This document shows positions 1 to 50,961 of a DNA stretch of 50,961 bases, piece after piece. This DNA comes from an uncultured Phycisphaera sp. (GTDB lineage: Bacteria; Planctomycetota; Phycisphaerae; Phycisphaerales; SM1A02). The notes beneath the pieces were generated by a model. It was given only the letters and a program-made list of their open reading frames with translations, made no database searches and was not told the origin of the DNA. The position numbers and the translations under genes are program-made. Positions within the stretch are counted from its first letter, which is position 1. The number at the start of each line of letters is the position of its first letter. The stretch is taken from the NCBI GenBank assembly GCA_937919685.1, contig CALFOM010000097.1, forward strand, positions 1-50,961. Direction: 5' to 3'.

Positions 1-658
1 CTTCATTCTCGGCCGCCTTCTTCGCTGCTTCAGCGTCGGCGGCAGCCTTCTCTTCTGCAGCCTTGCGAGCCGCTTCCGCATCGACTTCCGCCTTCGCATT
101 CGCGACTTCGACGGGATGATGACACGTCGGCATGTCTTCGGCAATCAGCCATCGCTGGAACGACTGCAACCGAAACGGTCCGAACGGCTCAGACTTGAAG
201 ATTGCGGTCGCCAGTTGGTACACGTCACCACCGCTCGGATAGACCACGTCGACTTCCGCTCGGTTGGAGCGGATTCGAAGTTGCTTCACTTCCCAGACCG
301 GCGTGCCATTCGTGATATCGGCCCGTGTGACTTCGCGTGCACCGTCGATGTCGGTTTGAATCCCGATCTGCTTCCAATCACCGGCGCTCACGCCGCTGGG
401 CAGGGCGTACACCAATGCTGGCGGTGCTGCCGCCTCGCCTGCAACCGAAGCTTCAACGAAGGGGAGATCTCCAACCGTCTTTTCGTAGGTGGCCTTCAGC
501 CCCATGCCCATCAACTGCGGGGCAGGATACATCCCAGGAGCCAGAATTTCGGTACCGCTGTCGGAAGGGAACGTGGCGTGCGGCGTGCAGCCGACGCTCG
601 ACAGTCCAAGGGCGACAAAGAGTGCGGGGCGGAAGAATCGGCGAAGAGAATCGTTCAT
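1..658 (-). CDS. Lipoprotein with Ala/Glu/Lys-rich helical tail (3' end outside window)
   Basis: An open frame runs from an ATG at 658 to the window edge without a stop, giving at least 219 residues. The start is preceded by a GGGAGG ribosome binding site about seven bases upstream. The N-terminus is a lipoprotein signal: two arginines, a hydrophobic stretch and a lipobox LSSVGC with Cys24, so the mature protein is expected to be lipid-anchored. The middle (about residues 60-180) has no motif I recognise. The visible end is a run of Ala, Glu, Lys and Asp that should form a long helix or coiled coil, as in TolA-like or periplasmic spacer segments. It lies on the same strand as nusG, 158 bases downstream of it, where rplK is found in many bacteria. 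The function is unknown. Confidence 0.8.
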   Translation of the reverse strand, partial: MNDSLRRFFRPALFVALGLSSVGCTPHATFPSDSGTEILAPGMYPAPQLMGMGLKATYEKTVGDLPFVEASVAGEAAAPPALVYALPSGVSAGDWKQIGIQTDIDGAREVTRADITNGTPVWEVKQLRIRSNRAEVDVVYPSGGDVYQLATAIFKSEPFGPFRLQSFQRWLIAEDMPTCHHPVEVANAKAEVDAEAARKAAEEKAAADAEAAKKAAENE

Positions 659-816
659 GAAAAGGCCTCCCTGAAGGCGCCACCAGTGTACCGGCGAGGA
701 TCATCCTCCCCAAAGCCCATGGCTGTCCGTCGAAGACGCCTCACGGTCGGCATCGATCCAAAGGGCGCGAGCGGGACGTCTTGATCGTGTGCCCGATCGA
801 TCCCAGTGCGTCCGAC

Positions 817-1707
817 CTATTCCTCGGCCTTGGCGATCTGCCAATACTCGAGTTCGACCGGAGCCTGACGACCGAAGATCGTGACCAGAACCCGGACCAG
901 TCCCTTGTCGGGCATGACCTCATCGACCGTTCCTTCGTAGTTCTCGAAGGGGCCTTCCTTGATCGTGACCGGATCGCCGGGCTGGAATTCCATCTTGACT
1001 TGCGGCGCCTCGTCGGGCTTCCGCGAATCGAAGAGCATCTTCTCGACCTCGTGGCCCGCCATCGGCGTCGGTCGCCCGGCGGTACCGACGAAATCGCCGA
1101 CGCCCGTGGTCTCTTTGATGAGGAAAAACACGTCCTGCGGGATTCGACCGTCGGTTTCCAGCGACATCTCCACGAAGACGTAGCCCGGATAGAGCTTGGT
1201 CTCGGAGACACGACTCACGCCGCCCTTGATCGATTGGGTCTTCTCGGTCGGCACCATGATTCGGCCGACGAGATGTTCCATGCCTTCGATCTGGACCTTG
1301 CGAAGCAACGTCTCACGAACCCCTGATTCCTTGTTGCTCGCCACCCGCAGCACGAACCAGTCGAAGCCGGGTCGATACATCGGCATGTCGGACGCAGGGT
1401 CGAATTCGCCTTCGGCGCTCTCGCTGTCGACGGATTGCGCCTCCGGACGATCAGGGGCCTCATTGACGATCCGATGGGTGGCGACGCCGCCGAAGTTCTC
1501 GAGTGTCGGACCACCAGCAAGGGTGGTTGCCTCGCGGCCGGACGCGAGCGTCCGCTTCTTGACCTCTGGCTTGACGTCCGCTGGCTTCGCCGCGGTCTTC
1601 ATGACCGGTTCGGTAGCCGCGACGACCTCTTTGGATGTGTCGTTCACCGGCATCTCTGCCGGAATATGTGTGTCACCCTCGATGGGCTGCTCATCGGAAA
1701 CGGTCAT
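817..1707 (-). CDS. nusG: Transcription termination/antitermination factor NusG
   Basis: NusG binds RNA polymerase through its NGN domain and links it to Rho or the ribosome through its KOW domain. Here the NGN domain begins at about Trp117 (motif WFVLRV) and includes the conserved YPGYVFVEM segment. The C-terminal KOW domain is recognised by FQPGDPVTIKEGPFENYEG and ends at residue 296. Typical NusG is about 180 residues; this one carries an extra 115-residue N-terminal segment rich in Ala, Glu, Pro, Thr and Val that looks disordered. It lies 50 bases downstream of secE, the usual order. The identity is secure. The role of the extension is unknown, and internal methionines leave open a shorter start. 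Confidence 0.95.
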   Translation of the reverse strand: MTVSDEQPIEGDTHIPAEMPVNDTSKEVVAATEPVMKTAAKPADVKPEVKKRTLASGREATTLAGGPTLENFGGVATHRIVNEAPDRPEAQSVDSESAEGEFDPASDMPMYRPGFDWFVLRVASNKESGVRETLLRKVQIEGMEHLVGRIMVPTEKTQSIKGGVSRVSETKLYPGYVFVEMSLETDGRIPQDVFFLIKETTGVGDFVGTAGRPTPMAGHEVEKMLFDSRKPDEAPQVKMEFQPGDPVTIKEGPFENYEGTVDEVMPDKGLVRVLVTIFGRQAPVELEYWQIAKAEE

Positions 1708-1757
1708 GAATACACCTCGAATCCCGAATGACCGGGACGGAAAGAACTCCGTCGTGA

Positions 1758-2171
1758 TCAGATCGGGGTATCAAGCACCTTGATGGCGCTGAAGAACGTG
1801 ACAAAGACTAGGTCCCACACCTTGCAGAATCCGGCGATGCCGGCTGAAAGGGCGATCACCACGATCGTCGATCCGACCACCTCACGGCGGGAGGACCAGT
1901 TCACTTTCTTCATCTCAGACTCGGTTGCCACGAGAAAATCGACCGACCGTGGCTTGAGCCAGATGAAGTAGTACAGAAAGAATCCTAAGACGCTGACCCA
2001 GAGAACTCCGGCGATTGCTCGGAAGTAGATCGCATCCAGTTCGAACCACCCGACGTTCTTGAAGAAGTCGGAGAACCACATCGCACCAAGCAGAATCATC
2101 ACCCCGCCCGCAATCGTTGACATCTGCCGAGTCCAGTAGCCCTGGCCCTTCTTGTAGATCGCCGTAGACAT
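1758..2171 (-). CDS. secE: Preprotein translocase subunit SecE
   Basis: SecE clamps SecY in the Sec translocon. The C-terminal part carries the family signature: an amphipathic helix with EMKKVNWSSRREVVGST followed by a membrane segment. Two further hydrophobic segments precede it (around GGVMILLGAMWF and AGVLWVSVLGFFLYYF), so the protein of about 137 residues has three membrane helices, like E. coli SecE and unlike the short one-helix form. The start at 2171 was chosen because longer frames run into the tRNA-Trp gene; an ATG at 2180 is an alternative. A GGGA stretch precedes it. It sits between tRNA-Trp and nusG, the classical arrangement. Confidence 0.93.
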   Translation of the reverse strand: MSTAIYKKGQGYWTRQMSTIAGGVMILLGAMWFSDFFKNVGWFELDAIYFRAIAGVLWVSVLGFFLYYFIWLKPRSVDFLVATESEMKKVNWSSRREVVGSTIVVIALSAGIAGFCKVWDLVFVTFFSAIKVLDTPI

Positions 2172-2250
2172 TGCTTGCATTCCCAACTGTGAACAAAAAC
2201 TGGAGCGGACCATTCGAATCCGTCCGATGGATCCGTCTTCGGTCTGGAAA

Positions 2251-2323
<73 letters not shown>

Positions 2324-2375
2324 AGGAGGTTGATGCGGACAAAGTCGCCGCCAAAGCCGCGACGAAAGCCGCCGA

Positions 2376-2555
2376 TCACTTCCGCTTGATCTTGTGAAGG
2401 GTGTGCTTCCGAAGAGAGGGGGAGTACTTCTTAAAGCCCTCCTTGACCTTCTCGTCGATCCCGCCCTTGACGCGAATATTGGTTCGATAGTTCAATTCAC
2501 CGGTTTCGGTGCACTGAAGCCAGACAAACTCACGATTCTGTGCTCTCTTGGCCAT
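2376..2555 (-). CDS. rpmG: 50S ribosomal protein L33
   Basis: This small basic protein of 59 residues has the L33 pattern: a start MAKRAQNREFVWLQCTETG, then NYRTNIR and a lysine-rich end KYSPSLRKHTLHKIKRK. It is a component of the large ribosomal subunit near the E site. Only the first of the cysteines found in zinc-binding L33 forms (Cys16 in LQCTETG) is present, so this is probably the zinc-independent type. The ATG at 2555 is preferred over an in-frame GTG at 2561 because MAKR is the usual N-terminus; a GAAGG stretch lies upstream. It sits between tuf and tRNA-Trp. Confidence 0.93.
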   Translation of the reverse strand: MAKRAQNREFVWLQCTETGELNYRTNIRVKGGIDEKVKEGFKKYSPSLRKHTLHKIKRK

Positions 2556-2633
2556 GACCACATCACCCTTCTGGGGTCTCTACTCAATTCACTGCAAGGC
2601 CGGATGGCCTCATCGAACCACCGATTCGGGACC

Positions 2634-2657
2634 GGAGCCCGGCCGAAGCCGGGCTCC
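2634..2657 (-). terminator. UUCG-tetraloop hairpin between tuf and rpmG
   Basis: Read on the minus strand, GGAGCCCGGC and GCCGGGCTCC form a perfect 10-bp stem closed by a TTCG loop. This is the extra-stable cUUCGg tetraloop. It starts 20 bases after the tuf stop codon. No run of T follows, so it is not a standard intrinsic terminator. It could protect the 3' end of tuf mRNA, act as a partial terminator that lowers rpmG/secE/nusG expression relative to tuf, or be a processing site. The structure is certain; its function is inferred. Confidence 0.6.
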
Positions 2658-2676
2658 GAACACCGATCGATTGGTA

Positions 2677-3888
2677 TCACTCGACGATCGAGGTCACCAC
2701 GCCGGAGCCGACGGTACGGCCACCTTCGCGAACCGCGAAACGAACGCCTACTTCCATCGCAACGCCCTTGCCCTCGAGGTCAACCTCGAGTTCGACGTTG
2801 TCGCCGGGCATGCACATTTCAGCACCACCCAAGAGGGTGAGCTTTCCGGTGATGTCCGTGGTACGGAAGTAGAACTGCGGCTTGTAACCGGAGAAGAACG
2901 GCGTGTGTCGACCACCCTCTTCCTTGGTCAGGACGTAGACCTGAGCCTGGAACTTGGTGTGGGGCTTGATGCTGCCGGGCTTGCCGAGCACCTGACCACG
3001 CTGGATCTGCTCCTTTTCGACACCACGAAGAAGGCAACCGACGTTGTCGCCGGCCTGGCCCTGGTCGAGGGTCTTCTGGAACATTTCGACGCCGGTGACG
3101 ATCGTCTTAAGCGTCTCGGCGGAGAGGCCGACGATCTCGGCTTCGTCTCCGACTTTGATGACGCCACGCTCGATACGGCCGGTCGCAACAGTACCGCGAC
3201 CCTTGATCGAGAAGACGTCTTCAATCGACATCAGGAAGGGCTTGTCGGTTTCCCGCACCGGCTCTTCGATGTAGGTATCGAGGGCTTCGAGAAGCTCTCC
3301 GATACAGGCGTTCTTCTCGGCATCATCAGGGTTCTGGAGGGCGGGGAACGCCGCTCCACGAATGACCGGACCGTCGTCGCCGGGGAAGTCGTACTTGGTC
3401 ATCAGTTCGCGAACCTCGAGTTCGATGAGATCGAGGAGTTCCTCGTCATCGACCAGGTCGCACTTGTTGAGGAAGACGACCATTCTCGGCACGCCGACCT
3501 GACGGGCGAGCAGGATGTGCTCGCGAGTCTGGGGCATCGGGCCGTCGGAAGCAGAGACCACCAGAATCGCGCCGTCCATCTGGGCGGCGCCGGTGATCAT
3601 GTTCTTCACGTAGTCGGCGTGACCAGGGCAGTCGACGTGAGCATAGTGCCGGTTTTCCGACTCATACTCGACATGGCTGGTCGCGATGGTGAGGATCTTG
3701 GTGGGGTCGCGACGACCTTCAGACTCAGACGCTTTCGCGACTTCGTCGTAGGCAATCGGCTTTGCAAGGCCCTTGCTTGCTTGGACCGTGGTGATCGCTG
3801 CGGTGAGCGTGGTCTTGCCGTGATCGACATGGCCGATGGTGCCCACGTTGACGTGCGGCTTGGTCCGCTTGAAGACTTCCTTTGCCAT
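2677..3888 (-). CDS. tuf: Translation elongation factor Tu
   Basis: EF-Tu delivers aminoacyl-tRNA to the ribosome as a GTP complex. The 403-residue protein starts at [17 protein letters not shown] with an AGGAG site upstream. The P-loop GHVDHGKT is at residues 19-26, the G3 motif DCPGH at about 86-90, and the G4 motif NKCD follows. Domains 2 and 3 are complete and end in [11 protein letters not shown]. Switch I is unusual: the common RGITI segment is replaced by [12 protein letters not shown] (residues 61-72), with a GRR-containing insertion before it. The Thr that contacts magnesium seems retained. It follows tRNA-Thr by 181 bases and is followed by rpmG. Confidence 0.97.
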
Positions 3889-4069
3889 CTGCGGGCATCT
3901 CCTGAATTCGCGCCATCTAGAGTCAGTGTGTGACTGGACGGCGTTCGACGGTTGGAGTTCCGGTCCTTCGTGGACCATTCCTCCGGAGGGGTTTTGCCCG
4001 ACCACCTTCAGTCGGGTTCCGGTTGGGAACGCACCATATGAAACACATGGTCGTTCCCGAAATTCTTGA

Positions 4070-4141
4070 AGCCACCGACGGGACTCGAACCCGTGACCTC
4101 ACCCTTACCAAGGGTGTGCTCTACCACTGAGCTACGGTGGC
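4070..4141 (-). tRNA. tRNA-Thr (anticodon GGT)
   Basis: The minus strand gives a complete 72-nt cloverleaf. The acceptor stem GCCACCG pairs with CGGTGGC, the D arm is GCTCAGTGGTAGAGC, and the anticodon stem CACCCTT/AAGGGTG encloses GGT. The T arm is ACGGG TTCGAGT CCCGT and the discriminator is T. The 3' CCA is not encoded. It is the first gene of the tuf-rpmG-secE-nusG block and probably shares its transcript. Confidence 0.95.
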
Positions 4142-4166
4142 ATCGAACAAGTGCCGAAGCACCTTT

Positions 4167-4190
4167 CACACATCCACACATCCACACATC
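4167..4190. repeat. Three perfect 8-bp tandem repeats
   Basis: The unit CACACATC occurs three times head to tail, about 25 bases upstream of the tRNA-Thr 5' end. It would lie in the leader of the tRNA-Thr/tuf transcript if the promoter at 4286-4313 is used. It resembles other short intergenic tandem repeats in this window. Confidence 0.8.
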
Positions 4191-4285
4191 AACTTGTCGG
4201 GCGGAAGAACCGCCCAGGCGATATGGTCGGTAGAGCTCGACGACCGCCGAAGAAAAACCGCCCCATGGGGGACGGTAGATCGCAG

Positions 4286-4313
4286 AGTGTAGCGAATAGC
4301 GGCGGGAAGGCAA
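4286..4313 (-). promoter_or_regulatory. Candidate sigma-70-type promoter for the tRNA-Thr/tuf block
   Basis: On the minus strand, TTGCCT and TACACT are separated by 16 bases, a good match to -35 and -10 boxes, about 145 bases before tRNA-Thr. The 473-base stretch 4142-4614 around it has no convincing gene. Besides this candidate and the 8-bp repeat, I see nothing else in it. Assignment rests on motif resemblance only. Confidence 0.4.
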
Positions 4314-4614
4314 GAGTTGAAAGAGGTCGTCCAGCCACTGATGACTGCCCATCGATCACAGAGAAGACCGGCTTCGTGATCTCGAGGCCAAAACGTCCGC
4401 ATAATGCACTCGTTTTGGCGCTAAAAAGGTATCTCATGAGCTGAATCTGATCCGGATTGCCCATAGAGTTCGCCCGCCATGAAGTCGAAATTCAGGCAGA
4501 AGTCATCGCTTCAAGCCGCTTCTCCACGAAACATCCAGAAGATGCCCTCCACATCGCCCTCCTGAAAAAGGGGCGAACCCAAGGCTGAAGGTCTTGCAGC
4601 GCCATCATCTTGAC

Positions 4615-5580
4615 TCAGGGATCGGGGTGTTCGTGGCCGTCCACCGGCCGGGCATCGAGGCCGTGAATCAGATAATTCCGATCTTCGATCTCATCGAGAT
4701 TGACAAAGGCCGTCTCTGTCTTGATCCCTCCATCAAGCGTCAGGAAGAGCGCTGTATCACCGATGTAGCGGAAGTCGACTTGGGTCTTGTACCCGGCTCC
4801 CAAGTCTCCCCAACCCTCTGTGGTCGGGTTGATCGTCTCACCAGCATTGGAGTCGACCATGTACACCGAACGCGCGGGGAAACGGATCTGCGGTCTCGAA
4901 TACCACTGGGAGTTGGGACCGCTGATTCTGAACCAGTCGTTGGCCGCGAAGTATCCCGGCTGACCCACTTCCGATAATCTCGCGCCGTCGCCGAAGGGTG
5001 TCGCTTCCGATCCACCGACCGTCTCCGTCATTTTCACCGTGCTTCGGAGGATGTTCTTGAAACCTGGATCCGACTGAAAGACGGCCCGGTCCGGAGCGTC
5101 ATATCGATAGTTGTAACCATTCGGATTCAAACCAGCCTCAAACGGGATGAGGATGCCGCTGGCGCTCAGACTGGTGTAGGTCCAGAGGATGTCTGCCCAG
5201 GATCCGACGCTCTCAAAATCCCCCAATGGGAAGTTCCCGCCATCGCTTGGTCCGATCAACGGAGAGACGCCCGCAGGGCTGTCTTTACGGATCGTTCCGG
5301 AATAGCTCGCGTTGCGATAGTCGAAACTGGACGGCACGATGAACTCGCGATTATCCGTCGAGTATTCGGTCATCAGCATAAAGATCTGGCGAAGGTTGTT
5401 CTCGCTGGTGACCTGCTGGGCCGTTCGATTGACGGTACCTAGGCCCGGAAGAAGGATCGCCAACAAGATGACGATGATCCCGATCACGGTCAGAATCTCG
5501 ACCAGGGTCATGCCACGATGGTTCTTGGTTGCTCGCACGCGAATCTCCGAATTCTCACCTGAGTCGGACGGTTTTCTCAT
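4615..5580 (-). CDS. Type IV pilin-like / type II secretion pseudopilin-like protein
   Basis: The protein of about 321 residues has a prepilin-type N-terminus: a basic leader ending in Gly23, then MTLVEILTVIGIIVILLAI with Glu at mature position 5. A prepilin peptidase should cut after the Gly and methylate the new N-terminus. The rest is a large globular domain like those in the abundant planctomycete pseudopilin families, with a late hydrophobic strand containing FLTLDGG. No other secretion gene is nearby, so it may be one of many scattered paralogs and not a core pseudopilin. The start is the ATG at 5580; a TTG just upstream is possible. No strong ribosome binding site was seen. The substrate or role is unknown. 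Confidence 0.85.
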   Translation of the reverse strand: MRKPSDSGENSEIRVRATKNHRGMTLVEILTVIGIIVILLAILLPGLGTVNRTAQQVTSENNLRQIFMLMTEYSTDNREFIVPSSFDYRNASYSGTIRKDSPAGVSPLIGPSDGGNFPLGDFESVGSWADILWTYTSLSASGILIPFEAGLNPNGYNYRYDAPDRAVFQSDPGFKNILRSTVKMTETVGGSEATPFGDGARLSEVGQPGYFAANDWFRISGPNSQWYSRPQIRFPARSVYMVDSNAGETINPTTEGWGDLGAGYKTQVDFRYIGDTALFLTLDGGIKTETAFVNLDEIEDRNYLIHGLDARPVDGHEHPDP

Positions 5581-5605
5581 CAATCGACGATACCCGTCAG
5601 AACCG

Positions 5606-5641
5606 CTCCATGCACTCCATGCACTCCATGCACTCCATGCG
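5606..5641. repeat. Four 9-bp tandem repeats upstream of the pilin-like gene
   Basis: The unit CTCCATGCA is repeated four times in register, the last copy differing only in its final base. It sits 26 bases upstream of the pilin-like start codon, within the 288-base gap to rho. The only frame through it encodes a meaningless His-Ser-Met repeat, so it is taken as non-coding and possibly variable in copy number. Confidence 0.85.
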
Positions 5642-5868
5642 CTCGAAACGAGTCATGAATCCGAGCAAGGAACTTCTCATCGATCCTGCCGGGCCCCGAA
5701 GTGCTCGAGGTCCGGAGTACCGGACATCGAGAAGGACCTGCATCCATCTGCCGTACGCCCCGCCCGGTTCCCCGGTTCCGGAGAGGTTCCCACGACCCCG
5801 GGCAGGGGCTGAAAATCAGCTCTCATCACCGATCCGGCCGCCTCGGCACGTTTTATCTACCAGAGACT

Positions 5869-7314
5869 TCAGCCCATGCTCATGGTCATCAGGAATTCAC
5901 CATTGCTCTTGGTCTTGGCGAGTCTCGACCGCACCAGTTCCATGGCCTCGACGACGTTCATGTCCGAAACGACCTTGCGAAGGCGGGTGATGAGCTCGAG
6001 CTCCTTCGGATCAAGAAGCAGTTCTTCTCGTCGAGTTCCGCTCGCGGCGATGTCGATCGCGGGGTAGACACGCTTCTCGACGAGCTTCCGGTCGAGATGG
6101 AGCTCCGCGTTTCCGGTTCCCTTGAACTCTTCGAAGATCACTTCGTCGGCCCGGCTGCCGGTATCCACCAACGCGGTCGCGATGATCGTCAGCGATCCGC
6201 CGTTCTCGATGTTTCGAGCCGATCCGAAGAACTTCTTGGGTTTGATGAGTGCGGCATTGTCGACGCCGCCGGAACCGATCTTTCCGGATCCGGCCATGCC
6301 GTTGTTGTAACCACGAGCAAGTCGCGTGATTGAGTCGAGGAGGATCACGACGTGGTCCCCAAACTCCACCATACGTCGCGCCTTCTCCATCACGATCTCC
6401 GCGACGGCGATGTGCCGCGTGGCCTCTTCATCGAACGTGCTCGCGACCACTTCGACTGTGTCCGGAGTGTTTCGCTTGAAGTCCGTGACTTCTTCAGGAC
6501 GCTCGTCGATCAACATCACGATCACATAGGCTTCAGGGTGGTTCTTGGCGATGGCGTTGGTGATCTGTTGGAGAATCACCGTCTTGCCGGTCCGAGGCGG
6601 CGCGACGATCAGCGCACGCTGGCCGAAGCCCAACGGGGTGACCATGTCAATGATCCGCGGCTCGAGACGAGTCGGTTCATCAACCAATTCCAGCTGAATT
6701 CGACGGTCGGGGTGGAGCGGCGTGAGATTTTCGAAAGTCGGAAGATCATGCAGAACCTTAGGATCCCGCCCGTTGACTTCCTCGACCCGAAGCATTGCGA
6801 AGTACGTCTCGGCTTCCTTCGGCGGTCGGATCAAACCCTTCACGACCATGCCGCGACGGAGACCGAATCGACGAATCTGACTTGGCCCGACATAGACGTC
6901 GTCGGCGCAGGAAAGGTAGCTGTACTCGGCGCTGCGAAGGAAACCGAAACCCTCCGGCATCACTTCGAGCGTGCCTTCGGCCATCATCAGGCCGGCCTTC
7001 TCTGCCCGCTTCCGGAGGATCTCGAACACCAGTTTCTGCTTGGGCAGATTGCCAGCGTCTTCAATCTTCTCTTTCTTGGCGAGTTTTAGGAGCTCAGGAT
7101 TGGTCAGCTTCTGAAGTTTCGCGAGATCAAGATCGCTCTTCTTCGCGAGGTTGTATCTCTCCTGTAGTTCCTCCTCTAGTTCGGCGGCCTCCAACTCGAG
7201 CTGCTCGTCGGTCGGGACCGAACCTGGAGCGAGCGTAATAGAGTCGCCACTCGAACCGTGGGGAGTGGAACTACCGCCGGGCTTTCGGCGACGACGACGG
7301 GACTTGCTTGTCAT
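5869..7314 (-). CDS. rho: Transcription termination factor Rho
   Basis: Rho is the hexameric RNA-dependent ATPase that ends transcription of untranslated RNA. The 481-residue protein has a basic start (five Arg in a row near residue 6), a Rho N-terminal helical domain (about 68-108) and a cold-shock-like RNA-binding domain (about 112-185, with EGFGFLRS). The ATPase core follows, with Walker A APPRTGKT at 238-245, Walker B segment [13 protein letters not shown] and the Q/R-loop region. The first 60 residues are an extra acidic, coiled-coil-prone segment. The ATG at 7314 was chosen because [11 protein letters not shown] is a plausible N-terminus; a longer frame upstream lacks any Rho similarity. 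It is flanked by coaE upstream and the pilin-like gene downstream. Confidence 0.95.
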
Positions 7315-7471
7315 GGTTGGAACAACCTGATGGAGGGTGGCCTGCGACGGTCGATGGATGAGACCGGGGTGCCGTGGGGATCCGCTGGAATGACCCGTTG
7401 GATCTTCGAGCACGGCTCGACAGGCGACGCGTTGTGAGGGGGGAAGCGACAGGGCGTTCCCGTGCAGGTGC

Positions 7472-7500
7472 ATGATGGACCGACTTTCGGCTCTGGTCAA
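7472..7500 (-). promoter_or_regulatory. Weak candidate promoter for rho
   Basis: On the minus strand, TTGACC and CATCAT are spaced by 17 bases, 158 bases before the rho start. The 314-base gap between coaE and rho (7315-7628) has no gene I can support and no clear terminator for coaE. The -10 match is poor, so this is only a candidate. A long rho leader would fit the autoregulation known for rho in other bacteria. Confidence 0.25.
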
Positions 7501-7628
7501 GCCTCTTCAGGAAGGATCACCGCGATAGAGCCCGTTTTTTGGATCGGTCCTCCCTCAGAATCGGCTCAGGACACCCCCGCAATCGGATGATCAAGTCTGG
7601 CGATGCTGGTGATCGGATCAAAGATCCC

Positions 7629-8252
7629 TCAACGCGGAGCGAGGGCGTTCAGTACCGCTTCAACCTTGGACCGAAGACTGTCAATTCCCACCGAATTGTC
7701 GATCACCACCGTGGCTCGCGACCGTTTCTCCTCGAGGGGCATCTGGGCCGACTCGCGGCGGGACCATTCAGACTCGTCCCAACCACGATTCAAACGAACG
7801 CGTTCGAGTCTGATGTCTCGTGGCGCGTCGACGAACACGACGGCGTCGCAAGACCCGTCGATCCCGGCCTCGAAGAGCAGTGGCGCGTCGATGACCAGGG
7901 CCCGAGTCGAGGCGGGCGCCGTGGCAAACGACTGCTCCCGAGCCGCGTGGACTCTGGGATGAACCAGACCTTCGAGGCGGGTCCGATCTTCCGAATTCCG
8001 GAAAATGCGTTCCGCGATCGCAGATCGATCAGGCCTCCCATCACTGGTGATCACGCCCGGTCCCCACCATTTTCGAATCGTCTCCAGGATTTCCGGCTCC
8101 GCAAGAACGGCCCGGGAATCCCGATCGGAATCGCTGACCACGCAGCCGAGCTCGGCGAAAATCGCCGCCACGGCGCTCTTTCCGGCACCGATCCCACCAG
8201 TCAATCCGATGACCGGCGGTCGACCTTCGAGACCGGATTGGCGGGCACTCAT
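7629..8252 (-). CDS. coaE: Dephospho-CoA kinase
   Basis: CoaE phosphorylates the 3' hydroxyl of dephospho-CoA, the last step of coenzyme A synthesis. The 207-residue protein has the P-loop GLTGGIGAGKS at residues 16-26. Further family features are SDSDRDSRAVL, the HPRVHAA segment and LLFEAGIDGSCDAVVFVDA, where the substrate-binding LLFE motif is intact. Length is normal for the family. Its ATG overlaps the cysS stop codon by four bases (ATGA), so the two are translationally coupled in one transcript. No oddities were seen. Confidence 0.93.
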   Translation of the reverse strand: MSARQSGLEGRPPVIGLTGGIGAGKSAVAAIFAELGCVVSDSDRDSRAVLAEPEILETIRKWWGPGVITSDGRPDRSAIAERIFRNSEDRTRLEGLVHPRVHAAREQSFATAPASTRALVIDAPLLFEAGIDGSCDAVVFVDAPRDIRLERVRLNRGWDESEWSRRESAQMPLEEKRSRATVVIDNSVGIDSLRSKVEAVLNALAPR

Positions 8253-9805
8253 TCGACGATCCGCGACCAGGAGGTGCCTTCCGGCCCGTCCTTGATCGCG
8301 ACTCCGAGGGCGGTCAACTCGTCACGAATGGCGTCCGCGGCGGCCCAGTCCTTGTTGGCCTTGGCTTCCGCGCGTGCCGCGATGCGGACCTCCACCTTCC
8401 CGGCCAGGTCGTCATCGCCAGCGACGTCGAGCGGGTTGTTCCGCTCGAGCACGCCCAGCACCTCGTTCATTCGCCGCAAGGCCGCGAGTTCGGAAGCTGC
8501 ACGCCGTGGATCACCGACGACGGCATCGGCTTCGACACGACTGGCGTTGACCGCCTCGTTGAGTACGCCGATGGCACGAGCGAGATTGAGATCGTCACTG
8601 ATGGCATTGGTGAATTCCGGCAATGCAGACTCCAACGGCCCGGCACCCTCGCCGGCAACCACCTCGCCCGATTCGAGTTGGGCTTCCAGCCGGCACCACC
8701 GATCGATCATGCGACCGCAGTCTCGGAGCCCCTGGAACGTGAAGTTCGCATTCTGCCGGTAGTGCGTTCGAACCAGTTCGAGCCGGAGCGCCGCGGGCGT
8801 CGCGCCCTTCGAAAGAATGTCTCTCACCGTGAAGAAGTTTCCCTTCGACTTGGACATTTTTTCGCCTTCGACCACGAGGTGCCGCGTGTGGAACCAGTTC
8901 CTCGCAAATCGGGGACTCCCCGTGGCGGCGCAACTCTGGGCGATCTCGCATTCGTGGTGCGGGAAGATGTTGTCTTCGCCGCCGGAGTGAAGATCGATTT
9001 GCCCGGCGAATTCCCCGCTCTCCGGTGCCAGAAGCCCGAGGGCCATGGCGCTGCACTCGAGATGCCAACCCGGATATCCCTCTCCCCAAGGGCTGGCCCA
9101 TCGCATGAGGTGCGACGGATCCGGCTTCCAGAGCAGAAAGTCTGCAGGGTGTCGCTTCGCTGCCTGATTGGCCGCGCTGATCCGGCCACCTTCTCCCTCA
9201 CGCAGGGCGTCGATCGTGTTCCCGCTCAACCGACCGTAGTCGGGAAAGCTCTGAACCTCGAAGTACACCGCGCCGTCGCCACCCACATACGCGTGGTCCC
9301 GCTCGATGAGCCGCTCGATCAACGTGATCATCTGCGGAACCCAACGGGAAGGCCGCGGCATCAAGGCGGGGTCCGCATCCGCATCCTCGACGACACCGAG
9401 CCCGAGAATCCGTGCATCTTCCACGAACGCCGCGGCGTAGAAGTCGGCGATCGCGGTCGGATCATTCGGATCTAGTTCCGCCCCCTCTGGAAGCGAGCCC
9501 GATTTCTTGGCCTCCAGCAGCCGCTTGCCCGCGACCGCCATCTTGTCCTCGCCTCCGCCATCCGCGACCGCGTCATCGGTCATGTGACCCACGTCGGTGA
9601 TGTTCATGACGTGTCGCACGTCGTACCCAAGGAATTCAAGGGTCTTTCGAAGCACATCGGCATTCAGGAATGATCGAAAATTGCCGATGTGTGCGTAGTC
9701 ATAGACTGTCGGCCCGCACGTATAGAACGTCACCGGGCCCAAGGGGTCGAGTGGAATGAAGTCGATCAGACGTCGCTCGAGGGTGTCGTGGAGTCGAAGG
9801 GGCAT
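8249..9805 (-). CDS. cysS: Cysteinyl-tRNA synthetase
   Basis: This class I aminoacyl-tRNA synthetase charges tRNA-Cys. The 518-residue protein begins MPLRLHDTLERR. It has the zinc ligand Cys30 in TCGPTVYD, the HIGH-type motif HIGN at 39-42, further zinc-site segments WHLECSAMA and HHECEIAQS, and the KMSKSKGN loop. The C-terminal part contains the DALR-like helical region. The start at 9805 fits the known N-terminus; a longer in-frame extension upstream would overlap the divergent promoter region and shows no similarity. It precedes coaE with a 4-base overlap. Confidence 0.95.
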   Translation of the reverse strand: MPLRLHDTLERRLIDFIPLDPLGPVTFYTCGPTVYDYAHIGNFRSFLNADVLRKTLEFLGYDVRHVMNITDVGHMTDDAVADGGGEDKMAVAGKRLLEAKKSGSLPEGAELDPNDPTAIADFYAAAFVEDARILGLGVVEDADADPALMPRPSRWVPQMITLIERLIERDHAYVGGDGAVYFEVQSFPDYGRLSGNTIDALREGEGGRISAANQAAKRHPADFLLWKPDPSHLMRWASPWGEGYPGWHLECSAMALGLLAPESGEFAGQIDLHSGGEDNIFPHHECEIAQSCAATGSPRFARNWFHTRHLVVEGEKMSKSKGNFFTVRDILSKGATPAALRLELVRTHYRQNANFTFQGLRDCGRMIDRWCRLEAQLESGEVVAGEGAGPLESALPEFTNAISDDLNLARAIGVLNEAVNASRVEADAVVGDPRRAASELAALRRMNEVLGVLERNNPLDVAGDDDLAGKVEVRIAARAEAKANKDWAAADAIRDELTALGVAIKDGPEGTSWSRIVE

Positions 9806-9926
9806 CAACCGTTCCGGTTTGGTTCGAGGAGTCGGAGCAAGGTCACGGCCGGAACGACGGCCGTGAGTCACGAAACCGTATCCTACGATCTCGCGATCCA
9901 GTCCCGGAGCCGGAGGTGCTCGCCAG

Positions 9927-11093
9927 ATGCACATCACCATCGTGTTGGGACCATTCAAGCCACCGCCGCCCGCACCCAGTGGTGCGATTGAGAAGGTGTG
10001 GTGGAGGCTGGCCAAGACATTCGCCCGCCGCGGACACCCCACCACGGTCGTCGGACCTGATCATCCCGATCTCCCCCGGGGCGATTCGATCGACGGGATC
10101 CGATTCGTTCGTCTTCCGCTTCTTGACCGGGGTTCGAGCGTCAAGATGGACATCCTCCGGGACTTTGGCTGGTCCAGATCCGCGCGGAGGGTTCTCCCTC
10201 AGGCCGATGTGACCATCACCAACTGCTTCTGGCTGCCTTGGATTCTCCGGTCTCCCCGCCGCCGCGCACAAGCCGAAATCGGGGTCCTGAACATGCATGT
10301 GCAGCGATTTCCGAAGGGGCAGATGTTCCTCTACGGCGGGGTCGATCGAATATCGACCGTGTCGCAAGCCATCGTCGACGGCATCGCCGGTGAGCGCCCC
10401 GCATTGGCGAATCGAATCGCCCTGATCGGTAATCCCGTGGATCTAGACATTTTCCACCCGATTGAGAATCCGGGTGAGACGTCATCCCATCGCCCGATCC
10501 GCATCCTCTATACCGGCCGCATTCACCCTGAAAAAGGGTTGCATCTACTGGTTGAAGCCTGGCGACGGCTTCTCGGTCGCGGCCGGAACTTCGAACTCCG
10601 CCTGGTTGGCCCTGCCGGACAAGGCGACGGTGGCGGTGGCCCTGATTACGTTCGCCGGTTGAAGGATCTCGCCGGGGAATCGCCTCTCGAACTTCCCGGG
10701 GGCGTTGCAGATCCCACTTCGCTGGCCGATGAACTCCGGGCAGCCGACCTCTACTGCTATCCGTCGATCGCTGCGAGAGGCGAGGCGTCTCCGGTCGCGC
10801 CGCTGGAGGCCATGGCCTGTGGCCTGCCGCCCGTGGTCGCGGATCTTCCCCAGTATTCGGCCTATATCCAGAATGATCAAACCGGACTCGTCTTTACGCG
10901 AGGCGATGGAGAGATTGACTCGCTCACCGGAGCGTTGGAACGGCTCGCCGACGATCAAGCACTGCGTCGACGACTTTCCGCGGCGGCGATCACCGCCGCC
11001 AGCCGATACGGAGTCGAGAAGATCGCAGACGCGTACCTCGCGGATTTCCAGGAATCCATCGACGCACTTCGGGAAGGACGGCACCGATCGTGA
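9927..11093 (+). CDS. Glycosyltransferase family 4 protein
   Basis: The 388-residue protein has the GT-B fold layout. The N-terminal Rossmann domain starts MHITIVLGPF with a Gly-rich loop (GAIEKVWWRLA). The C-terminal nucleotide-binding domain begins around ILYTGRIHPEKGLHLLVEAW. The E-x7-E motif EASPVAPLE marks the donor site. It should transfer a sugar from a nucleotide donor to a lipid-linked or polymer acceptor at the cytoplasmic face. A GGAGG site precedes the ATG. It overlaps the next gene by four bases (GTGA). It is divergent from cysS across 121 bases and opens the exopolysaccharide locus. Donor and acceptor are not predictable from sequence alone. Confidence 0.88.
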   Translation: MHITIVLGPFKPPPPAPSGAIEKVWWRLAKTFARRGHPTTVVGPDHPDLPRGDSIDGIRFVRLPLLDRGSSVKMDILRDFGWSRSARRVLPQADVTITNCFWLPWILRSPRRRAQAEIGVLNMHVQRFPKGQMFLYGGVDRISTVSQAIVDGIAGERPALANRIALIGNPVDLDIFHPIENPGETSSHRPIRILYTGRIHPEKGLHLLVEAWRRLLGRGRNFELRLVGPAGQGDGGGGPDYVRRLKDLAGESPLELPGGVADPTSLADELRAADLYCYPSIAARGEASPVAPLEAMACGLPPVVADLPQYSAYIQNDQTGLVFTRGDGEIDSLTGALERLADDQALRRRLSAAAITAASRYGVEKIADAYLADFQESIDALREGRHRS

Positions 11094-11698
11094 GCACTCG
11101 CCCCAAAGATCGACTCCATCGAAAGCAGAAGGATCAGGCCAGCGCCTATGCCAGCCCGTGGTCGTTCCGGGAACGACTCGGTGTGGCCTTCTTCGCCATC
11201 GTGTGGACGGTGACCTGCCGATGGACACCGAACCCGCTCAATCGATGGCGTCTACTGGTGCTCCGACTCTTCGGTTGTCGAATCCAAGGGCGGCCGTATG
11301 TCGCCGCCACCTGTCGAATCCGCGTTCCATGGCAATTGGAACTGCACGATCGTGCCTGCCTCGGACCCGACAGCGAGGTCTACAACCTTGGCGAGTGCAT
11401 CCTTCGAGCGCGATGCACCATCGCCCAGGGCACCTATCTCTGCGGGGGAAGCCATGATCTCTCGGTCTCCGCACTCCCGCTCATCGTGGGTCCCATCGAC
11501 GTCGGCGAAGACGCATTCATTGGTGCAAGGGCGTTCATCATGCCGGGCGTCACCGTCGGCGAAGGCGCGGTGATCGGTGCCGCCGCGGTGGCGGTTCGAG
11601 ACGCGAAGCCATGGACCGTGACGGTCGGAAACCCCGGAAGAGAGATCGCCATGAGAAAGTTCGACCGATCACCGTCGGGGACGGATTCCGTCGATTGA
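11090..11698 (+). CDS. WcaF-like hexapeptide-repeat acetyltransferase
   Basis: The 202-residue protein has a left-handed beta-helix acyltransferase C-terminus with hexapeptide-type turns (VGEDAFIGARAFIMPGV, VGEGAVIGAAAVAV) and the usual VGNPGR ending. The N-terminal part (SFRERLGVAFFAIVWTVTCRWTPNPLNRWR) is typical of colanic-acid WcaF-like enzymes. It would O-acetylate a sugar of the polysaccharide using acetyl-CoA. The start is GTG at 11090, overlapping the glycosyltransferase stop as GTGA. The stop codon directly abuts the stop of the opposite-strand gene within a TGATCA palindrome, leaving no spacer. Confidence 0.85.
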   Translation: MSTRPKDRLHRKQKDQASAYASPWSFRERLGVAFFAIVWTVTCRWTPNPLNRWRLLVLRLFGCRIQGRPYVAATCRIRVPWQLELHDRACLGPDSEVYNLGECILRARCTIAQGTYLCGGSHDLSVSALPLIVGPIDVGEDAFIGARAFIMPGVTVGEGAVIGAAAVAVRDAKPWTVTVGNPGREIAMRKFDRSPSGTDSVD

Positions 11699-13426
11699 TC
11701 AAATCCGAGCCGCGGGACTCTGGTCGTCGGCACTTTCGAGTTCGATGATCTTCAGACGGATCTGGAAGAAATAGCTCCACTTGAGCAACGCAAAACCGAA
11801 TCCCGGGAAGCCGTCCAGCATGCCAAACCGCAGAACGTAACTCACCAGGAAGTAGCCGGGCGCCAACCACCACCGGCGAAGCGCGCCGTACTTCCATCGC
11901 TGCCGCCTGGTGAAGTAAGACTGACCCCCACCGCCATCTTCCAGCAGCTTGGCATACCGCTTTGCCTCCCACGACGAATATTCGTTGTGCTTGCTGATGT
12001 AGGACTCGAGCCCCTTGTAATCATCATGGTCAATGTGAGACGCGATCTTCCCGATGGTGCCTTCGAGCACGGGATGCTCGTGCACCTCCATATCGAGATG
12101 ACTCCATCGTTCCTCGTCAATTCGTTCGTACTCACCGCTGCCGGTTCGGATCAACGCTAGTTTCGTGAAGGCTGTGCCATGGCGCAGGTAGCGACCCATG
12201 AAGTAGTTGTGGTACGAAAGCCACATTCCATCGTGGGGGGTCTCCGGAAGCCGCGTTGCCAACTCGTTACAGAAATCTTCCGTGACGTATTCGTCGGCAT
12301 CGAGGAAGAGGACCCAGGGCGTGTCGAACTCGTAGTTTCGCAGAACCCAATTTCGCTTCTTCGGAAACTGACCGTTCCAACGGAAGTCAACGACCTCCGC
12401 TCCGTGCTCGACGGCGATCTCGCAGGTTCGATCGGTACTTCCCGAGTCGACCACGACCACCTTCGCGAATCGGCTGAGTCGACTCAGGCACGCGGGTAGG
12501 TTCTTCTCTTCGTTCAGAACGGGCACCACAACGGTGACTGGAAGATCCTTGCTCGGAAGTGAGGGGTCCATCGGTTTCGGAAGCCGCGGTGCCCGGTCGA
12601 GTCGCAGCTCTCGGATCTTCAGCGAGATCAGAAACTCGTAGGCGCTGATGAAGAGACTGAACCGAAGCCCCGTGGATCCGTCGAGGAATCCTCTTCGCCA
12701 GACGTACATGTAGAGAAAGCGAAAAAGCCACGGAGCCGGAAGTAAGTGGTAGATCCTCTGCTTGAACCACCGCCGACGCTGCAGTGCATTCCCGAAAAAA
12801 CTTGACTCCAGACCCGAAGCCGGAGGCCCTGCGGCTTCACGACCGCGAAGAATCTCCTGCGCTTCAAGACTCGAGTAGCTGTTGTGCTTCGCGATCGAGT
12901 GTTCCATGCCGCGACGGTCGTCATGGATCATCGGTTCCGTGAGATAGCCGACTTTTCCCTCGACCACCATGTGCTCGTGAACCGCTCGGTCTTCGTATTG
13001 CGCGCTCCCCCGCTTGAACAACCTCAGGTTCCAACTTGGAAAGTACCCGCAGTTCCGGATTGGGTGGTTGAGGAAGTAGAACAGCCGATTCAGATAAAAC
13101 GCCGATTCGGGGACCTCGTCAATGTCTTTCGCCAGCACCACTTCGATCTCTCTTCGGAGCTTGGGTGTCACCACTTCGTCGGCATCGATGATCAACGTCC
13201 ATTCGGCATCGAGCGGAAGGCTGTGGAGCGCCCAGTTCTTCTGCGCCGCGTACCCCGCCCAGTCATGGTGAACGAACGTCGCGCCGGCAGACTCCACGAT
13301 CTCCTGAGTCCGATCGGTAGAACCGCTGTCGACCACAAAAACCCTTCGCGTCCATCCTTGGAGCGCCTCAAGGCAGAAGCCGATGTTGGCTTCCTCGTTC
13401 TTCGTGATGATCAGGACGTCGATCAA
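11699..13426 (-). CDS. Tandem GT2 glycosyltransferase (two WaaE-like domains fused)
   Basis: The protein of about 575 residues contains two complete family 2 glycosyltransferase domains. The first starts LIDVLIITKNEEANIG with VVDSGSTDRT and IIDADE. The second starts near residue 280 with VTVVVPVLNEEKNLP, again VVDSGSTDRT, and FLDADE. Both retain the DxD-like metal-binding acids, so both may be active. Each copy resembles the lipopolysaccharide core glucosyltransferase WaaE/KdtX type and ends in a membrane-associated region. I chose a TTG start at 13426 because it overlaps the deacetylase stop by four bases (TTGA) and has a GGAG five bases upstream; a start at 13471 is possible. It is last in the fcl operon. 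Confidence 0.85.
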   Translation of the reverse strand: MIDVLIITKNEEANIGFCLEALQGWTRRVFVVDSGSTDRTQEIVESAGATFVHHDWAGYAAQKNWALHSLPLDAEWTLIIDADEVVTPKLRREIEVVLAKDIDEVPESAFYLNRLFYFLNHPIRNCGYFPSWNLRLFKRGSAQYEDRAVHEHMVVEGKVGYLTEPMIHDDRRGMEHSIAKHNSYSSLEAQEILRGREAAGPPASGLESSFFGNALQRRRWFKQRIYHLLPAPWLFRFLYMYVWRRGFLDGSTGLRFSLFISAYEFLISLKIRELRLDRAPRLPKPMDPSLPSKDLPVTVVVPVLNEEKNLPACLSRLSRFAKVVVVDSGSTDRTCEIAVEHGAEVVDFRWNGQFPKKRNWVLRNYEFDTPWVLFLDADEYVTEDFCNELATRLPETPHDGMWLSYHNYFMGRYLRHGTAFTKLALIRTGSGEYERIDEERWSHLDMEVHEHPVLEGTIGKIASHIDHDDYKGLESYISKHNEYSSWEAKRYAKLLEDGGGGQSYFTRRQRWKYGALRRWWLAPGYFLVSYVLRFGMLDGFPGFGFALLKWSYFFQIRLKIIELESADDQSPAARI

Positions 13427-14331
13427 GCGAGCTCCAGTTCTGGGAACGCTCGGGCCATCACTGTGCCGCAAGAGGCGAATTGATACCTCGAGAGGATCGA
13501 GTGGAGTTTCGCCGCGGTGCTAGAGAGCCCGACGTAGCATTTGAACCGTCTGGCGCGAGACATCTCGACCACCGGGCAATCCGGCGCGAAGTCTCGCGGG
13601 TGAAGATAGACGATGCCGGGAATTCCCCGACGGTTTAGCGCCCTGAAACCACGATGGATAAGCCAGGTTGGAAAGAGCCGTAGATAACCACCTCCGGAGA
13701 ATCCCACTCGCGTGGCCCCGAGCCTCATGAGACTCATCGGCAGTTCCGGCATGACCCGGCCGGAAGGCGCCGCTGTAAACAGATGCGGCACTTCGGGGCA
13801 GGGATAGCCTCCGTTCTCGCGAGGCACCGGAAAGAGGCTCGCGTCGTACCGAAGGCCGGCATCCATCAGAATGTCAAAGGCCCATTCCGTTCCCGGGGTG
13901 ATCGAGAAACTCGGCGCGCGGAAGGATGTCACTTCGGCTCCCCCCGCATTCTCGATCACCTTGATCGAACGGAGAAGATCCTCGCGAAAGGTGGCCTCGT
14001 CGAGATCGCACACCTTGCGATGCCAGTACGAGTGCGTCCCGATCTCATGACCTGCTTCTACCACGCGGCGTACCAGCCCGGGATACCGTTCCGCGATCCA
14101 TCCGAGAAAGTAGAAGGTCGCCGTGGCACCATGCTGCGCACAGATGTCGAGGATCTCCTCGGTTCGACGCTCCACGATCGATGGAAATGATCCCCACTGC
14201 TCGGTGTCCGAAACCGCTTTGATATCGACCAGATGAAACCAATCTTCGATATCGAAACTGAGCGCATTCACCACCTCGCCTGCCGAACGAGGCAGAGTAG
14301 TCAAAGGAGGTTGGTTCGGGTCTTGAGTCAT
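13423..14331 (-). CDS. XrtA-system-type polysaccharide deacetylase
   Basis: The protein carries the NodB deacetylase pattern: motif 1 SFDIEDWFH (Asp27 and Asp30 from the ATG used), motif 2 GHEIGTHSYWH with His100 and His104 as metal ligands, and motif 3 FRAPSFS. The C-terminal half fits the DUF3473-type extension of deacetylases found in exosortase-associated EPS clusters. It would remove N-acetyl groups from the exopolysaccharide or its precursor. The start is uncertain: ATG at 14331, or an in-frame GTG at 14388 that overlaps the preceding gene by 20 bases. The stop overlaps the next gene by four bases. No exosortase gene lies in the window, though one PEP-CTERM protein does. Confidence 0.88.
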   Translation of the reverse strand: MTQDPNQPPLTTLPRSAGEVVNALSFDIEDWFHLVDIKAVSDTEQWGSFPSIVERRTEEILDICAQHGATATFYFLGWIAERYPGLVRRVVEAGHEIGTHSYWHRKVCDLDEATFREDLLRSIKVIENAGGAEVTSFRAPSFSITPGTEWAFDILMDAGLRYDASLFPVPRENGGYPCPEVPHLFTAAPSGRVMPELPMSLMRLGATRVGFSGGGYLRLFPTWLIHRGFRALNRRGIPGIVYLHPRDFAPDCPVVEMSRARRFKCYVGLSSTAAKLHSILSRYQFASCGTVMARAFPELELA

Positions 14332-14368
14332 CTGGATCTGAAATTCCGGAGTCGCAATCGATGATTTT

Positions 14369-15157
14369 TCAGACAAGCCGATGGCCACCGGCCCGTAGCC
14401 TTCGTAGATCCTCCGCGGTCGGCATCGAGAAGTGCGTCGCCTCCTCCGCGGGATTCGGAATCAGCGGTGGATCACCGGCTTCCACCAGTCGGACGCATTC
14501 AAGAATAGCCTCTGCCGCCAGATCCTTGGATCGAGCCATCACGTCCTCAAGCGAATCCCATGGGTTGAGACGGTAGCGCTTCTGCACCAAGATCGGCCCG
14601 CTGTCGAGTTTTGCGTCGACGAAATGCACCGATACCCCGCCTTCCTTCTCGCCGTTCGCCAGTGTCCAGAAACTCGGCATCAAACCCCGGTACTTCGGCA
14701 AGAGCGCGCCGTGGCAGTTGACGATTCCCTGCGGTGTCTGTTCCCGGAGTTTCTTCTTGTAGAGCTGGGTTCCCGAGATTGAAAGGATGAACTCGACCTT
14801 CTTCTCCCGGAGATGCGACAGGAACGCCTCGCTGTTGACGTCGATCGCTTCAGTGACTTCGACGCCATACTTCCGCGCGACAGCGCGAACCGAATGACAC
14901 CGCTTCGTCGATCCCAGCCAGTCGTTCTCGATCTTGCCGAGAATCTTCTTGATCAAGTACTTCCGGAGCTTCCACTGGAAGTAACCGAATCCGTAGAGCC
15001 GGCGCAGATCCATCGCCGTCTGGAAGACCGTCCGTTTGCCTTGGGCGACACTCTGAATGTTCACGCCTGCAGTGGTGTCGTGGTAGTCGCGAAGGTACTT
15101 GTCGAGAACCTTCGGAAGCAGGAACGGTTCGTTCTGGATGAAGACGTACTTGATCAC
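14369..15157 (-). CDS. Formyltransferase-like protein (probable sugar N-formyltransferase)
   Basis: The 262-residue protein belongs to the formyl_trans_N fold. The catalytic triad of the family is visible: Asn147 and His149 in VNCHGALLPKYRG and Asp185 in LDSGPIL. It lacks the methionyl-tRNA formyltransferase C-terminal tRNA-binding domain and has a long basic insert near residues 40-90. In an exopolysaccharide locus the likely substrate is an amino sugar nucleotide with N10-formyl-tetrahydrofolate as donor; this is inference. No sugar aminotransferase is in the window. The start is GTG at 15157, overlapping the upstream glycosyltransferase as GTGA, with a GGAG nine bases before it. Confidence 0.8.
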   Translation of the reverse strand: MIKYVFIQNEPFLLPKVLDKYLRDYHDTTAGVNIQSVAQGKRTVFQTAMDLRRLYGFGYFQWKLRKYLIKKILGKIENDWLGSTKRCHSVRAVARKYGVEVTEAIDVNSEAFLSHLREKKVEFILSISGTQLYKKKLREQTPQGIVNCHGALLPKYRGLMPSFWTLANGEKEGGVSVHFVDAKLDSGPILVQKRYRLNPWDSLEDVMARSKDLAAEAILECVRLVEAGDPPLIPNPAEEATHFSMPTAEDLRRLRAGGHRLV

Positions 15158-16407
15158 GCGTCTGGACTCCCACTGGGGTTCGGATCGCCGGTGTCACCGG
15201 CCAGTTCTTGGAGAAGTTCCCGCCACGCCGCGAGGCGGTGAATCGCCCCGTGCTCTTCGACCAGCGCGAGTCTGGCCAACTCGCCGGCCTTCCGGCAGGA
15301 TTCGGGGTCGTCTGCATATCCACGAATCATCGAGGTCAACGAGTCGACGTCACCCTGTCGAACGGAGGCGCCGCATTCATTCTCCACGATGACTTGAGAA
15401 ATCTCGCTTCGTTCGTTGCCGATGAAGATCGCGGGGCGTCCGGCGGCCAGGATTCCGAAGAGTTTGCTGGGAACCATGATCCCCTCTACGCCTTCAAGCA
15501 GGCTCACGAGATGGGCGTCGGCCGCACTCAAGAGTTCGTCGAGTCGTTCGCGAGGCTGATACGGCGCGATCACACAAGTCGACTCAAGGCCGTGTTCGTG
15601 AACAAAGCGCTCGACCTGTTCCTTTTTCTTGCCCCCACCAACGAACGCGAATCGGATTCGATCATCGTTCTGAAGTTCGCGAGCAGCATTCAAGAAGGTA
15701 TCGACGTCATGTCCGATGCCGAAGTTGCCGGAGTACATGATCAGCGTGCGGTCCCCGATGTTCCAATCCCGGCGATACGAATTCGCCTCGCGAGGAACCG
15801 GTTTGACCTCCTCCTGATCGCTCCAGACGCCAATCATTCGAATCCGGTCTTCCGGCACGCCCTTGCTGCGAACCAGATCGGCCATGCAACGACCGAGCAC
15901 CACGTCGGCATCCGCGGCGCGAAGGCAGGAACGATTCACCGATTCAAAGAAGCGACTCGCCAACGAGCCCGGTCGCATCACGCCACAGGCGATCGGAAGA
16001 TCCGGGTACAAATCCATAACCCAGTAGACGCATCTGGTCCCCTTCACGAGACGGAGGATCCTTCCCACCATCGCGATGAATGGCGGTGTCGTGAAGCAGA
16101 TCACCACGTCGTGCTTCGGAAGAGTCAATGCTCTGGTCATCGCTGCGAGATAGAAGAAGGCGAAGTCCGCCACTCGGGCGAGAATGCTCGACTTTCCAAA
16201 GAACGATCGACCGACTCGATGGATCTCGATCCCGTCGACCGTCTCACGAGACGGGAGCACCGCTCCCTTCTGACCGTAGAGCGAACGAGACGCGATCGCC
16301 GAGACGTCATGACCATGTCGAACCAGATCCCGCGCGAGATCATGCCCGTGCTGCGCCGTCGCGGCAACGTCTGGAAAAAAGACCTGGTTGATCAGGAGGA
16401 CCCGCAT
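15154..16407 (-). CDS. Glycosyltransferase family 4 protein (WbuB-like)
   Basis: The 417-residue protein starts MRVLLINQVFFPDVAATAQ, the style of WbuB-type GT-B enzymes that act on undecaprenyl-linked sugars. A hydrophobic patch (FAFFYLAAMTRAL) may dock to the membrane. The C-terminal domain begins at LIMYSGNFGIGHDVDTFLNA, and the donor-site region contains GVEGIMVPSKLFGILAAGRP. It follows fcl by four bases and precedes the formyltransferase with a 4-base overlap, so it is in the middle of a tight operon. It probably transfers a sugar, possibly fucose, to the growing repeat unit. Specificity is not predictable. Confidence 0.87.
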   Translation of the reverse strand: MRVLLINQVFFPDVAATAQHGHDLARDLVRHGHDVSAIASRSLYGQKGAVLPSRETVDGIEIHRVGRSFFGKSSILARVADFAFFYLAAMTRALTLPKHDVVICFTTPPFIAMVGRILRLVKGTRCVYWVMDLYPDLPIACGVMRPGSLASRFFESVNRSCLRAADADVVLGRCMADLVRSKGVPEDRIRMIGVWSDQEEVKPVPREANSYRRDWNIGDRTLIMYSGNFGIGHDVDTFLNAARELQNDDRIRFAFVGGGKKKEQVERFVHEHGLESTCVIAPYQPRERLDELLSAADAHLVSLLEGVEGIMVPSKLFGILAAGRPAIFIGNERSEISQVIVENECGASVRQGDVDSLTSMIRGYADDPESCRKAGELARLALVEEHGAIHRLAAWRELLQELAGDTGDPNPSGSPDA

Positions 16408-16411
16408 GAAT

Positions 16412-17386
16412 TCAGATCACTGACTCTGCCGCGATGATCCGCGACTGGTTCGCTCGATACCACTCGATCGTCTGACGCAGTCCGGTCTCGAAGTCCACCG
16501 CGGCTTTCCAACCAAGAAGTTTCTCTGCGCGACTGGTATCGAGGCATCGGCGGGGTTGCCCGTCCGGCTTGCTCGGATCCCAGCGAATCTCACCCTCGAA
16601 CCCGGACAGGCGGGCAATCAACTCCACCAATGACCGGATCGTGATCTCCATGCACGTGCCCAGGTTGACCGGCGTCGGCTCATCAAGCAGTTCGGCGGTG
16701 CGAATGAGCCCCTCGGCACAATCATCTACATAGAGGAACTCGCGACTGGCCGAGCCAGTTCCCCAGCACTCGATGTGACCTCGTCCCTCGTCGACCGCCG
16801 AGACGCACTTGCGAATCAAGGCGGGGATCACATGGCTGGTGTGCGGGTGGAAGTTGTCGAAGGGGCCGTACAAGTTGACCGGAAGTACGTAGGCGCTGGA
16901 GAGGCCGTATTGCCGGCGATATCCGTCGAGCATGACCATCGCCGCCTTCTTCGCGATCCCGTAGGGGGCATTGGTCTCCTCTGGATAGCCAAGCCAGAGA
17001 TCCTCTTCTTTGAAGGGGACCGGCGTGAACTTGGGATACGCGCAAATTGTGCCGACCTGAACAAACTTGAAGTCGGGATGGGCTTCGATATGAATGCGAG
17101 CCTGCTCGATCAGGTTCAAGGACATCGCCATATTGGCAAAGAAGTACCGGCCTGGATTGTCCTGATTCGCGCCGATCCCCCCCACCTCGGCCGCCAAATG
17201 CAGGACAAGATCGGGGTCGTGATCCTTGTAGAGCCGAATCGCAGCCTCTTCGTGGACCAGGTCGTAGTCCTTTTTTCGAGGAATGAAGATCTCCCCCACA
17301 CCGCGGTCCTTCAGCTTCTGCTGTACCGCCCGCCCAAGGAAACCGGCTCCACCCGTCACCACGACTTTCTTACCCTGAAGATCCAT
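16412..17386 (-). CDS. fcl: GDP-L-fucose synthase
   Basis: This SDR-family epimerase/reductase converts GDP-4-keto-6-deoxy-D-mannose to GDP-L-fucose with NADPH. The 324-residue protein has the Rossmann motif TGGAGFLG near residue 11, [16 protein letters not shown], the catalytic Tyr142 and Lys146 in APYGIAKKA, and the family segment [28 protein letters not shown]. The ATG at 17386 was selected over longer frames because CGGAG lies six bases upstream. It heads an operon of five genes. It is divergent from gmd, the preceding pathway step, across a 253-base gap that likely holds promoters for both. Confidence 0.94.
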
Positions 17387-17639
17387 GGTTTCTCCGAAAA
17401 AAGACGTGCGCGTAGCCTCTGCTCGATTCCCCGTAGTCATCGACCTTCCGCCGCGTCAGCATCGACGAAACCGATCGCTCGCATGAAGAATCGCGGTTCA
17501 GATGATTTCCGAACTCGAGGATGCGGGAACTCCGCAAGCCTGAGCCTCGAAGGACCGATACTACCCTGCCCGGTTACCGTGAGATCCCGGTTTTCTCGAG
17601 GTGCGGATCCCGCGCACCGTCGTTGTTTTGGAGCACCAA

Positions 17640-18698
17640 ATGACAGATCAGACACCCCCTCGAGCATTTATCACCGGCATCACCGGACAGGATGGCAGTT
17701 ACCTCGCGGAACTACTCCTCGAGAAAGGTTACGAAGTCCACGGAATCATCCGGCGCTCCGCCAGTTTCAACACCGGCCGGATTGATCACATCTATCAAGA
17801 CCCCCATGATGGGGGTATCAGACTCAAGCTTCACTATGGCGATCTCTCCGACTCCGCCAGTCTGATGCGACTGATGCAGGACATCGATCCGTGCGAGGTC
17901 TACAACCTCGGCGCCCAGAGCCATGTTCGGGTGAGTTTCGACCAACCGGAGTACACCACCGACGTGGTCGCCACCGGCACCTTGAGACTTCTCGAGGCGA
18001 TCCGGAACCAGCAGGATCGGACGGGGCACAAGATCCGGTTCTATCAGGCGTCGAGTTCGGAGATGTTCGGCAAGGTTCATGAAGTGCCGCAGAAAGAGAC
18101 CACACCCTTCCATCCGCGATCACCCTACGGATGCGCGAAGGTGTGCGCACACTGGATGACCGTGAACTATCGCGAGAGTTACGACATGCACGCCTCCTGT
18201 GGCATCCTCTTCAACCACGAGAGCCCGAGACGAGGCGAAACGTTCGTCACCCGAAAGATCACGCGTGCGGTCGGTCGCATCAAGCTCGGCCTGCAGAAGA
18301 AGCTCTTCCTCGGGAATCTCGACTCCATGCGCGACTGGGGCTTCGCCGGAGACTACGTGGAAGCAATGTGGCTCATGCTCCAACAGCCCGAGGCCGACGA
18401 CTATGTCATTGCCACGGGAGAGATGATCTCCGTCCGCCGATTCTGCGAACTCTGCTTCGCCGAGGTCGGGCTCGATCCTGATGAATTCATCGAAATCGAT
18501 CCTCGGTATTTCCGGCCTGCGGAAGTTGCGGAGCTGCTTGGCGACGCGACCAAGGCGAAGGAAAAACTGAACTGGACACCGAAGACCAACGTTGAGGAAC
18601 TCGCGAAGATGATGGTTGCGACGGATCTAGAGATCGCGCGACGAGAAAAGACCCTGGTGGATGCTGGTCACTCGGTGGCTGCCCCCATGAACGACTGA
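17640..18698 (+). CDS. gmd: GDP-mannose 4,6-dehydratase
   Basis: Gmd makes GDP-4-keto-6-deoxy-D-mannose from GDP-D-mannose, the precursor of GDP-L-fucose and GDP-rhamnose. The 352-residue protein has the NADP-binding [13 protein letters not shown], the [11 protein letters not shown] segment, SSEMFG, the catalytic [12 protein letters not shown] (Tyr and Lys) and the [16 protein letters not shown] signature. The ATG at 17640 has a GGAG seven bases upstream; a longer frame has no family support. It is followed after seven bases by the polymerase-like gene. GDP-mannose synthesis genes are not in the window. Confidence 0.96.
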
Positions 18699-18705
18699 TC
18701 TCAAA

Positions 18706-20052
18706 ATGTCGATCGACACCGTTCTCACCATCTTCGGTTTCTTAATGGTCTTCGCGCCGCTGGCTGCGATTTTGTACAACTATCTCGTGGTCGGTGATGA
18801 CCTGATCACCGCACGGCATCTCTTCCTCCTTGGCTGCTCGAAGTTCTTCGGAATCGCCGCGTTGACGACCGGAATCACCGGCCTGTACCGCGGGAATCAC
18901 CCGATGTCGGACGTTCTGCTCTTGTTTGCAGGGACGGCCTTGTTCTTCGTGGCCTTCTGGTACGCCTACAACCACTGGTCGATTCCGCAGAAGATCGCGA
19001 TCAAGCGATGGCGTACCTCGCCAACGGTGAACACCGCTTCGATTCTCGTTGTGGGTTCCATCGCGATGTTCTTCGGCTTGCTCGCATCTGTACTTCCAGT
19101 CGAGATACCCGTGATCGGCCAGATCACGAACGTCCTCGGCAAGTTGTTGCCCGCGGCCAGTGTGGCACTGTTCTTCTTCTGCTGGCTCCGAAACCCGGTC
19201 AACCTGATCTACCTCGCCGCGACCGGAGCCGCCTTCCTGCTTGCGATTTTCGTCGCCCTCTTTGGAGCCGGCCGGCATCCTCTTTTCGCCGCTCTGATTG
19301 CGATTCCAATCGCTTGGTACTGGGCAAAATGGCGGTACCAACGCCCTGCTGCAACCATCGGACGGATTCTCGCCCTCGGGGTTGGAGCCGCGATCGTGAT
19401 TCTTGCGTACAGCGGATTCCGCCACGACTTCATGGGTGATGCCGACAGTGGTATTGCGATGGATCGAGTTCGCCAGTTGATGAAGTTTCAACTGGAAACT
19501 TCCGGAGACGCTGAGAGCTTTCTCCAAGAGGATGCGATCACGGTGTCACTCCTTTGCATTGAGGAGTTCCATCGCAATGGCGACCCAGACTACTTCCACA
19601 CCCTTCGATTCGTCCTAAGCAACCCGATCCCGCGCGAGATCTGGCCCGAAAAACCGCAGGCACTCGGCGAGAGCCTCCCTGAGAGTCTCGGGGAGTTCTC
19701 CGACGGCTACGTGAACTGGGGTACCGGGATCATCGGAAACGCATTCCATGACGGCGGACTGTGGATGGCCGGAATCTATGGGCTTCTCGTGGGAGGCGTC
19801 TTCCGGATCTTCGACGACATTCTGCGACGACAACCGCTCAATCCCTGGCCGATCGCGATGCTTGCTGCGATGAGTCCGAAGATCGTTGCCTACAGCCGGG
19901 GTGATATCGCAATCTATACGGTTGAACTCGTCGGTCTCACGGTCATCACCGTGATCATGATGAAGTTGATCAAGCCGATCTTCGGCACGGCCTCCGAAGA
20001 TGAGTTTCGCATGGACGATGACAGTATTCCTGCCGAGCATGCTGCGGACTGA
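18706..20052 (+). CDS. Wzy-like polysaccharide polymerase (multi-pass membrane protein)
   Basis: The 448-residue protein has about ten predicted membrane helices separated by a large periplasmic-type loop (around residues 240-350, including HTLRFVLSNPIPREIWPEKP). This topology and its location after gmd suggest an O-antigen/exopolysaccharide polymerase that joins undecaprenyl-linked repeat units. The pattern PIPREIWPEKP in a late loop is typical of oligosaccharide-repeat polymerases. Sequence identity in this family is low, so the call rests on topology and context. No strong ribosome binding site precedes the ATG; coupling to gmd, seven bases upstream, is likely. Confidence 0.65.
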   Translation: MSIDTVLTIFGFLMVFAPLAAILYNYLVVGDDLITARHLFLLGCSKFFGIAALTTGITGLYRGNHPMSDVLLLFAGTALFFVAFWYAYNHWSIPQKIAIKRWRTSPTVNTASILVVGSIAMFFGLLASVLPVEIPVIGQITNVLGKLLPAASVALFFFCWLRNPVNLIYLAATGAAFLLAIFVALFGAGRHPLFAALIAIPIAWYWAKWRYQRPAATIGRILALGVGAAIVILAYSGFRHDFMGDADSGIAMDRVRQLMKFQLETSGDAESFLQEDAITVSLLCIEEFHRNGDPDYFHTLRFVLSNPIPREIWPEKPQALGESLPESLGEFSDGYVNWGTGIIGNAFHDGGLWMAGIYGLLVGGVFRIFDDILRRQPLNPWPIAMLAAMSPKIVAYSRGDIAIYTVELVGLTVITVIMMKLIKPIFGTASEDEFRMDDDSIPAEHAAD

Positions 20053-20099
20053 CCTCGAAGATCGTTCGCCCCTCGTCGCTTCCGACGCCTGATAGAAAT

Positions 20100-20129
20100 C
20101 GCCCCGCAGGACTTTGGTCCTGCGGGGCG
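20100..20129 (+). terminator. Strong hairpin after the polymerase gene
   Basis: CGCCCCGCAGGAC and GTCCTGCGGGGCG form a perfect 13-bp stem with a 4-base loop (TTTG), 48 bases after the polymerase stop. The following sequence is TTATCG, so the U-tract is weak. It probably ends the gmd-polymerase transcript, and on the opposite strand it could serve the gene at 20220, although the repeat array lies between. Confidence 0.7.
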
Positions 20130-20136
20130 TTATCGC

Positions 20137-20190
20137 GATGATCATGATGATCATGATGGTCTTGATTATCTTGATGATCTTGATGATCAT
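20137..20190. repeat. Six 9-bp tandem repeats (GATGATCAT family)
   Basis: Six consecutive 9-bp units follow the pattern GATGATCAT, GATGATCAT, GATGGTCTT, GATTATCTT, GATGATCTT, GATGATCAT. Outer copies are identical and inner copies diverge. The array lies between the hairpin at 20100-20129 and the end of the convergent gene at 20220. Reading frames through it encode only Ile/Met/Lys repeats, so it is taken as non-coding. Confidence 0.85.
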
Positions 20191-20219
20191 CAGCGCCGGC
20201 GGGTCTCGGCTCTCACCGA

Positions 20220-21452
20220 TCACTTCCTCTTGGTCTTCGACTTGGCCTGAGAATTAACCTTGGCTTTGGTCTTCGACCTAGCCTTCGACTTCTCCACGCC
20301 ATTCGAAGAGGAAGGATTGATCTTCAGAATTCCGGTAGAACGATCACCTTTCGTGGTCGTGGCAGGTGTCGCTGAATTCGAATCTCCTCCCGTCGCAGTT
20401 GACGCTGGAACCAGTGGCTTCGCTCGGATGGAATTCTCCGGTGACTTGCCAGAGATCTCCGAACCGGCGGAGGAACTTGATTTGATTCCCAGTTGCTCGT
20501 CGATCCCCTCCACGAGTCGTTCGAATGGCACGCCTGCGGCTCGGAGGCCATCGGTCCGAAGAATGACCGTGTCGCCTTTCAAGAGTGCCGCCCTGGTCCG
20601 TTGAATGATGTCTTCGAGTACTGCGGCGTCCGTGCTCTTACCCGGATAGTCCCGGATCCAACGCACCACCTCTCGCTTCATCTGTGAATTCGGAAGCGCC
20701 CAGACCGCAGCATCCTGATGAACCTCGGGATCGGACCGCTTCCACCACGTGTCGACGGCGAATACCGGAAACTCCGACCATTTCGGATTGGCCTTCTTGG
20801 GTCTTGACTCGACGTAGATCGGAATCCCGATCGACTCGAGGTACTTGTAAAAATGAAATGCCGGTCCATCGTCCGGCAGCTTCACGGCAGCGTCCGCGCC
20901 GATCGACGCGCCAGCCATAAGGAGCGGCTTCACACAGGCCAGCATGGTCCCAAGGACTTGGGCGGGGTTGCCGGAATCGAAGGCCGTCTGCAGTCGATCG
21001 TCGTCAGGATCTGCCGTACCGAGGTACGCGATGAGTTCGACGGGTTCTCCGAACGAACCTTGAGTCACCGGCCGCCAAGCCTCGGAGAAGTTCTCGGTGA
21101 GGACATCGAGGCCGGCGTCACGGGCATCCAGATACTGATCGAACTGCATGACCTCGCCGGAGACCGTCCCAAACGGGTTGTGAAGCCAGAATCGCCGAAT
21201 ACCCCAGTCGTAGACGTCTTTCGCTCGGTTATCGACAAACACGGGCCAGCCGCCGGAATCGATCTGGTTCATCGATACTTTCCGTCGGCCTTCGTCCTCG
21301 GACGATCCCGCAATGAGCCAGCCCTCGATGATTCGCTCTCGAGCAGGCCGGATGACCTTCTCTTCTGCGGCTTGAACGATCGAACTCGCCCCACCTAGGA
21401 GACTCGCTATCCCGATCCACATGATGAACTGGCTTTGACGTTGCGATTTCAT
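20220..21452 (-). CDS. Secreted protein of unknown function with lysine-rich tail
   Basis: The 410-residue protein begins with a signal peptide (MKSQRQSQFIMWIGIASLLGG, probable cleavage after VQA). The body (about 35-310) alternates strands and helices with aromatic-rich stretches such as WGIRRFWLHNPFG and ends of strands rich in Asp/Glu (YLDARDAGLDVLTENF, GIPIYVESRP). This looks like a TIM-barrel, possibly a glycoside hydrolase. After that comes a Ser/Thr-rich linker and a C-terminal tail of alternating Lys, Ser, Arg and Ala that resembles nucleic-acid- or polyanion-binding tails. A TGAGG site eight bases before the ATG supports the start. It sits inside the exopolysaccharide locus between polymerase and flippase. 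I do not recognise the family. Confidence 0.8.
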   Translation of the reverse strand: MKSQRQSQFIMWIGIASLLGGASSIVQAAEEKVIRPARERIIEGWLIAGSSEDEGRRKVSMNQIDSGGWPVFVDNRAKDVYDWGIRRFWLHNPFGTVSGEVMQFDQYLDARDAGLDVLTENFSEAWRPVTQGSFGEPVELIAYLGTADPDDDRLQTAFDSGNPAQVLGTMLACVKPLLMAGASIGADAAVKLPDDGPAFHFYKYLESIGIPIYVESRPKKANPKWSEFPVFAVDTWWKRSDPEVHQDAAVWALPNSQMKREVVRWIRDYPGKSTDAAVLEDIIQRTRAALLKGDTVILRTDGLRAAGVPFERLVEGIDEQLGIKSSSSAGSEISGKSPENSIRAKPLVPASTATGGDSNSATPATTTKGDRSTGILKINPSSSNGVEKSKARSKTKAKVNSQAKSKTKRK

Positions 21453-21580
21453 AAAAGTACCTCAGAGATGATCCGGTGGTTGCCTGGAGATCCCAAGGCA
21501 CTCTATTCTCGTATTCTGAATCGTCCGGGACAACTCTTCCGTTTTCGATTCTCGCTCGAGTAAACCGTACAGATCCCCCA

Positions 21581-23092
21581 ATGCTCACCCAACAAGCCGC
21601 TCGCGGTGCCAGTCTGATGCTTTCAGCCAGCCTTCTGGGACGGTTCGCCGCCTTGATCGCACAGGTGGTCACTGGACTCGTCCTGATTAATGAAGACTTC
21701 GGCGTCTTCGCGATCGCGATCGGCATCCAGTCAATCGCCGGGGTGCTGCAGGGTGGAAACGCGCTCTCCTACTTAGTCACGCTTCCACCATCGAAGCGGC
21801 GTTTCAGAACCGGGACCGTCTTCGGCATCTGCAATGGGTTCTACCTGGTCGGCGTCATACCGATGCTGCTCTTCGCCCCGGCGATCGCGGCCCACTTCGA
21901 TGAACCGCGACTGGTGGTCCTTTTCTGGATCCTCGCCGCGACCATGATGATCTCCCCGGTGAGGTTCGTACTCAGAGGGCGAGTCAACGCCAGGCTCGCA
22001 TTCGGGGCGAGCGCCAAGGCCACCATCCTCAACAATCTCGTCGCCTATCCGCTGACGATCATCCTCGCCATCACCTTGCGTGACCCAACAGCATTGGCGC
22101 TTCCGGTTCTTCTGGGCTCACTTGCTGAAGTGGTTTATCTCTGGACAGTGGCAAAGCCAGATATCGAGGACTTCCGCCCTCGACGTCGATTCGTGATGCC
22201 ACTCCTGCACCAGTTTCGTTGGCTGATCATTGGCGCCATCATGACCAGCCTCTTCAATCGAGGCGATTACATGGTCGCTGAGTTTCTCGTCGAGACCGCG
22301 GTCCTCGGAACCTACTTCTTCGGCTATCAGTTGGCGGTGCAACCCGGACGGCTCTTCACGACCACCGTGCTCAACATTCTCGTGCCTGTGGTGAAGCGCC
22401 TGTCCCATGACAAGGTTCGACTGGCCGCAGTGGTCCGGCGCCTTATGAGCACTGGTGGCTTTGCGATTGCCGCCGTCAATCTCTCCATGCTGGCGATGAT
22501 CGAACCGCTCGAACATCTGATCTGGGGCGAGAAATGGGCAGACACGATTTTCACGGTTCAAGTCCTTTCGGTCGGTCTCACCTACACCACGATTCTGGGA
22601 ATCGGGACCGCTCCGCTGATGGCCGAACGTCGTTATCGAGAGGATGTGATCTGTGGCGGCCTTCGCGCCATTGCCGTTGTCGGAGGTGCTGCCTTTGGAG
22701 CCATCGTCTGGGGTAACGTCAATGGAATTGCAGGTTCGGTCTCCGTGGCGATGACGGTTGCTGCCGCGGTTGGGACGGGGTTGGTTTTTCGTTGGCATGG
22801 CATCCCGGTCCTCTCGGGAATGATCCATCTAATTCGATCGACCACGCCCCTCGTCGTGGCGGCCATCCTCACCGCGCTCATCGGCAACCAAGTGATAGAG
22901 GCGCTCGAACCCGGCCGAGTCGGCGCCGCCATCGCACTGATCGCTGCCAGTGTCACTTACGGTGTGCTTTCCATTCTCTCGATGGCACTCATTCCCGCGG
23001 ACACTCGCAGCGAGGTCCTTCGGCTTCTCCCCGGCAGGATTCGGCGATTCATCCCCGAATCTCTGCTTCAGCCGCCGACCCGAGATTCATAG
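21581..23092 (+). CDS. Wzx-like polysaccharide flippase (MOP superfamily)
   Basis: The 503-residue protein has 12-14 hydrophobic segments and the layout of lipid-linked oligosaccharide flippases. It opens MLTQQAARGASLMLSASLLG with an amphipathic start and has early helices around LIAQVVTGLVLINEDFGVFA. The loop NRGDYMVAEFLVETAVLGTYFFGYQLA is typical of the polysaccharide-synthesis flippases that move undecaprenyl-linked repeat units to the periplasm. The ATG at 21581 was preferred over earlier in-frame starts that add a non-hydrophobic stretch; no clear ribosome binding site is visible. It is divergent from the secreted unknown and overlaps the convergent glycosyltransferase by 25 bases. Confidence 0.88.
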   Translation: MLTQQAARGASLMLSASLLGRFAALIAQVVTGLVLINEDFGVFAIAIGIQSIAGVLQGGNALSYLVTLPPSKRRFRTGTVFGICNGFYLVGVIPMLLFAPAIAAHFDEPRLVVLFWILAATMMISPVRFVLRGRVNARLAFGASAKATILNNLVAYPLTIILAITLRDPTALALPVLLGSLAEVVYLWTVAKPDIEDFRPRRRFVMPLLHQFRWLIIGAIMTSLFNRGDYMVAEFLVETAVLGTYFFGYQLAVQPGRLFTTTVLNILVPVVKRLSHDKVRLAAVVRRLMSTGGFAIAAVNLSMLAMIEPLEHLIWGEKWADTIFTVQVLSVGLTYTTILGIGTAPLMAERRYREDVICGGLRAIAVVGGAAFGAIVWGNVNGIAGSVSVAMTVAAAVGTGLVFRWHGIPVLSGMIHLIRSTTPLVVAAILTALIGNQVIEALEPGRVGAAIALIAASVTYGVLSILSMALIPADTRSEVLRLLPGRIRRFIPESLLQPPTRDS

Positions 23093-24228
23093 ACCGCTTC
23101 GAATTCGGCGGCGACTCTGCTCGTGTCGAGGTTCTCCAGCGTCCACTTCCGGCCCGCCGCCCCCATCGCGACACCATCGCGTTCGCCGCTCGCGAACGAG
23201 GCGATCGCCTCGGCGAATCGTGCCGCGCTCTGAGGAATGATCACCCCCCCGCCGGATCGCTCGATTTCGTGACGGGTATCGACGAGGTCCGTGGTCACGA
23301 CCGGCGTGCCTGACGCGAGCGACTCGAAGAAAACGAATCCAAAGTTCTCCTGGCTCGTGGGAAGCGCGAAAACGTCGCAAGCGGCGTAAAGCGAATTCTT
23401 GAGATCACCGCCGACGTGTCCTGCCCAGGTGAAACGCCCTTCGACGCCCGCCGTCTCGGCTCTGGCCCGCATCGCCGCGACATAGTCGTCATCACCCGTG
23501 CCAGCGACGATGACCCGAACGTCCGCCCGTCCATCACCCTGAAGGATCGCGACCGCGTCGATGAGATGCTCAATGCCCTTCTTGACTTGGATCCGACTCA
23601 AGAACAGCACGGTGAACGACGGCTCGTTGATTTCCGGCCAAGCATTCTGCGCCAAGGTTTGATCAGGTGGTTCGGCGTACGGTTCCAGATCGATCAAGTT
23701 GGGAACGACGACACCGGTGCCACGTGGAAACCACTTCCTTGACTGTTCGAGTTCTGCATCCGCCGTGCAGTGGACGGCACCCGCCTTCTCCAGATACCGA
23801 CGACCCCCGACCGCGAGAAAGACCCGCTTCCGCAAGCCGCTCTGGTCCATTGACCAATCGTCGAGCATGCCTCGAAGACTCACGACGTACGGAATGTTCT
23901 CTCGCCGACACGCCGCCGCGACCTGAAGGTTGGCCGGCTCCCAAACGCCGTGCATGTGAAGAATGTCGAATCGGGTGATCGCCTCCCGAACCCGTTGGAG
24001 TCCCGCTGGGGAGAGACGACCAAAGGACCCTCGCACCGCAGGAAGCTCTACCACTTCGGGCATGTCCGATGTTCCATCCAGCCAAGACGACGGAACATCG
24101 CGAACGTTCGTAGTAAGCAGGCCGACTTGATGTCCTCGCGCATGCATGGTCGCGACCTGATCAATCACGGCGCGAGGCGGGCCGCCCCGGGTGAAGTCGA
24201 TGTCTTGCATGTAGTGCGCAATACGCAT
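23068..24228 (-). CDS. Glycosyltransferase family 4 protein
   Basis: The 386-residue GT-B enzyme begins MRIAHYMQDIDFTRGGPPRAV, with the Gly-Gly-Pro loop common in GT4. The inter-domain segment VLFLSRIQVKKGIEHLIDAV and the donor-site motif ENFGFVFFESLASGTPVV, with both glutamates of E-x7-E, are present. It would add one sugar of the exopolysaccharide unit. Its last 25 bases overlap the end of the convergent flippase gene. It is the last exopolysaccharide gene before the flagellar genes. Substrate specificity is not predictable. Confidence 0.88.
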   Translation of the reverse strand: MRIAHYMQDIDFTRGGPPRAVIDQVATMHARGHQVGLLTTNVRDVPSSWLDGTSDMPEVVELPAVRGSFGRLSPAGLQRVREAITRFDILHMHGVWEPANLQVAAACRRENIPYVVSLRGMLDDWSMDQSGLRKRVFLAVGGRRYLEKAGAVHCTADAELEQSRKWFPRGTGVVVPNLIDLEPYAEPPDQTLAQNAWPEINEPSFTVLFLSRIQVKKGIEHLIDAVAILQGDGRADVRVIVAGTGDDDYVAAMRARAETAGVEGRFTWAGHVGGDLKNSLYAACDVFALPTSQENFGFVFFESLASGTPVVTTDLVDTRHEIERSGGGVIIPQSAARFAEAIASFASGERDGVAMGAAGRKWTLENLDTSRVAAEFEAVYESRVGG

Positions 24229-24236
24229 GACAACCT

Positions 24237-24286
24237 CTGGTCTACTGGTCGATTGTCCTCGACGCGAAATTCTTGGACCAGACCAG
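24237..24286. repeat. Imperfect inverted repeat between fliS and the GT4 gene
   Basis: CTGGTCTACTGGTC is matched by GACCAGACCAG 25 bases later, giving a stem of about ten pairs with a small bulge. It lies in the 89-base gap downstream of fliS and upstream of the glycosyltransferase start, so it may be a terminator for the flagellar genes or an operator for the glycosyltransferase. No T-run follows on either strand. Confidence 0.4.
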
Positions 24287-24317
24287 TACTCATGCTACTG
24301 ATCAACCGAAGACCTGT

Positions 24318-24809
24318 TCATCCCGCGAGATGGATGCGGCCGCCGATGGGGGCCCCGTCGCTGCCCGTTGAGCCCGCAATATCCGTCGTGTGCAAAACGC
24401 TCGAAGCCACGGCGCCCGATGACGCCGCATTTTCTTCGATGAGTTTCTCCATCGCCAGTCGCCAAGTCTCCCGTTCGTACGTCAGGATCTCGACAACCTT
24501 CCGCACGCCTTCCGGATCTCGTTCGCTCATGGCCTCGACCAGGCTCGTATAGAGGAAGAGGTAGAGGCTGGAGAGTCGCTCGCAGAGTTCCGGTGCAAGC
24601 TCGGCACGGAGTCCGGATGTGAGTTCTGTGAGAATCGCCCGGCACTGACGACTTCCGTCATATGACTTCTCAGGGTTCTTATGCTCGAGCCCCTCTCTGG
24701 CCTGTTCGGCGAATCGGATCGCACCGTCTAGGAGAAGCAGGCGTAGTTCCGCGGGCGAAGCCGTCATGACCTTTGTGCGGAGATATTCTTGGGCTTGGTG
24801 GGTCGTCAT
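24318..24809 (-). CDS. fliS: Flagellar export chaperone FliS
   Basis: FliS binds flagellin in the cytoplasm and prevents premature assembly. The family signature is clear from residue 4: QAQEYLRTKVMTASPAELRL followed by LLLDGAIRFAEQA, then helices with RAILTELTSGL and SLYLFLYTSLVEA. The 163-residue length exceeds the usual 120-140 because of a 30-residue Ala/Ser/Gly-rich tail. The start at 24809 puts the motif at the usual distance from the N-terminus. A longer frame overlaps fliD and has no similarity. It lies 106 bases downstream of fliD, the common order. Flagellin itself is not in the window. Confidence 0.9.
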   Translation of the reverse strand: MTTHQAQEYLRTKVMTASPAELRLLLLDGAIRFAEQAREGLEHKNPEKSYDGSRQCRAILTELTSGLRAELAPELCERLSSLYLFLYTSLVEAMSERDPEGVRKVVEILTYERETWRLAMEKLIEENAASSGAVASSVLHTTDIAGSTGSDGAPIGGRIHLAG

Positions 24810-24915
24810 GGCATAGAACTCATCGGCTGTCTGCGGCGGAGAAGTGAGATCGTCGGCGGCAGAACCCGAATAATCCGCATGATTCGAACCAAGGAACGCG
24901 CAAATTCCGCGCCGA

Positions 24916-27900
24916 TCAGCCGAACAAGGAACCGGCAATTGCCAGATTCTGAGAGATCAATCCGAGTGAGGACTGCTGACTCTGAAGTCGTGCGAGTGCG
25001 GTTTCCATCGCGTTGAACTCGCGGAAGAGGCGTGCCTCCTTGGCCGCGAGCCGCTCGTCGATTAATTCAATCCGCTTGTTCTGGGCTTCGATCAACGCAT
25101 CAAAGCCCTTGCTCGCCAAGGTCACCGTACCGTCGATGGAATTGGTGAGTTTGCTCACCGCCTGCTTGAACAGATCGCCGAACCCAAGCTCGGAGTAATC
25201 CGTCGAGACCCGATCCACGGTCACTCCCGGAGCAATGGTCTCGGTACTCGTCCCCTGGCTCTTGTACGCCGCGAAGAGATTCTCAACTGCTTCTGGATCA
25301 TCTGCGTACGCCGTATCGAAACGCTCCGAATCGAATGTGATCTTGCCTTCCGCTCCGATCCGGATACCGACTTCCGAGAGGAAGCGGAACTGGGTGTCGA
25401 CCCCGACCGCAGCCTGCTGCAGAGTTCGGTACATGTCCTGCTTGATCTTGGCGACCGTTGGATCACCGAGAAGTGGACCCCGAGCCTCTTTCTCCGCGTC
25501 GTAGACATCGAATTCGTTGATGCGTCCGATTACTTCGTTGAAGCCGTCGACGAACAACTGAACCGCCGTCATGATCCCCTCTTCGTCGCGGCTGACGTTG
25601 ACGGTGACCGGCGTGTCCGAAGCCGATTGAAGATCGAGTTCGACGCCGGCCACGATGTCATTGATCACATTGCTGGTGCTCTCGACGAGAACCCCGCCAG
25701 CCCCCTCACCGATGAATACCTTCGCGTTCTTCGCTCTCGTCAGTTCGTTGAAGCCCAGATCGATTCCACCGGTGTCGACGATCAGATCGCCGGCGAGGCC
25801 CGAGATGTCGGAACTCAGCACAAGTCGAAGAGGGCTGCCGCCGGTATTGGTGTTGAGCAAGGACGCGCTCACCTGGAAGCCAGAATCGTTGACCTTTCCG
25901 ATGACTTCGTCCAGCGTGTCGGTGAGATCGAGATCGAGAATCTTCTCGTAGGATCCGTCGATCGAACCGCCGAGTTCCGCCGCTTCCCCGATGATTCCTA
26001 AATCGCGTGCCGTGCTGCCGGAAACGCTTTCCACCTTGATCGCCGAGATGCCATCCGTCGCGGTGTCGACGAGGATCATGCCGTCGCCGTTGTCGTTGAT
26101 CCGTGCTTCGACATCGAGGCCACGACTGTTGATCTCCCGCATGACGTCATAGAGATTCGACGAATCACTTCCGATGTCGACGATCGCCGTGAATCCATTC
26201 GCATCGGTGATCTTGAACTTGCCGAGTCCAACACCGCGACCGTAGTTCAAGTCATCGAGCCTGGCCGATGCGGAAACATATTCCCGCTGGATATTCAAAC
26301 CGCGGACAGTGTCCGAGGCGATATCTGTCGTGATGCCCAGCGCTTCGGCCGCTGCGCCTGAAACCACCAGGTTGCCGGTGCCGCCGCTGAGATCTTCGAG
26401 CGCCAGACCATTTTTCTCTGCGTTCAGGCGGATGGTGACCTCCACCCCAGCCAGCTTGAGTTGACTCTCGGCACTCGTGACGAGTTCATCGAGCGTCTCG
26501 AACTGATCGAGCCCGGTGATGGTCAGTGAATCGCCCTGGCGATCGGTAAAAGTGATTTCGGTTCGACCGTCGAGACCGGCGCCTCCGTTGAGACTCGCGA
26601 TCAGGCTGGTGCCGACGCCGCCGAGAATTCGCTGCCCTTGCAGACCGACCGACTCGGCATCCGTCTCGAACCCGAGATCGATCAACGTCTGGGAGGCGTA
26701 TACGCCACCCACGCCATCATCGAGAACCTTGACCAGTTCGCCCGCAGCCCCGAGGTCGATTCCCTTTCCTTCGGCGTTGATGCTTGCCGTGACGGCACCT
26801 TCGGTCTGATCGTTGATCCGATCGATGACTTCCTGAACCGTTGTCGCTCGAGCGATCTCGACAGTATTCGGAATCCGATCGCCAATGATCGTGTTCCCGG
26901 CGCCACCCCCAGCGCCAGTGAAGATGCCGAGGTCCTCCGCGGTCTCGTCGTCGAACGGCCCGGCGCCGATCACTTCGAGCGCGCCGCCACCGTCCATCGA
27001 ATCGCTCAGTTGAAATCCCTGCCCGTCATCACGGACACTCATGATCACCTGACCGGCGCCGAGTTCGGTCTCCAGCGTCTCGTTGACGCGGGCAAGCATC
27101 TCCTGCACTGTGGTGACCGTCTCACTCGAGACCTCCCCATCGTCATCAAGAATATCGCCAAGCGAGATGTCGACTTGGGTTCCGTCGCTGGTCACGATGG
27201 AAAAGTCGGCCTGACCCTCGGTACTGTTGATCCGAATTCCGTCACCGTCATTGAGATCCGAGAGCAGCGTCTCAAAGTCGATCTCCGCGTCCTTTCGACC
27301 GAGATCGATCGAGTGAACCACGCCGCCGTCGCCGCCGATCTGGATTCGAAAGTCGGCCACGTTGTCGCGGATGAAGACGCCGTTGTCATCGTTGAGCGAC
27401 GCGAGCATCGTCGTCGCGCCTACCAGATTGATCCTCGCGCCTTCGATGGTGTCGTCGTCGACATTGCCGGTGATGCCGAGATCGCTTGCCGTGGTGGTTC
27501 CGCCAATGTTCTGCACGATGAAGTTGCCTGTTCCCGTCGATTCGTCATTCAGAATGATCCCGTCGTTCTTGATCGACGCAATGACTCTGATCCCGGTCTG
27601 TTCGTTGATCGTGTCGACGACTTCCGACAACGTCGACGCGAGCGACAGGTCGATGATCACGTCGTCGCCATTCCGATCCTGAATTCGGATGGAACCGCGT
27701 TCGACTCCCCCGCCTCCGTTGGTATCTTCGAGAAGAATGTCGCGAGTCAGTCGGCCATTCCCCCATTCAAACGACATGGAGTCGAGGCCGAGCGGCTCAA
27801 GCGTGCTGCTGGTGAATCCGCGGGACATCACCTGGCTCGTCGAGACAAGTTGCTTGACGCGGAATGAATACTGGCCAGTAATCGCCGATGTGGACGCGCG

Positions 27901-28155
27901 GGCGAGAAGAACGCCTTCATTACTGCTGACGGCATTCGTCGACCGAAAAACATTGTTCTTCCGGAACGCAGAGGATGCGCTCTCGAGCGAAAGAAGCCTG
28001 GCATTGACATCGAGCAACGCGGCTTTGGAAGCATTGAGCCCACCGATGCGCTGATAGATCGGCATCTTGCTCTGGGCATCCAGCGCCAGCAATTGCTGAA
28101 TGATGGAGCCGGTATCAATACCGCTGATCAATCCGATGCTGCTGCTGATGGACAT
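24916..28155 (-). CDS. fliD: Giant flagellar filament-cap protein FliD with repeated hook-IN modules
   Basis: FliD caps the growing filament and folds incoming flagellin. The N-terminus (SSSIGLISGIDTGSIIQQLL, residues 4-23) and the C-terminal part (about 820-1079, with VQLFVDGFNEVIGRIN and a final coiled coil) match FliD. The protein has 1079 residues, about twice the usual 450-550. The extra length is a chain of six related segments ending near residues 229, 412, 496, 609, 722 and 802. Each has a hook-IN-like core of the type TLSEVVDTINEQ ... V.ASI.. and most close with DLGI or DLGF. The middle is very acidic. An AGGAG site about ten bases before the ATG supports the start. It lies downstream of a 66-residue unknown and upstream of fliS. 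Confidence 0.93.
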   Translation of the reverse strand: MSISSSIGLISGIDTGSIIQQLLALDAQSKMPIYQRIGGLNASKAALLDVNARLLSLESASSAFRKNNVFRSTNAVSSNEGVLLARASTSAITGQYSFRVKQLVSTSQVMSRGFTSSTLEPLGLDSMSFEWGNGRLTRDILLEDTNGGGGVERGSIRIQDRNGDDVIIDLSLASTLSEVVDTINEQTGIRVIASIKNDGIILNDESTGTGNFIVQNIGGTTTASDLGITGNVDDDTIEGARINLVGATTMLASLNDDNGVFIRDNVADFRIQIGGDGGVVHSIDLGRKDAEIDFETLLSDLNDGDGIRINSTEGQADFSIVTSDGTQVDISLGDILDDDGEVSSETVTTVQEMLARVNETLETELGAGQVIMSVRDDGQGFQLSDSMDGGGALEVIGAGPFDDETAEDLGIFTGAGGGAGNTIIGDRIPNTVEIARATTVQEVIDRINDQTEGAVTASINAEGKGIDLGAAGELVKVLDDGVGGVYASQTLIDLGFETDAESVGLQGQRILGGVGTSLIASLNGGAGLDGRTEITFTDRQGDSLTITGLDQFETLDELVTSAESQLKLAGVEVTIRLNAEKNGLALEDLSGGTGNLVVSGAAAEALGITTDIASDTVRGLNIQREYVSASARLDDLNYGRGVGLGKFKITDANGFTAIVDIGSDSSNLYDVMREINSRGLDVEARINDNGDGMILVDTATDGISAIKVESVSGSTARDLGIIGEAAELGGSIDGSYEKILDLDLTDTLDEVIGKVNDSGFQVSASLLNTNTGGSPLRLVLSSDISGLAGDLIVDTGGIDLGFNELTRAKNAKVFIGEGAGGVLVESTSNVINDIVAGVELDLQSASDTPVTVNVSRDEEGIMTAVQLFVDGFNEVIGRINEFDVYDAEKEARGPLLGDPTVAKIKQDMYRTLQQAAVGVDTQFRFLSEVGIRIGAEGKITFDSERFDTAYADDPEAVENLFAAYKSQGTSTETIAPGVTVDRVSTDYSELGFGDLFKQAVSKLTNSIDGTVTLASKGFDALIEAQNKRIELIDERLAAKEARLFREFNAMETALARLQSQQSSLGLISQNLAIAGSLFG

Positions 28156-28213
28156 GCTCGCCGCTCCTGAGACTCCAACTCACCCCGAACCACCGGGGTT
28201 GGAGTCCCGGCAG

Positions 28214-28414
28214 TCACGCGGCACGACGCCAGATCGGACCATCGTCACCTTCAATGCACTCCCGCCAACCTGGGGTGGTCAGACCTTGCCGCCGAAGATG
28301 AAGCAAATCAGATGCCCAGCTCCCGAGTACTCGGTCAAACATGGCCCGCGCCCGCACCACGGCGAGTTCATCAAGGGAATCCGAACCATCAAAGTTGGAA
28401 TTGAGCACGTCCAT
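28214..28414 (-). CDS. Small unknown protein upstream of fliD
   Basis: The 66-residue frame starts at an ATG preceded by TTGGAGGCCGGT, one of the best ribosome binding sites in the window. It ends 58 bases before fliD on the same strand. The sequence is mostly helical with alternating charge (LDELAVVRARAMFDRVLGSW) and ends in tryptophan and arginine residues. It has no signal peptide or membrane segment and no motif I recognise. A role in flagellar assembly or its regulation is suggested only by position. The remaining gap to parB, 28415-28686, shows nothing else convincing. Confidence 0.55.
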   Translation of the reverse strand: MDVLNSNFDGSDSLDELAVVRARAMFDRVLGSWASDLLHLRRQGLTTPGWRECIEGDDGPIWRRAA

Positions 28415-28686
28415 ACCGGCCTCCAAGGGTCTGCAAGGGACTCAAGTGCACCGACGTTGGTCAGCGATCTTGATTCCCGATGCCCTGTGGATCGGATGGA
28501 CAAACCCGGTAATGAAGCGGAATGCTCACGATCGGCTCGGATTTCTCCATCCGGCGACCGACATGGTGCAGAAAATGCGCGTTCGGTTGCCGAAAAGGCG
28601 AAAACAGCCCTGTGGCCATCAACGCAGACCCCGATCGGATGGCGTGAAGTCAATCGGTTATCGGACGTAATCTCGGGGGCGAGGAA

Positions 28687-29637
28687 CTACAGATCTTGGT
28701 TGGGATTGAACCCCATCTTCTCAAGCAAGCCATCAAACTGTTCCAGGGAGTAGAAGCCCAAGGTGACCTTCCCCTGCCCTTTTTTCCGGCCTAAGGAAAT
28801 CGCGACCTTCGTCCCAAGATGCATTGCCAGTCGCTTCTCAAGATCGGCGACATGCGGAGATGCCTCCGTACCCAAGCCACCCGACGACTTTGAACCGCCC
28901 GCTACCGCCACCTGCTGGGTTTGACGTTCCGTCTCCCGAACGCTCCACCCTTCTCGAACACACTTGGCGAGGAGGACCCGACGCCGATCGAGGTCGCGAC
29001 ATGACAGCAGAGCCTTGGCATGGCCTTGCGAAATCAGACCCTCTTGAAGAGCCTCCCGAGTCTCGACATCTGCATCGCGAAGTCGAAGTAGATTGCTCAC
29101 CGTGGCTCGATCAATTCCGAGCTGACCAGCGACCTCCGTCTGTGAGATTCCGAACTCCTCCATCAACTGCCAGATCCCATCCGCGCGTTCGATGACGTCC
29201 AGATCCTCTCGCTGGAGATTCTCAATCAATGCCCACTCAGCAGCCGTCTTGTCATCAAGATCATGGATTATCGCAGGAATATGGGTCTTTCCGAGCTCCT
29301 GGAACGCCCTCCAACGCCGTTCCCCAGCGACCAATTCAAAGCCTGCACCAGCACGCCGGACGACGATCGGTTGCATCAGCCCGGCTTGCTTGATTGATGC
29401 CGCCAGCGATGCGATGGCGTCGTCGTTGAACCGTTGCCGAGGCTGTCGCCGGTTCGGCAGGACCTGCTCCACGGGGATACTGGAGACGCCATCTGGTGCG
29501 ATGTCGACCCGGGCCCCTGATGTCGCCACCGGTGACGGAGCGGCCTCGTCAGACGGATTGATGATCACAGGCGCGTTGATCAGGCTTCCGAGCCCCCGAC
29601 CCAACCGCCGTCCCACAGGTTTCTTTGCCGTTGCCAT
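28687..29637 (-). CDS. parB: Chromosome-partitioning protein ParB
   Basis: ParB is a CTP-dependent clamp that loads at parS and spreads to organise the origin region. The 316-residue protein starts MATAKKPVGRRLGRGLGSLI, the N-terminal segment that normally touches ParA. It has the box NRRQPRQRF, the CTP-binding GERRWRA at 105-111 with ENLQRED, a helix-turn-helix (ISQTEVAGQLGIDRATVSNLL) for parS, and a C-terminal dimerisation domain. GGAGG precedes the ATG at 29637. Two parS sites lie 218 and 287 bases upstream. The partner parA is not adjacent on either side. Confidence 0.95.
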   Translation of the reverse strand: MATAKKPVGRRLGRGLGSLINAPVIINPSDEAAPSPVATSGARVDIAPDGVSSIPVEQVLPNRRQPRQRFNDDAIASLAASIKQAGLMQPIVVRRAGAGFELVAGERRWRAFQELGKTHIPAIIHDLDDKTAAEWALIENLQREDLDVIERADGIWQLMEEFGISQTEVAGQLGIDRATVSNLLRLRDADVETREALQEGLISQGHAKALLSCRDLDRRRVLLAKCVREGWSVRETERQTQQVAVAGGSKSSGGLGTEASPHVADLEKRLAMHLGTKVAISLGRKKGQGKVTLGFYSLEQFDGLLEKMGFNPNQDL

Positions 29638-29768
29638 GATCTGCCTCCATGCAAGTAATTTGAAGACGAAGCGTACCCGGTTTATTGCAGAGGCGAAATT
29701 CCTCACCGCAGCAGGACCGCTCTCCACAAAACTGACGTCACGCAAGCGGACGGCTGAGGCGCACCTTA

Positions 29769-29804
29769 TTTTCTCATATCGTTTCGTTTTCTCACATCGT
29801 TTCA
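29769..29804. repeat. Two 18-bp tandem repeats upstream of parB
   Basis: TTTTCTCATATCGTTTCG is followed directly by TTTTCTCACATCGTTTCA, differing at two positions. They lie 132 bases upstream of the parB start, between it and the parS sites, in a 530-base stretch (29638-30167) without a supported gene. Confidence 0.8.
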
Positions 29805-29827
29805 GGTGACTCCGCTTGGTTTCGCTT

Positions 29828-29854
29828 GATTCACATGATTCACATGGTTCACAT
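29828..29854. repeat. Three 9-bp repeats resembling parS half-sites
   Basis: GATTCACAT, GATTCACAT and GGTTCACAT run head to tail and lead directly in register into the first parS site, whose first nine bases GGTTCCACG look like a fourth unit. Each contains TTCACATG or a close form, one base from the TTCACGTG core of canonical parS. They may be degenerate ParB contacts or the seed from which the site arose. Confidence 0.7.
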
Positions 29855-29870
29855 GGTTCCACGTGGAACA
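29855..29870. promoter_or_regulatory. parS site 1
   Basis: GGTTCCACGTGGAACA matches the bacterial parS consensus TGTTTCACGTGAAACA in its CACGTG centre and flanking arms, with the symmetric T-to-C/A-to-G change also seen in many genomes. It lies upstream of parB, its expected binding protein. Confidence 0.88.
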
Positions 29871-29923
29871 ACAGCGATTGCGACACGCAGTCCTAAAGAA
29901 CAGCGGAAGGGGAGCGTTAGGTG

Positions 29924-29939
29924 TGTTCCACGTGGAACA
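29924..29939. promoter_or_regulatory. parS site 2
   Basis: TGTTCCACGTGGAACA is a perfect 16-bp palindrome, and the symmetry extends one base each side (GTG...CAC). It is 69 bases from parS site 1. Two sites next to parB suggest that this region is close to the replication origin and that ParB may bind its own promoter region. Confidence 0.92.
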
Positions 29940-30167
29940 CGCCATCCGGATCCAAGTCCGGTAACCACTCAGTATAGATCACGTTGTCGAATTTTGCCGT
30001 CATTTCGTTCCATTTTCGGGTCCGTTCACGTTTGTTCGATCACTTCAAGATTCCGTCCGGTTCGCCTTACTCGCTCTTGTACCGCTCACCCCACAACGGA
30101 CCGTCGACGCCGCCTTGGATCCGGTACCCTTCCCGGCTTCGCCTCGCTCTTCCAAAGGATCACTCGC

Positions 30168-30620
30168 ATGCGACGTCTTCTGAATCTCGATCCCTTCTGT
30201 TGTCTCCATCGCATGGGAAAGGGCGTCCTGCTCGGATTCCTCGTCATGGTGACCACCGCTTGTCAGTCAACCCCAGGGGGGATTCCCGCCAGCGCGGTGG
30301 TTGTCACCGCGGCACAGAATGGCGGCGCCGTCAGCGTGAAGCCGGGGCAGATGCTGGTGATTGAACTGTCCGGCAACCCCTCCACGGGGTACGTCTGGCA
30401 ACTCGTCCAATCACCCAGCGCCCAATACCTCTTGCCAGATGGAACCAAAAGGTTCCAATCCGACGCTGAGCGGGTCAGTCAATCCCAGATCGAAACGCAG
30501 TACATTCGGTTCGTGGCGCAAGAAGTGGGGGAGCTGACTCTGGAGTTGAACTATGTCATTCCCAATGTCGGCCCACAGCCGGATACACGACGGTTTTCCG
30601 TCGATGTCGTGATCGAATGA
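30168..30620 (+). CDS. Chagasin-type (I42) protease inhibitor lipoprotein
   Basis: The 150-residue protein has a lipoprotein signal with lipobox VTTAC and a mature domain containing the chagasin loop NPSTGYVWQL. Later loops fit the Ig-like fold of inhibitor family I42 that blocks papain-like cysteine proteases. It should sit on the periplasmic face of a membrane. AAAGGA precedes the ATG at 30168; an in-frame ATG at 30213 gives a shorter signal peptide but has no ribosome binding site. No target protease is obvious nearby; the S41 protease two genes on is a serine enzyme. Confidence 0.85.
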   Translation: MRRLLNLDPFCCLHRMGKGVLLGFLVMVTTACQSTPGGIPASAVVVTAAQNGGAVSVKPGQMLVIELSGNPSTGYVWQLVQSPSAQYLLPDGTKRFQSDAERVSQSQIETQYIRFVAQEVGELTLELNYVIPNVGPQPDTRRFSVDVVIE

Positions 30621-30960
30621 TGCCGGCGGCTTAGACCGCCAAGCACTCCTGAACACCACCGCAGTCCTGCCATCGCGAACGAAACCATCGAGGGCTTTTC
30701 TTCGCGCTCCCGGACGCGGTGCCGTGGCCCGAACGCGCCTGCTCCCTTCCGTCCCAAACGACCGAAAACGACGTCGGTGTCTCGGTCCGGCGCCTTCTGA
30801 AATCCTGCGGACGATGCACCTCGATCTTGAAGAGGAGCAGGTTCTGTGTCAGAACGCATTGGCCGCGCCTCGAGTTCGGCTTCCGTTTGAACCGTCGTGC
30901 GTCATGCCGGCCACGTTCGTGTTCGACGCGAGAACCCGCTTGAGTCGTTCCAAGTGAGAG

Positions 30961-30992
30961 TGAGTGAGTGAGTGAGTGAGTGAGTGAGTGAG
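30961..30992. repeat. Eight perfect TGAG tetranucleotide repeats
   Basis: Eight copies of TGAG run without a break, with an imperfect copy just before. The array lies in a 950-base stretch (30621-31570) with no gene I can support. Apart from this array and the leader at 31279-31400, I see nothing there. A 4-bp unit of eight copies is long enough to slip during replication. Confidence 0.9.
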
Positions 30993-31278
30993 CACATGCC
31001 ACAACTCATCACCTTCACTCGTTCGGCCCGGAGTCTCCCGTCAATCCGAGGACCGTGGCAGAACTCTGATGCTCGCCACGCTGGGGGTCGCAGAGGCTTG
31101 AGATGTTCCGCCGTCACCGCGCACACCACGATCAGTCTCTGGGCAACAACGGCAACGACTCCAACCTTGATCACGCCCGGAGCGCCTTGGCGTCGCCTGT
31201 GCCAACGCAAAGAGCGACGGAGGACGCTGCAACGACCCCAACACGGTGATTTGATCATGTGGAGATTTCGCCGGACTG

Positions 31279-31287
31279 TGCTATGAT
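31279..31287 (+). promoter_or_regulatory. Extended -10 promoter element
   Basis: TGCTATGAT is an extended -10 box (TGnTATAAT type). A weak TGTGGA lies 18 bases upstream as a possible -35. Transcription would start near 31293-31295, which is exactly where the predicted structured leader begins, so the two predictions support each other. Confidence 0.5.
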
Positions 31288-31292
31288 CCCGC

Positions 31293-31400
31293 GGTCGTGC
31301 TCGAGGAAGGCGGTGTGAATCCGCCACGCACGCGGCACCGTGTGTTCATCGAAAGTCTTTTTCAGACTTCGACCGAACGAGTCGGGTCGTCGATCACGAC
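31293..31400 (+). promoter_or_regulatory. Cobalamin-riboswitch-like structured leader
   Basis: The core GAGGAAGGCGGTGTGAATCC (31302-31321) resembles the AdoCbl aptamer core (GGGAA..GGTG..AATCC). It forms a GGCGG/CCGCC hairpin around TGTGAAT, followed by GCGGCACCGTGT, comparable to the CCCGCAACUGU segment. A variable hairpin follows (CGAAAGTC/GACTTCG, 31350-31371), then an AGTC as in the AGUCAGGA segment. Outer strands GTCGTG (31294-31299) and CACGAC (31395-31400) can close the whole as P1. The 3' AGGA..ACC segment is not well conserved, so it may be a variant or a non-B12 relative. It is 170 bases upstream of the PEP-CTERM gene. Confidence 0.5.
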
Positions 31401-31570
31401 ATGTCCTTCGGGCCCGCGCGAGTCGGGCGACCGATTGTCATTGGGGTCGCGCCGTGCCATCCCGATCGAGTCGCTTAGCCATCGCACATCGAACCACGTG
31501 ATGAACGTCATACCGACGTCCATGACGCCGAATCGATCTAAGGGGCTGCGAATCGGGTTGGAGCGCGTAC

Positions 31571-32140
31571 ATGTCCGTCTTCTCATCAATCATTCGTCAC
31601 ACCTCCCGATTCCGCCTCGGGATCTTCCTCCTTGGCCTGTCACCGGCACTCACCGGACACGCCGATCTGGTGCAAACCTGGGAGGTCGGCGAGGGGCAGT
31701 CGTCGGCGATGGTCCAGTTCGATTTTCTCGCTGGAAATACCTATACGGTCGAAGTGTCATTCGACGGTTCGATCAGCGGGCAGGGTGTGCTTGATCTCAT
31801 TGCCACCGAAGCAAGCGCGGCAGGATTCAATTTCAACTACGACGTCATCAGCTACTCCTTCGGTGACTTTCTCGTCGGTATCGACCTCGACAGTGATGGC
31901 GACTACGGCGACGGCTCCGCGCCGCCGTACCTCGATTACTGGCACTACTGGTCGCGAGAGCGCGACACGAACTGGACCGAATCGATGATCGGATTCAGCG
32001 ATCGAATCCTCACCGATGGTGCCGCAGACGGCTGGGTCTTCGGAACGACCGACGCGCCCGCGCAGATTCCAGCCCCGGCGAGCCTCGCCCTGGCGATTCC
32101 TGCTGTCCTCGCGATACGCCGTCGCCGACGCGACCGCTGA
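31571..32140 (+). CDS. Secreted PEP-CTERM-type protein
   Basis: The 189-residue protein has an N-terminal signal peptide (hydrophobic GIFLLGLSPALTGHA). Its C-terminal sorting signal is PAPAS (167-171), a short hydrophobic helix LALAIPAVLAI and an Arg-rich end RRRRRDR, the PEP-CTERM pattern cut by exosortases. The mature part is acidic, contains a DSDGDYGDG calcium-binding-like stretch and resembles a small beta-sandwich. It should be exported and processed at the cell envelope, possibly linked to the exopolysaccharide. GGAG precedes the ATG by seven bases. No exosortase gene is in the window. It follows the riboswitch-like leader. Confidence 0.85.
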   Translation: MSVFSSIIRHTSRFRLGIFLLGLSPALTGHADLVQTWEVGEGQSSAMVQFDFLAGNTYTVEVSFDGSISGQGVLDLIATEASAAGFNFNYDVISYSFGDFLVGIDLDSDGDYGDGSAPPYLDYWHYWSRERDTNWTESMIGFSDRILTDGAADGWVFGTTDAPAQIPAPASLALAIPAVLAIRRRRRDR

Positions 32141-32302
32141 TCAACAATGCTCGTCGTCGCTGGAGGCAGACCAAGCCGCTGCGGACTTCGCTTCCGTTCT
32201 CGAAGAGCCGAAGTCGCGGCATTTCCGCGTCATCGACCGGGTGCCTCAAAGATGGGGGTAGGATCTCGGTCGCCTCGGATCCGATGACTTCCGGAATGCT
32301 CC

Positions 32303-34465
32303 ATGCGTCTGCGCCCCCGCGATATCCAGTTCGTGATCGCCTCGATCCTCCTGCCTTTGAGCACGGGGTGTATCTCCGCCGGTCCGGAGATCGATCGTTA
32401 TCACGCCCCGACCTCTCTGGTTGCCGACAACACCGTCTCCGAGTGGAGCATGGACGTCTGGCAGACGGCAAGAGCGGGGGAGACCAACGCCACGATCGAA
32501 GCGTTGCTTGACCCACCGAACCTTCAAGCACCAAACCTTGAAGCACCCACGCTTGAAGCGAGCATCACATCCGCCATCAATCGGTTCGTGAGCCTCGAGG
32601 AAGCCGCGGTGGGCAATCGGACGCTTGAAGTAGATCGCCTTCTCTTAGAAATCGAACCGGAGACCCTCGATCCATCCACCGTCGATCGACTCTCGCTTCT
32701 CGCGGATCTTCGCGCCGCCGGTCTACCGTCGGAAACGGATCAGCGTGCGGCCCAGGCGATCGAGACTGCCATCGATGCCTGGGTCGAGGCCGCAGAGACC
32801 GCTGAGGCGGCATCGCAATTCGACGAGGCGGACGACGCCTGGAACGCCGTCGGCAGCATCGCGATTGGATCGGATCGACCCTTGATCCTTGTCGAAGCAC
32901 GGCGCCGCCAACGTCGATTGAACAGTCTGCAGCGCAGCGGTCCGTCACCCTCCCGAAGTGACGGCTTCGGAAGCGAGCGGCCAACCATCGATGATGCACT
33001 ACGAGCGTTCAACACGATTTTGGAGTTCCATGTCGACAGTCCAACCTGGAAACGGCTTTGTGATGCCGGGTTCGCGCAGATCGCCGAAGCAATCCCCGTG
33101 CTACTACAGGGTTCGAAGCTGACCGAAGGAGAAGCGGCGCTTGCTGATGCTCGATCCACCTTCAAACTGGCGACCGCCGGAATCGACGCCCGCCCAGGAG
33201 ACCTTCCCTCGAAGGTTCGAGGAGCGCTCAAGTCGTCGCTCAAATTGATCGGGTCGGACTACGCGATCACTCCGCTTCGCCCCTCCGTGGTTGCTCGGCT
33301 CTTTCTTGACGGCGCGATCGCGGCGACGGATCTGCGGACCAACGCCTACTTTGGACCACAGGCCGATCAGGTGCGTCGCCAACTGGAAGCCACGTATGTC
33401 GGCATCGGCGCCGAAGTTCGACAGACGCCAAAGGGCGTCTTTCTCCAACCCATCTCGGGAAGCCCCGCCGCCCGTGCCGGAATGCGCGGCGGTGATCGAA
33501 TCCTCGCCGTCGACGGCAAGGACGTCAAAGGAAAGTCCAGCGACTCGATCGTCGGACTGGTCTCGGGACCAATGGATACCGCGGTCCGACTCACGCTCTC
33601 GCGAGAAGGCGTGACGGATCAGTTCGATATCGACGTCACTCGTGAAGAGGTCGAACGCGAAGCAGTGCTCGGTTGGCGACAGAAGGGGGTTGATGTCGAC
33701 GGTCGCCCGATCTGGGACTGGCTCATCGATCCCCATGCGGCCATCGCTTTCATCTCCATCCGGGAGTTTCGCGAAGACGTCATCGGTCGGTTTCGATCGG
33801 CATTCCGCGAAGCGTCGGACACCCTCGGTCCTGACCGCAGCGTGGCCGGTCTCATTCTTGATCTTCGCGATGATCCCGGCGGACTTCGATGGGTCGCAGA
33901 GGATCTGCTCGATCTCTTCGTTTCCAACGGGACAATATTCTCCGCGGAGGGTCGTCGCGGAAAAGTCCGATCGCACTCCGCAAGTTCCTTCAGCACTCGT
34001 CTTGAAGGACTTCCGATCGTCGTTCTGGTGAACAGTTCGTCCGCCAGCGCCTCGGAGATCGTCGCCGGAACCTTGCAAGCGGTTGGTGGTGCGGTGGTGG
34101 TGGGGGAGCGCACCCATGGCAAGGGCAGTGTTCAAACCGTTCGCACGCTGTTCAACAACGGATACGCCTTCGTGACCGAATCATGGTTTACCGTTCCCGA
34201 TGGCCGAGGAGGCCGACGATTGATCGATCGTTACCGCGCCGGCGAGCAATGGGGGATCGAACCAAACTTGCCGGTCGGCGCGACGATGACCGAGACCATG
34301 GCAATCATGTCCGAACGTGGTCGCTGGCACTCCGGCCGAGGGCTCGATGCCCCCAGGCCCGAAGACCTCGCACCGACGCTCGCGACGACCAACGATCGTG
34401 AACTCCTGCTTGCGGTGGCACTGCTCCGCGCCAGGTTGCTCCCGACGTCACTTTCCATCGAGTGA
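32303..34465 (+). CDS. S41-family (CtpA-like) serine protease lipoprotein with PDZ domain
   Basis: The 720-residue protein has a lipobox STGC with Cys23. Residues 50-350 form a helical region of unknown function, including a small APNLEAPTLEA repeat. A PDZ domain spans about 360-445 with GSPAARAGMRGGDRIL. The S41 catalytic domain has the nucleophile in SSSASASEIVAG (probable Ser582) and the general base Lys607 in GERTHGKGSVQ. Both catalytic residues are present, so it is likely active as a periplasmic C-terminal processing protease anchored to a membrane. The long N-terminal extension is unusual for CtpA. The end faces the convergent cytochrome gene across 38 bases. Confidence 0.9.
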   Translation: MRLRPRDIQFVIASILLPLSTGCISAGPEIDRYHAPTSLVADNTVSEWSMDVWQTARAGETNATIEALLDPPNLQAPNLEAPTLEASITSAINRFVSLEEAAVGNRTLEVDRLLLEIEPETLDPSTVDRLSLLADLRAAGLPSETDQRAAQAIETAIDAWVEAAETAEAASQFDEADDAWNAVGSIAIGSDRPLILVEARRRQRRLNSLQRSGPSPSRSDGFGSERPTIDDALRAFNTILEFHVDSPTWKRLCDAGFAQIAEAIPVLLQGSKLTEGEAALADARSTFKLATAGIDARPGDLPSKVRGALKSSLKLIGSDYAITPLRPSVVARLFLDGAIAATDLRTNAYFGPQADQVRRQLEATYVGIGAEVRQTPKGVFLQPISGSPAARAGMRGGDRILAVDGKDVKGKSSDSIVGLVSGPMDTAVRLTLSREGVTDQFDIDVTREEVEREAVLGWRQKGVDVDGRPIWDWLIDPHAAIAFISIREFREDVIGRFRSAFREASDTLGPDRSVAGLILDLRDDPGGLRWVAEDLLDLFVSNGTIFSAEGRRGKVRSHSASSFSTRLEGLPIVVLVNSSSASASEIVAGTLQAVGGAVVVGERTHGKGSVQTVRTLFNNGYAFVTESWFTVPDGRGGRRLIDRYRAGEQWGIEPNLPVGATMTETMAIMSERGRWHSGRGLDAPRPEDLAPTLATTNDRELLLAVALLRARLLPTSLSIE
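32519..32563 (+). repeat. Three 15-bp repeats inside the S41 protease gene
   Basis: Three in-frame 15-base units (AACCTTCAAGCACCA, AACCTTGAAGCACCC, ACGCTTGAAGCGAGC) encode the NLQAP/NLEAP/TLEAS repeat near residue 73 of the protease. The units are diverging, so they look like an older duplication in a spacer. Confidence 0.75.
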
Positions 34466-34503
34466 AAAGTCGCGACCGAAGGCATCGCGAACACCACCAG
34501 AGA

Positions 34504-37500
34504 TCAATGGCCAGATGACGTGTCCACGGTCTTCAGCGTGGAGAGATAGGCCACAAGATCCCGGACTTCGCGCGGCGTAAGGATCGGCCGGAGATTGGGC
34601 ATCGCGCTCGCATCGCCGTACCCCTCGACCAACACCGCCTGGGGATCGATCACTGATTGCAGGATGGTCGCGGGATTACTCCGAGCAGCGATGCCATCGA
34701 GCTTCGGTCCGGCGTCTCCGCCGCGGCCGTCAATGACATGACATCGAAGACACTGCGCTCCGGCGTGGTACCTCGCTACCAGGGCGCCGGCCTCCGGGTC
34801 GCCGCCCTCGAGCGAGATTGACCATTCAACTGCGGAGTCCATGGCTCGATCGTTCCAAGCTCGGGCGATCGCCGCGGTCTCCGGATCAGTCGAGCGAAGC
34901 GCGGCTTCCTGAACTTCGACCGCGATCGGCGAAGACGATCCACCGACTCCGACTAGGCCGACGGCCAGACCGAGAATTCGCTTTGAAGCACGCGGGTCGT
35001 CGAGGCCTGAAAGGCCTCTCACCGCGCGCTGCTGCTCGTATCGGGTGCCGATCGACATCGCTTCGATATAAAGCTCCAGTCCTTCGGCGGGGTCACGGAT
35101 CGTGGTTTGATCTCTCGCTTCCGCTCGCAGCGTCGGCGCGTCGCTGGCAAGGCTGCTGGCGATCGCCTCGTTCATGCGTTCGTCGTCGCTTCGTCCGAGT
35201 TCACGTAAACATGCCACGCGGTCCGCGGGCGACTCTTCTGGATTCATCACCGTGTCGAAGAGGGCCGTGGGGTCCAGACCGACGCCGACCCGCCCCGCGA
35301 GTTCCCGTGATGCGGTTCGGATCGAGCCCCGGGCGTCCTTGGACATCGCGGGAAGGGTTCGAGCGTAGATTGGCTTGAGGGCGGCGGAGTCACGCGGCGC
35401 ATTTTCAACGGGGCGCCACCACCCGAGCACGCGATCTCGCGGCCCGGGAGATTCGAAGGTGGACATGGCGGCCATCGCTTCATCTCGAATCACCGGCGGA
35501 AGATTCGGATTCATAGCGATCCCCGCGATGGCCTCGAGATTTGATGCCGCGCCGAGCCGAAGATTCGCATCGATGATCCGACGAAGCAGCGGCGTCTCCA
35601 TCGGATCCAGATCGGATCGACCGCCACCGATCGGACCCTCGAACGTGCCGTCAGGCATGGTCCAGCCGACGGCGATGTGATTCCCACCGCCCCCCTGCGC
35701 ATGACGCGCTTCGAGCAGCACAATCTGGCCCGCCTCCAGTTCGATTGGCTCACTCTGTTGACCGCTCTCCGCTCGCCATTCATTCGGACCAACCCAACGG
35801 TCCAACCTCGCAATTTCACGAAGCGAATCTCCCTCTCCGTTTTCGGCGATGCGAAGCACCGATGTATCGTCGCTTACGATCGCGAATCGATAGGTGCCGG
35901 TCTCCGAAATCAGGAGGCGGGATTCCAAGCGAGTGAGATAGTTGCGGCCACCGTCGTTGACCCCTTCGAAGATGCTGACCTCTTCGACAAGGTCCGGATC
36001 CTGCTCGAAAGCGGCGAGGGTCGTCAGATCCTGTCCGGAATGATCCTCCGCGGTCCTGCGAATCTCACGCCGGACCTTGAGGTCGCTGCTCGGCCGAACC
36101 GGGCCGGTCGGACGGTAGTCCGCCGCAAGCGAAGCAAGTGCGGGCATCGCGTCTGGTACCGGAAGGTCATGAACCGCGCGAGCGGCTTCAGTGCGTATGG
36201 AAAGGTCTTCGTCGAAGAGTAATCGCTCGAGATTCGAGTCGGCCCATCTTCGAAGGGTGAGCACCGCGACTCGACGAAGTGCTGGCGACGGGCTCACGAT
36301 GAGTTCTTCAACCGTGGCTCGATCGCCGATCCGAGTCAGCGCGACGACGCCGGCGTGTCGCAACCATCGGTCTCGATCATCATTCTCCGCGAGCATGGCG
36401 ACAAGATAGGGGGTCACCGCAGGATCACCGATCGCACCAAGCGTCATGGCTGCGTGGTATCGCACTCGCAGCGATGGATCCGCCAGTGCTTCGACCAGCG
36501 CGTCGGTACCGGGCGCGAACGCTGGATCACCAAGGGTCCGAGCAGCCTGCGCCCTGACCTCGGGATCGGCGTCCTTGAGCAGGACGACCAGTGGTGACAT
36601 CGCCGCGGTGATTTTTCGATTTCGTGCGGCCTCGCTTCGGGCCACCTGACCGAGACCCCAGATCGCATTCAACCGTGGTGGCGTGCGAGCGTCGTATCGG
36701 GCGACATCCACCAGCGCTGCCACCGCGCGACGATCCGCCAGTTCGAACTGCGCCCTTTGACGAATACGGGCGTCATCGTTGGCAAGGAGTTCTGCCAATC
36801 GAAAAACCCCGAGGTCATCAAATCCAGCGATGGCGATCGCCTTCGCTTCGGCGATTCGCGGGTCGTTCACCGAGTCTCGGTGGGTGATGGCATGGAGCGA
36901 GCCTTTGCCGGTGGCTCCCCAACCCCCGCCCCATTCCGAAACCAGGATTCGACCATCCCAGTCGAAGGCGACGTCGGTATTGAGCATGCCGGTCGCGAAA
37001 GGCCGCGGGTTCTCGATCCGGTATCCCGCGCCGTCCGGAACCGCCTTGAAGGCCCACACTTTGCTGTTCGGCGCCGAACCCGTGAAGTCACACATGAAAA
37101 AGTGATTCGCGAATTCACTCGGAAGCCCGAGGCCCGGATGATGAGCCAGACCGGATGGCCCAGCGCCGACATGCGCAAGCGGAGGAAGCGTCCAGTCGGG
37201 GCGGAACCGGACGTTCTCGTCAGTCACCACTTCCCAGATCCGTTCCTGTTCCCAGGGGCCACGAAGGTTCGCCCCGTCGAGTGTCTGATAGTCCATCGTC
37301 CAACCGGTCTCGCCGGCTTCTGCGACGAAGACCACTCTGGCCCGATCACCGGAGTCCGACGTGTTGTCGCCGGTAAACAGATCACCGACCTCGTTGAATG
37401 CGATCTCCTGCGGATTGCGAAGACCGGTCGCAAAGACCTCGAGGTTCGATCCGTCGCGTTCACAACGGAAGACCGCGCCGGCTCGTGGATCTGCCAGCAC

Positions 37501-38205
37501 TCGGCCATCGGCCGTCTCAAGGTGGTAGCCGCGATCACCGATCGACCAGTACACGCGACCATCAGGCCCGAGCGCGAGGCCGTGCATGTCGTGGCCGTAC
37601 AACGCGAATCGAACGCCAAAACCGCTCTGGATCGACTCGCGGACTTCGGCGATGCCGTCTCCATCGACATCCTTGAGCCGCCAGAGATTGGGAATATTCG
37701 TGTACCAGACCTCGTCGCCTACGGTCATGACGCCGGCGCCGATGCCGTCGGGGACGTCGTTGAACGGGCCCGCGAAGATCGTGGACGTGTCATAGATCCC
37801 ATCACCGTCGGCATCGATGGACCGACGAACTCGATCCGGCTTCTCGGTATAGAAGTCCATCCCGTTGGCCCGCTTGTCCTTCCATTTCTCCATGAAGGCG
37901 ATGCGGTCTTCGACGGTCAGGGACTGCAAATCATCTTCGAGTTGCCAGGGGCTGGATCGATTGTCCATGGCGCCGTGATTGGTCCGTTCGGTCTCGGCGA
38001 CCAGCAGCCTTCCGTCGGGGTCGATCCAAAACGCGACCGCATCTTGAATCTGCGGCTCGGTCGCGATCACTTCCGCGCTGAATCCATCGGGGACTTTCGC
38101 TGTTGACGGCGGTGGGGCATTCTGGTCGATTCCCGTGCAAGGGATTACCACGATGGACCAGGTCTGGAACAGTCCCAGCAAGATGACGTTGATCAGTGAA
38201 AACAT
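34504..38205 (-). CDS. PVC-type multimodular c-type cytochrome (beta-propeller, HEAT repeats, CxxCH)
   Basis: The 1233-residue protein starts with a signal peptide. Then come a beta-propeller like soluble glucose dehydrogenases (about 35-460, with VPDGFSAEVIATEP and GDNTSDSGDRARVVFV), HEAT repeats (about 470-700), a PA14-like carbohydrate-binding insert (about 750-870, FAIVSDDTSVLRI), more helical repeats, and a c-type haem domain at the end. The haem motif CLRCH is at 1152-1156 with a probable Met ligand at 1202. It is likely a periplasmic oxidoreductase, possibly of sugars, and the family is expanded in planctomycetes and relatives. GGAG six bases before the ATG supports the start. The electron acceptor is unknown. 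Confidence 0.9.
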   Translation of the reverse strand: MFSLINVILLGLFQTWSIVVIPCTGIDQNAPPPSTAKVPDGFSAEVIATEPQIQDAVAFWIDPDGRLLVAETERTNHGAMDNRSSPWQLEDDLQSLTVEDRIAFMEKWKDKRANGMDFYTEKPDRVRRSIDADGDGIYDTSTIFAGPFNDVPDGIGAGVMTVGDEVWYTNIPNLWRLKDVDGDGIAEVRESIQSGFGVRFALYGHDMHGLALGPDGRVYWSIGDRGYHLETADGRVLADPRAGAVFRCERDGSNLEVFATGLRNPQEIAFNEVGDLFTGDNTSDSGDRARVVFVAEAGETGWTMDYQTLDGANLRGPWEQERIWEVVTDENVRFRPDWTLPPLAHVGAGPSGLAHHPGLGLPSEFANHFFMCDFTGSAPNSKVWAFKAVPDGAGYRIENPRPFATGMLNTDVAFDWDGRILVSEWGGGWGATGKGSLHAITHRDSVNDPRIAEAKAIAIAGFDDLGVFRLAELLANDDARIRQRAQFELADRRAVAALVDVARYDARTPPRLNAIWGLGQVARSEAARNRKITAAMSPLVVLLKDADPEVRAQAARTLGDPAFAPGTDALVEALADPSLRVRYHAAMTLGAIGDPAVTPYLVAMLAENDDRDRWLRHAGVVALTRIGDRATVEELIVSPSPALRRVAVLTLRRWADSNLERLLFDEDLSIRTEAARAVHDLPVPDAMPALASLAADYRPTGPVRPSSDLKVRREIRRTAEDHSGQDLTTLAAFEQDPDLVEEVSIFEGVNDGGRNYLTRLESRLLISETGTYRFAIVSDDTSVLRIAENGEGDSLREIARLDRWVGPNEWRAESGQQSEPIELEAGQIVLLEARHAQGGGGNHIAVGWTMPDGTFEGPIGGGRSDLDPMETPLLRRIIDANLRLGAASNLEAIAGIAMNPNLPPVIRDEAMAAMSTFESPGPRDRVLGWWRPVENAPRDSAALKPIYARTLPAMSKDARGSIRTASRELAGRVGVGLDPTALFDTVMNPEESPADRVACLRELGRSDDERMNEAIASSLASDAPTLRAEARDQTTIRDPAEGLELYIEAMSIGTRYEQQRAVRGLSGLDDPRASKRILGLAVGLVGVGGSSSPIAVEVQEAALRSTDPETAAIARAWNDRAMDSAVEWSISLEGGDPEAGALVARYHAGAQCLRCHVIDGRGGDAGPKLDGIAARSNPATILQSVIDPQAVLVEGYGDASAMPNLRPILTPREVRDLVAYLSTLKTVDTSSGH

Positions 38206-38325
38206 GGAGACTCCGGATTTACTGAATCACGTCCACGCGATCCGGACGCACTCGAACGAGATCGAGAATACCGGGCGGATCGCGATGAAGATGGCTTTTC
38301 CGCTCGGATACTCCCTCGAAGACCA

Positions 38326-39495
38326 TCACGAATCCGACGTTGGCGGACCCATTCGCGACATCGCTTCGATCTCGAGTCGCCGTGGCGAACGCTCGATCGC
38401 CAAGTCGAAGGCCTTCAGTCGCCACGCCGGGTCGGGTCGGTAGTCGAGAAACTCCGAATCGCGCGGCCCTCGCATGAACAACTTCAGCCGCTCCGAATCC
38501 TCGTCCCCCGGCCACGCGGCGCTGAGCACGGCGCGAGCCTCATCCATTCGTCCCCGATAGGCGAGGTGAGTGGCGAACGCCAGAAGTTCCCCGAGTTGGG
38601 GATCCGCTCCAGTTGACCAGGCGTCAAAGGCCGCTTCGACCGCGGTGCGGGCATCGAACGTCGCCATGCTCGACGGCATGGGTTGGGCTCGAGTCGCGTC
38701 AAGATCAACGTTCCAGGTCGATCCTCCTCTTTTTTCCAAGACGAGCGTCGGCTTCGAGGCGGCTCCGGAGAGACCCCATTGATCTTCGACCAGTTGATCG
38801 ATCGCTTGGTATCGAGGCCGAGAGTCCCCTCCGAGACCCATGAACCACCCGTCCGGGAGGATGGCCAGGGTTTTGATTCGAGGGAATCCCGATCGGGTGG
38901 CGAGGGAAAGCAGAATAACTCTCGACGTTTCGGAATCGCCGTCTTCATTGGCCCGAATAACGAGGTTCGGTGTGCCGTCACGGTCGATGTCTTCACCGAT
39001 TCCAACCGTCTCTCCGGTGGTCGGATCCTCGGTTCCGAAGCGTGCGAACCAGCCCATCCACTCGAAGCGAATCTCGCCGCCCTGGATCAATCGAACTCGT
39101 CGATCCAAGTTCGTGAGAACCAGGTCATTGGATCGGTGGATCTCGGCGACCCAGCCGCCGGGGAGTTCGACCCGCTCCTCCAACGCCCAGGCGGGCCCGA
39201 TGAATTCCTGGACCGATCCCGACAGGTCATCACGAATCGAGAGGACCGACGCGACGGAGACGACCAGAAGGCCGATGATCACGATTCCCCAGCGGGAGCG
39301 AGGAAGGTGGAACGCCGCTTCTTTTGGCGAGGAAAACCCGCATGAGGAGCACGTGCGAGACAGATCCTTCGATAGATCCGTCTGGCAGGCGGGACACCAT
39401 CGGCCACCCCGGCGGCCTCGCCAACCGAGCCATGCGATCAAGAGACCCGCGATCGCAAGCCCGATGAACATGTAACTGGCGATCTCTTCGAACAT
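38326..39495 (-). CDS. Membrane protein with N-terminal zinc ribbon
   Basis: The protein of about 389 residues has a membrane segment (residues 8-25) and a zinc ribbon with Cys34, Cys37, Cys49 and Cys52 (CPACQTD and CSSCGF). A second membrane segment follows (about 69-85). After that comes a soluble region with beta-rich and calcium-binding-like patterns (DIDRDGTPNLVI, an FG-GAP-like strand motif) and a C-terminal helical part. I do not recognise a family. The ATG at 39495 gives the membrane segment near the N-terminus; a GTG at 39543 is an alternative and neither has a good ribosome binding site. It lies 120 bases upstream of the cytochrome gene and may share its transcript. Confidence 0.75.
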   Translation of the reverse strand: MFEEIASYMFIGLAIAGLLIAWLGWRGRRGGRWCPACQTDLSKDLSRTCSSCGFSSPKEAAFHLPRSRWGIVIIGLLVVSVASVLSIRDDLSGSVQEFIGPAWALEERVELPGGWVAEIHRSNDLVLTNLDRRVRLIQGGEIRFEWMGWFARFGTEDPTTGETVGIGEDIDRDGTPNLVIRANEDGDSETSRVILLSLATRSGFPRIKTLAILPDGWFMGLGGDSRPRYQAIDQLVEDQWGLSGAASKPTLVLEKRGGSTWNVDLDATRAQPMPSSMATFDARTAVEAAFDAWSTGADPQLGELLAFATHLAYRGRMDEARAVLSAAWPGDEDSERLKLFMRGPRDSEFLDYRPDPAWRLKAFDLAIERSPRRLEIEAMSRMGPPTSDS

Positions 39496-39811
39496 GGCGG
39501 AGGTGATTCTGGCAGAGCGATTCCAGGAAAGTGCGAGCAGCACGAGCCATTCGTTGAGACTGATGCTAGCCGGATCCCGACCAGTGATCGAACCGTCGAC
39601 CCCACCTCCTCCCGGAAGAGATGTTCACACGTCGATATTCTAGGATTCCGCCTCCTCCGCCGGCAAGAAATCCTGTCTTGACCCGTTTTGGATGCGTGAC
39701 GTCCAACCTCGTCCGAGGGTCATCTCGACAGGGACGCGCTCGTTTTCAGAAGCGTGTTCGCGTATCCTCCTTGCACGGTTTCTCAGCTTTCTTTCATCGG
39801 AGTCAATGATC

Positions 39812-40510
39812 ATGGCCTTTCGCCCCTGTCCTCTCTGCATCGTCGCTGGTGCCGCAGTCATCTTTGCTGCGAGCGCCTCGCCATTCCTTCTCTGCGACGA
39901 GCTCTGCGGCGAGTCGGAGACGTCTTCCGAAATCGTTCGAGACGTCACGAGTCCCGGCGCCGTCGCGACGCTCGAGCCGCTTCCCGACATGCCGGCCGGC
40001 GCCTACGACGTCGACTCTGTTCACTCCACCGCATTGTTCCGTGTCCAGCACATGGGATCCGGCCTGTTCTGGGGTCGGTTCAACGATGTCACCGGCACCG
40101 TGACCTTCACGCCGGAAGGCAAGGAACACTTCGCCTTCGACATCAATATCGACCTCGAAAGCGTCGACAGCGGCAACTCAAAGCTTGATGGGCATCTCAA
40201 GAGCCCAGACTTCTTCAATGCGAAGGAGTTCAAGAACATGACGTTCAAGAGCACCGCGGTTGAACGACTCGGACAGACTGTCTGGGACGTGACCGGCGAT
40301 CTCACCATGAACGGTGTCACCAAGCCCGTCATCGCAGTGGTCCGTTTCACCGGTACCGCCGAGATTCGCGGTCGCCGATGCGGCTTCGAAGCGGAATTCG
40401 ACATCAACCGCAGCGACTTCGCCCACAACTGGGGCATCGAAAACGGCTCGCTGGGCAATAAGGTGCGGGTCATCGTCGGTCTTGAAGCCGTCAAAGCGCC
40501 TGACGCCTGA
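39812..40510 (+). CDS. YceI-family periplasmic protein
   Basis: The protein of about 232 residues has a signal peptide (hydrophobic IVAGAAVIFAASASPF). Its YceI lipocalin-like barrel runs from AYDVDSVHSTALFRVQHMG through DINIDLESVDSGNSKLDGHL and DVTGDLTMNGVTKPV to ADFDINRSDFAHNWG-type strands near the end. YceI proteins bind isoprenoid or other amphiphilic lipids in the periplasm. GGAG lies nine bases before the ATG at 39812; an ATG at 39806 has it only three bases away. A strong terminator follows. No isoprenoid or respiration gene is adjacent. Confidence 0.9.
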   Translation: MAFRPCPLCIVAGAAVIFAASASPFLLCDELCGESETSSEIVRDVTSPGAVATLEPLPDMPAGAYDVDSVHSTALFRVQHMGSGLFWGRFNDVTGTVTFTPEGKEHFAFDINIDLESVDSGNSKLDGHLKSPDFFNAKEFKNMTFKSTAVERLGQTVWDVTGDLTMNGVTKPVIAVVRFTGTAEIRGRRCGFEAEFDINRSDFAHNWGIENGSLGNKVRVIVGLEAVKAPDA

Positions 40511-40544
40511 ACCTCGACTCGACCACCGACCAGAACATGACCAG

Positions 40545-40581
40545 AAGGCCCTCGCCATTTCCACGTGGCGAGGGCCTTTTT
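40545..40581 (+). terminator. Intrinsic terminator after the YceI gene
   Basis: AAGGCCCTCGCCA and TGGCGAGGGCCTT form a perfect 13-bp stem with an 8-base loop, followed directly by TTTTT. This is the clearest rho-independent terminator in the window, 35 bases after the YceI stop. Confidence 0.93.
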
Positions 40582-40637
40582 GATGTGATCGACCGATACG
40601 ACTTGCGAATCGGCAATTGGCCCGGTCCACTGCAGGC

Positions 40638-41378
40638 ATGGCTGAACTCTTTTGGTCGGAATTCCTCGGTACCGCCGTGCTCGTCCTTCTTGGCAATGCC
40701 GTCGTGGCGAGCATCGTTCTCAAGGGTTCGAAGGGGGAGGGCGCGGGATGGCTCGCGATCGCCACCGGTTGGGCATTCGCCCTCTTCGTGGCGATCTGGG
40801 TCGCGGCGAAGAGCAACGCTCACCTGAACCCGGCCGTCTCGATCGCGTTGGCCACCATCGATAGTTTCTCGTGGGAACAGGTTCCGCTCTACATCGCAGC
40901 GCAACTGCTCGGCGCCGCCACTGGTCAGATTCTGGTGATCCTGCATTTCTGGCCGCACTGGAAGGTGACCTTGGACGGCGACGCCAAAAGAGCGTGCTTC
41001 TGCACGGCGCCGGCGATCCGCGCTCCGATTTGGAATGCCGTGGGCGAGGCGATCGCGACGATGATTCTCGTCTTCGGCGTCCTCTCCCTCGGGACCTCGC
41101 CCTGGGAGCGGGACATCGGATCGCAAATCACCGACGAATGGTCGTGGTTCGCATTCGGTATCGCCGGTCTGCTCTGGGCCATCGGCATCGGCCTTGGAGG
41201 CACCACAGGGTTCGCCATCAACCCCGCGCGTGATCTGGCACCCCGAATCCTCCATGCAATCCTTCCGATTCCCGGAAAGACGAACAGCGACTGGGGATAC
41301 GCATGGGTGCCGATCGTCGGTCCGATCGTCGGCGGCACGCTGGGCGCGATCATCGCCAAGACCTTCGGATTCTGCTGA
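40638..41378 (+). CDS. glpF: GlpF-like MIP-family channel
   Basis: The 246-residue protein has six membrane helices and two half-helices with the NPA motifs: HLNPAVS at about residue 62 and FAINPARD in the second half. The Asp after NPAR is the mark of glycerol facilitators, not of water-selective aquaporins, so a glycerol or small-polyol substrate is likely. The extra loop with RACFCTAPAIR between helices is short of the canonical length. The ATG at 40638 fits the expected N-terminal helix (MAELFWSEFLGTA). Neither glycerol kinase nor glycerol-3-phosphate dehydrogenase is adjacent. Confidence 0.88.
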   Translation: MAELFWSEFLGTAVLVLLGNAVVASIVLKGSKGEGAGWLAIATGWAFALFVAIWVAAKSNAHLNPAVSIALATIDSFSWEQVPLYIAAQLLGAATGQILVILHFWPHWKVTLDGDAKRACFCTAPAIRAPIWNAVGEAIATMILVFGVLSLGTSPWERDIGSQITDEWSWFAFGIAGLLWAIGIGLGGTTGFAINPARDLAPRILHAILPIPGKTNSDWGYAWVPIVGPIVGGTLGAIIAKTFGFC

Positions 41379-41415
41379 ATCCCACGATTTCGCCGTAGGG
41401 CCGTAGGATTATGCG

Positions 41416-43602
41416 ATGCTCGCCTTCTCCATTCTCTCAGTGTTGCTCATGACCACGAACTTCACCTCCAGTGAAACGGAATCGGCCGCCGGCGGCGAAT
41501 CCGGGCCACCGCCGCCGCTTCTTCCCGTTCCCAGCGATCGTCAGATCGAATGGCATCAGCGGGGCATGTACGCCTTCGTGCATTTCAATATGAATACGTT
41601 CACCGATCTCGAGTGGGGTCATGGGCAGGAGGTCCCGGAGACATTCCATCCCACCGAGCTCGATACCGACCAGTGGTGCCGGGTGTTCAAAGACGCGGGA
41701 ATGACCGGTGTCATCATCACTGCAAAGCATCACGACGGTTTCTGCCTTTGGCCGAGTGCGGTCACAGAGCATGATGTCGCGTCGAGCCGTTGGCAAGATG
41801 GAACAGGAGACGTTCTGAAAGATCTCTCCGAGAGCTGCGCCCGGTTCGGTCTCGACTTCGGCGTCTACCTTTCTCCTTGGGATCGAAACAACCCGCTGTA
41901 CGGAACCGGTGATGCCTACAACCGCTACTTCGCAGAGCAACTCCGCGAAGTGCTCACCAACTACGGTCCGGTGTTTGAAGTCTGGTTCGATGGCGCGTGC
42001 GGCGAAGGACCCAACGGAAAACGACAGGTCTACGATTTTCCGATGTTTCACCAAGTAGTTCGATCGCTTCATCCGAACGCCTGCATCTTCAGCGACGCCG
42101 GCCCCGACATTCGTTGGATTGGCAATGAACGCGGCATCGTTGGTGAGACCAACTGGAACTCGTTAAATCGTGACGATTTCTACCCCGGAATTCCCGGACG
42201 CAATCGTGAACTCAACGAAGGCCAAGAACGCGGTACCCATTGGCTTCCCGGCGAAGCCGATGTCTCGATCCGACCTGGCTGGTATTACCACGAGTCTCAG
42301 GACGACCACGTGAAGAGTCTCGATCAACTTCTCGAGATCTGGTACGGATCGATCGGTCGCGGCGCGAACCTGCTTCTCAACTTCCCCGTGGATCGCCGGG
42401 GCCTGGTTCACGAAACCGATGCCGCTGCGGTGCTCGAACTCCGATCGGCGGTCGACTTGATCCTTCAAGAGAACCTCGCGGCCGGTCGACCGGCGATGAG
42501 TGAACAGACCCGTGGCGGAGATGATTCCGAGTTTGCGGCCGAATACGCCACCGATGGCGATCCGACCACCTACTGGGCCGCCGCCGATGGCACCGACACC
42601 ACGACCCTCGAGATCGAACTGGCGAAACCAAGCCCGGTCGATCACGTCGTCCTTCGCGAATTCATCCCGCTTGGACAACGAATCCGTGAATTCAGCGTGC
42701 AATGCCGGACCGTCGACGGTTGGACCACGGTCGCACAAGGGACCACTGTGGGCAATCGACGAATCGTCCAATTCCCCGCGGTGATGGCGAACCGAATCCG
42801 AGTCGTGATCGAGGATGCGAGATCCAGTCCGACCCTCGCGGAAGTCGGCGTGTACTCCGGGCCTCCGAGCGTGGTGATCTCCGCGAAGGAGAAATCGTTC
42901 CTCGGTTTCACCGAGGCGTACCTTGCCGGCGATCGCGACGGCGCCCGCATCTTCTATACCGTCGACGGATCCGAACCGACCCAGGACTCGATTCGATATC
43001 AGGGTGGATCGATCAAGATCACCGACGACACCCATCTGCGGGCGGCCGCATGGGAAGACGATCGTCGGAGCCTCGCAATCGCCGAAGCGCGTTTTATTCG
43101 TTTTGATCCCGACTCGCTGGAGCCTGCGGCCAATCCGATCGATTGGATCGCCACTCGACCCGGTGTGCTCAACGTCGAGTGCTACGAAGGTGGGTGGCAG
43201 AGCCTTCATGATCTTCCCGGCCGTACGCCGGTGAAGCGTACCGCTGCCGACCGCATCTCGATCGAGCCTCGAACCCGTGACGAACACTGCTGCCTGGTCT
43301 TTACCGGCTTCCTCCGGATCCGCGAAACCGGGGTGTATCAATTCCACCTCGCAAGTGATGATGGAAGTCGCCTCTCGATCGGTGCGATCCGTGAGAACGA
43401 TCCGGACATTGACAACGACGGCCTGCACGGTCCGATCGAAAAGACCGTTTCCCTCCCCCTCGCCAGAGGATGGCATCCGATCCGTGTGGAGTGGTTCAAC
43501 GCGACCGGTGATGGATCCCTGTCGCTAGAGTTCGAAGGCCCCGGCGTACCAAGGCGGGTAATGCGGGCCGCGGATCTGGCCTCGGATGCAAAATCCGAAT
43601 GA
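41416..43602 (+). CDS. GH29 alpha-L-fucosidase with C-terminal carbohydrate-binding modules
   Basis: The 728-residue secreted protein has a short signal peptide and a GH29 catalytic domain (about 42-360). Motifs are YAFVHFNMNTFTDLEWG, TAKHHDGFCLWPS and the nucleophile Asp192 in VWFDGACGEGPNG. A discoidin-like F5/8C module (about 370-490), a short chitobiase-type domain (ARIFYTVDGSEPT) and a PA14-like domain (about 585-720) follow. It should remove fucose from glycans, either external algal polysaccharides or the cell's own fucose-containing exopolysaccharide. Its stop overlaps the next gene by four bases. AGGA lies eight bases before the ATG. Confidence 0.92.
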   Translation: MLAFSILSVLLMTTNFTSSETESAAGGESGPPPPLLPVPSDRQIEWHQRGMYAFVHFNMNTFTDLEWGHGQEVPETFHPTELDTDQWCRVFKDAGMTGVIITAKHHDGFCLWPSAVTEHDVASSRWQDGTGDVLKDLSESCARFGLDFGVYLSPWDRNNPLYGTGDAYNRYFAEQLREVLTNYGPVFEVWFDGACGEGPNGKRQVYDFPMFHQVVRSLHPNACIFSDAGPDIRWIGNERGIVGETNWNSLNRDDFYPGIPGRNRELNEGQERGTHWLPGEADVSIRPGWYYHESQDDHVKSLDQLLEIWYGSIGRGANLLLNFPVDRRGLVHETDAAAVLELRSAVDLILQENLAAGRPAMSEQTRGGDDSEFAAEYATDGDPTTYWAAADGTDTTTLEIELAKPSPVDHVVLREFIPLGQRIREFSVQCRTVDGWTTVAQGTTVGNRRIVQFPAVMANRIRVVIEDARSSPTLAEVGVYSGPPSVVISAKEKSFLGFTEAYLAGDRDGARIFYTVDGSEPTQDSIRYQGGSIKITDDTHLRAAAWEDDRRSLAIAEARFIRFDPDSLEPAANPIDWIATRPGVLNVECYEGGWQSLHDLPGRTPVKRTAADRISIEPRTRDEHCCLVFTGFLRIRETGVYQFHLASDDGSRLSIGAIRENDPDIDNDGLHGPIEKTVSLPLARGWHPIRVEWFNATGDGSLSLEFEGPGVPRRVMRAADLASDAKSE

Positions 43603-44159
43603 GCTCACGCGAACCAATTCAAAAGCAGTCCAAGCGTGCGGATGAACCACCGAAGGATCGTCCCAACCCGATCCAACTGAACCCGCCGCCGAACTCCCAA
43701 CGCCATTTACTGGCCGTGGACATGGGCCTCCGAACCGGTCTTGCGCTCTACGGGCCCGACGGGCGGCTCCAGTCCTATCGCTCAAAACATTTCGCGAGTC
43801 GGGCAGAACTCCGGCGGGGTGTGACGTCTATCCTCCGCGAGGCACCTCCGTTGGCGTGGATCTGGCTTGAAGGTGGCGGCGACATCGCAGAAGTCTGGGA
43901 GAAGCAGGCCGCCCATCGCGGTATCGACTTTCGACAGATCCACGCCCATGACTGGCGACCGACGCTTCTCCTCCCCCGACAACAGCGCAGCGGAGAGATC
44001 GCGAAGCGGGAGTCCGACGCCCTGGCGCGACGGGTGATTGGGTGGAGCGAGATCCCAAAACCAAAGGGCGACCTCCGTCACGACACGGCCGAAGCGATTC
44101 TGATCGGTCTACATGGCGCCATTTCTGTCGGGCTGCTGGAACGACTTCCCAAGATGTGA
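43599..44159 (+). CDS. Uncharacterised RuvC/RNase H-fold protein
   Basis: The 186-residue protein has a Pro- and Lys-rich start (about 35 residues) followed by a RuvC-like pattern. A first strand LLAVDMGLRTGLALYG has Asp41. The second acidic residue is Glu91 in WIWLEGGGD, and the C-terminal helix HDTAEAILIGLHGA has Asp162. The order D-E-D and spacing resemble crossover-junction endonucleases, so nuclease activity is plausible; alternatively it is a non-catalytic relative. There is no other repair gene nearby. It starts within the fucosidase stop (ATGA) and is followed by xylA after 80 bases. I do not recognise a specific family. Confidence 0.75.
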   Translation: MSSREPIQKQSKRADEPPKDRPNPIQLNPPPNSQRHLLAVDMGLRTGLALYGPDGRLQSYRSKHFASRAELRRGVTSILREAPPLAWIWLEGGGDIAEVWEKQAAHRGIDFRQIHAHDWRPTLLLPRQQRSGEIAKRESDALARRVIGWSEIPKPKGDLRHDTAEAILIGLHGAISVGLLERLPKM

Positions 44160-44239
44160 ATGACGAGTGGCACCTCGCTCCCGGCGATGGTCTGGATAGA
44201 CTGCAGGCGAACTTCCACAAACCCGCAGAGGCCAGAGAC

Positions 44240-45553
44240 ATGACCACCGAAGCCTTTCCTGATGTCCGGAAGATCGCCTACCAAGGGATCGACGGTGACC
44301 AGCCGCTTGGATTTCGACGGTACGAGCCGGAGCGGATGATCGCCGGCAAGTCCATGCGTGATCATCTGCGCTTTGCGAGTTGCTACTGGCACACCATGCG
44401 AAATCCGCTCGCCGATCCCTTTGGGGTCGGAACCTCCCAGACCCCCTGGGACGACGGAACGCAATCGGTCGAGAACGCCTGTCGACGAGTCGGCGTCTTC
44501 TTCGAGTTCCTCGAGAAGATCGACATCGACTTCTTCTGTTTTCACGATCGTGACATCGCCCCGGAAGGTGCGAATGTCGCCGAGAGCGAGCGCAACCTCG
44601 AGGCCGTGGTCGAAACCATCGAAGCCGAGATGAAGAAGAGTGGACGCAGGCTGCTCTGGGGTACCGCGTGTCTTTTTACCCATCAGCGGTATGCATCTGG
44701 CGCCGGTACCAGTCCTCTGGTGGACGTCTTCTGCCACGCGGCGGCCCAGGTCAAGGTCGCCCTCGAAGCAACCCACCGGCTCGGTGGCGAGGGATACGTG
44801 TTCTGGGGTGGACGCGAGGGCTATGGATCCATCATCAACACCGACATGAAACGGGAGCGACGAAGCCTCGCCCGGCTTCTCCATCTCGCCGTCGATCACA
44901 AGCATCGCATCGGATTCAAGGGACAGTTCTACATCGAACCAAAGCCCAAGGAACCGACCACGCATCAATACGACTCCGATGCCGCGACCTGCCTCAACTT
45001 CCTTCGTGAGTTCGACCTGCTTGAGCATTTCAAGTTGAACATCGAAACCAACCATGCCTGGCTCGCCGGTCACACCATGGAACACGAACTCCAGACGTCG
45101 ATGGACGCCGGAGCGCTGGGATCGATCGACGCCAACATGGGCGTCTGGACCAACGGTTGGGATACCGACAACTTCCCGACCGACCCGATTCTCGGGGCGC
45201 AGATCATGCGATGCGTGCTGAAGATGGGCGGATTCACGACCGGTGGTCTCAACTTCGACGCAAAACGACGACGCGAGAGTTTCCAACCCATCGACATGTT
45301 CCACAGTCACATCGCCGGCATGGATGCCATGGCTCACGGCCTCGAAATCGCGTCGAAGATCCAGGAGGACGGCGGATTAGACGCTTTCATTCAGGATCGC
45401 TACGCCTCCTGGGACGGCCCACTGGGCAAGCGCATCCTCGAAGGCACCGCCACGCTGGGTGATCTTCGTGACGAGGCGGCCCGAATTGGCGAACCCGACC
45501 TGCCCAGCGGCCGACAGGAGATGCTCGAGGGCGTCTTCAACCGGTTCGTCTAA
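44240..45553 (+). CDS. xylA: Xylose isomerase
   Basis: XylA interconverts D-xylose and D-xylulose (and glucose/fructose) with two divalent metal ions. The 437-residue protein is the class II form: His102 and Asp105 in FCFHDRDIAPEG, the VFWGGREGYGSI segment, KGQFYIEPKPKEPTTHQYD and FKLNIETNHA with metal ligands. Length matches the family. The ATG at 44240 has AGAGG upstream; longer frames lack similarity. Xylulokinase is not adjacent. The grouping with a fucosidase suggests use of plant or algal polysaccharide sugars. Confidence 0.96.
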   Translation: MTTEAFPDVRKIAYQGIDGDQPLGFRRYEPERMIAGKSMRDHLRFASCYWHTMRNPLADPFGVGTSQTPWDDGTQSVENACRRVGVFFEFLEKIDIDFFCFHDRDIAPEGANVAESERNLEAVVETIEAEMKKSGRRLLWGTACLFTHQRYASGAGTSPLVDVFCHAAAQVKVALEATHRLGGEGYVFWGGREGYGSIINTDMKRERRSLARLLHLAVDHKHRIGFKGQFYIEPKPKEPTTHQYDSDAATCLNFLREFDLLEHFKLNIETNHAWLAGHTMEHELQTSMDAGALGSIDANMGVWTNGWDTDNFPTDPILGAQIMRCVLKMGGFTTGGLNFDAKRRRESFQPIDMFHSHIAGMDAMAHGLEIASKIQEDGGLDAFIQDRYASWDGPLGKRILEGTATLGDLRDEAARIGEPDLPSGRQEMLEGVFNRFV

Positions 45554-45643
45554 ACCCGTTTCAGTTGCTTCCCGTCAACGTCGAGCGGGTGGGATGCCGA
45601 AGAAGAGACTGTGAAACCGATCTTGTCGCCACTGGAGACTCCG

Positions 45644-46351
45644 ATGCACTGCACCGCCACACGTGAAGTCGCTTCGGGTTCGCGGAGGTGCGTGATGCTC
45701 CTCGTCGCTCTGATCGGTCTTTCGCTCGTGACCGTTCCGGCCATCGCCCGGGCGGAGATCGCGCCGCTCTCGACTGAAGATCTGCAGGAGGGTGCCACGG
45801 ACATCGTGCTCGCGACGGTGATCGAGCGGACCGTGGTGGAGATACCCACTGGCGACTGGATCGATCGTCAGTTCTCCTTCACGCTTCAGGTCGAAGATGT
45901 CCTCAAGGGATCGCATGCCAGAGGCGACCGAATCGAGAACGTCGCCGCCTGGAATCGATCCTGGACCGGATCGCCTCCACCCCCGCCGAGCGGCAGCGGG
46001 CATCGACCACTTCCGCTCGAAGGAGAGGTCGCCAAGTTCCATCTTGAGACCGCCGAGGACGGGTCCATGCAGATCATGCTTCCCAACGGCGTGGAACTTT
46101 CCAGTCGCGCCGATCCATCCGACCCCGTCCGCGCCGGTGAAGCGGCGGTCATTCTCAATTCGAACGATGAAGTCCAAGACGCCGTCGATGCCGATGCAAG
46201 AGACCCCTTCGGCTGGGACGTCATGCTGGTCCTCCTTGCAATACCGATCATGGTCGGAGCGATGAAGCAACCGGGCACTGCGCGCTGGATGCTTCTGGGC
46301 TTCTCTTTTCTGATGCTCGGTGCGGCCGTCATCATCGTTTTGCTCCGTTGA
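45644..46351 (+). CDS. Exported membrane protein of unknown function
   Basis: The 235-residue protein has an N-terminal hydrophobic segment ending at about AIARAEI, a soluble region of about 150 residues with a Pro-rich loop (SPPPPPSGSG), and two closely spaced membrane segments near the C-terminus (VMLVLLAIPIMVG and MLLGFSFLMLGAAVIIVLL). The soluble part would be outside the cytoplasm. GGAG six bases before the ATG at 45644 decides the start over a GTG at 45611. It is followed by a small lipoprotein gene. No family is recognised. Confidence 0.75.
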   Translation: MHCTATREVASGSRRCVMLLVALIGLSLVTVPAIARAEIAPLSTEDLQEGATDIVLATVIERTVVEIPTGDWIDRQFSFTLQVEDVLKGSHARGDRIENVAAWNRSWTGSPPPPPSGSGHRPLPLEGEVAKFHLETAEDGSMQIMLPNGVELSSRADPSDPVRAGEAAVILNSNDEVQDAVDADARDPFGWDVMLVLLAIPIMVGAMKQPGTARWMLLGFSFLMLGAAVIIVLLR

Positions 46352-46393
46352 TCAGGCCGCTTTTTGAGATACCAAACACAAGGAGTGTGGATC

Positions 46394-46804
46394 ATGCGCC
46401 AAAACAGATATCTTTCCAGCCTGCTTGCCCTCGGAGCTGCCCTGATCACCGGCTGCAGCGCCGCGCAGGCACCATCCACGAACCTCTCCAAAGGAAGTGA
46501 CGCCTCCGTTGCCATCGATCGATGGCAACTCACCGCGACCGGCACCCGAGTCGGAGACGATCAACTCGACCTCGCGATGGTCGTGAGTCGAACAACCGAC
46601 CCGCCGCGAGTGATCAGCGAGCCTCGGATCCTCCTGACCATCGGAGAGTCCGGGGCCATCGAAGTCCTCGGCGATTCATTCGACGTCTCGGTGACCGCGG
46701 ATTCCTCATTGGTCGATGGTCGAGTCGTCGTCGACATCAATGCGGCGATTCGGGAAGGCGGCATCTTGAAGAGCACTCTAAAAATTCGCATGAGCTTCGA
46801 GTGA
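46394..46804 (+). CDS. Small lipoprotein of unknown function
   Basis: The 136-residue protein has a lipoprotein signal (MRQNRYLSSLLALGAALITG followed by Cys) and a mature beta-rich domain of about 110 residues with alternating hydrophobic strands. AAGGAG eight bases upstream of the ATG at 46394 supports the start. It lies 42 bases after the preceding membrane protein on the same strand and is followed by a shared terminator. No motif is recognised. Confidence 0.75.
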   Translation: MRQNRYLSSLLALGAALITGCSAAQAPSTNLSKGSDASVAIDRWQLTATGTRVGDDQLDLAMVVSRTTDPPRVISEPRILLTIGESGAIEVLGDSFDVSVTADSSLVDGRVVVDINAAIREGGILKSTLKIRMSFE

Positions 46805-46846
46805 GTCCACGCCGACCGCGATGATTCACTCCCTTCGAGAAACAAA

Positions 46847-46891
46847 CACGCCCGTCCTTCTCCCTATAGAGACGAACGGGCGTGCTTTTTT
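46847..46891. terminator. Bidirectional terminator between convergent genes
   Basis: CACGCCCGT pairs with ACGGGCGTG as a 9-bp stem, followed on the plus strand by CTTTTTT. On the minus strand the stem is followed by TTTGTT. It lies between the lipoprotein (ending 46804) and the convergent VIT/VWA gene (ending 46904), so it probably serves both. Confidence 0.82.
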
Positions 46892-46903
46892 CACGGGCGT
46901 ATC

Positions 46904-49900
46904 TCACTTCCCGCTGGTCGGCATCACACGACGCACGAATGCGAGTTCTGCCAGATCGAAAAGACGATCGATCGAGATTCGTCCGACCAGAATGTTGGCC
47001 GACGCGTCGCTGCCTTCGATCACCAGACCGGCCGCTTTCAATTGTTCCCCTTGATCGAGAGGTGATTCGCCATTGACCCGAAGCGTGACTTCGACGGATC
47101 CGTTCTTGATCCAAGGTGAACCATCGAGCCGGTGAGCCGGCAGGCCGGGCACCACCGATGGGTCGGCGCCGAATCCCAGCAGGAGCAATCGACGATCCAA
47201 GACCTTCCAGAGTCGATCCATATCGAGTGATGGTTTGAGTGATGGGTCGAGTGACGGCTCAGGTTCCGCTGCTTCGACGGCGTCAAGAAGATCGGCCGCC
47301 TTAAGATCGTCAACCGCCACGTCCTCCGGAGCTGCCAGATCCACGCCACCCTCGATGGGCGAGTCAATGTTCTTTCGATCTTCGCCGAGATCGGCACTTT
47401 GCCCGGCGAGGGTCGTTCCGAATGGCGCACCGCCCGATGGTGCTGCGGGCTCCGGAGCATTTCCCGTCGTGCCGACGACACCCCCAGCGAATCTGCCGCC
47501 TCCACTTCCACCGCCACCACCACCGAATCTGCCGCCTCCAGTGCCACCGAAACCGCGCGAAGGTGTTCGGTTGAGCCCTTCATGGCTTGGTGTGGCCGTC
47601 GCCGCAGAAAACGATCGAGTCGCGGTGGAGGACTCTCGAGACAACTCACGTCTTGCACGCCCGCCAACGATCGATCCGGCTGGGTCCTGGCTCCGCTTCG
47701 ACGCCCGTGACTGCTCCGGTCGAGCGACCGCATCGGCGTTCGCCTCGCCCTTCTGGAAGAATAATTCAGCCTTCAAATCGGTGACGATTCCCAACGACGC
47801 ATCTTGATCCATTTCCAACGACTCATCTTGAAGTCCGACGTCCCGGCCGCCGTCGATTCGCGCTGGCAACACCACGACCCCGCAACGAATCGCATTCTCC
47901 AGAACCACCGGCGGGCAATCTTCTCCGAAGAATCCGTCCCAGTTGGTTCCTTCTGGAAGTTCGATCGGGATGTCGACGAGCATCGGCTGGCCGCCGACCA
48001 CCACTCGTGACTTCTCGACCGCGATGAAACTTGTAAACGGCGTGACAATCGAATACGCCTCGCCAAGGGCGACGACTTGGGCTTCGATGGCGGATGGGAC
48101 CGAGCCGTTTTCGACCGCGGCGAGATGCGGGGCAAGAACGTCGTCGACCTTCGCTCGACCCCACAGCGTCGCGATCACCGCGTTGTCATCGTTGGACGAC
48201 GGAAAGACCACTGGAATCCGACGTTCGTACGGACCGGTGGCGGTCTCGCCGGTGATTCGCACCACACCTTGCACGGGCCCATCCGCCGATGGTCGGTACC
48301 TCGCGTGAAGGATGATCGGGGCCGCATCGAAAAGGTCGGGCAGCAGTCCCTGTGGGTTCTGAGGAAGCACTTCGAATGCCTCGACGCCTTCGACCACGAC
48401 TTCGATATTGGTGAGCAATGGTGATTCGATGCGCTTTGCGAGTCGCTCCACGATCTCGTCGGCACCGTCGGCAAGTAAGACGTACTCGACCGCACCCCGG
48501 CCCTCCCGGCTCATCGAATCAAGTAGATACCGGTTGACGCTGTTACCGATTCCGAGCGAAAACACCCGAGTCGACTTGGCGTTATCTCGAATTGCCTGAA
48601 TGATGCCCTGGTCGTTGCCGACGTACCCGTCGGTCAGAAACATCACGATTCGAAGCGGCGGGACAGTTTCTGCTTCCGCGAAGGAAGCCATGGCGACGTC
48701 GTAACGGCGAACGCCTTCCACCGTCGACCAGCGACCCTCGAAGGCGACCAGGGGGTCGCCGTCCTTGACGGTCGGAAGCGACACGGGAAGTTCCATCGGG
48801 ATTCGAAGGCCGTCCCGCACCACGAGCCAGGTCGAACCGTCACCACGGTCGATGGCGGAATACGGCGCTTCGACGAAAACCATTCGACCATCCGCCGGAA
48901 GATCTGCAAGCTCGGCGGGCGATCGATGATCCGAGGACGAACCAGTGGGATTAAGCGCGGTTCGAATCGCGTCCATCATTTCGGTCCCGCCGCCGCCGGC
49001 GAGGCCCTCGATGAACTGCCGGGCCGCCTCGCGGTTCTCCGGGGTGGCTGGCTTCGGATCAGGCCAGAGGACAGACGTCTTGCCCGCGAATGTGATCACG
49101 TTGAAGGTGTCGCCGTCACGCATCGCGTCGATCGACCGCGCGACCACGGCCTTGCTCTTCTCGATCGGGAAACCGCTCATGGAACCCGAGGTGTCGAGGA
49201 CGAAGACCAGTTCACGTCGGCGGATCTCCTTCGATTCAACCCGGGCGGGCGGGGCGATCACCATGCTCAGATATCCGCCAGGGACAATCGCGGAGTCGAG
49301 TTGAAGTTCCGGGCCGGCGGCCGTGAAGATTCCCGGTGCGACGTGGGTGAACACGCTTTCAGTAATCGCGTCGTCCTTCAGCCGCCAACGTAGTACGAAG
49401 TCGCGATTGGGAATCTCCCGACGGTTCGCGAGTGAGATGTTGATTCGACCGGGTCCGTCCCGAGTCTCGACGATTTCGTGCAAGGGTGCATCGATCGAGG
49501 TGATCGGGATGCCGCCAGTGTCGACTCGCACCTCGATCGCGATGTCGTGTCCGGCTCGCATCGGAGGACGCACCGGCATTGGCGTAATTCGGTCTGCGTC
49601 CGGGACCTGATCGGTCGGCTCGGCGAATCCGCCCCCGGTCTCGACGGTCTCGGACAGGTGCCAGGCGAACCATCGACCATTGATCGATCCAAGACCGCGG
49701 TCCGTCCGATCACCGTCGTGGTAAAGCGTGAACTCCTCCAACTTGACGTGGTCGATCCGCGTGTCCGGGGTATCGCCATTGTTCACGGGGGAGAGATACT
49801 CGACCATGCCGGTCGCGGCGAGTTGATGACGGGTTTCTAGGGAATCGATGTCGAGGGACACGGGCCGTTTGATCCGCGTCGCGGTCGACAAAGCCTGAAA

Positions 49901-50961
49901 CAGACGATTCTCGGTCCAGTACGTCCGGGCTTTGGCACGCTCTAGGCCGTCGGAACTTGCGGAAGACGCCGAGGCCTCGGAGGTACTCCGATCACGCATC
50001 CACTTCGCGAAGGTCAGGCCGTCGAACCCCTGGTCCGAACGTTCGCCAAACTCCGCCCACGCTTCCTGATTGCCGAAGGGGACGATGGTGCAGGGGCCTC
50101 GAAGCACGAGTCCGCGACGTGGCACGGCACCTTCTGGAAGGCCGGTCGAAGGGGTGTTCGAGACGCCTGGGATGTACCGGGGTCCGACCACGGTCGGAAA
50201 CTCGAAGGCATACTCGCCGTCACGGGCGAGCAGCACCTCGACGTAGCCGATCTCAACCTTCACGGTCGCGCCGGGCTCGATGTTCGCGACCGACTGGGTA
50301 AAGATGTTCGGTCGCTCCTGTTCCAGGAGACTCGTGACATATCCCGCATCCTTCGCCGCCTCGTAGATCTCGCGGGCAAGGTTGCGTTCCTTGATTTCGC
50401 CGACCACCACCCGCTCGTCGCCGTCGGGCGACGTGACCGTCATGACCATGCGATCGACCGCGGCACGATGCGACATCGGAAACGTATAGACCGCCTCGAT
50501 CGGCGTGTCGTAGGGGTTTCCAAAGGTCTGCGCCAGGGAGACGCGAATCATCGGTCCGCTTATTTCAACATCGACATCGGTGCCACGAAGCGGGCAGGGG
50601 CCGATCACCTCGCCATCCAGCGCGAACGCGTCAAGTCGACCACCTTCGGGGACCTGCACCACCTGGGCAAACGCTACGTTCGGCGAGGGCTGAAGCACCA
50701 GCACCGCCAACACACCGACCACCACGAAGAGCGCCGCGGCGGCGAGCCCACTTCCGGAGAAGAGTGATGCACCACCAAGCGGGCGTCGTACCGTCCGGCG
50801 ACGATTGGTTTCGGTGTCTGGTTTCGGCCTCGGAGTATCGGCGTCGATACGCCCGATCGGGGCATCCTCCGCAGTCACCGACTTCAGCAGGCGATCACGC
50901 CCAGCGCGAGCCGAAGCGGTGTTCTCATCGTGCCAGTCGCGAAGGAGCCGGTCGAGGTCGT
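46904..50961 (-). CDS. VIT and VWA domain membrane protein (5' end outside window)
   Basis: The frame stays open to the window edge, so the true start is upstream; the visible part is over 1,350 residues. Counted from an internal GTG at 50878, a membrane segment lies at about 45-63, a VIT domain at about 80-220 (SLAQTFGNPYDTPIEAVYTFP), and a VWA domain with the MIDAS motif DTSGSMSG from residue 562. Between the start of the VWA fold and its FLTDGYVGND strand lies an insert of about 90 residues. The C-terminal part has a Gly-rich linker (about 1120-1160) and a further folded domain. The N-terminal cytoplasmic stub has DLDRLLRDW. Most of the protein should face the periplasm. Its partner is unknown. 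Confidence 0.88.
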   Translation of the reverse strand, partial: DLDRLLRDWHDENTASARAGRDRLLKSVTAEDAPIGRIDADTPRPKPDTETNRRRTVRRPLGGASLFSGSGLAAAALFVVVGVLAVLVLQPSPNVAFAQVVQVPEGGRLDAFALDGEVIGPCPLRGTDVDVEISGPMIRVSLAQTFGNPYDTPIEAVYTFPMSHRAAVDRMVMTVTSPDGDERVVVGEIKERNLAREIYEAAKDAGYVTSLLEQERPNIFTQSVANIEPGATVKVEIGYVEVLLARDGEYAFEFPTVVGPRYIPGVSNTPSTGLPEGAVPRRGLVLRGPCTIVPFGNQEAWAEFGERSDQGFDGLTFAKWMRDRSTSEASASSASSDGLERAKARTYWTENRLFQALSTATRIKRPVSLDIDSLETRHQLAATGMVEYLSPVNNGDTPDTRIDHVKLEEFTLYHDGDRTDRGLGSINGRWFAWHLSETVETGGGFAEPTDQVPDADRITPMPVRPPMRAGHDIAIEVRVDTGGIPITSIDAPLHEIVETRDGPGRINISLANRREIPNRDFVLRWRLKDDAITESVFTHVAPGIFTAAGPELQLDSAIVPGGYLSMVIAPPARVESKEIRRRELVFVLDTSGSMSGFPIEKSKAVVARSIDAMRDGDTFNVITFAGKTSVLWPDPKPATPENREAARQFIEGLAGGGGTEMMDAIRTALNPTGSSSDHRSPAELADLPADGRMVFVEAPYSAIDRGDGSTWLVVRDGLRIPMELPVSLPTVKDGDPLVAFEGRWSTVEGVRRYDVAMASFAEAETVPPLRIVMFLTDGYVGNDQGIIQAIRDNAKSTRVFSLGIGNSVNRYLLDSMSREGRGAVEYVLLADGADEIVERLAKRIESPLLTNIEVVVEGVEAFEVLPQNPQGLLPDLFDAAPIILHARYRPSADGPVQGVVRITGETATGPYERRIPVVFPSSNDDNAVIATLWGRAKVDDVLAPHLAAVENGSVPSAIEAQVVALGEAYSIVTPFTSFIAVEKSRVVVGGQPMLVDIPIELPEGTNWDGFFGEDCPPVVLENAIRCGVVVLPARIDGGRDVGLQDESLEMDQDASLGIVTDLKAELFFQKGEANADAVARPEQSRASKRSQDPAGSIVGGRARRELSRESSTATRSFSAATATPSHEGLNRTPSRGFGGTGGGRFGGGGGGSGGGRFAGGVVGTTGNAPEPAAPSGGAPFGTTLAGQSADLGEDRKNIDSPIEGGVDLAAPEDVAVDDLKAADLLDAVEAAEPEPSLDPSLKPSLDMDRLWKVLDRRLLLLGFGADPSVVPGLPAHRLDGSPWIKNGSVEVTLRVNGESPLDQGEQLKAAGLVIEGSDASANILVGRISIDRLFDLAELAFVRRVMPTSGK

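Follow-up and report, generated by a model that had tools for sequence, protein, structure and literature searches.

What is known of the flagellar cap protein FliD centres on a head carried by legs. According to the excerpted text of PMC12221982, domains D2 and D3 make up a plate some 130 Å across, each D3 being stacked on the D2 of its neighbour, and the excerpt of PMC8306008 gives an early value of 145 Å for the cap head. In the passages available from two papers, D3 appears as a loop insertion of D2 (PMC8533109) and as a continuous middle part of the chain (PMC8533109, PMC8306008). The same passages of PMC8533109 describe a D2-D3 head that Pseudomonas can almost do without when it forms filaments and swims, with the legs carrying the function. 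Among the solved caps that we met in our comparison, each subunit has one D3 and at most two extra head domains. That Pseudomonas manages without the head leaves open what a cap head is for.

The fliD gene analysed here comes from a marine bacterium and lies in a stretch of 50,961 nucleotides, referred to as the window. Its product of 1079 residues, which is devoid of cysteine, is twice as long as the same-phylum FliDs that cluster at 450–550 residues (45 of 147), in line with the sequence-only reading, which had put the usual length at about half. The gene is a genuine fliD. Both terminal cap regions, which had been called normal, clear the curated Pfam cut-offs with ease (FliD_N 59.7 versus 24.8 bits, FliD_C 144.5 versus 25.4), and a Pfam profile search of the contigs found FliD_C in this gene only across the whole genome. 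The flagellar context and the axial set were both found: fliS directly downstream, its true start probably being a later ATG, FlgK (568 residues), FlgL (662 residues) and two flagellins (531 and 508 residues) on a separate contig (C47, read as locus L109), and FlhA. None of the NCBIfam equivalogs for FliD, which are full-length and lineage-specific models, was passed, the best being PRK06664.1 with 107 of 469 bits. The named genomes closest to the window are metagenome-derived Phycisphaerales, 'Phycisphaera sp. TMED9' among them.

Upstream of fliD lies a parB homologue. Surface polysaccharide genes stand beside the flagellar ones (15154-24228), encoding glycosyltransferases, an NAD epimerase, a GDP-mannose 4,6-dehydratase, a flippase and a 448-residue protein without a Pfam match that is presumably a polymerase. 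Elsewhere the window encodes a 728-residue alpha-L-fucosidase with F5/8 type C and PA14 domains (41416-43602), a 1324-residue protein with VIT and VWA domains (46904-50878) and a 1233-residue DUF7133-HEAT-PA14-cytochrome c protein (34504-38205), a type common in Planctomycetota.

Given that the genome was assembled from a metagenome and is broken into 254 contigs, an assembly fusion, a frameshift or a mis-called gene was considered as the source of the unusual length. The orthologues in eight other records keep the 1079 residues without gaps at 73–91% identity, and single-contig genomes (G016, G085 and G275, among others) also encode large FliDs, which rules such an artefact out and leaves its chance practically nil.

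Table. Features of the giant fliD, its neighbour and the FlgL of the same genome; positions are those of the window unless a locus is given, and residues are those of FliD or, for fliS, of its own product.
Feature	Position	Strand	Evidence
fliD, 1079 aa, ATG start, with six-module head array	24916..28155	minus	ORF, FliD_N, FliD_C, sole FliD_C match in genome
FliD_N region, residues 11-104, leg part D0-D1	27844..28125	minus	Pfam, E 4.6e-16
Module R1, residues 156-228, end DLGI	27472..27690	minus	module profile
101-residue linker R1-R2, residues 229-329	27169..27471	minus	without module-profile match
Module R2, residues 330-411, end DLGI	26923..27168	minus	module profile
Module R3, residues 426-496, end DLGF	26668..26880	minus	module profile
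Module R4, residues 534-608, end ALGI	26332..26556	minus	module profile
Module R5, residues 647-721, end DLGI; structure modelled	25993..26217	minus	module profile and model
Module R6, residues 733-802, end DLGF	25750..25959	minus	module profile and grouping with ordinary-FliD single module
FliD_C region, residues 808-1058, D2b-D1-D0	24982..25734	minus	Pfam, E 4.5e-42
fliS, flagellin export chaperone, directly downstream of fliD	24318..24938	minus	Pfam FliS, E 8.4e-26, residues 50-162
FlgL of the same genome, 662 aa, three modules of the FliD family	L109:7371-9359 (contig C47)	minus	module profiles

Between FliD_N and FliD_C lie related predicted beta-domains of about 75 residues each. The earlier claim of six related segments, most ending in DLGI or DLGF, was borne out in both parts, with five of the six ending in this way and the remaining one in ALGI. 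When pairs of segments were compared with composition-preserving shuffles (500 each), R1 resembled each of the other five at p=0.002, and 11 of the 15 pairs fell below p<0.05, the four above being R2-R6, R3-R4, R3-R5 and R5-R6. With a profile built from FliDs of the window's order, six modules were found, with none of 318 shuffled or reversed controls matching at iE<0.01 and five matching at iE<1. Since its training set included units of the window protein itself, a second, independent profile was trained only on planctomycetotal FliDs from outside the order. It returned exactly six modules (158-228, 335-411, 429-504, 536-608, 649-721 and 732-801; iE 2e-16 to 1e-6), no match in the 318 controls even at iE<1, and one module in each of two ordinary FliDs (468 and 476 residues). 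As judged by comparison of the sequences, the head region is thus a tandem array of mutually similar units. The linker between R1 and R2 bears an LN-D/G-rich motif that also occurs in other module linkers, and it is possibly a decayed module. The outer region is enlarged and acidic, as had been noted (array pI 4.05, net charge -76); the C-terminal core is likewise acidic (pI 4.46).

The fold of the modules was approached through R5, modelled from an alignment of 30 paralogous and orthologous units; this one-module alignment replaced a two-module one that had split the paralogues. The model, whose order is strand-strand-helix-strand-strand-strand-helix, reaches a mean pLDDT of 81.6 and, past residue 20, at least 85 in every block of ten. 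Against solved structures, the first 22 entries of the VIA list are without exception flagellar axial proteins (Z 5.6-7.3), including FliD at about 113-219 of Bdellovibrio, Serratia, E. coli and Salmonella, V. cholerae flagellins at 182-268, C. jejuni FlgK at 355-464 and Pseudomonas FliC; the first non-axial match is a phage tail protein at rank 23 (Z 5.5), and a VIA Z below 8 can arise from a common arrangement alone. The matches to FliD heads (Z 5.3-7.3) fall within about 112-227, apart from 6iwy, which spans 116-427 (Z 5.7). Because D3 is a continuous middle part of the protein and a loop insertion of D2, we read the stretch at about 113-219 as D3, and the modelled module accordingly resembles D3 of FliD in fold. 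The Foldseek E-values are weak (best 0.047), which we counted against an explanation based on D3. In a search of solved structures, the module profile matches C. jejuni FliD at 140-183 (E 1.5e-4); polyubiquitin, at the top of that search, was dismissed as a summing of repeats, each ubiquitin repeat contributing 3–4 bits.

The segments had also been called hook-IN modules. The Pfam family Flagellin_IN (PF07196) describes a motif of 55 positions, compared with about 75 core residues per module here, and the window protein itself stays under its cut-off (11.4 of 22.7 bits), which is a reservation about the term. The cut-off is exceeded in seven of eight multi-module relatives scanned and by one of the genome's two flagellins (29.1 and 20.2 bits), which makes the term a fair family name.

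A quick tree of 88 modules over 73 columns, most of whose forks are unresolved, offers a view of how the array may have arisen. The last modules of 12 FliD arrays fall together with those of four short, single-module FliDs (16 rows, SH-aLRT 84), and the opposite side (66 rows, SH-aLRT 88) holds the 18 FlgL modules, every one of them, and the first, middle and penultimate FliD modules except for six that stand second or third. From this clustering, R6 is probably the original D3, to which R1-R5 were added, and these five possibly share their origin with the FlgL modules. The tree clusters by position in the array and not by species (15 label changes versus 53 in shuffles), and the positions are common to families of the order, which dates the array to before those families.

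The giant protein is not exceptional in its lineage but the rule in Phycisphaerales, whose FliDs are large rather than of ordinary length. FliD_C was found in 78 of 101 genomes of the window's order and relatives, and 73 of the 79 matches lie in open frames of at least 919 residues, the other six being shorter and some of these at contig ends; nearly all Phycisphaerales FliDs found measure 919-1407 residues. With the independent profile, 20 full-length Phycisphaerales FliDs showed five modules in 11 cases, six in seven and seven in two, and none had fewer than five. Large multi-module FliDs also occur in other planctomycetotal families. In a sample of the phylum, FliD_C was present in 148 of 294 genomes, and 59 of the 147 tabulated lengths reach at least 850 residues, with a maximum of 1988. 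Intermediate counts are seen in three class-mates (L090, L091 and L092, with 2, 3 and 2 weak modules, respectively). A search for large FliDs on plasmids found none, as 25 matches in plasmid records were all below 60% identity and none covered 80% of the query. A locus titled Hyphomonas sp. TMED17 (L065, NHBW01000011.1) carries the Phycisphaerae-type fliD locus also seen in MED708 (L064), at identical coordinates on a contig of equal length; its bin name is probably wrong or the bin contaminated.

The cap is not the only axial protein with such modules. Many FlgLs of the phylum have about 300 residues, and the genome's own FlgL carries three modules of the FliD family, with one weak module in FlgK. 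By the independent profile, 11 of 28 planctomycetotal genomes combine a one-module FliD with a module-free FlgL, and 17 combine five to seven modules in FliD with two to four in FlgL, an agreement in 28 of 28. One family (f32) is mixed, with five genomes of the one-module and four of the multi-module type. Trees built without the array columns split along the line of module count with a single change, both for FliD (49 rows, 95/91) and for FlgL (28 rows, 91/87). The FliD tree left out L058-L065 (genus-mates), L098-L101 (uncertain or cut starts) and L139 (filter) and coded the three intermediate class-mates, having fewer than four modules, as 'single'; their FlgLs stand outside the count of genomes.

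FlhA, a part of the flagellar export gate, gives nearly the same split, as all 16 multi-module genomes with an FlhA fall into one starred group; in G135 no FlhA was found. This group also holds second copies from two one-module genomes, of which the one in G291 (6% contamination) may be contamination. Among the FlhA loci of the 28 genomes (L150-L179), some genomes of the mixed family have two FHIPEP genes, and the second copy of G377 falls in the other lineage. In L176 (G185:C1:618126-620040), an FHIPEP (FlhA-type) frame holds many in-frame stops, and the genome retains FliD, FlgL and flagellins.

Since the trees of FliD, FlgL and, nearly, FlhA split alike, a large FliD together with a large FlgL is, as read from these phylogenies, a mark of one of two planctomycetotal flagellar lineages and would go back to one or few events. 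With one branch in each tree, the 28 concordant genomes are not 28 events, and independent co-evolution of FliD and FlgL was rejected on the same ground. Shared descent explains the coupling, which is therefore weaker as evidence for function. Module count nevertheless provides a simple sequence mark for the two lineages, both of which occur inside one family.

We also compared sizes, using stop-to-stop frames that may overrun the gene or end at a contig end; the flagellin and FlgL sets are non-random, holding only the matches listed, with FlgL taken as the best TIGR02550 match. Among the matches listed, the 17 multi-module genomes have longer flagellins than the other 11 (median 536 versus 470 residues, p 4e-4, uncorrected for kinship), and FliD and flagellin size correlate at the level of genomes (rho 0.51, n=71) and of family medians (rho 0.66, n=29). 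Within the long lineage, defined by FliD frames of at least 850 residues and again limited to the matches listed, FlgL length correlates with that of FliD (rho 0.46, n=53) and of flagellin (rho 0.56, n=27), and FliD and flagellin length show no significant correlation (rho 0.19, n=27, p 0.34). One genome (G138) has flagellins of 829-882 residues yet a one-module FliD and a FlgL of 300 residues. These last two results contradict the idea that FliD size simply follows flagellin size.

What the array does was considered in the light of these observations. The reading that we favour, and hold to be somewhat probable, is that copies of D3, the beta-domain in a loop of D2, built up in tandem, here to six, enlarging the cap plate into a structural cover for a bulkier junction and filament. 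The helical legs D0-D1 would close off the filament as it grows and assist in flagellin folding, by analogy with other bacteria. Each subunit would carry a long arm of six beta-domains in place of the single D3, giving a plate that greatly exceeds, in width or height, the approximately 130–145 Å of known caps, or arms reaching over the junction and the young filament. Such a plate would be matched to the bulkier hook-filament junction, with its three-module FlgL, and to a filament of flagellins with outer domains; cap, junction and filament would be built from related outer domains. A full-length model from nine close orthologues has a mean pLDDT of 39.8; it was left out of the fold searches, so that any arrangement of the arm is conjectural. 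The missing size tracking between FliD and flagellin in the long lineage and the case of G138 count against structural matching, for which the co-occurrence with FlgL, owing to one or few events, is not replicated evidence. A further-reading proposal, which we consider unlikely, sees a distinct planctomycetotal class of flagella with an interlocking shell, in which FliD (five to seven), FlgL (two to four) and the filament share beta-modules exchanged between genes and the cap arms over junction and young filament would fold and seal a thick outer layer, unlike any solved cap.

The main rival to a structural cover, in our estimate somewhat improbable, is an adhesive or surface-sensing head, in which the array would be exposed at the tip and bind particles, algal polysaccharide or cells, the legs sufficing for capping. 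Adhesive FliDs are known from other bacteria, by which analogy a similar role is conceivable here, and the excerpted text of PMC8306008 discusses the extra head domains D4 and D5 of Helicobacter pylori with regard to a role as virulence factor. The near-dispensability of the head described in the Pseudomonas excerpt (PMC8533109) speaks for this possibility and counts against a structural cover. Pfam and NCBIfam searches of the array found neither a carbohydrate-binding domain nor one known from adhesins, and its strong acidity (pI 4.05), which counts in favour of a surface head, extends to the C-terminal core. Also in favour, R1 and R4 diverge fastest between close species, with identities of 0.51-0.59 to the two most distant among six orthologues compared with 0.77-0.79 in the legs, but R5 and R6 are conserved about as well as the legs (0.75-0.83). 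Since FlgL sits at the filament's proximal end, where an adhesin of the tip would serve no purpose, its similar modules favour the structural over the adhesive reading without proving it.

Quite improbable, to our mind, is a ratchet-like or near-neutral accretion, with duplications in one ancestral flagellar system merely tolerated and size having no selected function. The single-branch split in both trees, the drift in module number between five and seven and, again, the head that Pseudomonas can spare would agree with it; the absence of counts below five among the 20 Phycisphaerales FliDs, the stability of module positions over families and the conservation of R5-R6 argue against it. The structural cover thus remains our preferred reading, and heads that vary from one to seven modules, paired with modules in FlgL, permit testing what a cap head is for.

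Compared with known systems, the window protein shares with the ordinary FliD (HAP2) of 450-550 residues FliD_N, FliD_C, the neighbouring fliS and one D3-equivalent module, R6, and differs by five further D3-like modules. The FliD of H. pylori (6iwy) also has extra head domains, D4 and D5, with folds like D2 and D3 in the excerpt of PMC8306008; these are two, in another phylum, whereas here five form a tandem array of one family. Similarly, Campylobacter jejuni FliD has a domain beyond D0-D3, namely D4 (PMC7316729, PMC12221982, both as excerpted), which is inserted in the D1 bundle, whereas the present array lies in the D2-D3 head. Giant flagellins likewise multiply outer domains in an axial protein, according to the excerpt of PMC9254593, but they are filament subunits and not caps. 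In FlgL the outer domain D2 is optional, as far as the excerpt of PMC6155364 states; the FlgL described here, with three modules of the cap's own family, is unlike those with or without D2. The open-access literature searched held no description of multi-module FliD in Planctomycetota, which is weak evidence of absence. New to us is that D3 has been multiplied in tandem, reaching five to seven copies, which together with related modules in FlgL forms a trait of a lineage of Planctomycetota.

Follow-up and report, generated by a model that had tools for sequence, protein, structure and literature searches.

The leader at positions 31278-31437 of the analysed window (the whole stretch of 50,961 nucleotides of a contig from an uncultured Phycisphaera sp.) is best read as a compact cobalamin (corrinoid) riboswitch controlling a surface B12-capture protein, a reading to which we assign a probability of roughly 0.83. 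Judged from comparative sequence analysis, the window RNA is real and of the cobalamin riboswitch class, as a compact variant of this known class. The elements of the locus, all on the plus strand, are as follows.

31260-31265 (+): weak -35-like hexamer TGGAGA, 16 nt 5' of the -10 element; consensus scan
31279-31287 (+): extended -10 promoter element TGC-TATGAT; sequence and scan
31294-31304 (+): 5' strand of the core-closing stem P3 (called P1 in the original prediction), 10 of 11 positions paired with 31390-31400; covaries across relatives
31305-31308 (+): GGAA junction, near-invariant in 59 elements
31309-31325 (+): perfect P4 hairpin GGCGG-TGTGAAT-CCGCC, paired in 59 of 59 sequences, with changes in both strands at three of the five pairs
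31326-31341 (+): P5 hairpin ACG-CACGCGGCAC-CGT with the GC-rich loop L5, paired in 59 of 59 sequences and nearly invariant
31331-31334 (+): kissing-loop bases CGCG of L5, complementary to L13; covary across the family
31344-31378 (+): variable hairpin P6; base pairing covaries
31380-31386 (+): AGTCGGG, start of J6/3, near-invariant
31390-31400 (+): 3' strand of P3, partner of 31294-31304; covariation
31412-31428 (+): P13-L13 hairpin GCCCG-CGCGAGT-CGGGC, whose loop bases 31417-31420 pair with L5; present in relatives, with kissing-loop covariation
31560-31563 (+): Shine-Dalgarno sequence GGAG, 7 nt 5' of the ATG; sequence
31571-32140 (+): gene whose secreted 189-aa product resembles a stand-alone transcobalamin beta domain, as predicted from an AlphaFold2 model, Foldseek and VIA-align

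Inspection of the sequence placed every part of the leader named in the original prediction where it had been described within 31279-31571. The P13-L13 hairpin (31412-31428) is an addition to that list, and its loop CGCG can pair with the CGCG of L5. The pattern TGnTAnnnT is conserved at the -10 position in most congeners. A run of GAGT tetranucleotide repeats lies upstream of the promoter region (30958-30991).

A single-sequence scan leaves the window element below threshold, since cmscan of the window at gathering level reported just two tRNAs and no cobalamin riboswitch. The copy misses the gathering scores of both relevant Rfam families: it aligns to the full RF01482 model over 31278-31437 with 37.3 bits (E 2.4e-5 for 501 nt; gathering score 50), and it scores 23.9 bits with RF00174 (E 6.2e-4 genome-wide; gathering score 31.5). 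It is because these cut-offs are not reached that the element is filed as a variant, a cut-off being a curator's threshold and not a structural feature. Most members of the compact family also miss the Rfam cut-offs, and three of the 18 orthologous elements scanned exceed that of RF00174 (L142, 44.9 bits; L127, 37.0 bits; L135, 34.4 bits). Minimum-free-energy folding did not set the leader apart from shuffled sequences (z -1.0).

Despite this sub-threshold result for the single copy, the element proved to lie far beyond chance once its relatives were used. The alignment comprised 59 distinct elements, with orthologues from the genus and the family, and 19 proposed base pairs. Pairing was found in 84.1% of the cells of the alignment, compared with 65.8% (SD 0.9) in shuffled controls and 31-45% in slid structures; the cells count related sequences and do not give strict probabilities, and the slid-structure control preserves this relatedness. 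The covariation score for the 59 aligned elements was 0.468, against 0.162 (SD 0.011) after shuffling. A strand-swap analysis, in which 3' strands were exchanged among elements without any alignment, gave mean best helix scores of 8.5 versus 6.1 (SD 0.17) for P3 and 7.2 versus 4.6 (SD 0.15) for P6, i.e. approximately 14 and 17 SD, respectively, above random pairing. L5 and L13 were complementary in 47 of 55 elements, compared with 26.1 (SD 3.0; maximum 37 in 2000 swaps) on exchange, with the pair types CGCG/CGCG, UGCG/CGCA and GGCG/CGCU; the remaining eight elements are exceptions. The proposal of a cobalamin-aptamer-like leader is thus borne out by the presence of its parts, by the covariation of P3, P4, P6 and the kissing loop, and by those orthologues that pass RF00174; an RF00174 match at relaxed thresholds is also present, and the stems are conserved in relatives.

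The traits of the cobalamin class found here are a P3-P6 core with covarying stems and the L5-L13 kissing loop, which is CGCG/CGCG in the window. In comparison with Rfam clan CL00101 (RF00174, Cobalamin; RF01482, AdoCbl), the element shares (i) the GGAA / GGUG..A.UCC / P5 / AGUC.GG core, (ii) the P3-P6 junction, the kissing loop and an alignment to RF01482 over its full length, and (iii) a translational-type layout, with the Shine-Dalgarno sequence near P13 in many members. In contrast to the clan, the compact element lacks an accessory domain and its P6 is a single short hairpin, its L5 is rewritten to the consensus ACGaACGCGUCACCGU, departing from the usual CCCGCCACUGU, and the window copy stays under both gathering scores. 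It also occurs solely before one secreted protein family rather than before the usual transport or synthesis genes.

This association was examined from both sides. Homologues of the 189-aa product were found at 78 loci of public genomes (77 non-duplicate), nearly all of them metagenome-assembled genomes (MAGs) of Planctomycetota. A covariance model built from the element alignment, R1, detected the element at 74 of the 77 non-duplicate loci; of the three others, two start inside the gene and one is a match to the C-terminal tail only (truncated or spurious). Compact elements score at least 60 bits with R1, whereas canonical riboswitches reach at most 51 bits; the window element, at 88.8 bits, is normal for the family, and loci outside the R1 building set score 60-94 bits (L044, L077, L084, L093, L112, L117, L148, L149), which supports the element independently. 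An RNA-driven search of 81 genomes returned 21 matches of at least 60 bits, each in a different genome of the taxonomic family of the window, and in each of these 21 cases a homologue of the next gene lay directly downstream on the same strand. Across 392 genomes of the phylum, R1 matches of at least 60 bits were again confined to this family. The element was therefore rejected as a marker of PEP-CTERM genes in general, since every strong match in the 81 genomes precedes one protein family. The original prediction had proposed a genome search for the element before PEP-CTERM genes, which disclosed no general association, and had offered a related RNA class tied to exported proteins as an alternative. 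Of the latter idea, a recognisable sub-class tied to one exported family stands, and a link with PEP-CTERM genes at large does not. The planctomycete locus also occurs on contigs that bear the labels Hyphomonas, Limnohabitans, Chitinophaga or Bacteroidia (L074, L079, L114, L133, L137); these MAGs are likely mis-binned or mislabelled, L074 being identical to L073 in both its match and the length of its contig.

The downstream gene was described in the original prediction as encoding a secreted PEP-CTERM protein, which holds: on inspection, the product has a PEP-CTERM-like C-terminal tail (IPAPASLALAIPAVLAIRRRRRDR) with PxP, a hydrophobic helix and a basic tail, and the genome encodes three exosortases. 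The profile PF07589 misses the window protein itself, though it matches six of 52 homologues. The AlphaFold2 model, built with 14 homologues, has a confident core with blocks above 90. The first-ranked Foldseek match was the human transcobalamin beta domain with bound cyanocobalamin (E 9.7e-5), and all of the top 16 matches were transcobalamin, intrinsic factor, haptocorrin or RUMGNA_00854, which is bacterial and has the transcobalamin beta-domain fold; the same holds for the top 15 of VIA-align. With the latter, human intrinsic factor reached Z 12.6 (105 residues, 2.3 A); the beta domains of transcobalamin and intrinsic factor came first with Z 12.6 (101-105 residues) and ranged over Z 11.3-12.6 in all, compared with Z 6.2 for the first unrelated fold. 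As regards the beta-hairpin insert that follows the helix in transcobalamin-like SLBB domains, the order of secondary structures in the model is a helix at 70-84 followed by strands at 88-95 and 98-106, with which such an insert would be compatible.

The 189-aa product is therefore predicted, on the strength of this model, to be a stand-alone transcobalamin-type B12-binding beta domain; the isolated human transcobalamin beta domain binds cyanocobalamin (PMC5599065). None of the sequence profiles of the family reached transcobalamin or DUF4430 in searches of Pfam and PDB sequences, and for this reason the claim is one of the same fold and not of membership in DUF4430. The predicted fold of about 100 residues is shared with the C-terminal beta domain of transcobalamin and intrinsic factor (SLBB superfamily; PMC1796856). 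In contrast to these proteins, the product stands alone, lacks the alpha/alpha toroid, carries a PEP-CTERM-like tail, goes unrecognised by Pfam DUF4430 or PDB sequence searches and has strong motifs of its own (WHYW and DGWVFG). A weak match was obtained with the NCBIfam family SCO2322 of Streptomyces, with which it shares a YWxYW..W..S..G..DG..DGW segment (weak matches in 17 of 52 homologues, the best at 7.7e-6); unlike SCO2322, the product family is far under the curated cut-off and the match is partial. Weak matches to YopE_N and Epf were dismissed as chance. A transcobalamin-like SLBB clade has been noted in planctomycetes, with B12 scavenging suggested and no riboswitch mentioned (PMC1796856).

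The genome contains one other RF00174 match, on contig C201 (locus L061), which is over the threshold (56.4 bits). The features of this locus and of the fused gene described below are listed here.

L061:2606-2827: cobalamin riboswitch preceding p61
L061:2884-3837: p61, predicted BtuH-like secreted protein with a dockerin-like C-terminus
L061:3825-4667: gene 3' of p61; its start is of the N-methyl (type IV pilin-like) kind, and it matches DUF1559 weakly
L154:1135-2733, and L155 on the minus strand: fused transcobalamin-like and BtuH-like protein

The p61 model (pLDDT 88.9) matched BtuG1 from the BtuB1-BtuG1 complex of Bacteroides (Foldseek E 3.1e-6; Z 13.5 for the domain) and BtuH2 (7biz_A; Z 13.9, 3.1 A, 144 residues, 26% identity), with 25-26% identity across BtuH2 and BtuG1. 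The protein is thus predicted to have the fold of the BtuH B12-binding C-terminal domain, BtuH2 being a B12-binding lipoprotein of Bacteroides thetaiotaomicron (PMC8941943). The matched domain, and probably also surface B12 capture under B12 control, is common to p61 and the BtuH2 and BtuG1 proteins of B. thetaiotaomicron (PMC8941943; PDB 7biz, 8blw). The latter are lipoproteins with PKD domains, whereas p61 ends in a dockerin-like C-terminus, and the TonB-dependent partner BtuB was not found in the window genome.

In most relatives p61 lies behind full riboswitches, and the two genes meet in sister lineages. A homologue of the 189-aa gene follows directly a full RF00174 riboswitch (67 bits) in a genome of another family of the order (G044). 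In other families of Phycisphaerae (L151, L156, L157, L159) a full RF00174 riboswitch of 70-90 bits precedes an operon made up of the 189-aa homologue and p61, and at L154 and L155 a single protein combines both domains, its gene following a full RF00174 riboswitch (68 and 74 bits). Both riboswitch-led genes of the window genome hence encode proteins that resemble known B12 binders in their structural matches, and the gene fusion ties them together. At L154 and L155 a terminator-like hairpin and a T-run stand before the fused gene, i.e. a transcriptional platform, unlike that of the window family. The pair formed by p61 and the pilin-like gene recurs at L048. Pilin-like (N_methyl, DUF1559) genes directly follow transcobalamin-like or BtuH-like genes at L022:1-936 (minus strand), L048:1458-1904 and L061:3825-4667, and on account of this position behind riboswitch-led genes they may be co-regulated by B12.

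Given the predicted B12-binding domain and the riboswitch and BtuH-like context of the homologues, the pairing in the window follows the usual logic of a riboswitch set before a transport function and is unusual in its protein, rather than coupling a riboswitch to an envelope gene that has nothing to do with B12. The statement that the next gene is not a B12 gene has accordingly to be revised, since a transcobalamin-type B12-binding domain is predicted for its product and homologues lie behind over-threshold riboswitches, beside or fused to a BtuH-like protein.

The content of the host genome, which is 97% complete, agrees with the import of cobamides by a route that lacks the usual BtuB. It encodes four proteins with B12-binding domains, B12-dependent enzymes, and one locus with BtuF-, BtuC- and BtuD-like genes. 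One profile search each of this 97%-complete genome gave no match for CobQ or for TonB-dependent receptors. By inspection, the neighbours of the leader in the window are a chagasin-like protein upstream (29826-30620, plus strand), a PDZ-containing S41-type protease downstream (32303-34465, plus strand), and ParB-like and FliD-like genes further to the left (28687-29886 and 24916-28155, both on the minus strand).

Three other explanations of the leader were weighed. That a GC-rich leader resembles the cobalamin models by chance would agree with the sub-threshold score and the unremarkable folding energy of the single copy, but the comparative evidence (dozens of relatives conserve the element with covariation, invariably ahead of one and the same gene) refutes it, and we regard its probability as negligible. 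An RNA that has retained the cobalamin scaffold while responding to another ligand, or to a different corrinoid such as cobinamide, and that is tied to the exported family, would explain why compact elements separate from canonical riboswitches with their own model (at least 60 versus at most 51 bits), as well as the altered L5 and the failure of most members to reach the Rfam cut-offs. This is unlikely, however, as the core and kissing loop are kept with compensatory changes, some members pass RF00174, the same gene stands behind ordinary RF00174 riboswitches in relatives, and the downstream protein itself has the predicted fold of a B12 binder.

The remaining explanation concerns the window species, in which the element could be a degenerate, non-functional remnant with constitutive expression of the gene. 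One P3 pair is lost, P13 lies approximately 140 nt from the start codon, and the CGCGAAU hairpin found near the Shine-Dalgarno sequence in congeners has no stem in the window. Decay of this kind is nevertheless very unlikely: the core, P4, P5, L5 and the P13-L13 hairpin are intact, the family-model score is normal, and the distant P13 hairpin is common to five congeners.

Under the preferred reading, that of a compact cobalamin riboswitch, B12 would repress the cell's own surface-capture proteins; we infer both the ligand and the direction of regulation as the best reading of the comparison. In characterised corrinoid riboswitches, binding of the ligand shifts the RNA towards the L5-L13 kissing loop; this contact stabilises P13, and with it a hairpin at the ribosome-binding site or a terminator (PMC10653944, PMC9600662). 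By analogy, a cobamide bound to the core would promote the pairing of L5 with L13 and stabilise the P13 hairpin, which would reduce translation of the mRNA that follows. Under B12 scarcity the cell would produce the secreted PEP-CTERM protein, which would take hold of cobamides on the cell surface and deliver them inward, together with the BtuH-like partner of the other riboswitch locus, towards a BtuFCD-type ABC transporter. The output of the exported protein probably depends on cobamide supply, as originally proposed, the ligand being deduced from comparison.

Repression of translation is the natural reading because P13 adjoins or overlaps the Shine-Dalgarno sequence in many relatives (for example L103, TCCTG-CGCAACT-CAGGA-AGGAACCACATG; L111, L127 and L142), its 3' arm containing or abutting that sequence in several of them. 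No intrinsic terminator was found near the window gene, which makes transcription attenuation less likely there. The last step is least certain in the window species, in whose genus the clear P13 is separated from the ATG by about 140 nt. In most congeners (L035, L036, L038, L039, L043) a second hairpin with the loop CGCGAAT, resembling a duplicate of L13, abuts the Shine-Dalgarno sequence (e.g. AACCGG-CGCGAAT-CCGGTT-GGAG); its stem has been lost in the window (31535-31570). The signal might there reach translation through a loose fold occluding the ribosome-binding site or through Rho-dependent termination.

Searches of the open-access literature returned no planctomycete study in which PEP-CTERM proteins, or bacterial proteins of the transcobalamin type, are linked to a cobalamin riboswitch, which is weak evidence of novelty. 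As far as this literature shows, the regulon, in which B12 presumably controls a transcobalamin-like protein of the exosortase type that has a BtuH-like partner, is new. The locus points to B12-controlled surface capture of B12 in bacteria in which TonB-type outer-membrane receptors were not found. Much more tentatively, and on balance still doubtfully, Planctomycetota without TonB-dependent receptors might use an undescribed B12 uptake route, in which exosortase-anchored transcobalamin-like and dockerin-bearing BtuH-like proteins, each under its own riboswitch (or, in sister lineages, joined in one operon or one fused protein) and with co-transcribed pseudopilin-like proteins, take up cobamides on the cell surface and deliver them to BtuFCD. 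If so, the transcobalamin beta domain and the BtuH-type domain would act as partners, like the alpha and beta domains of animal transcobalamin.

With the present reading, an unannotated secreted family of many Planctomycetota gains a predicted ligand and function, and a B12 riboswitch on an exosortase-type surface protein is exemplified. How B12 passes the envelope where no TonB-dependent receptor was found can now be tested directly on two specified genes. The locus also provides a bacterial relative, standing alone and presumably under B12 control, of the animal B12-carrying domain, which bears on the origin of transcobalamin.
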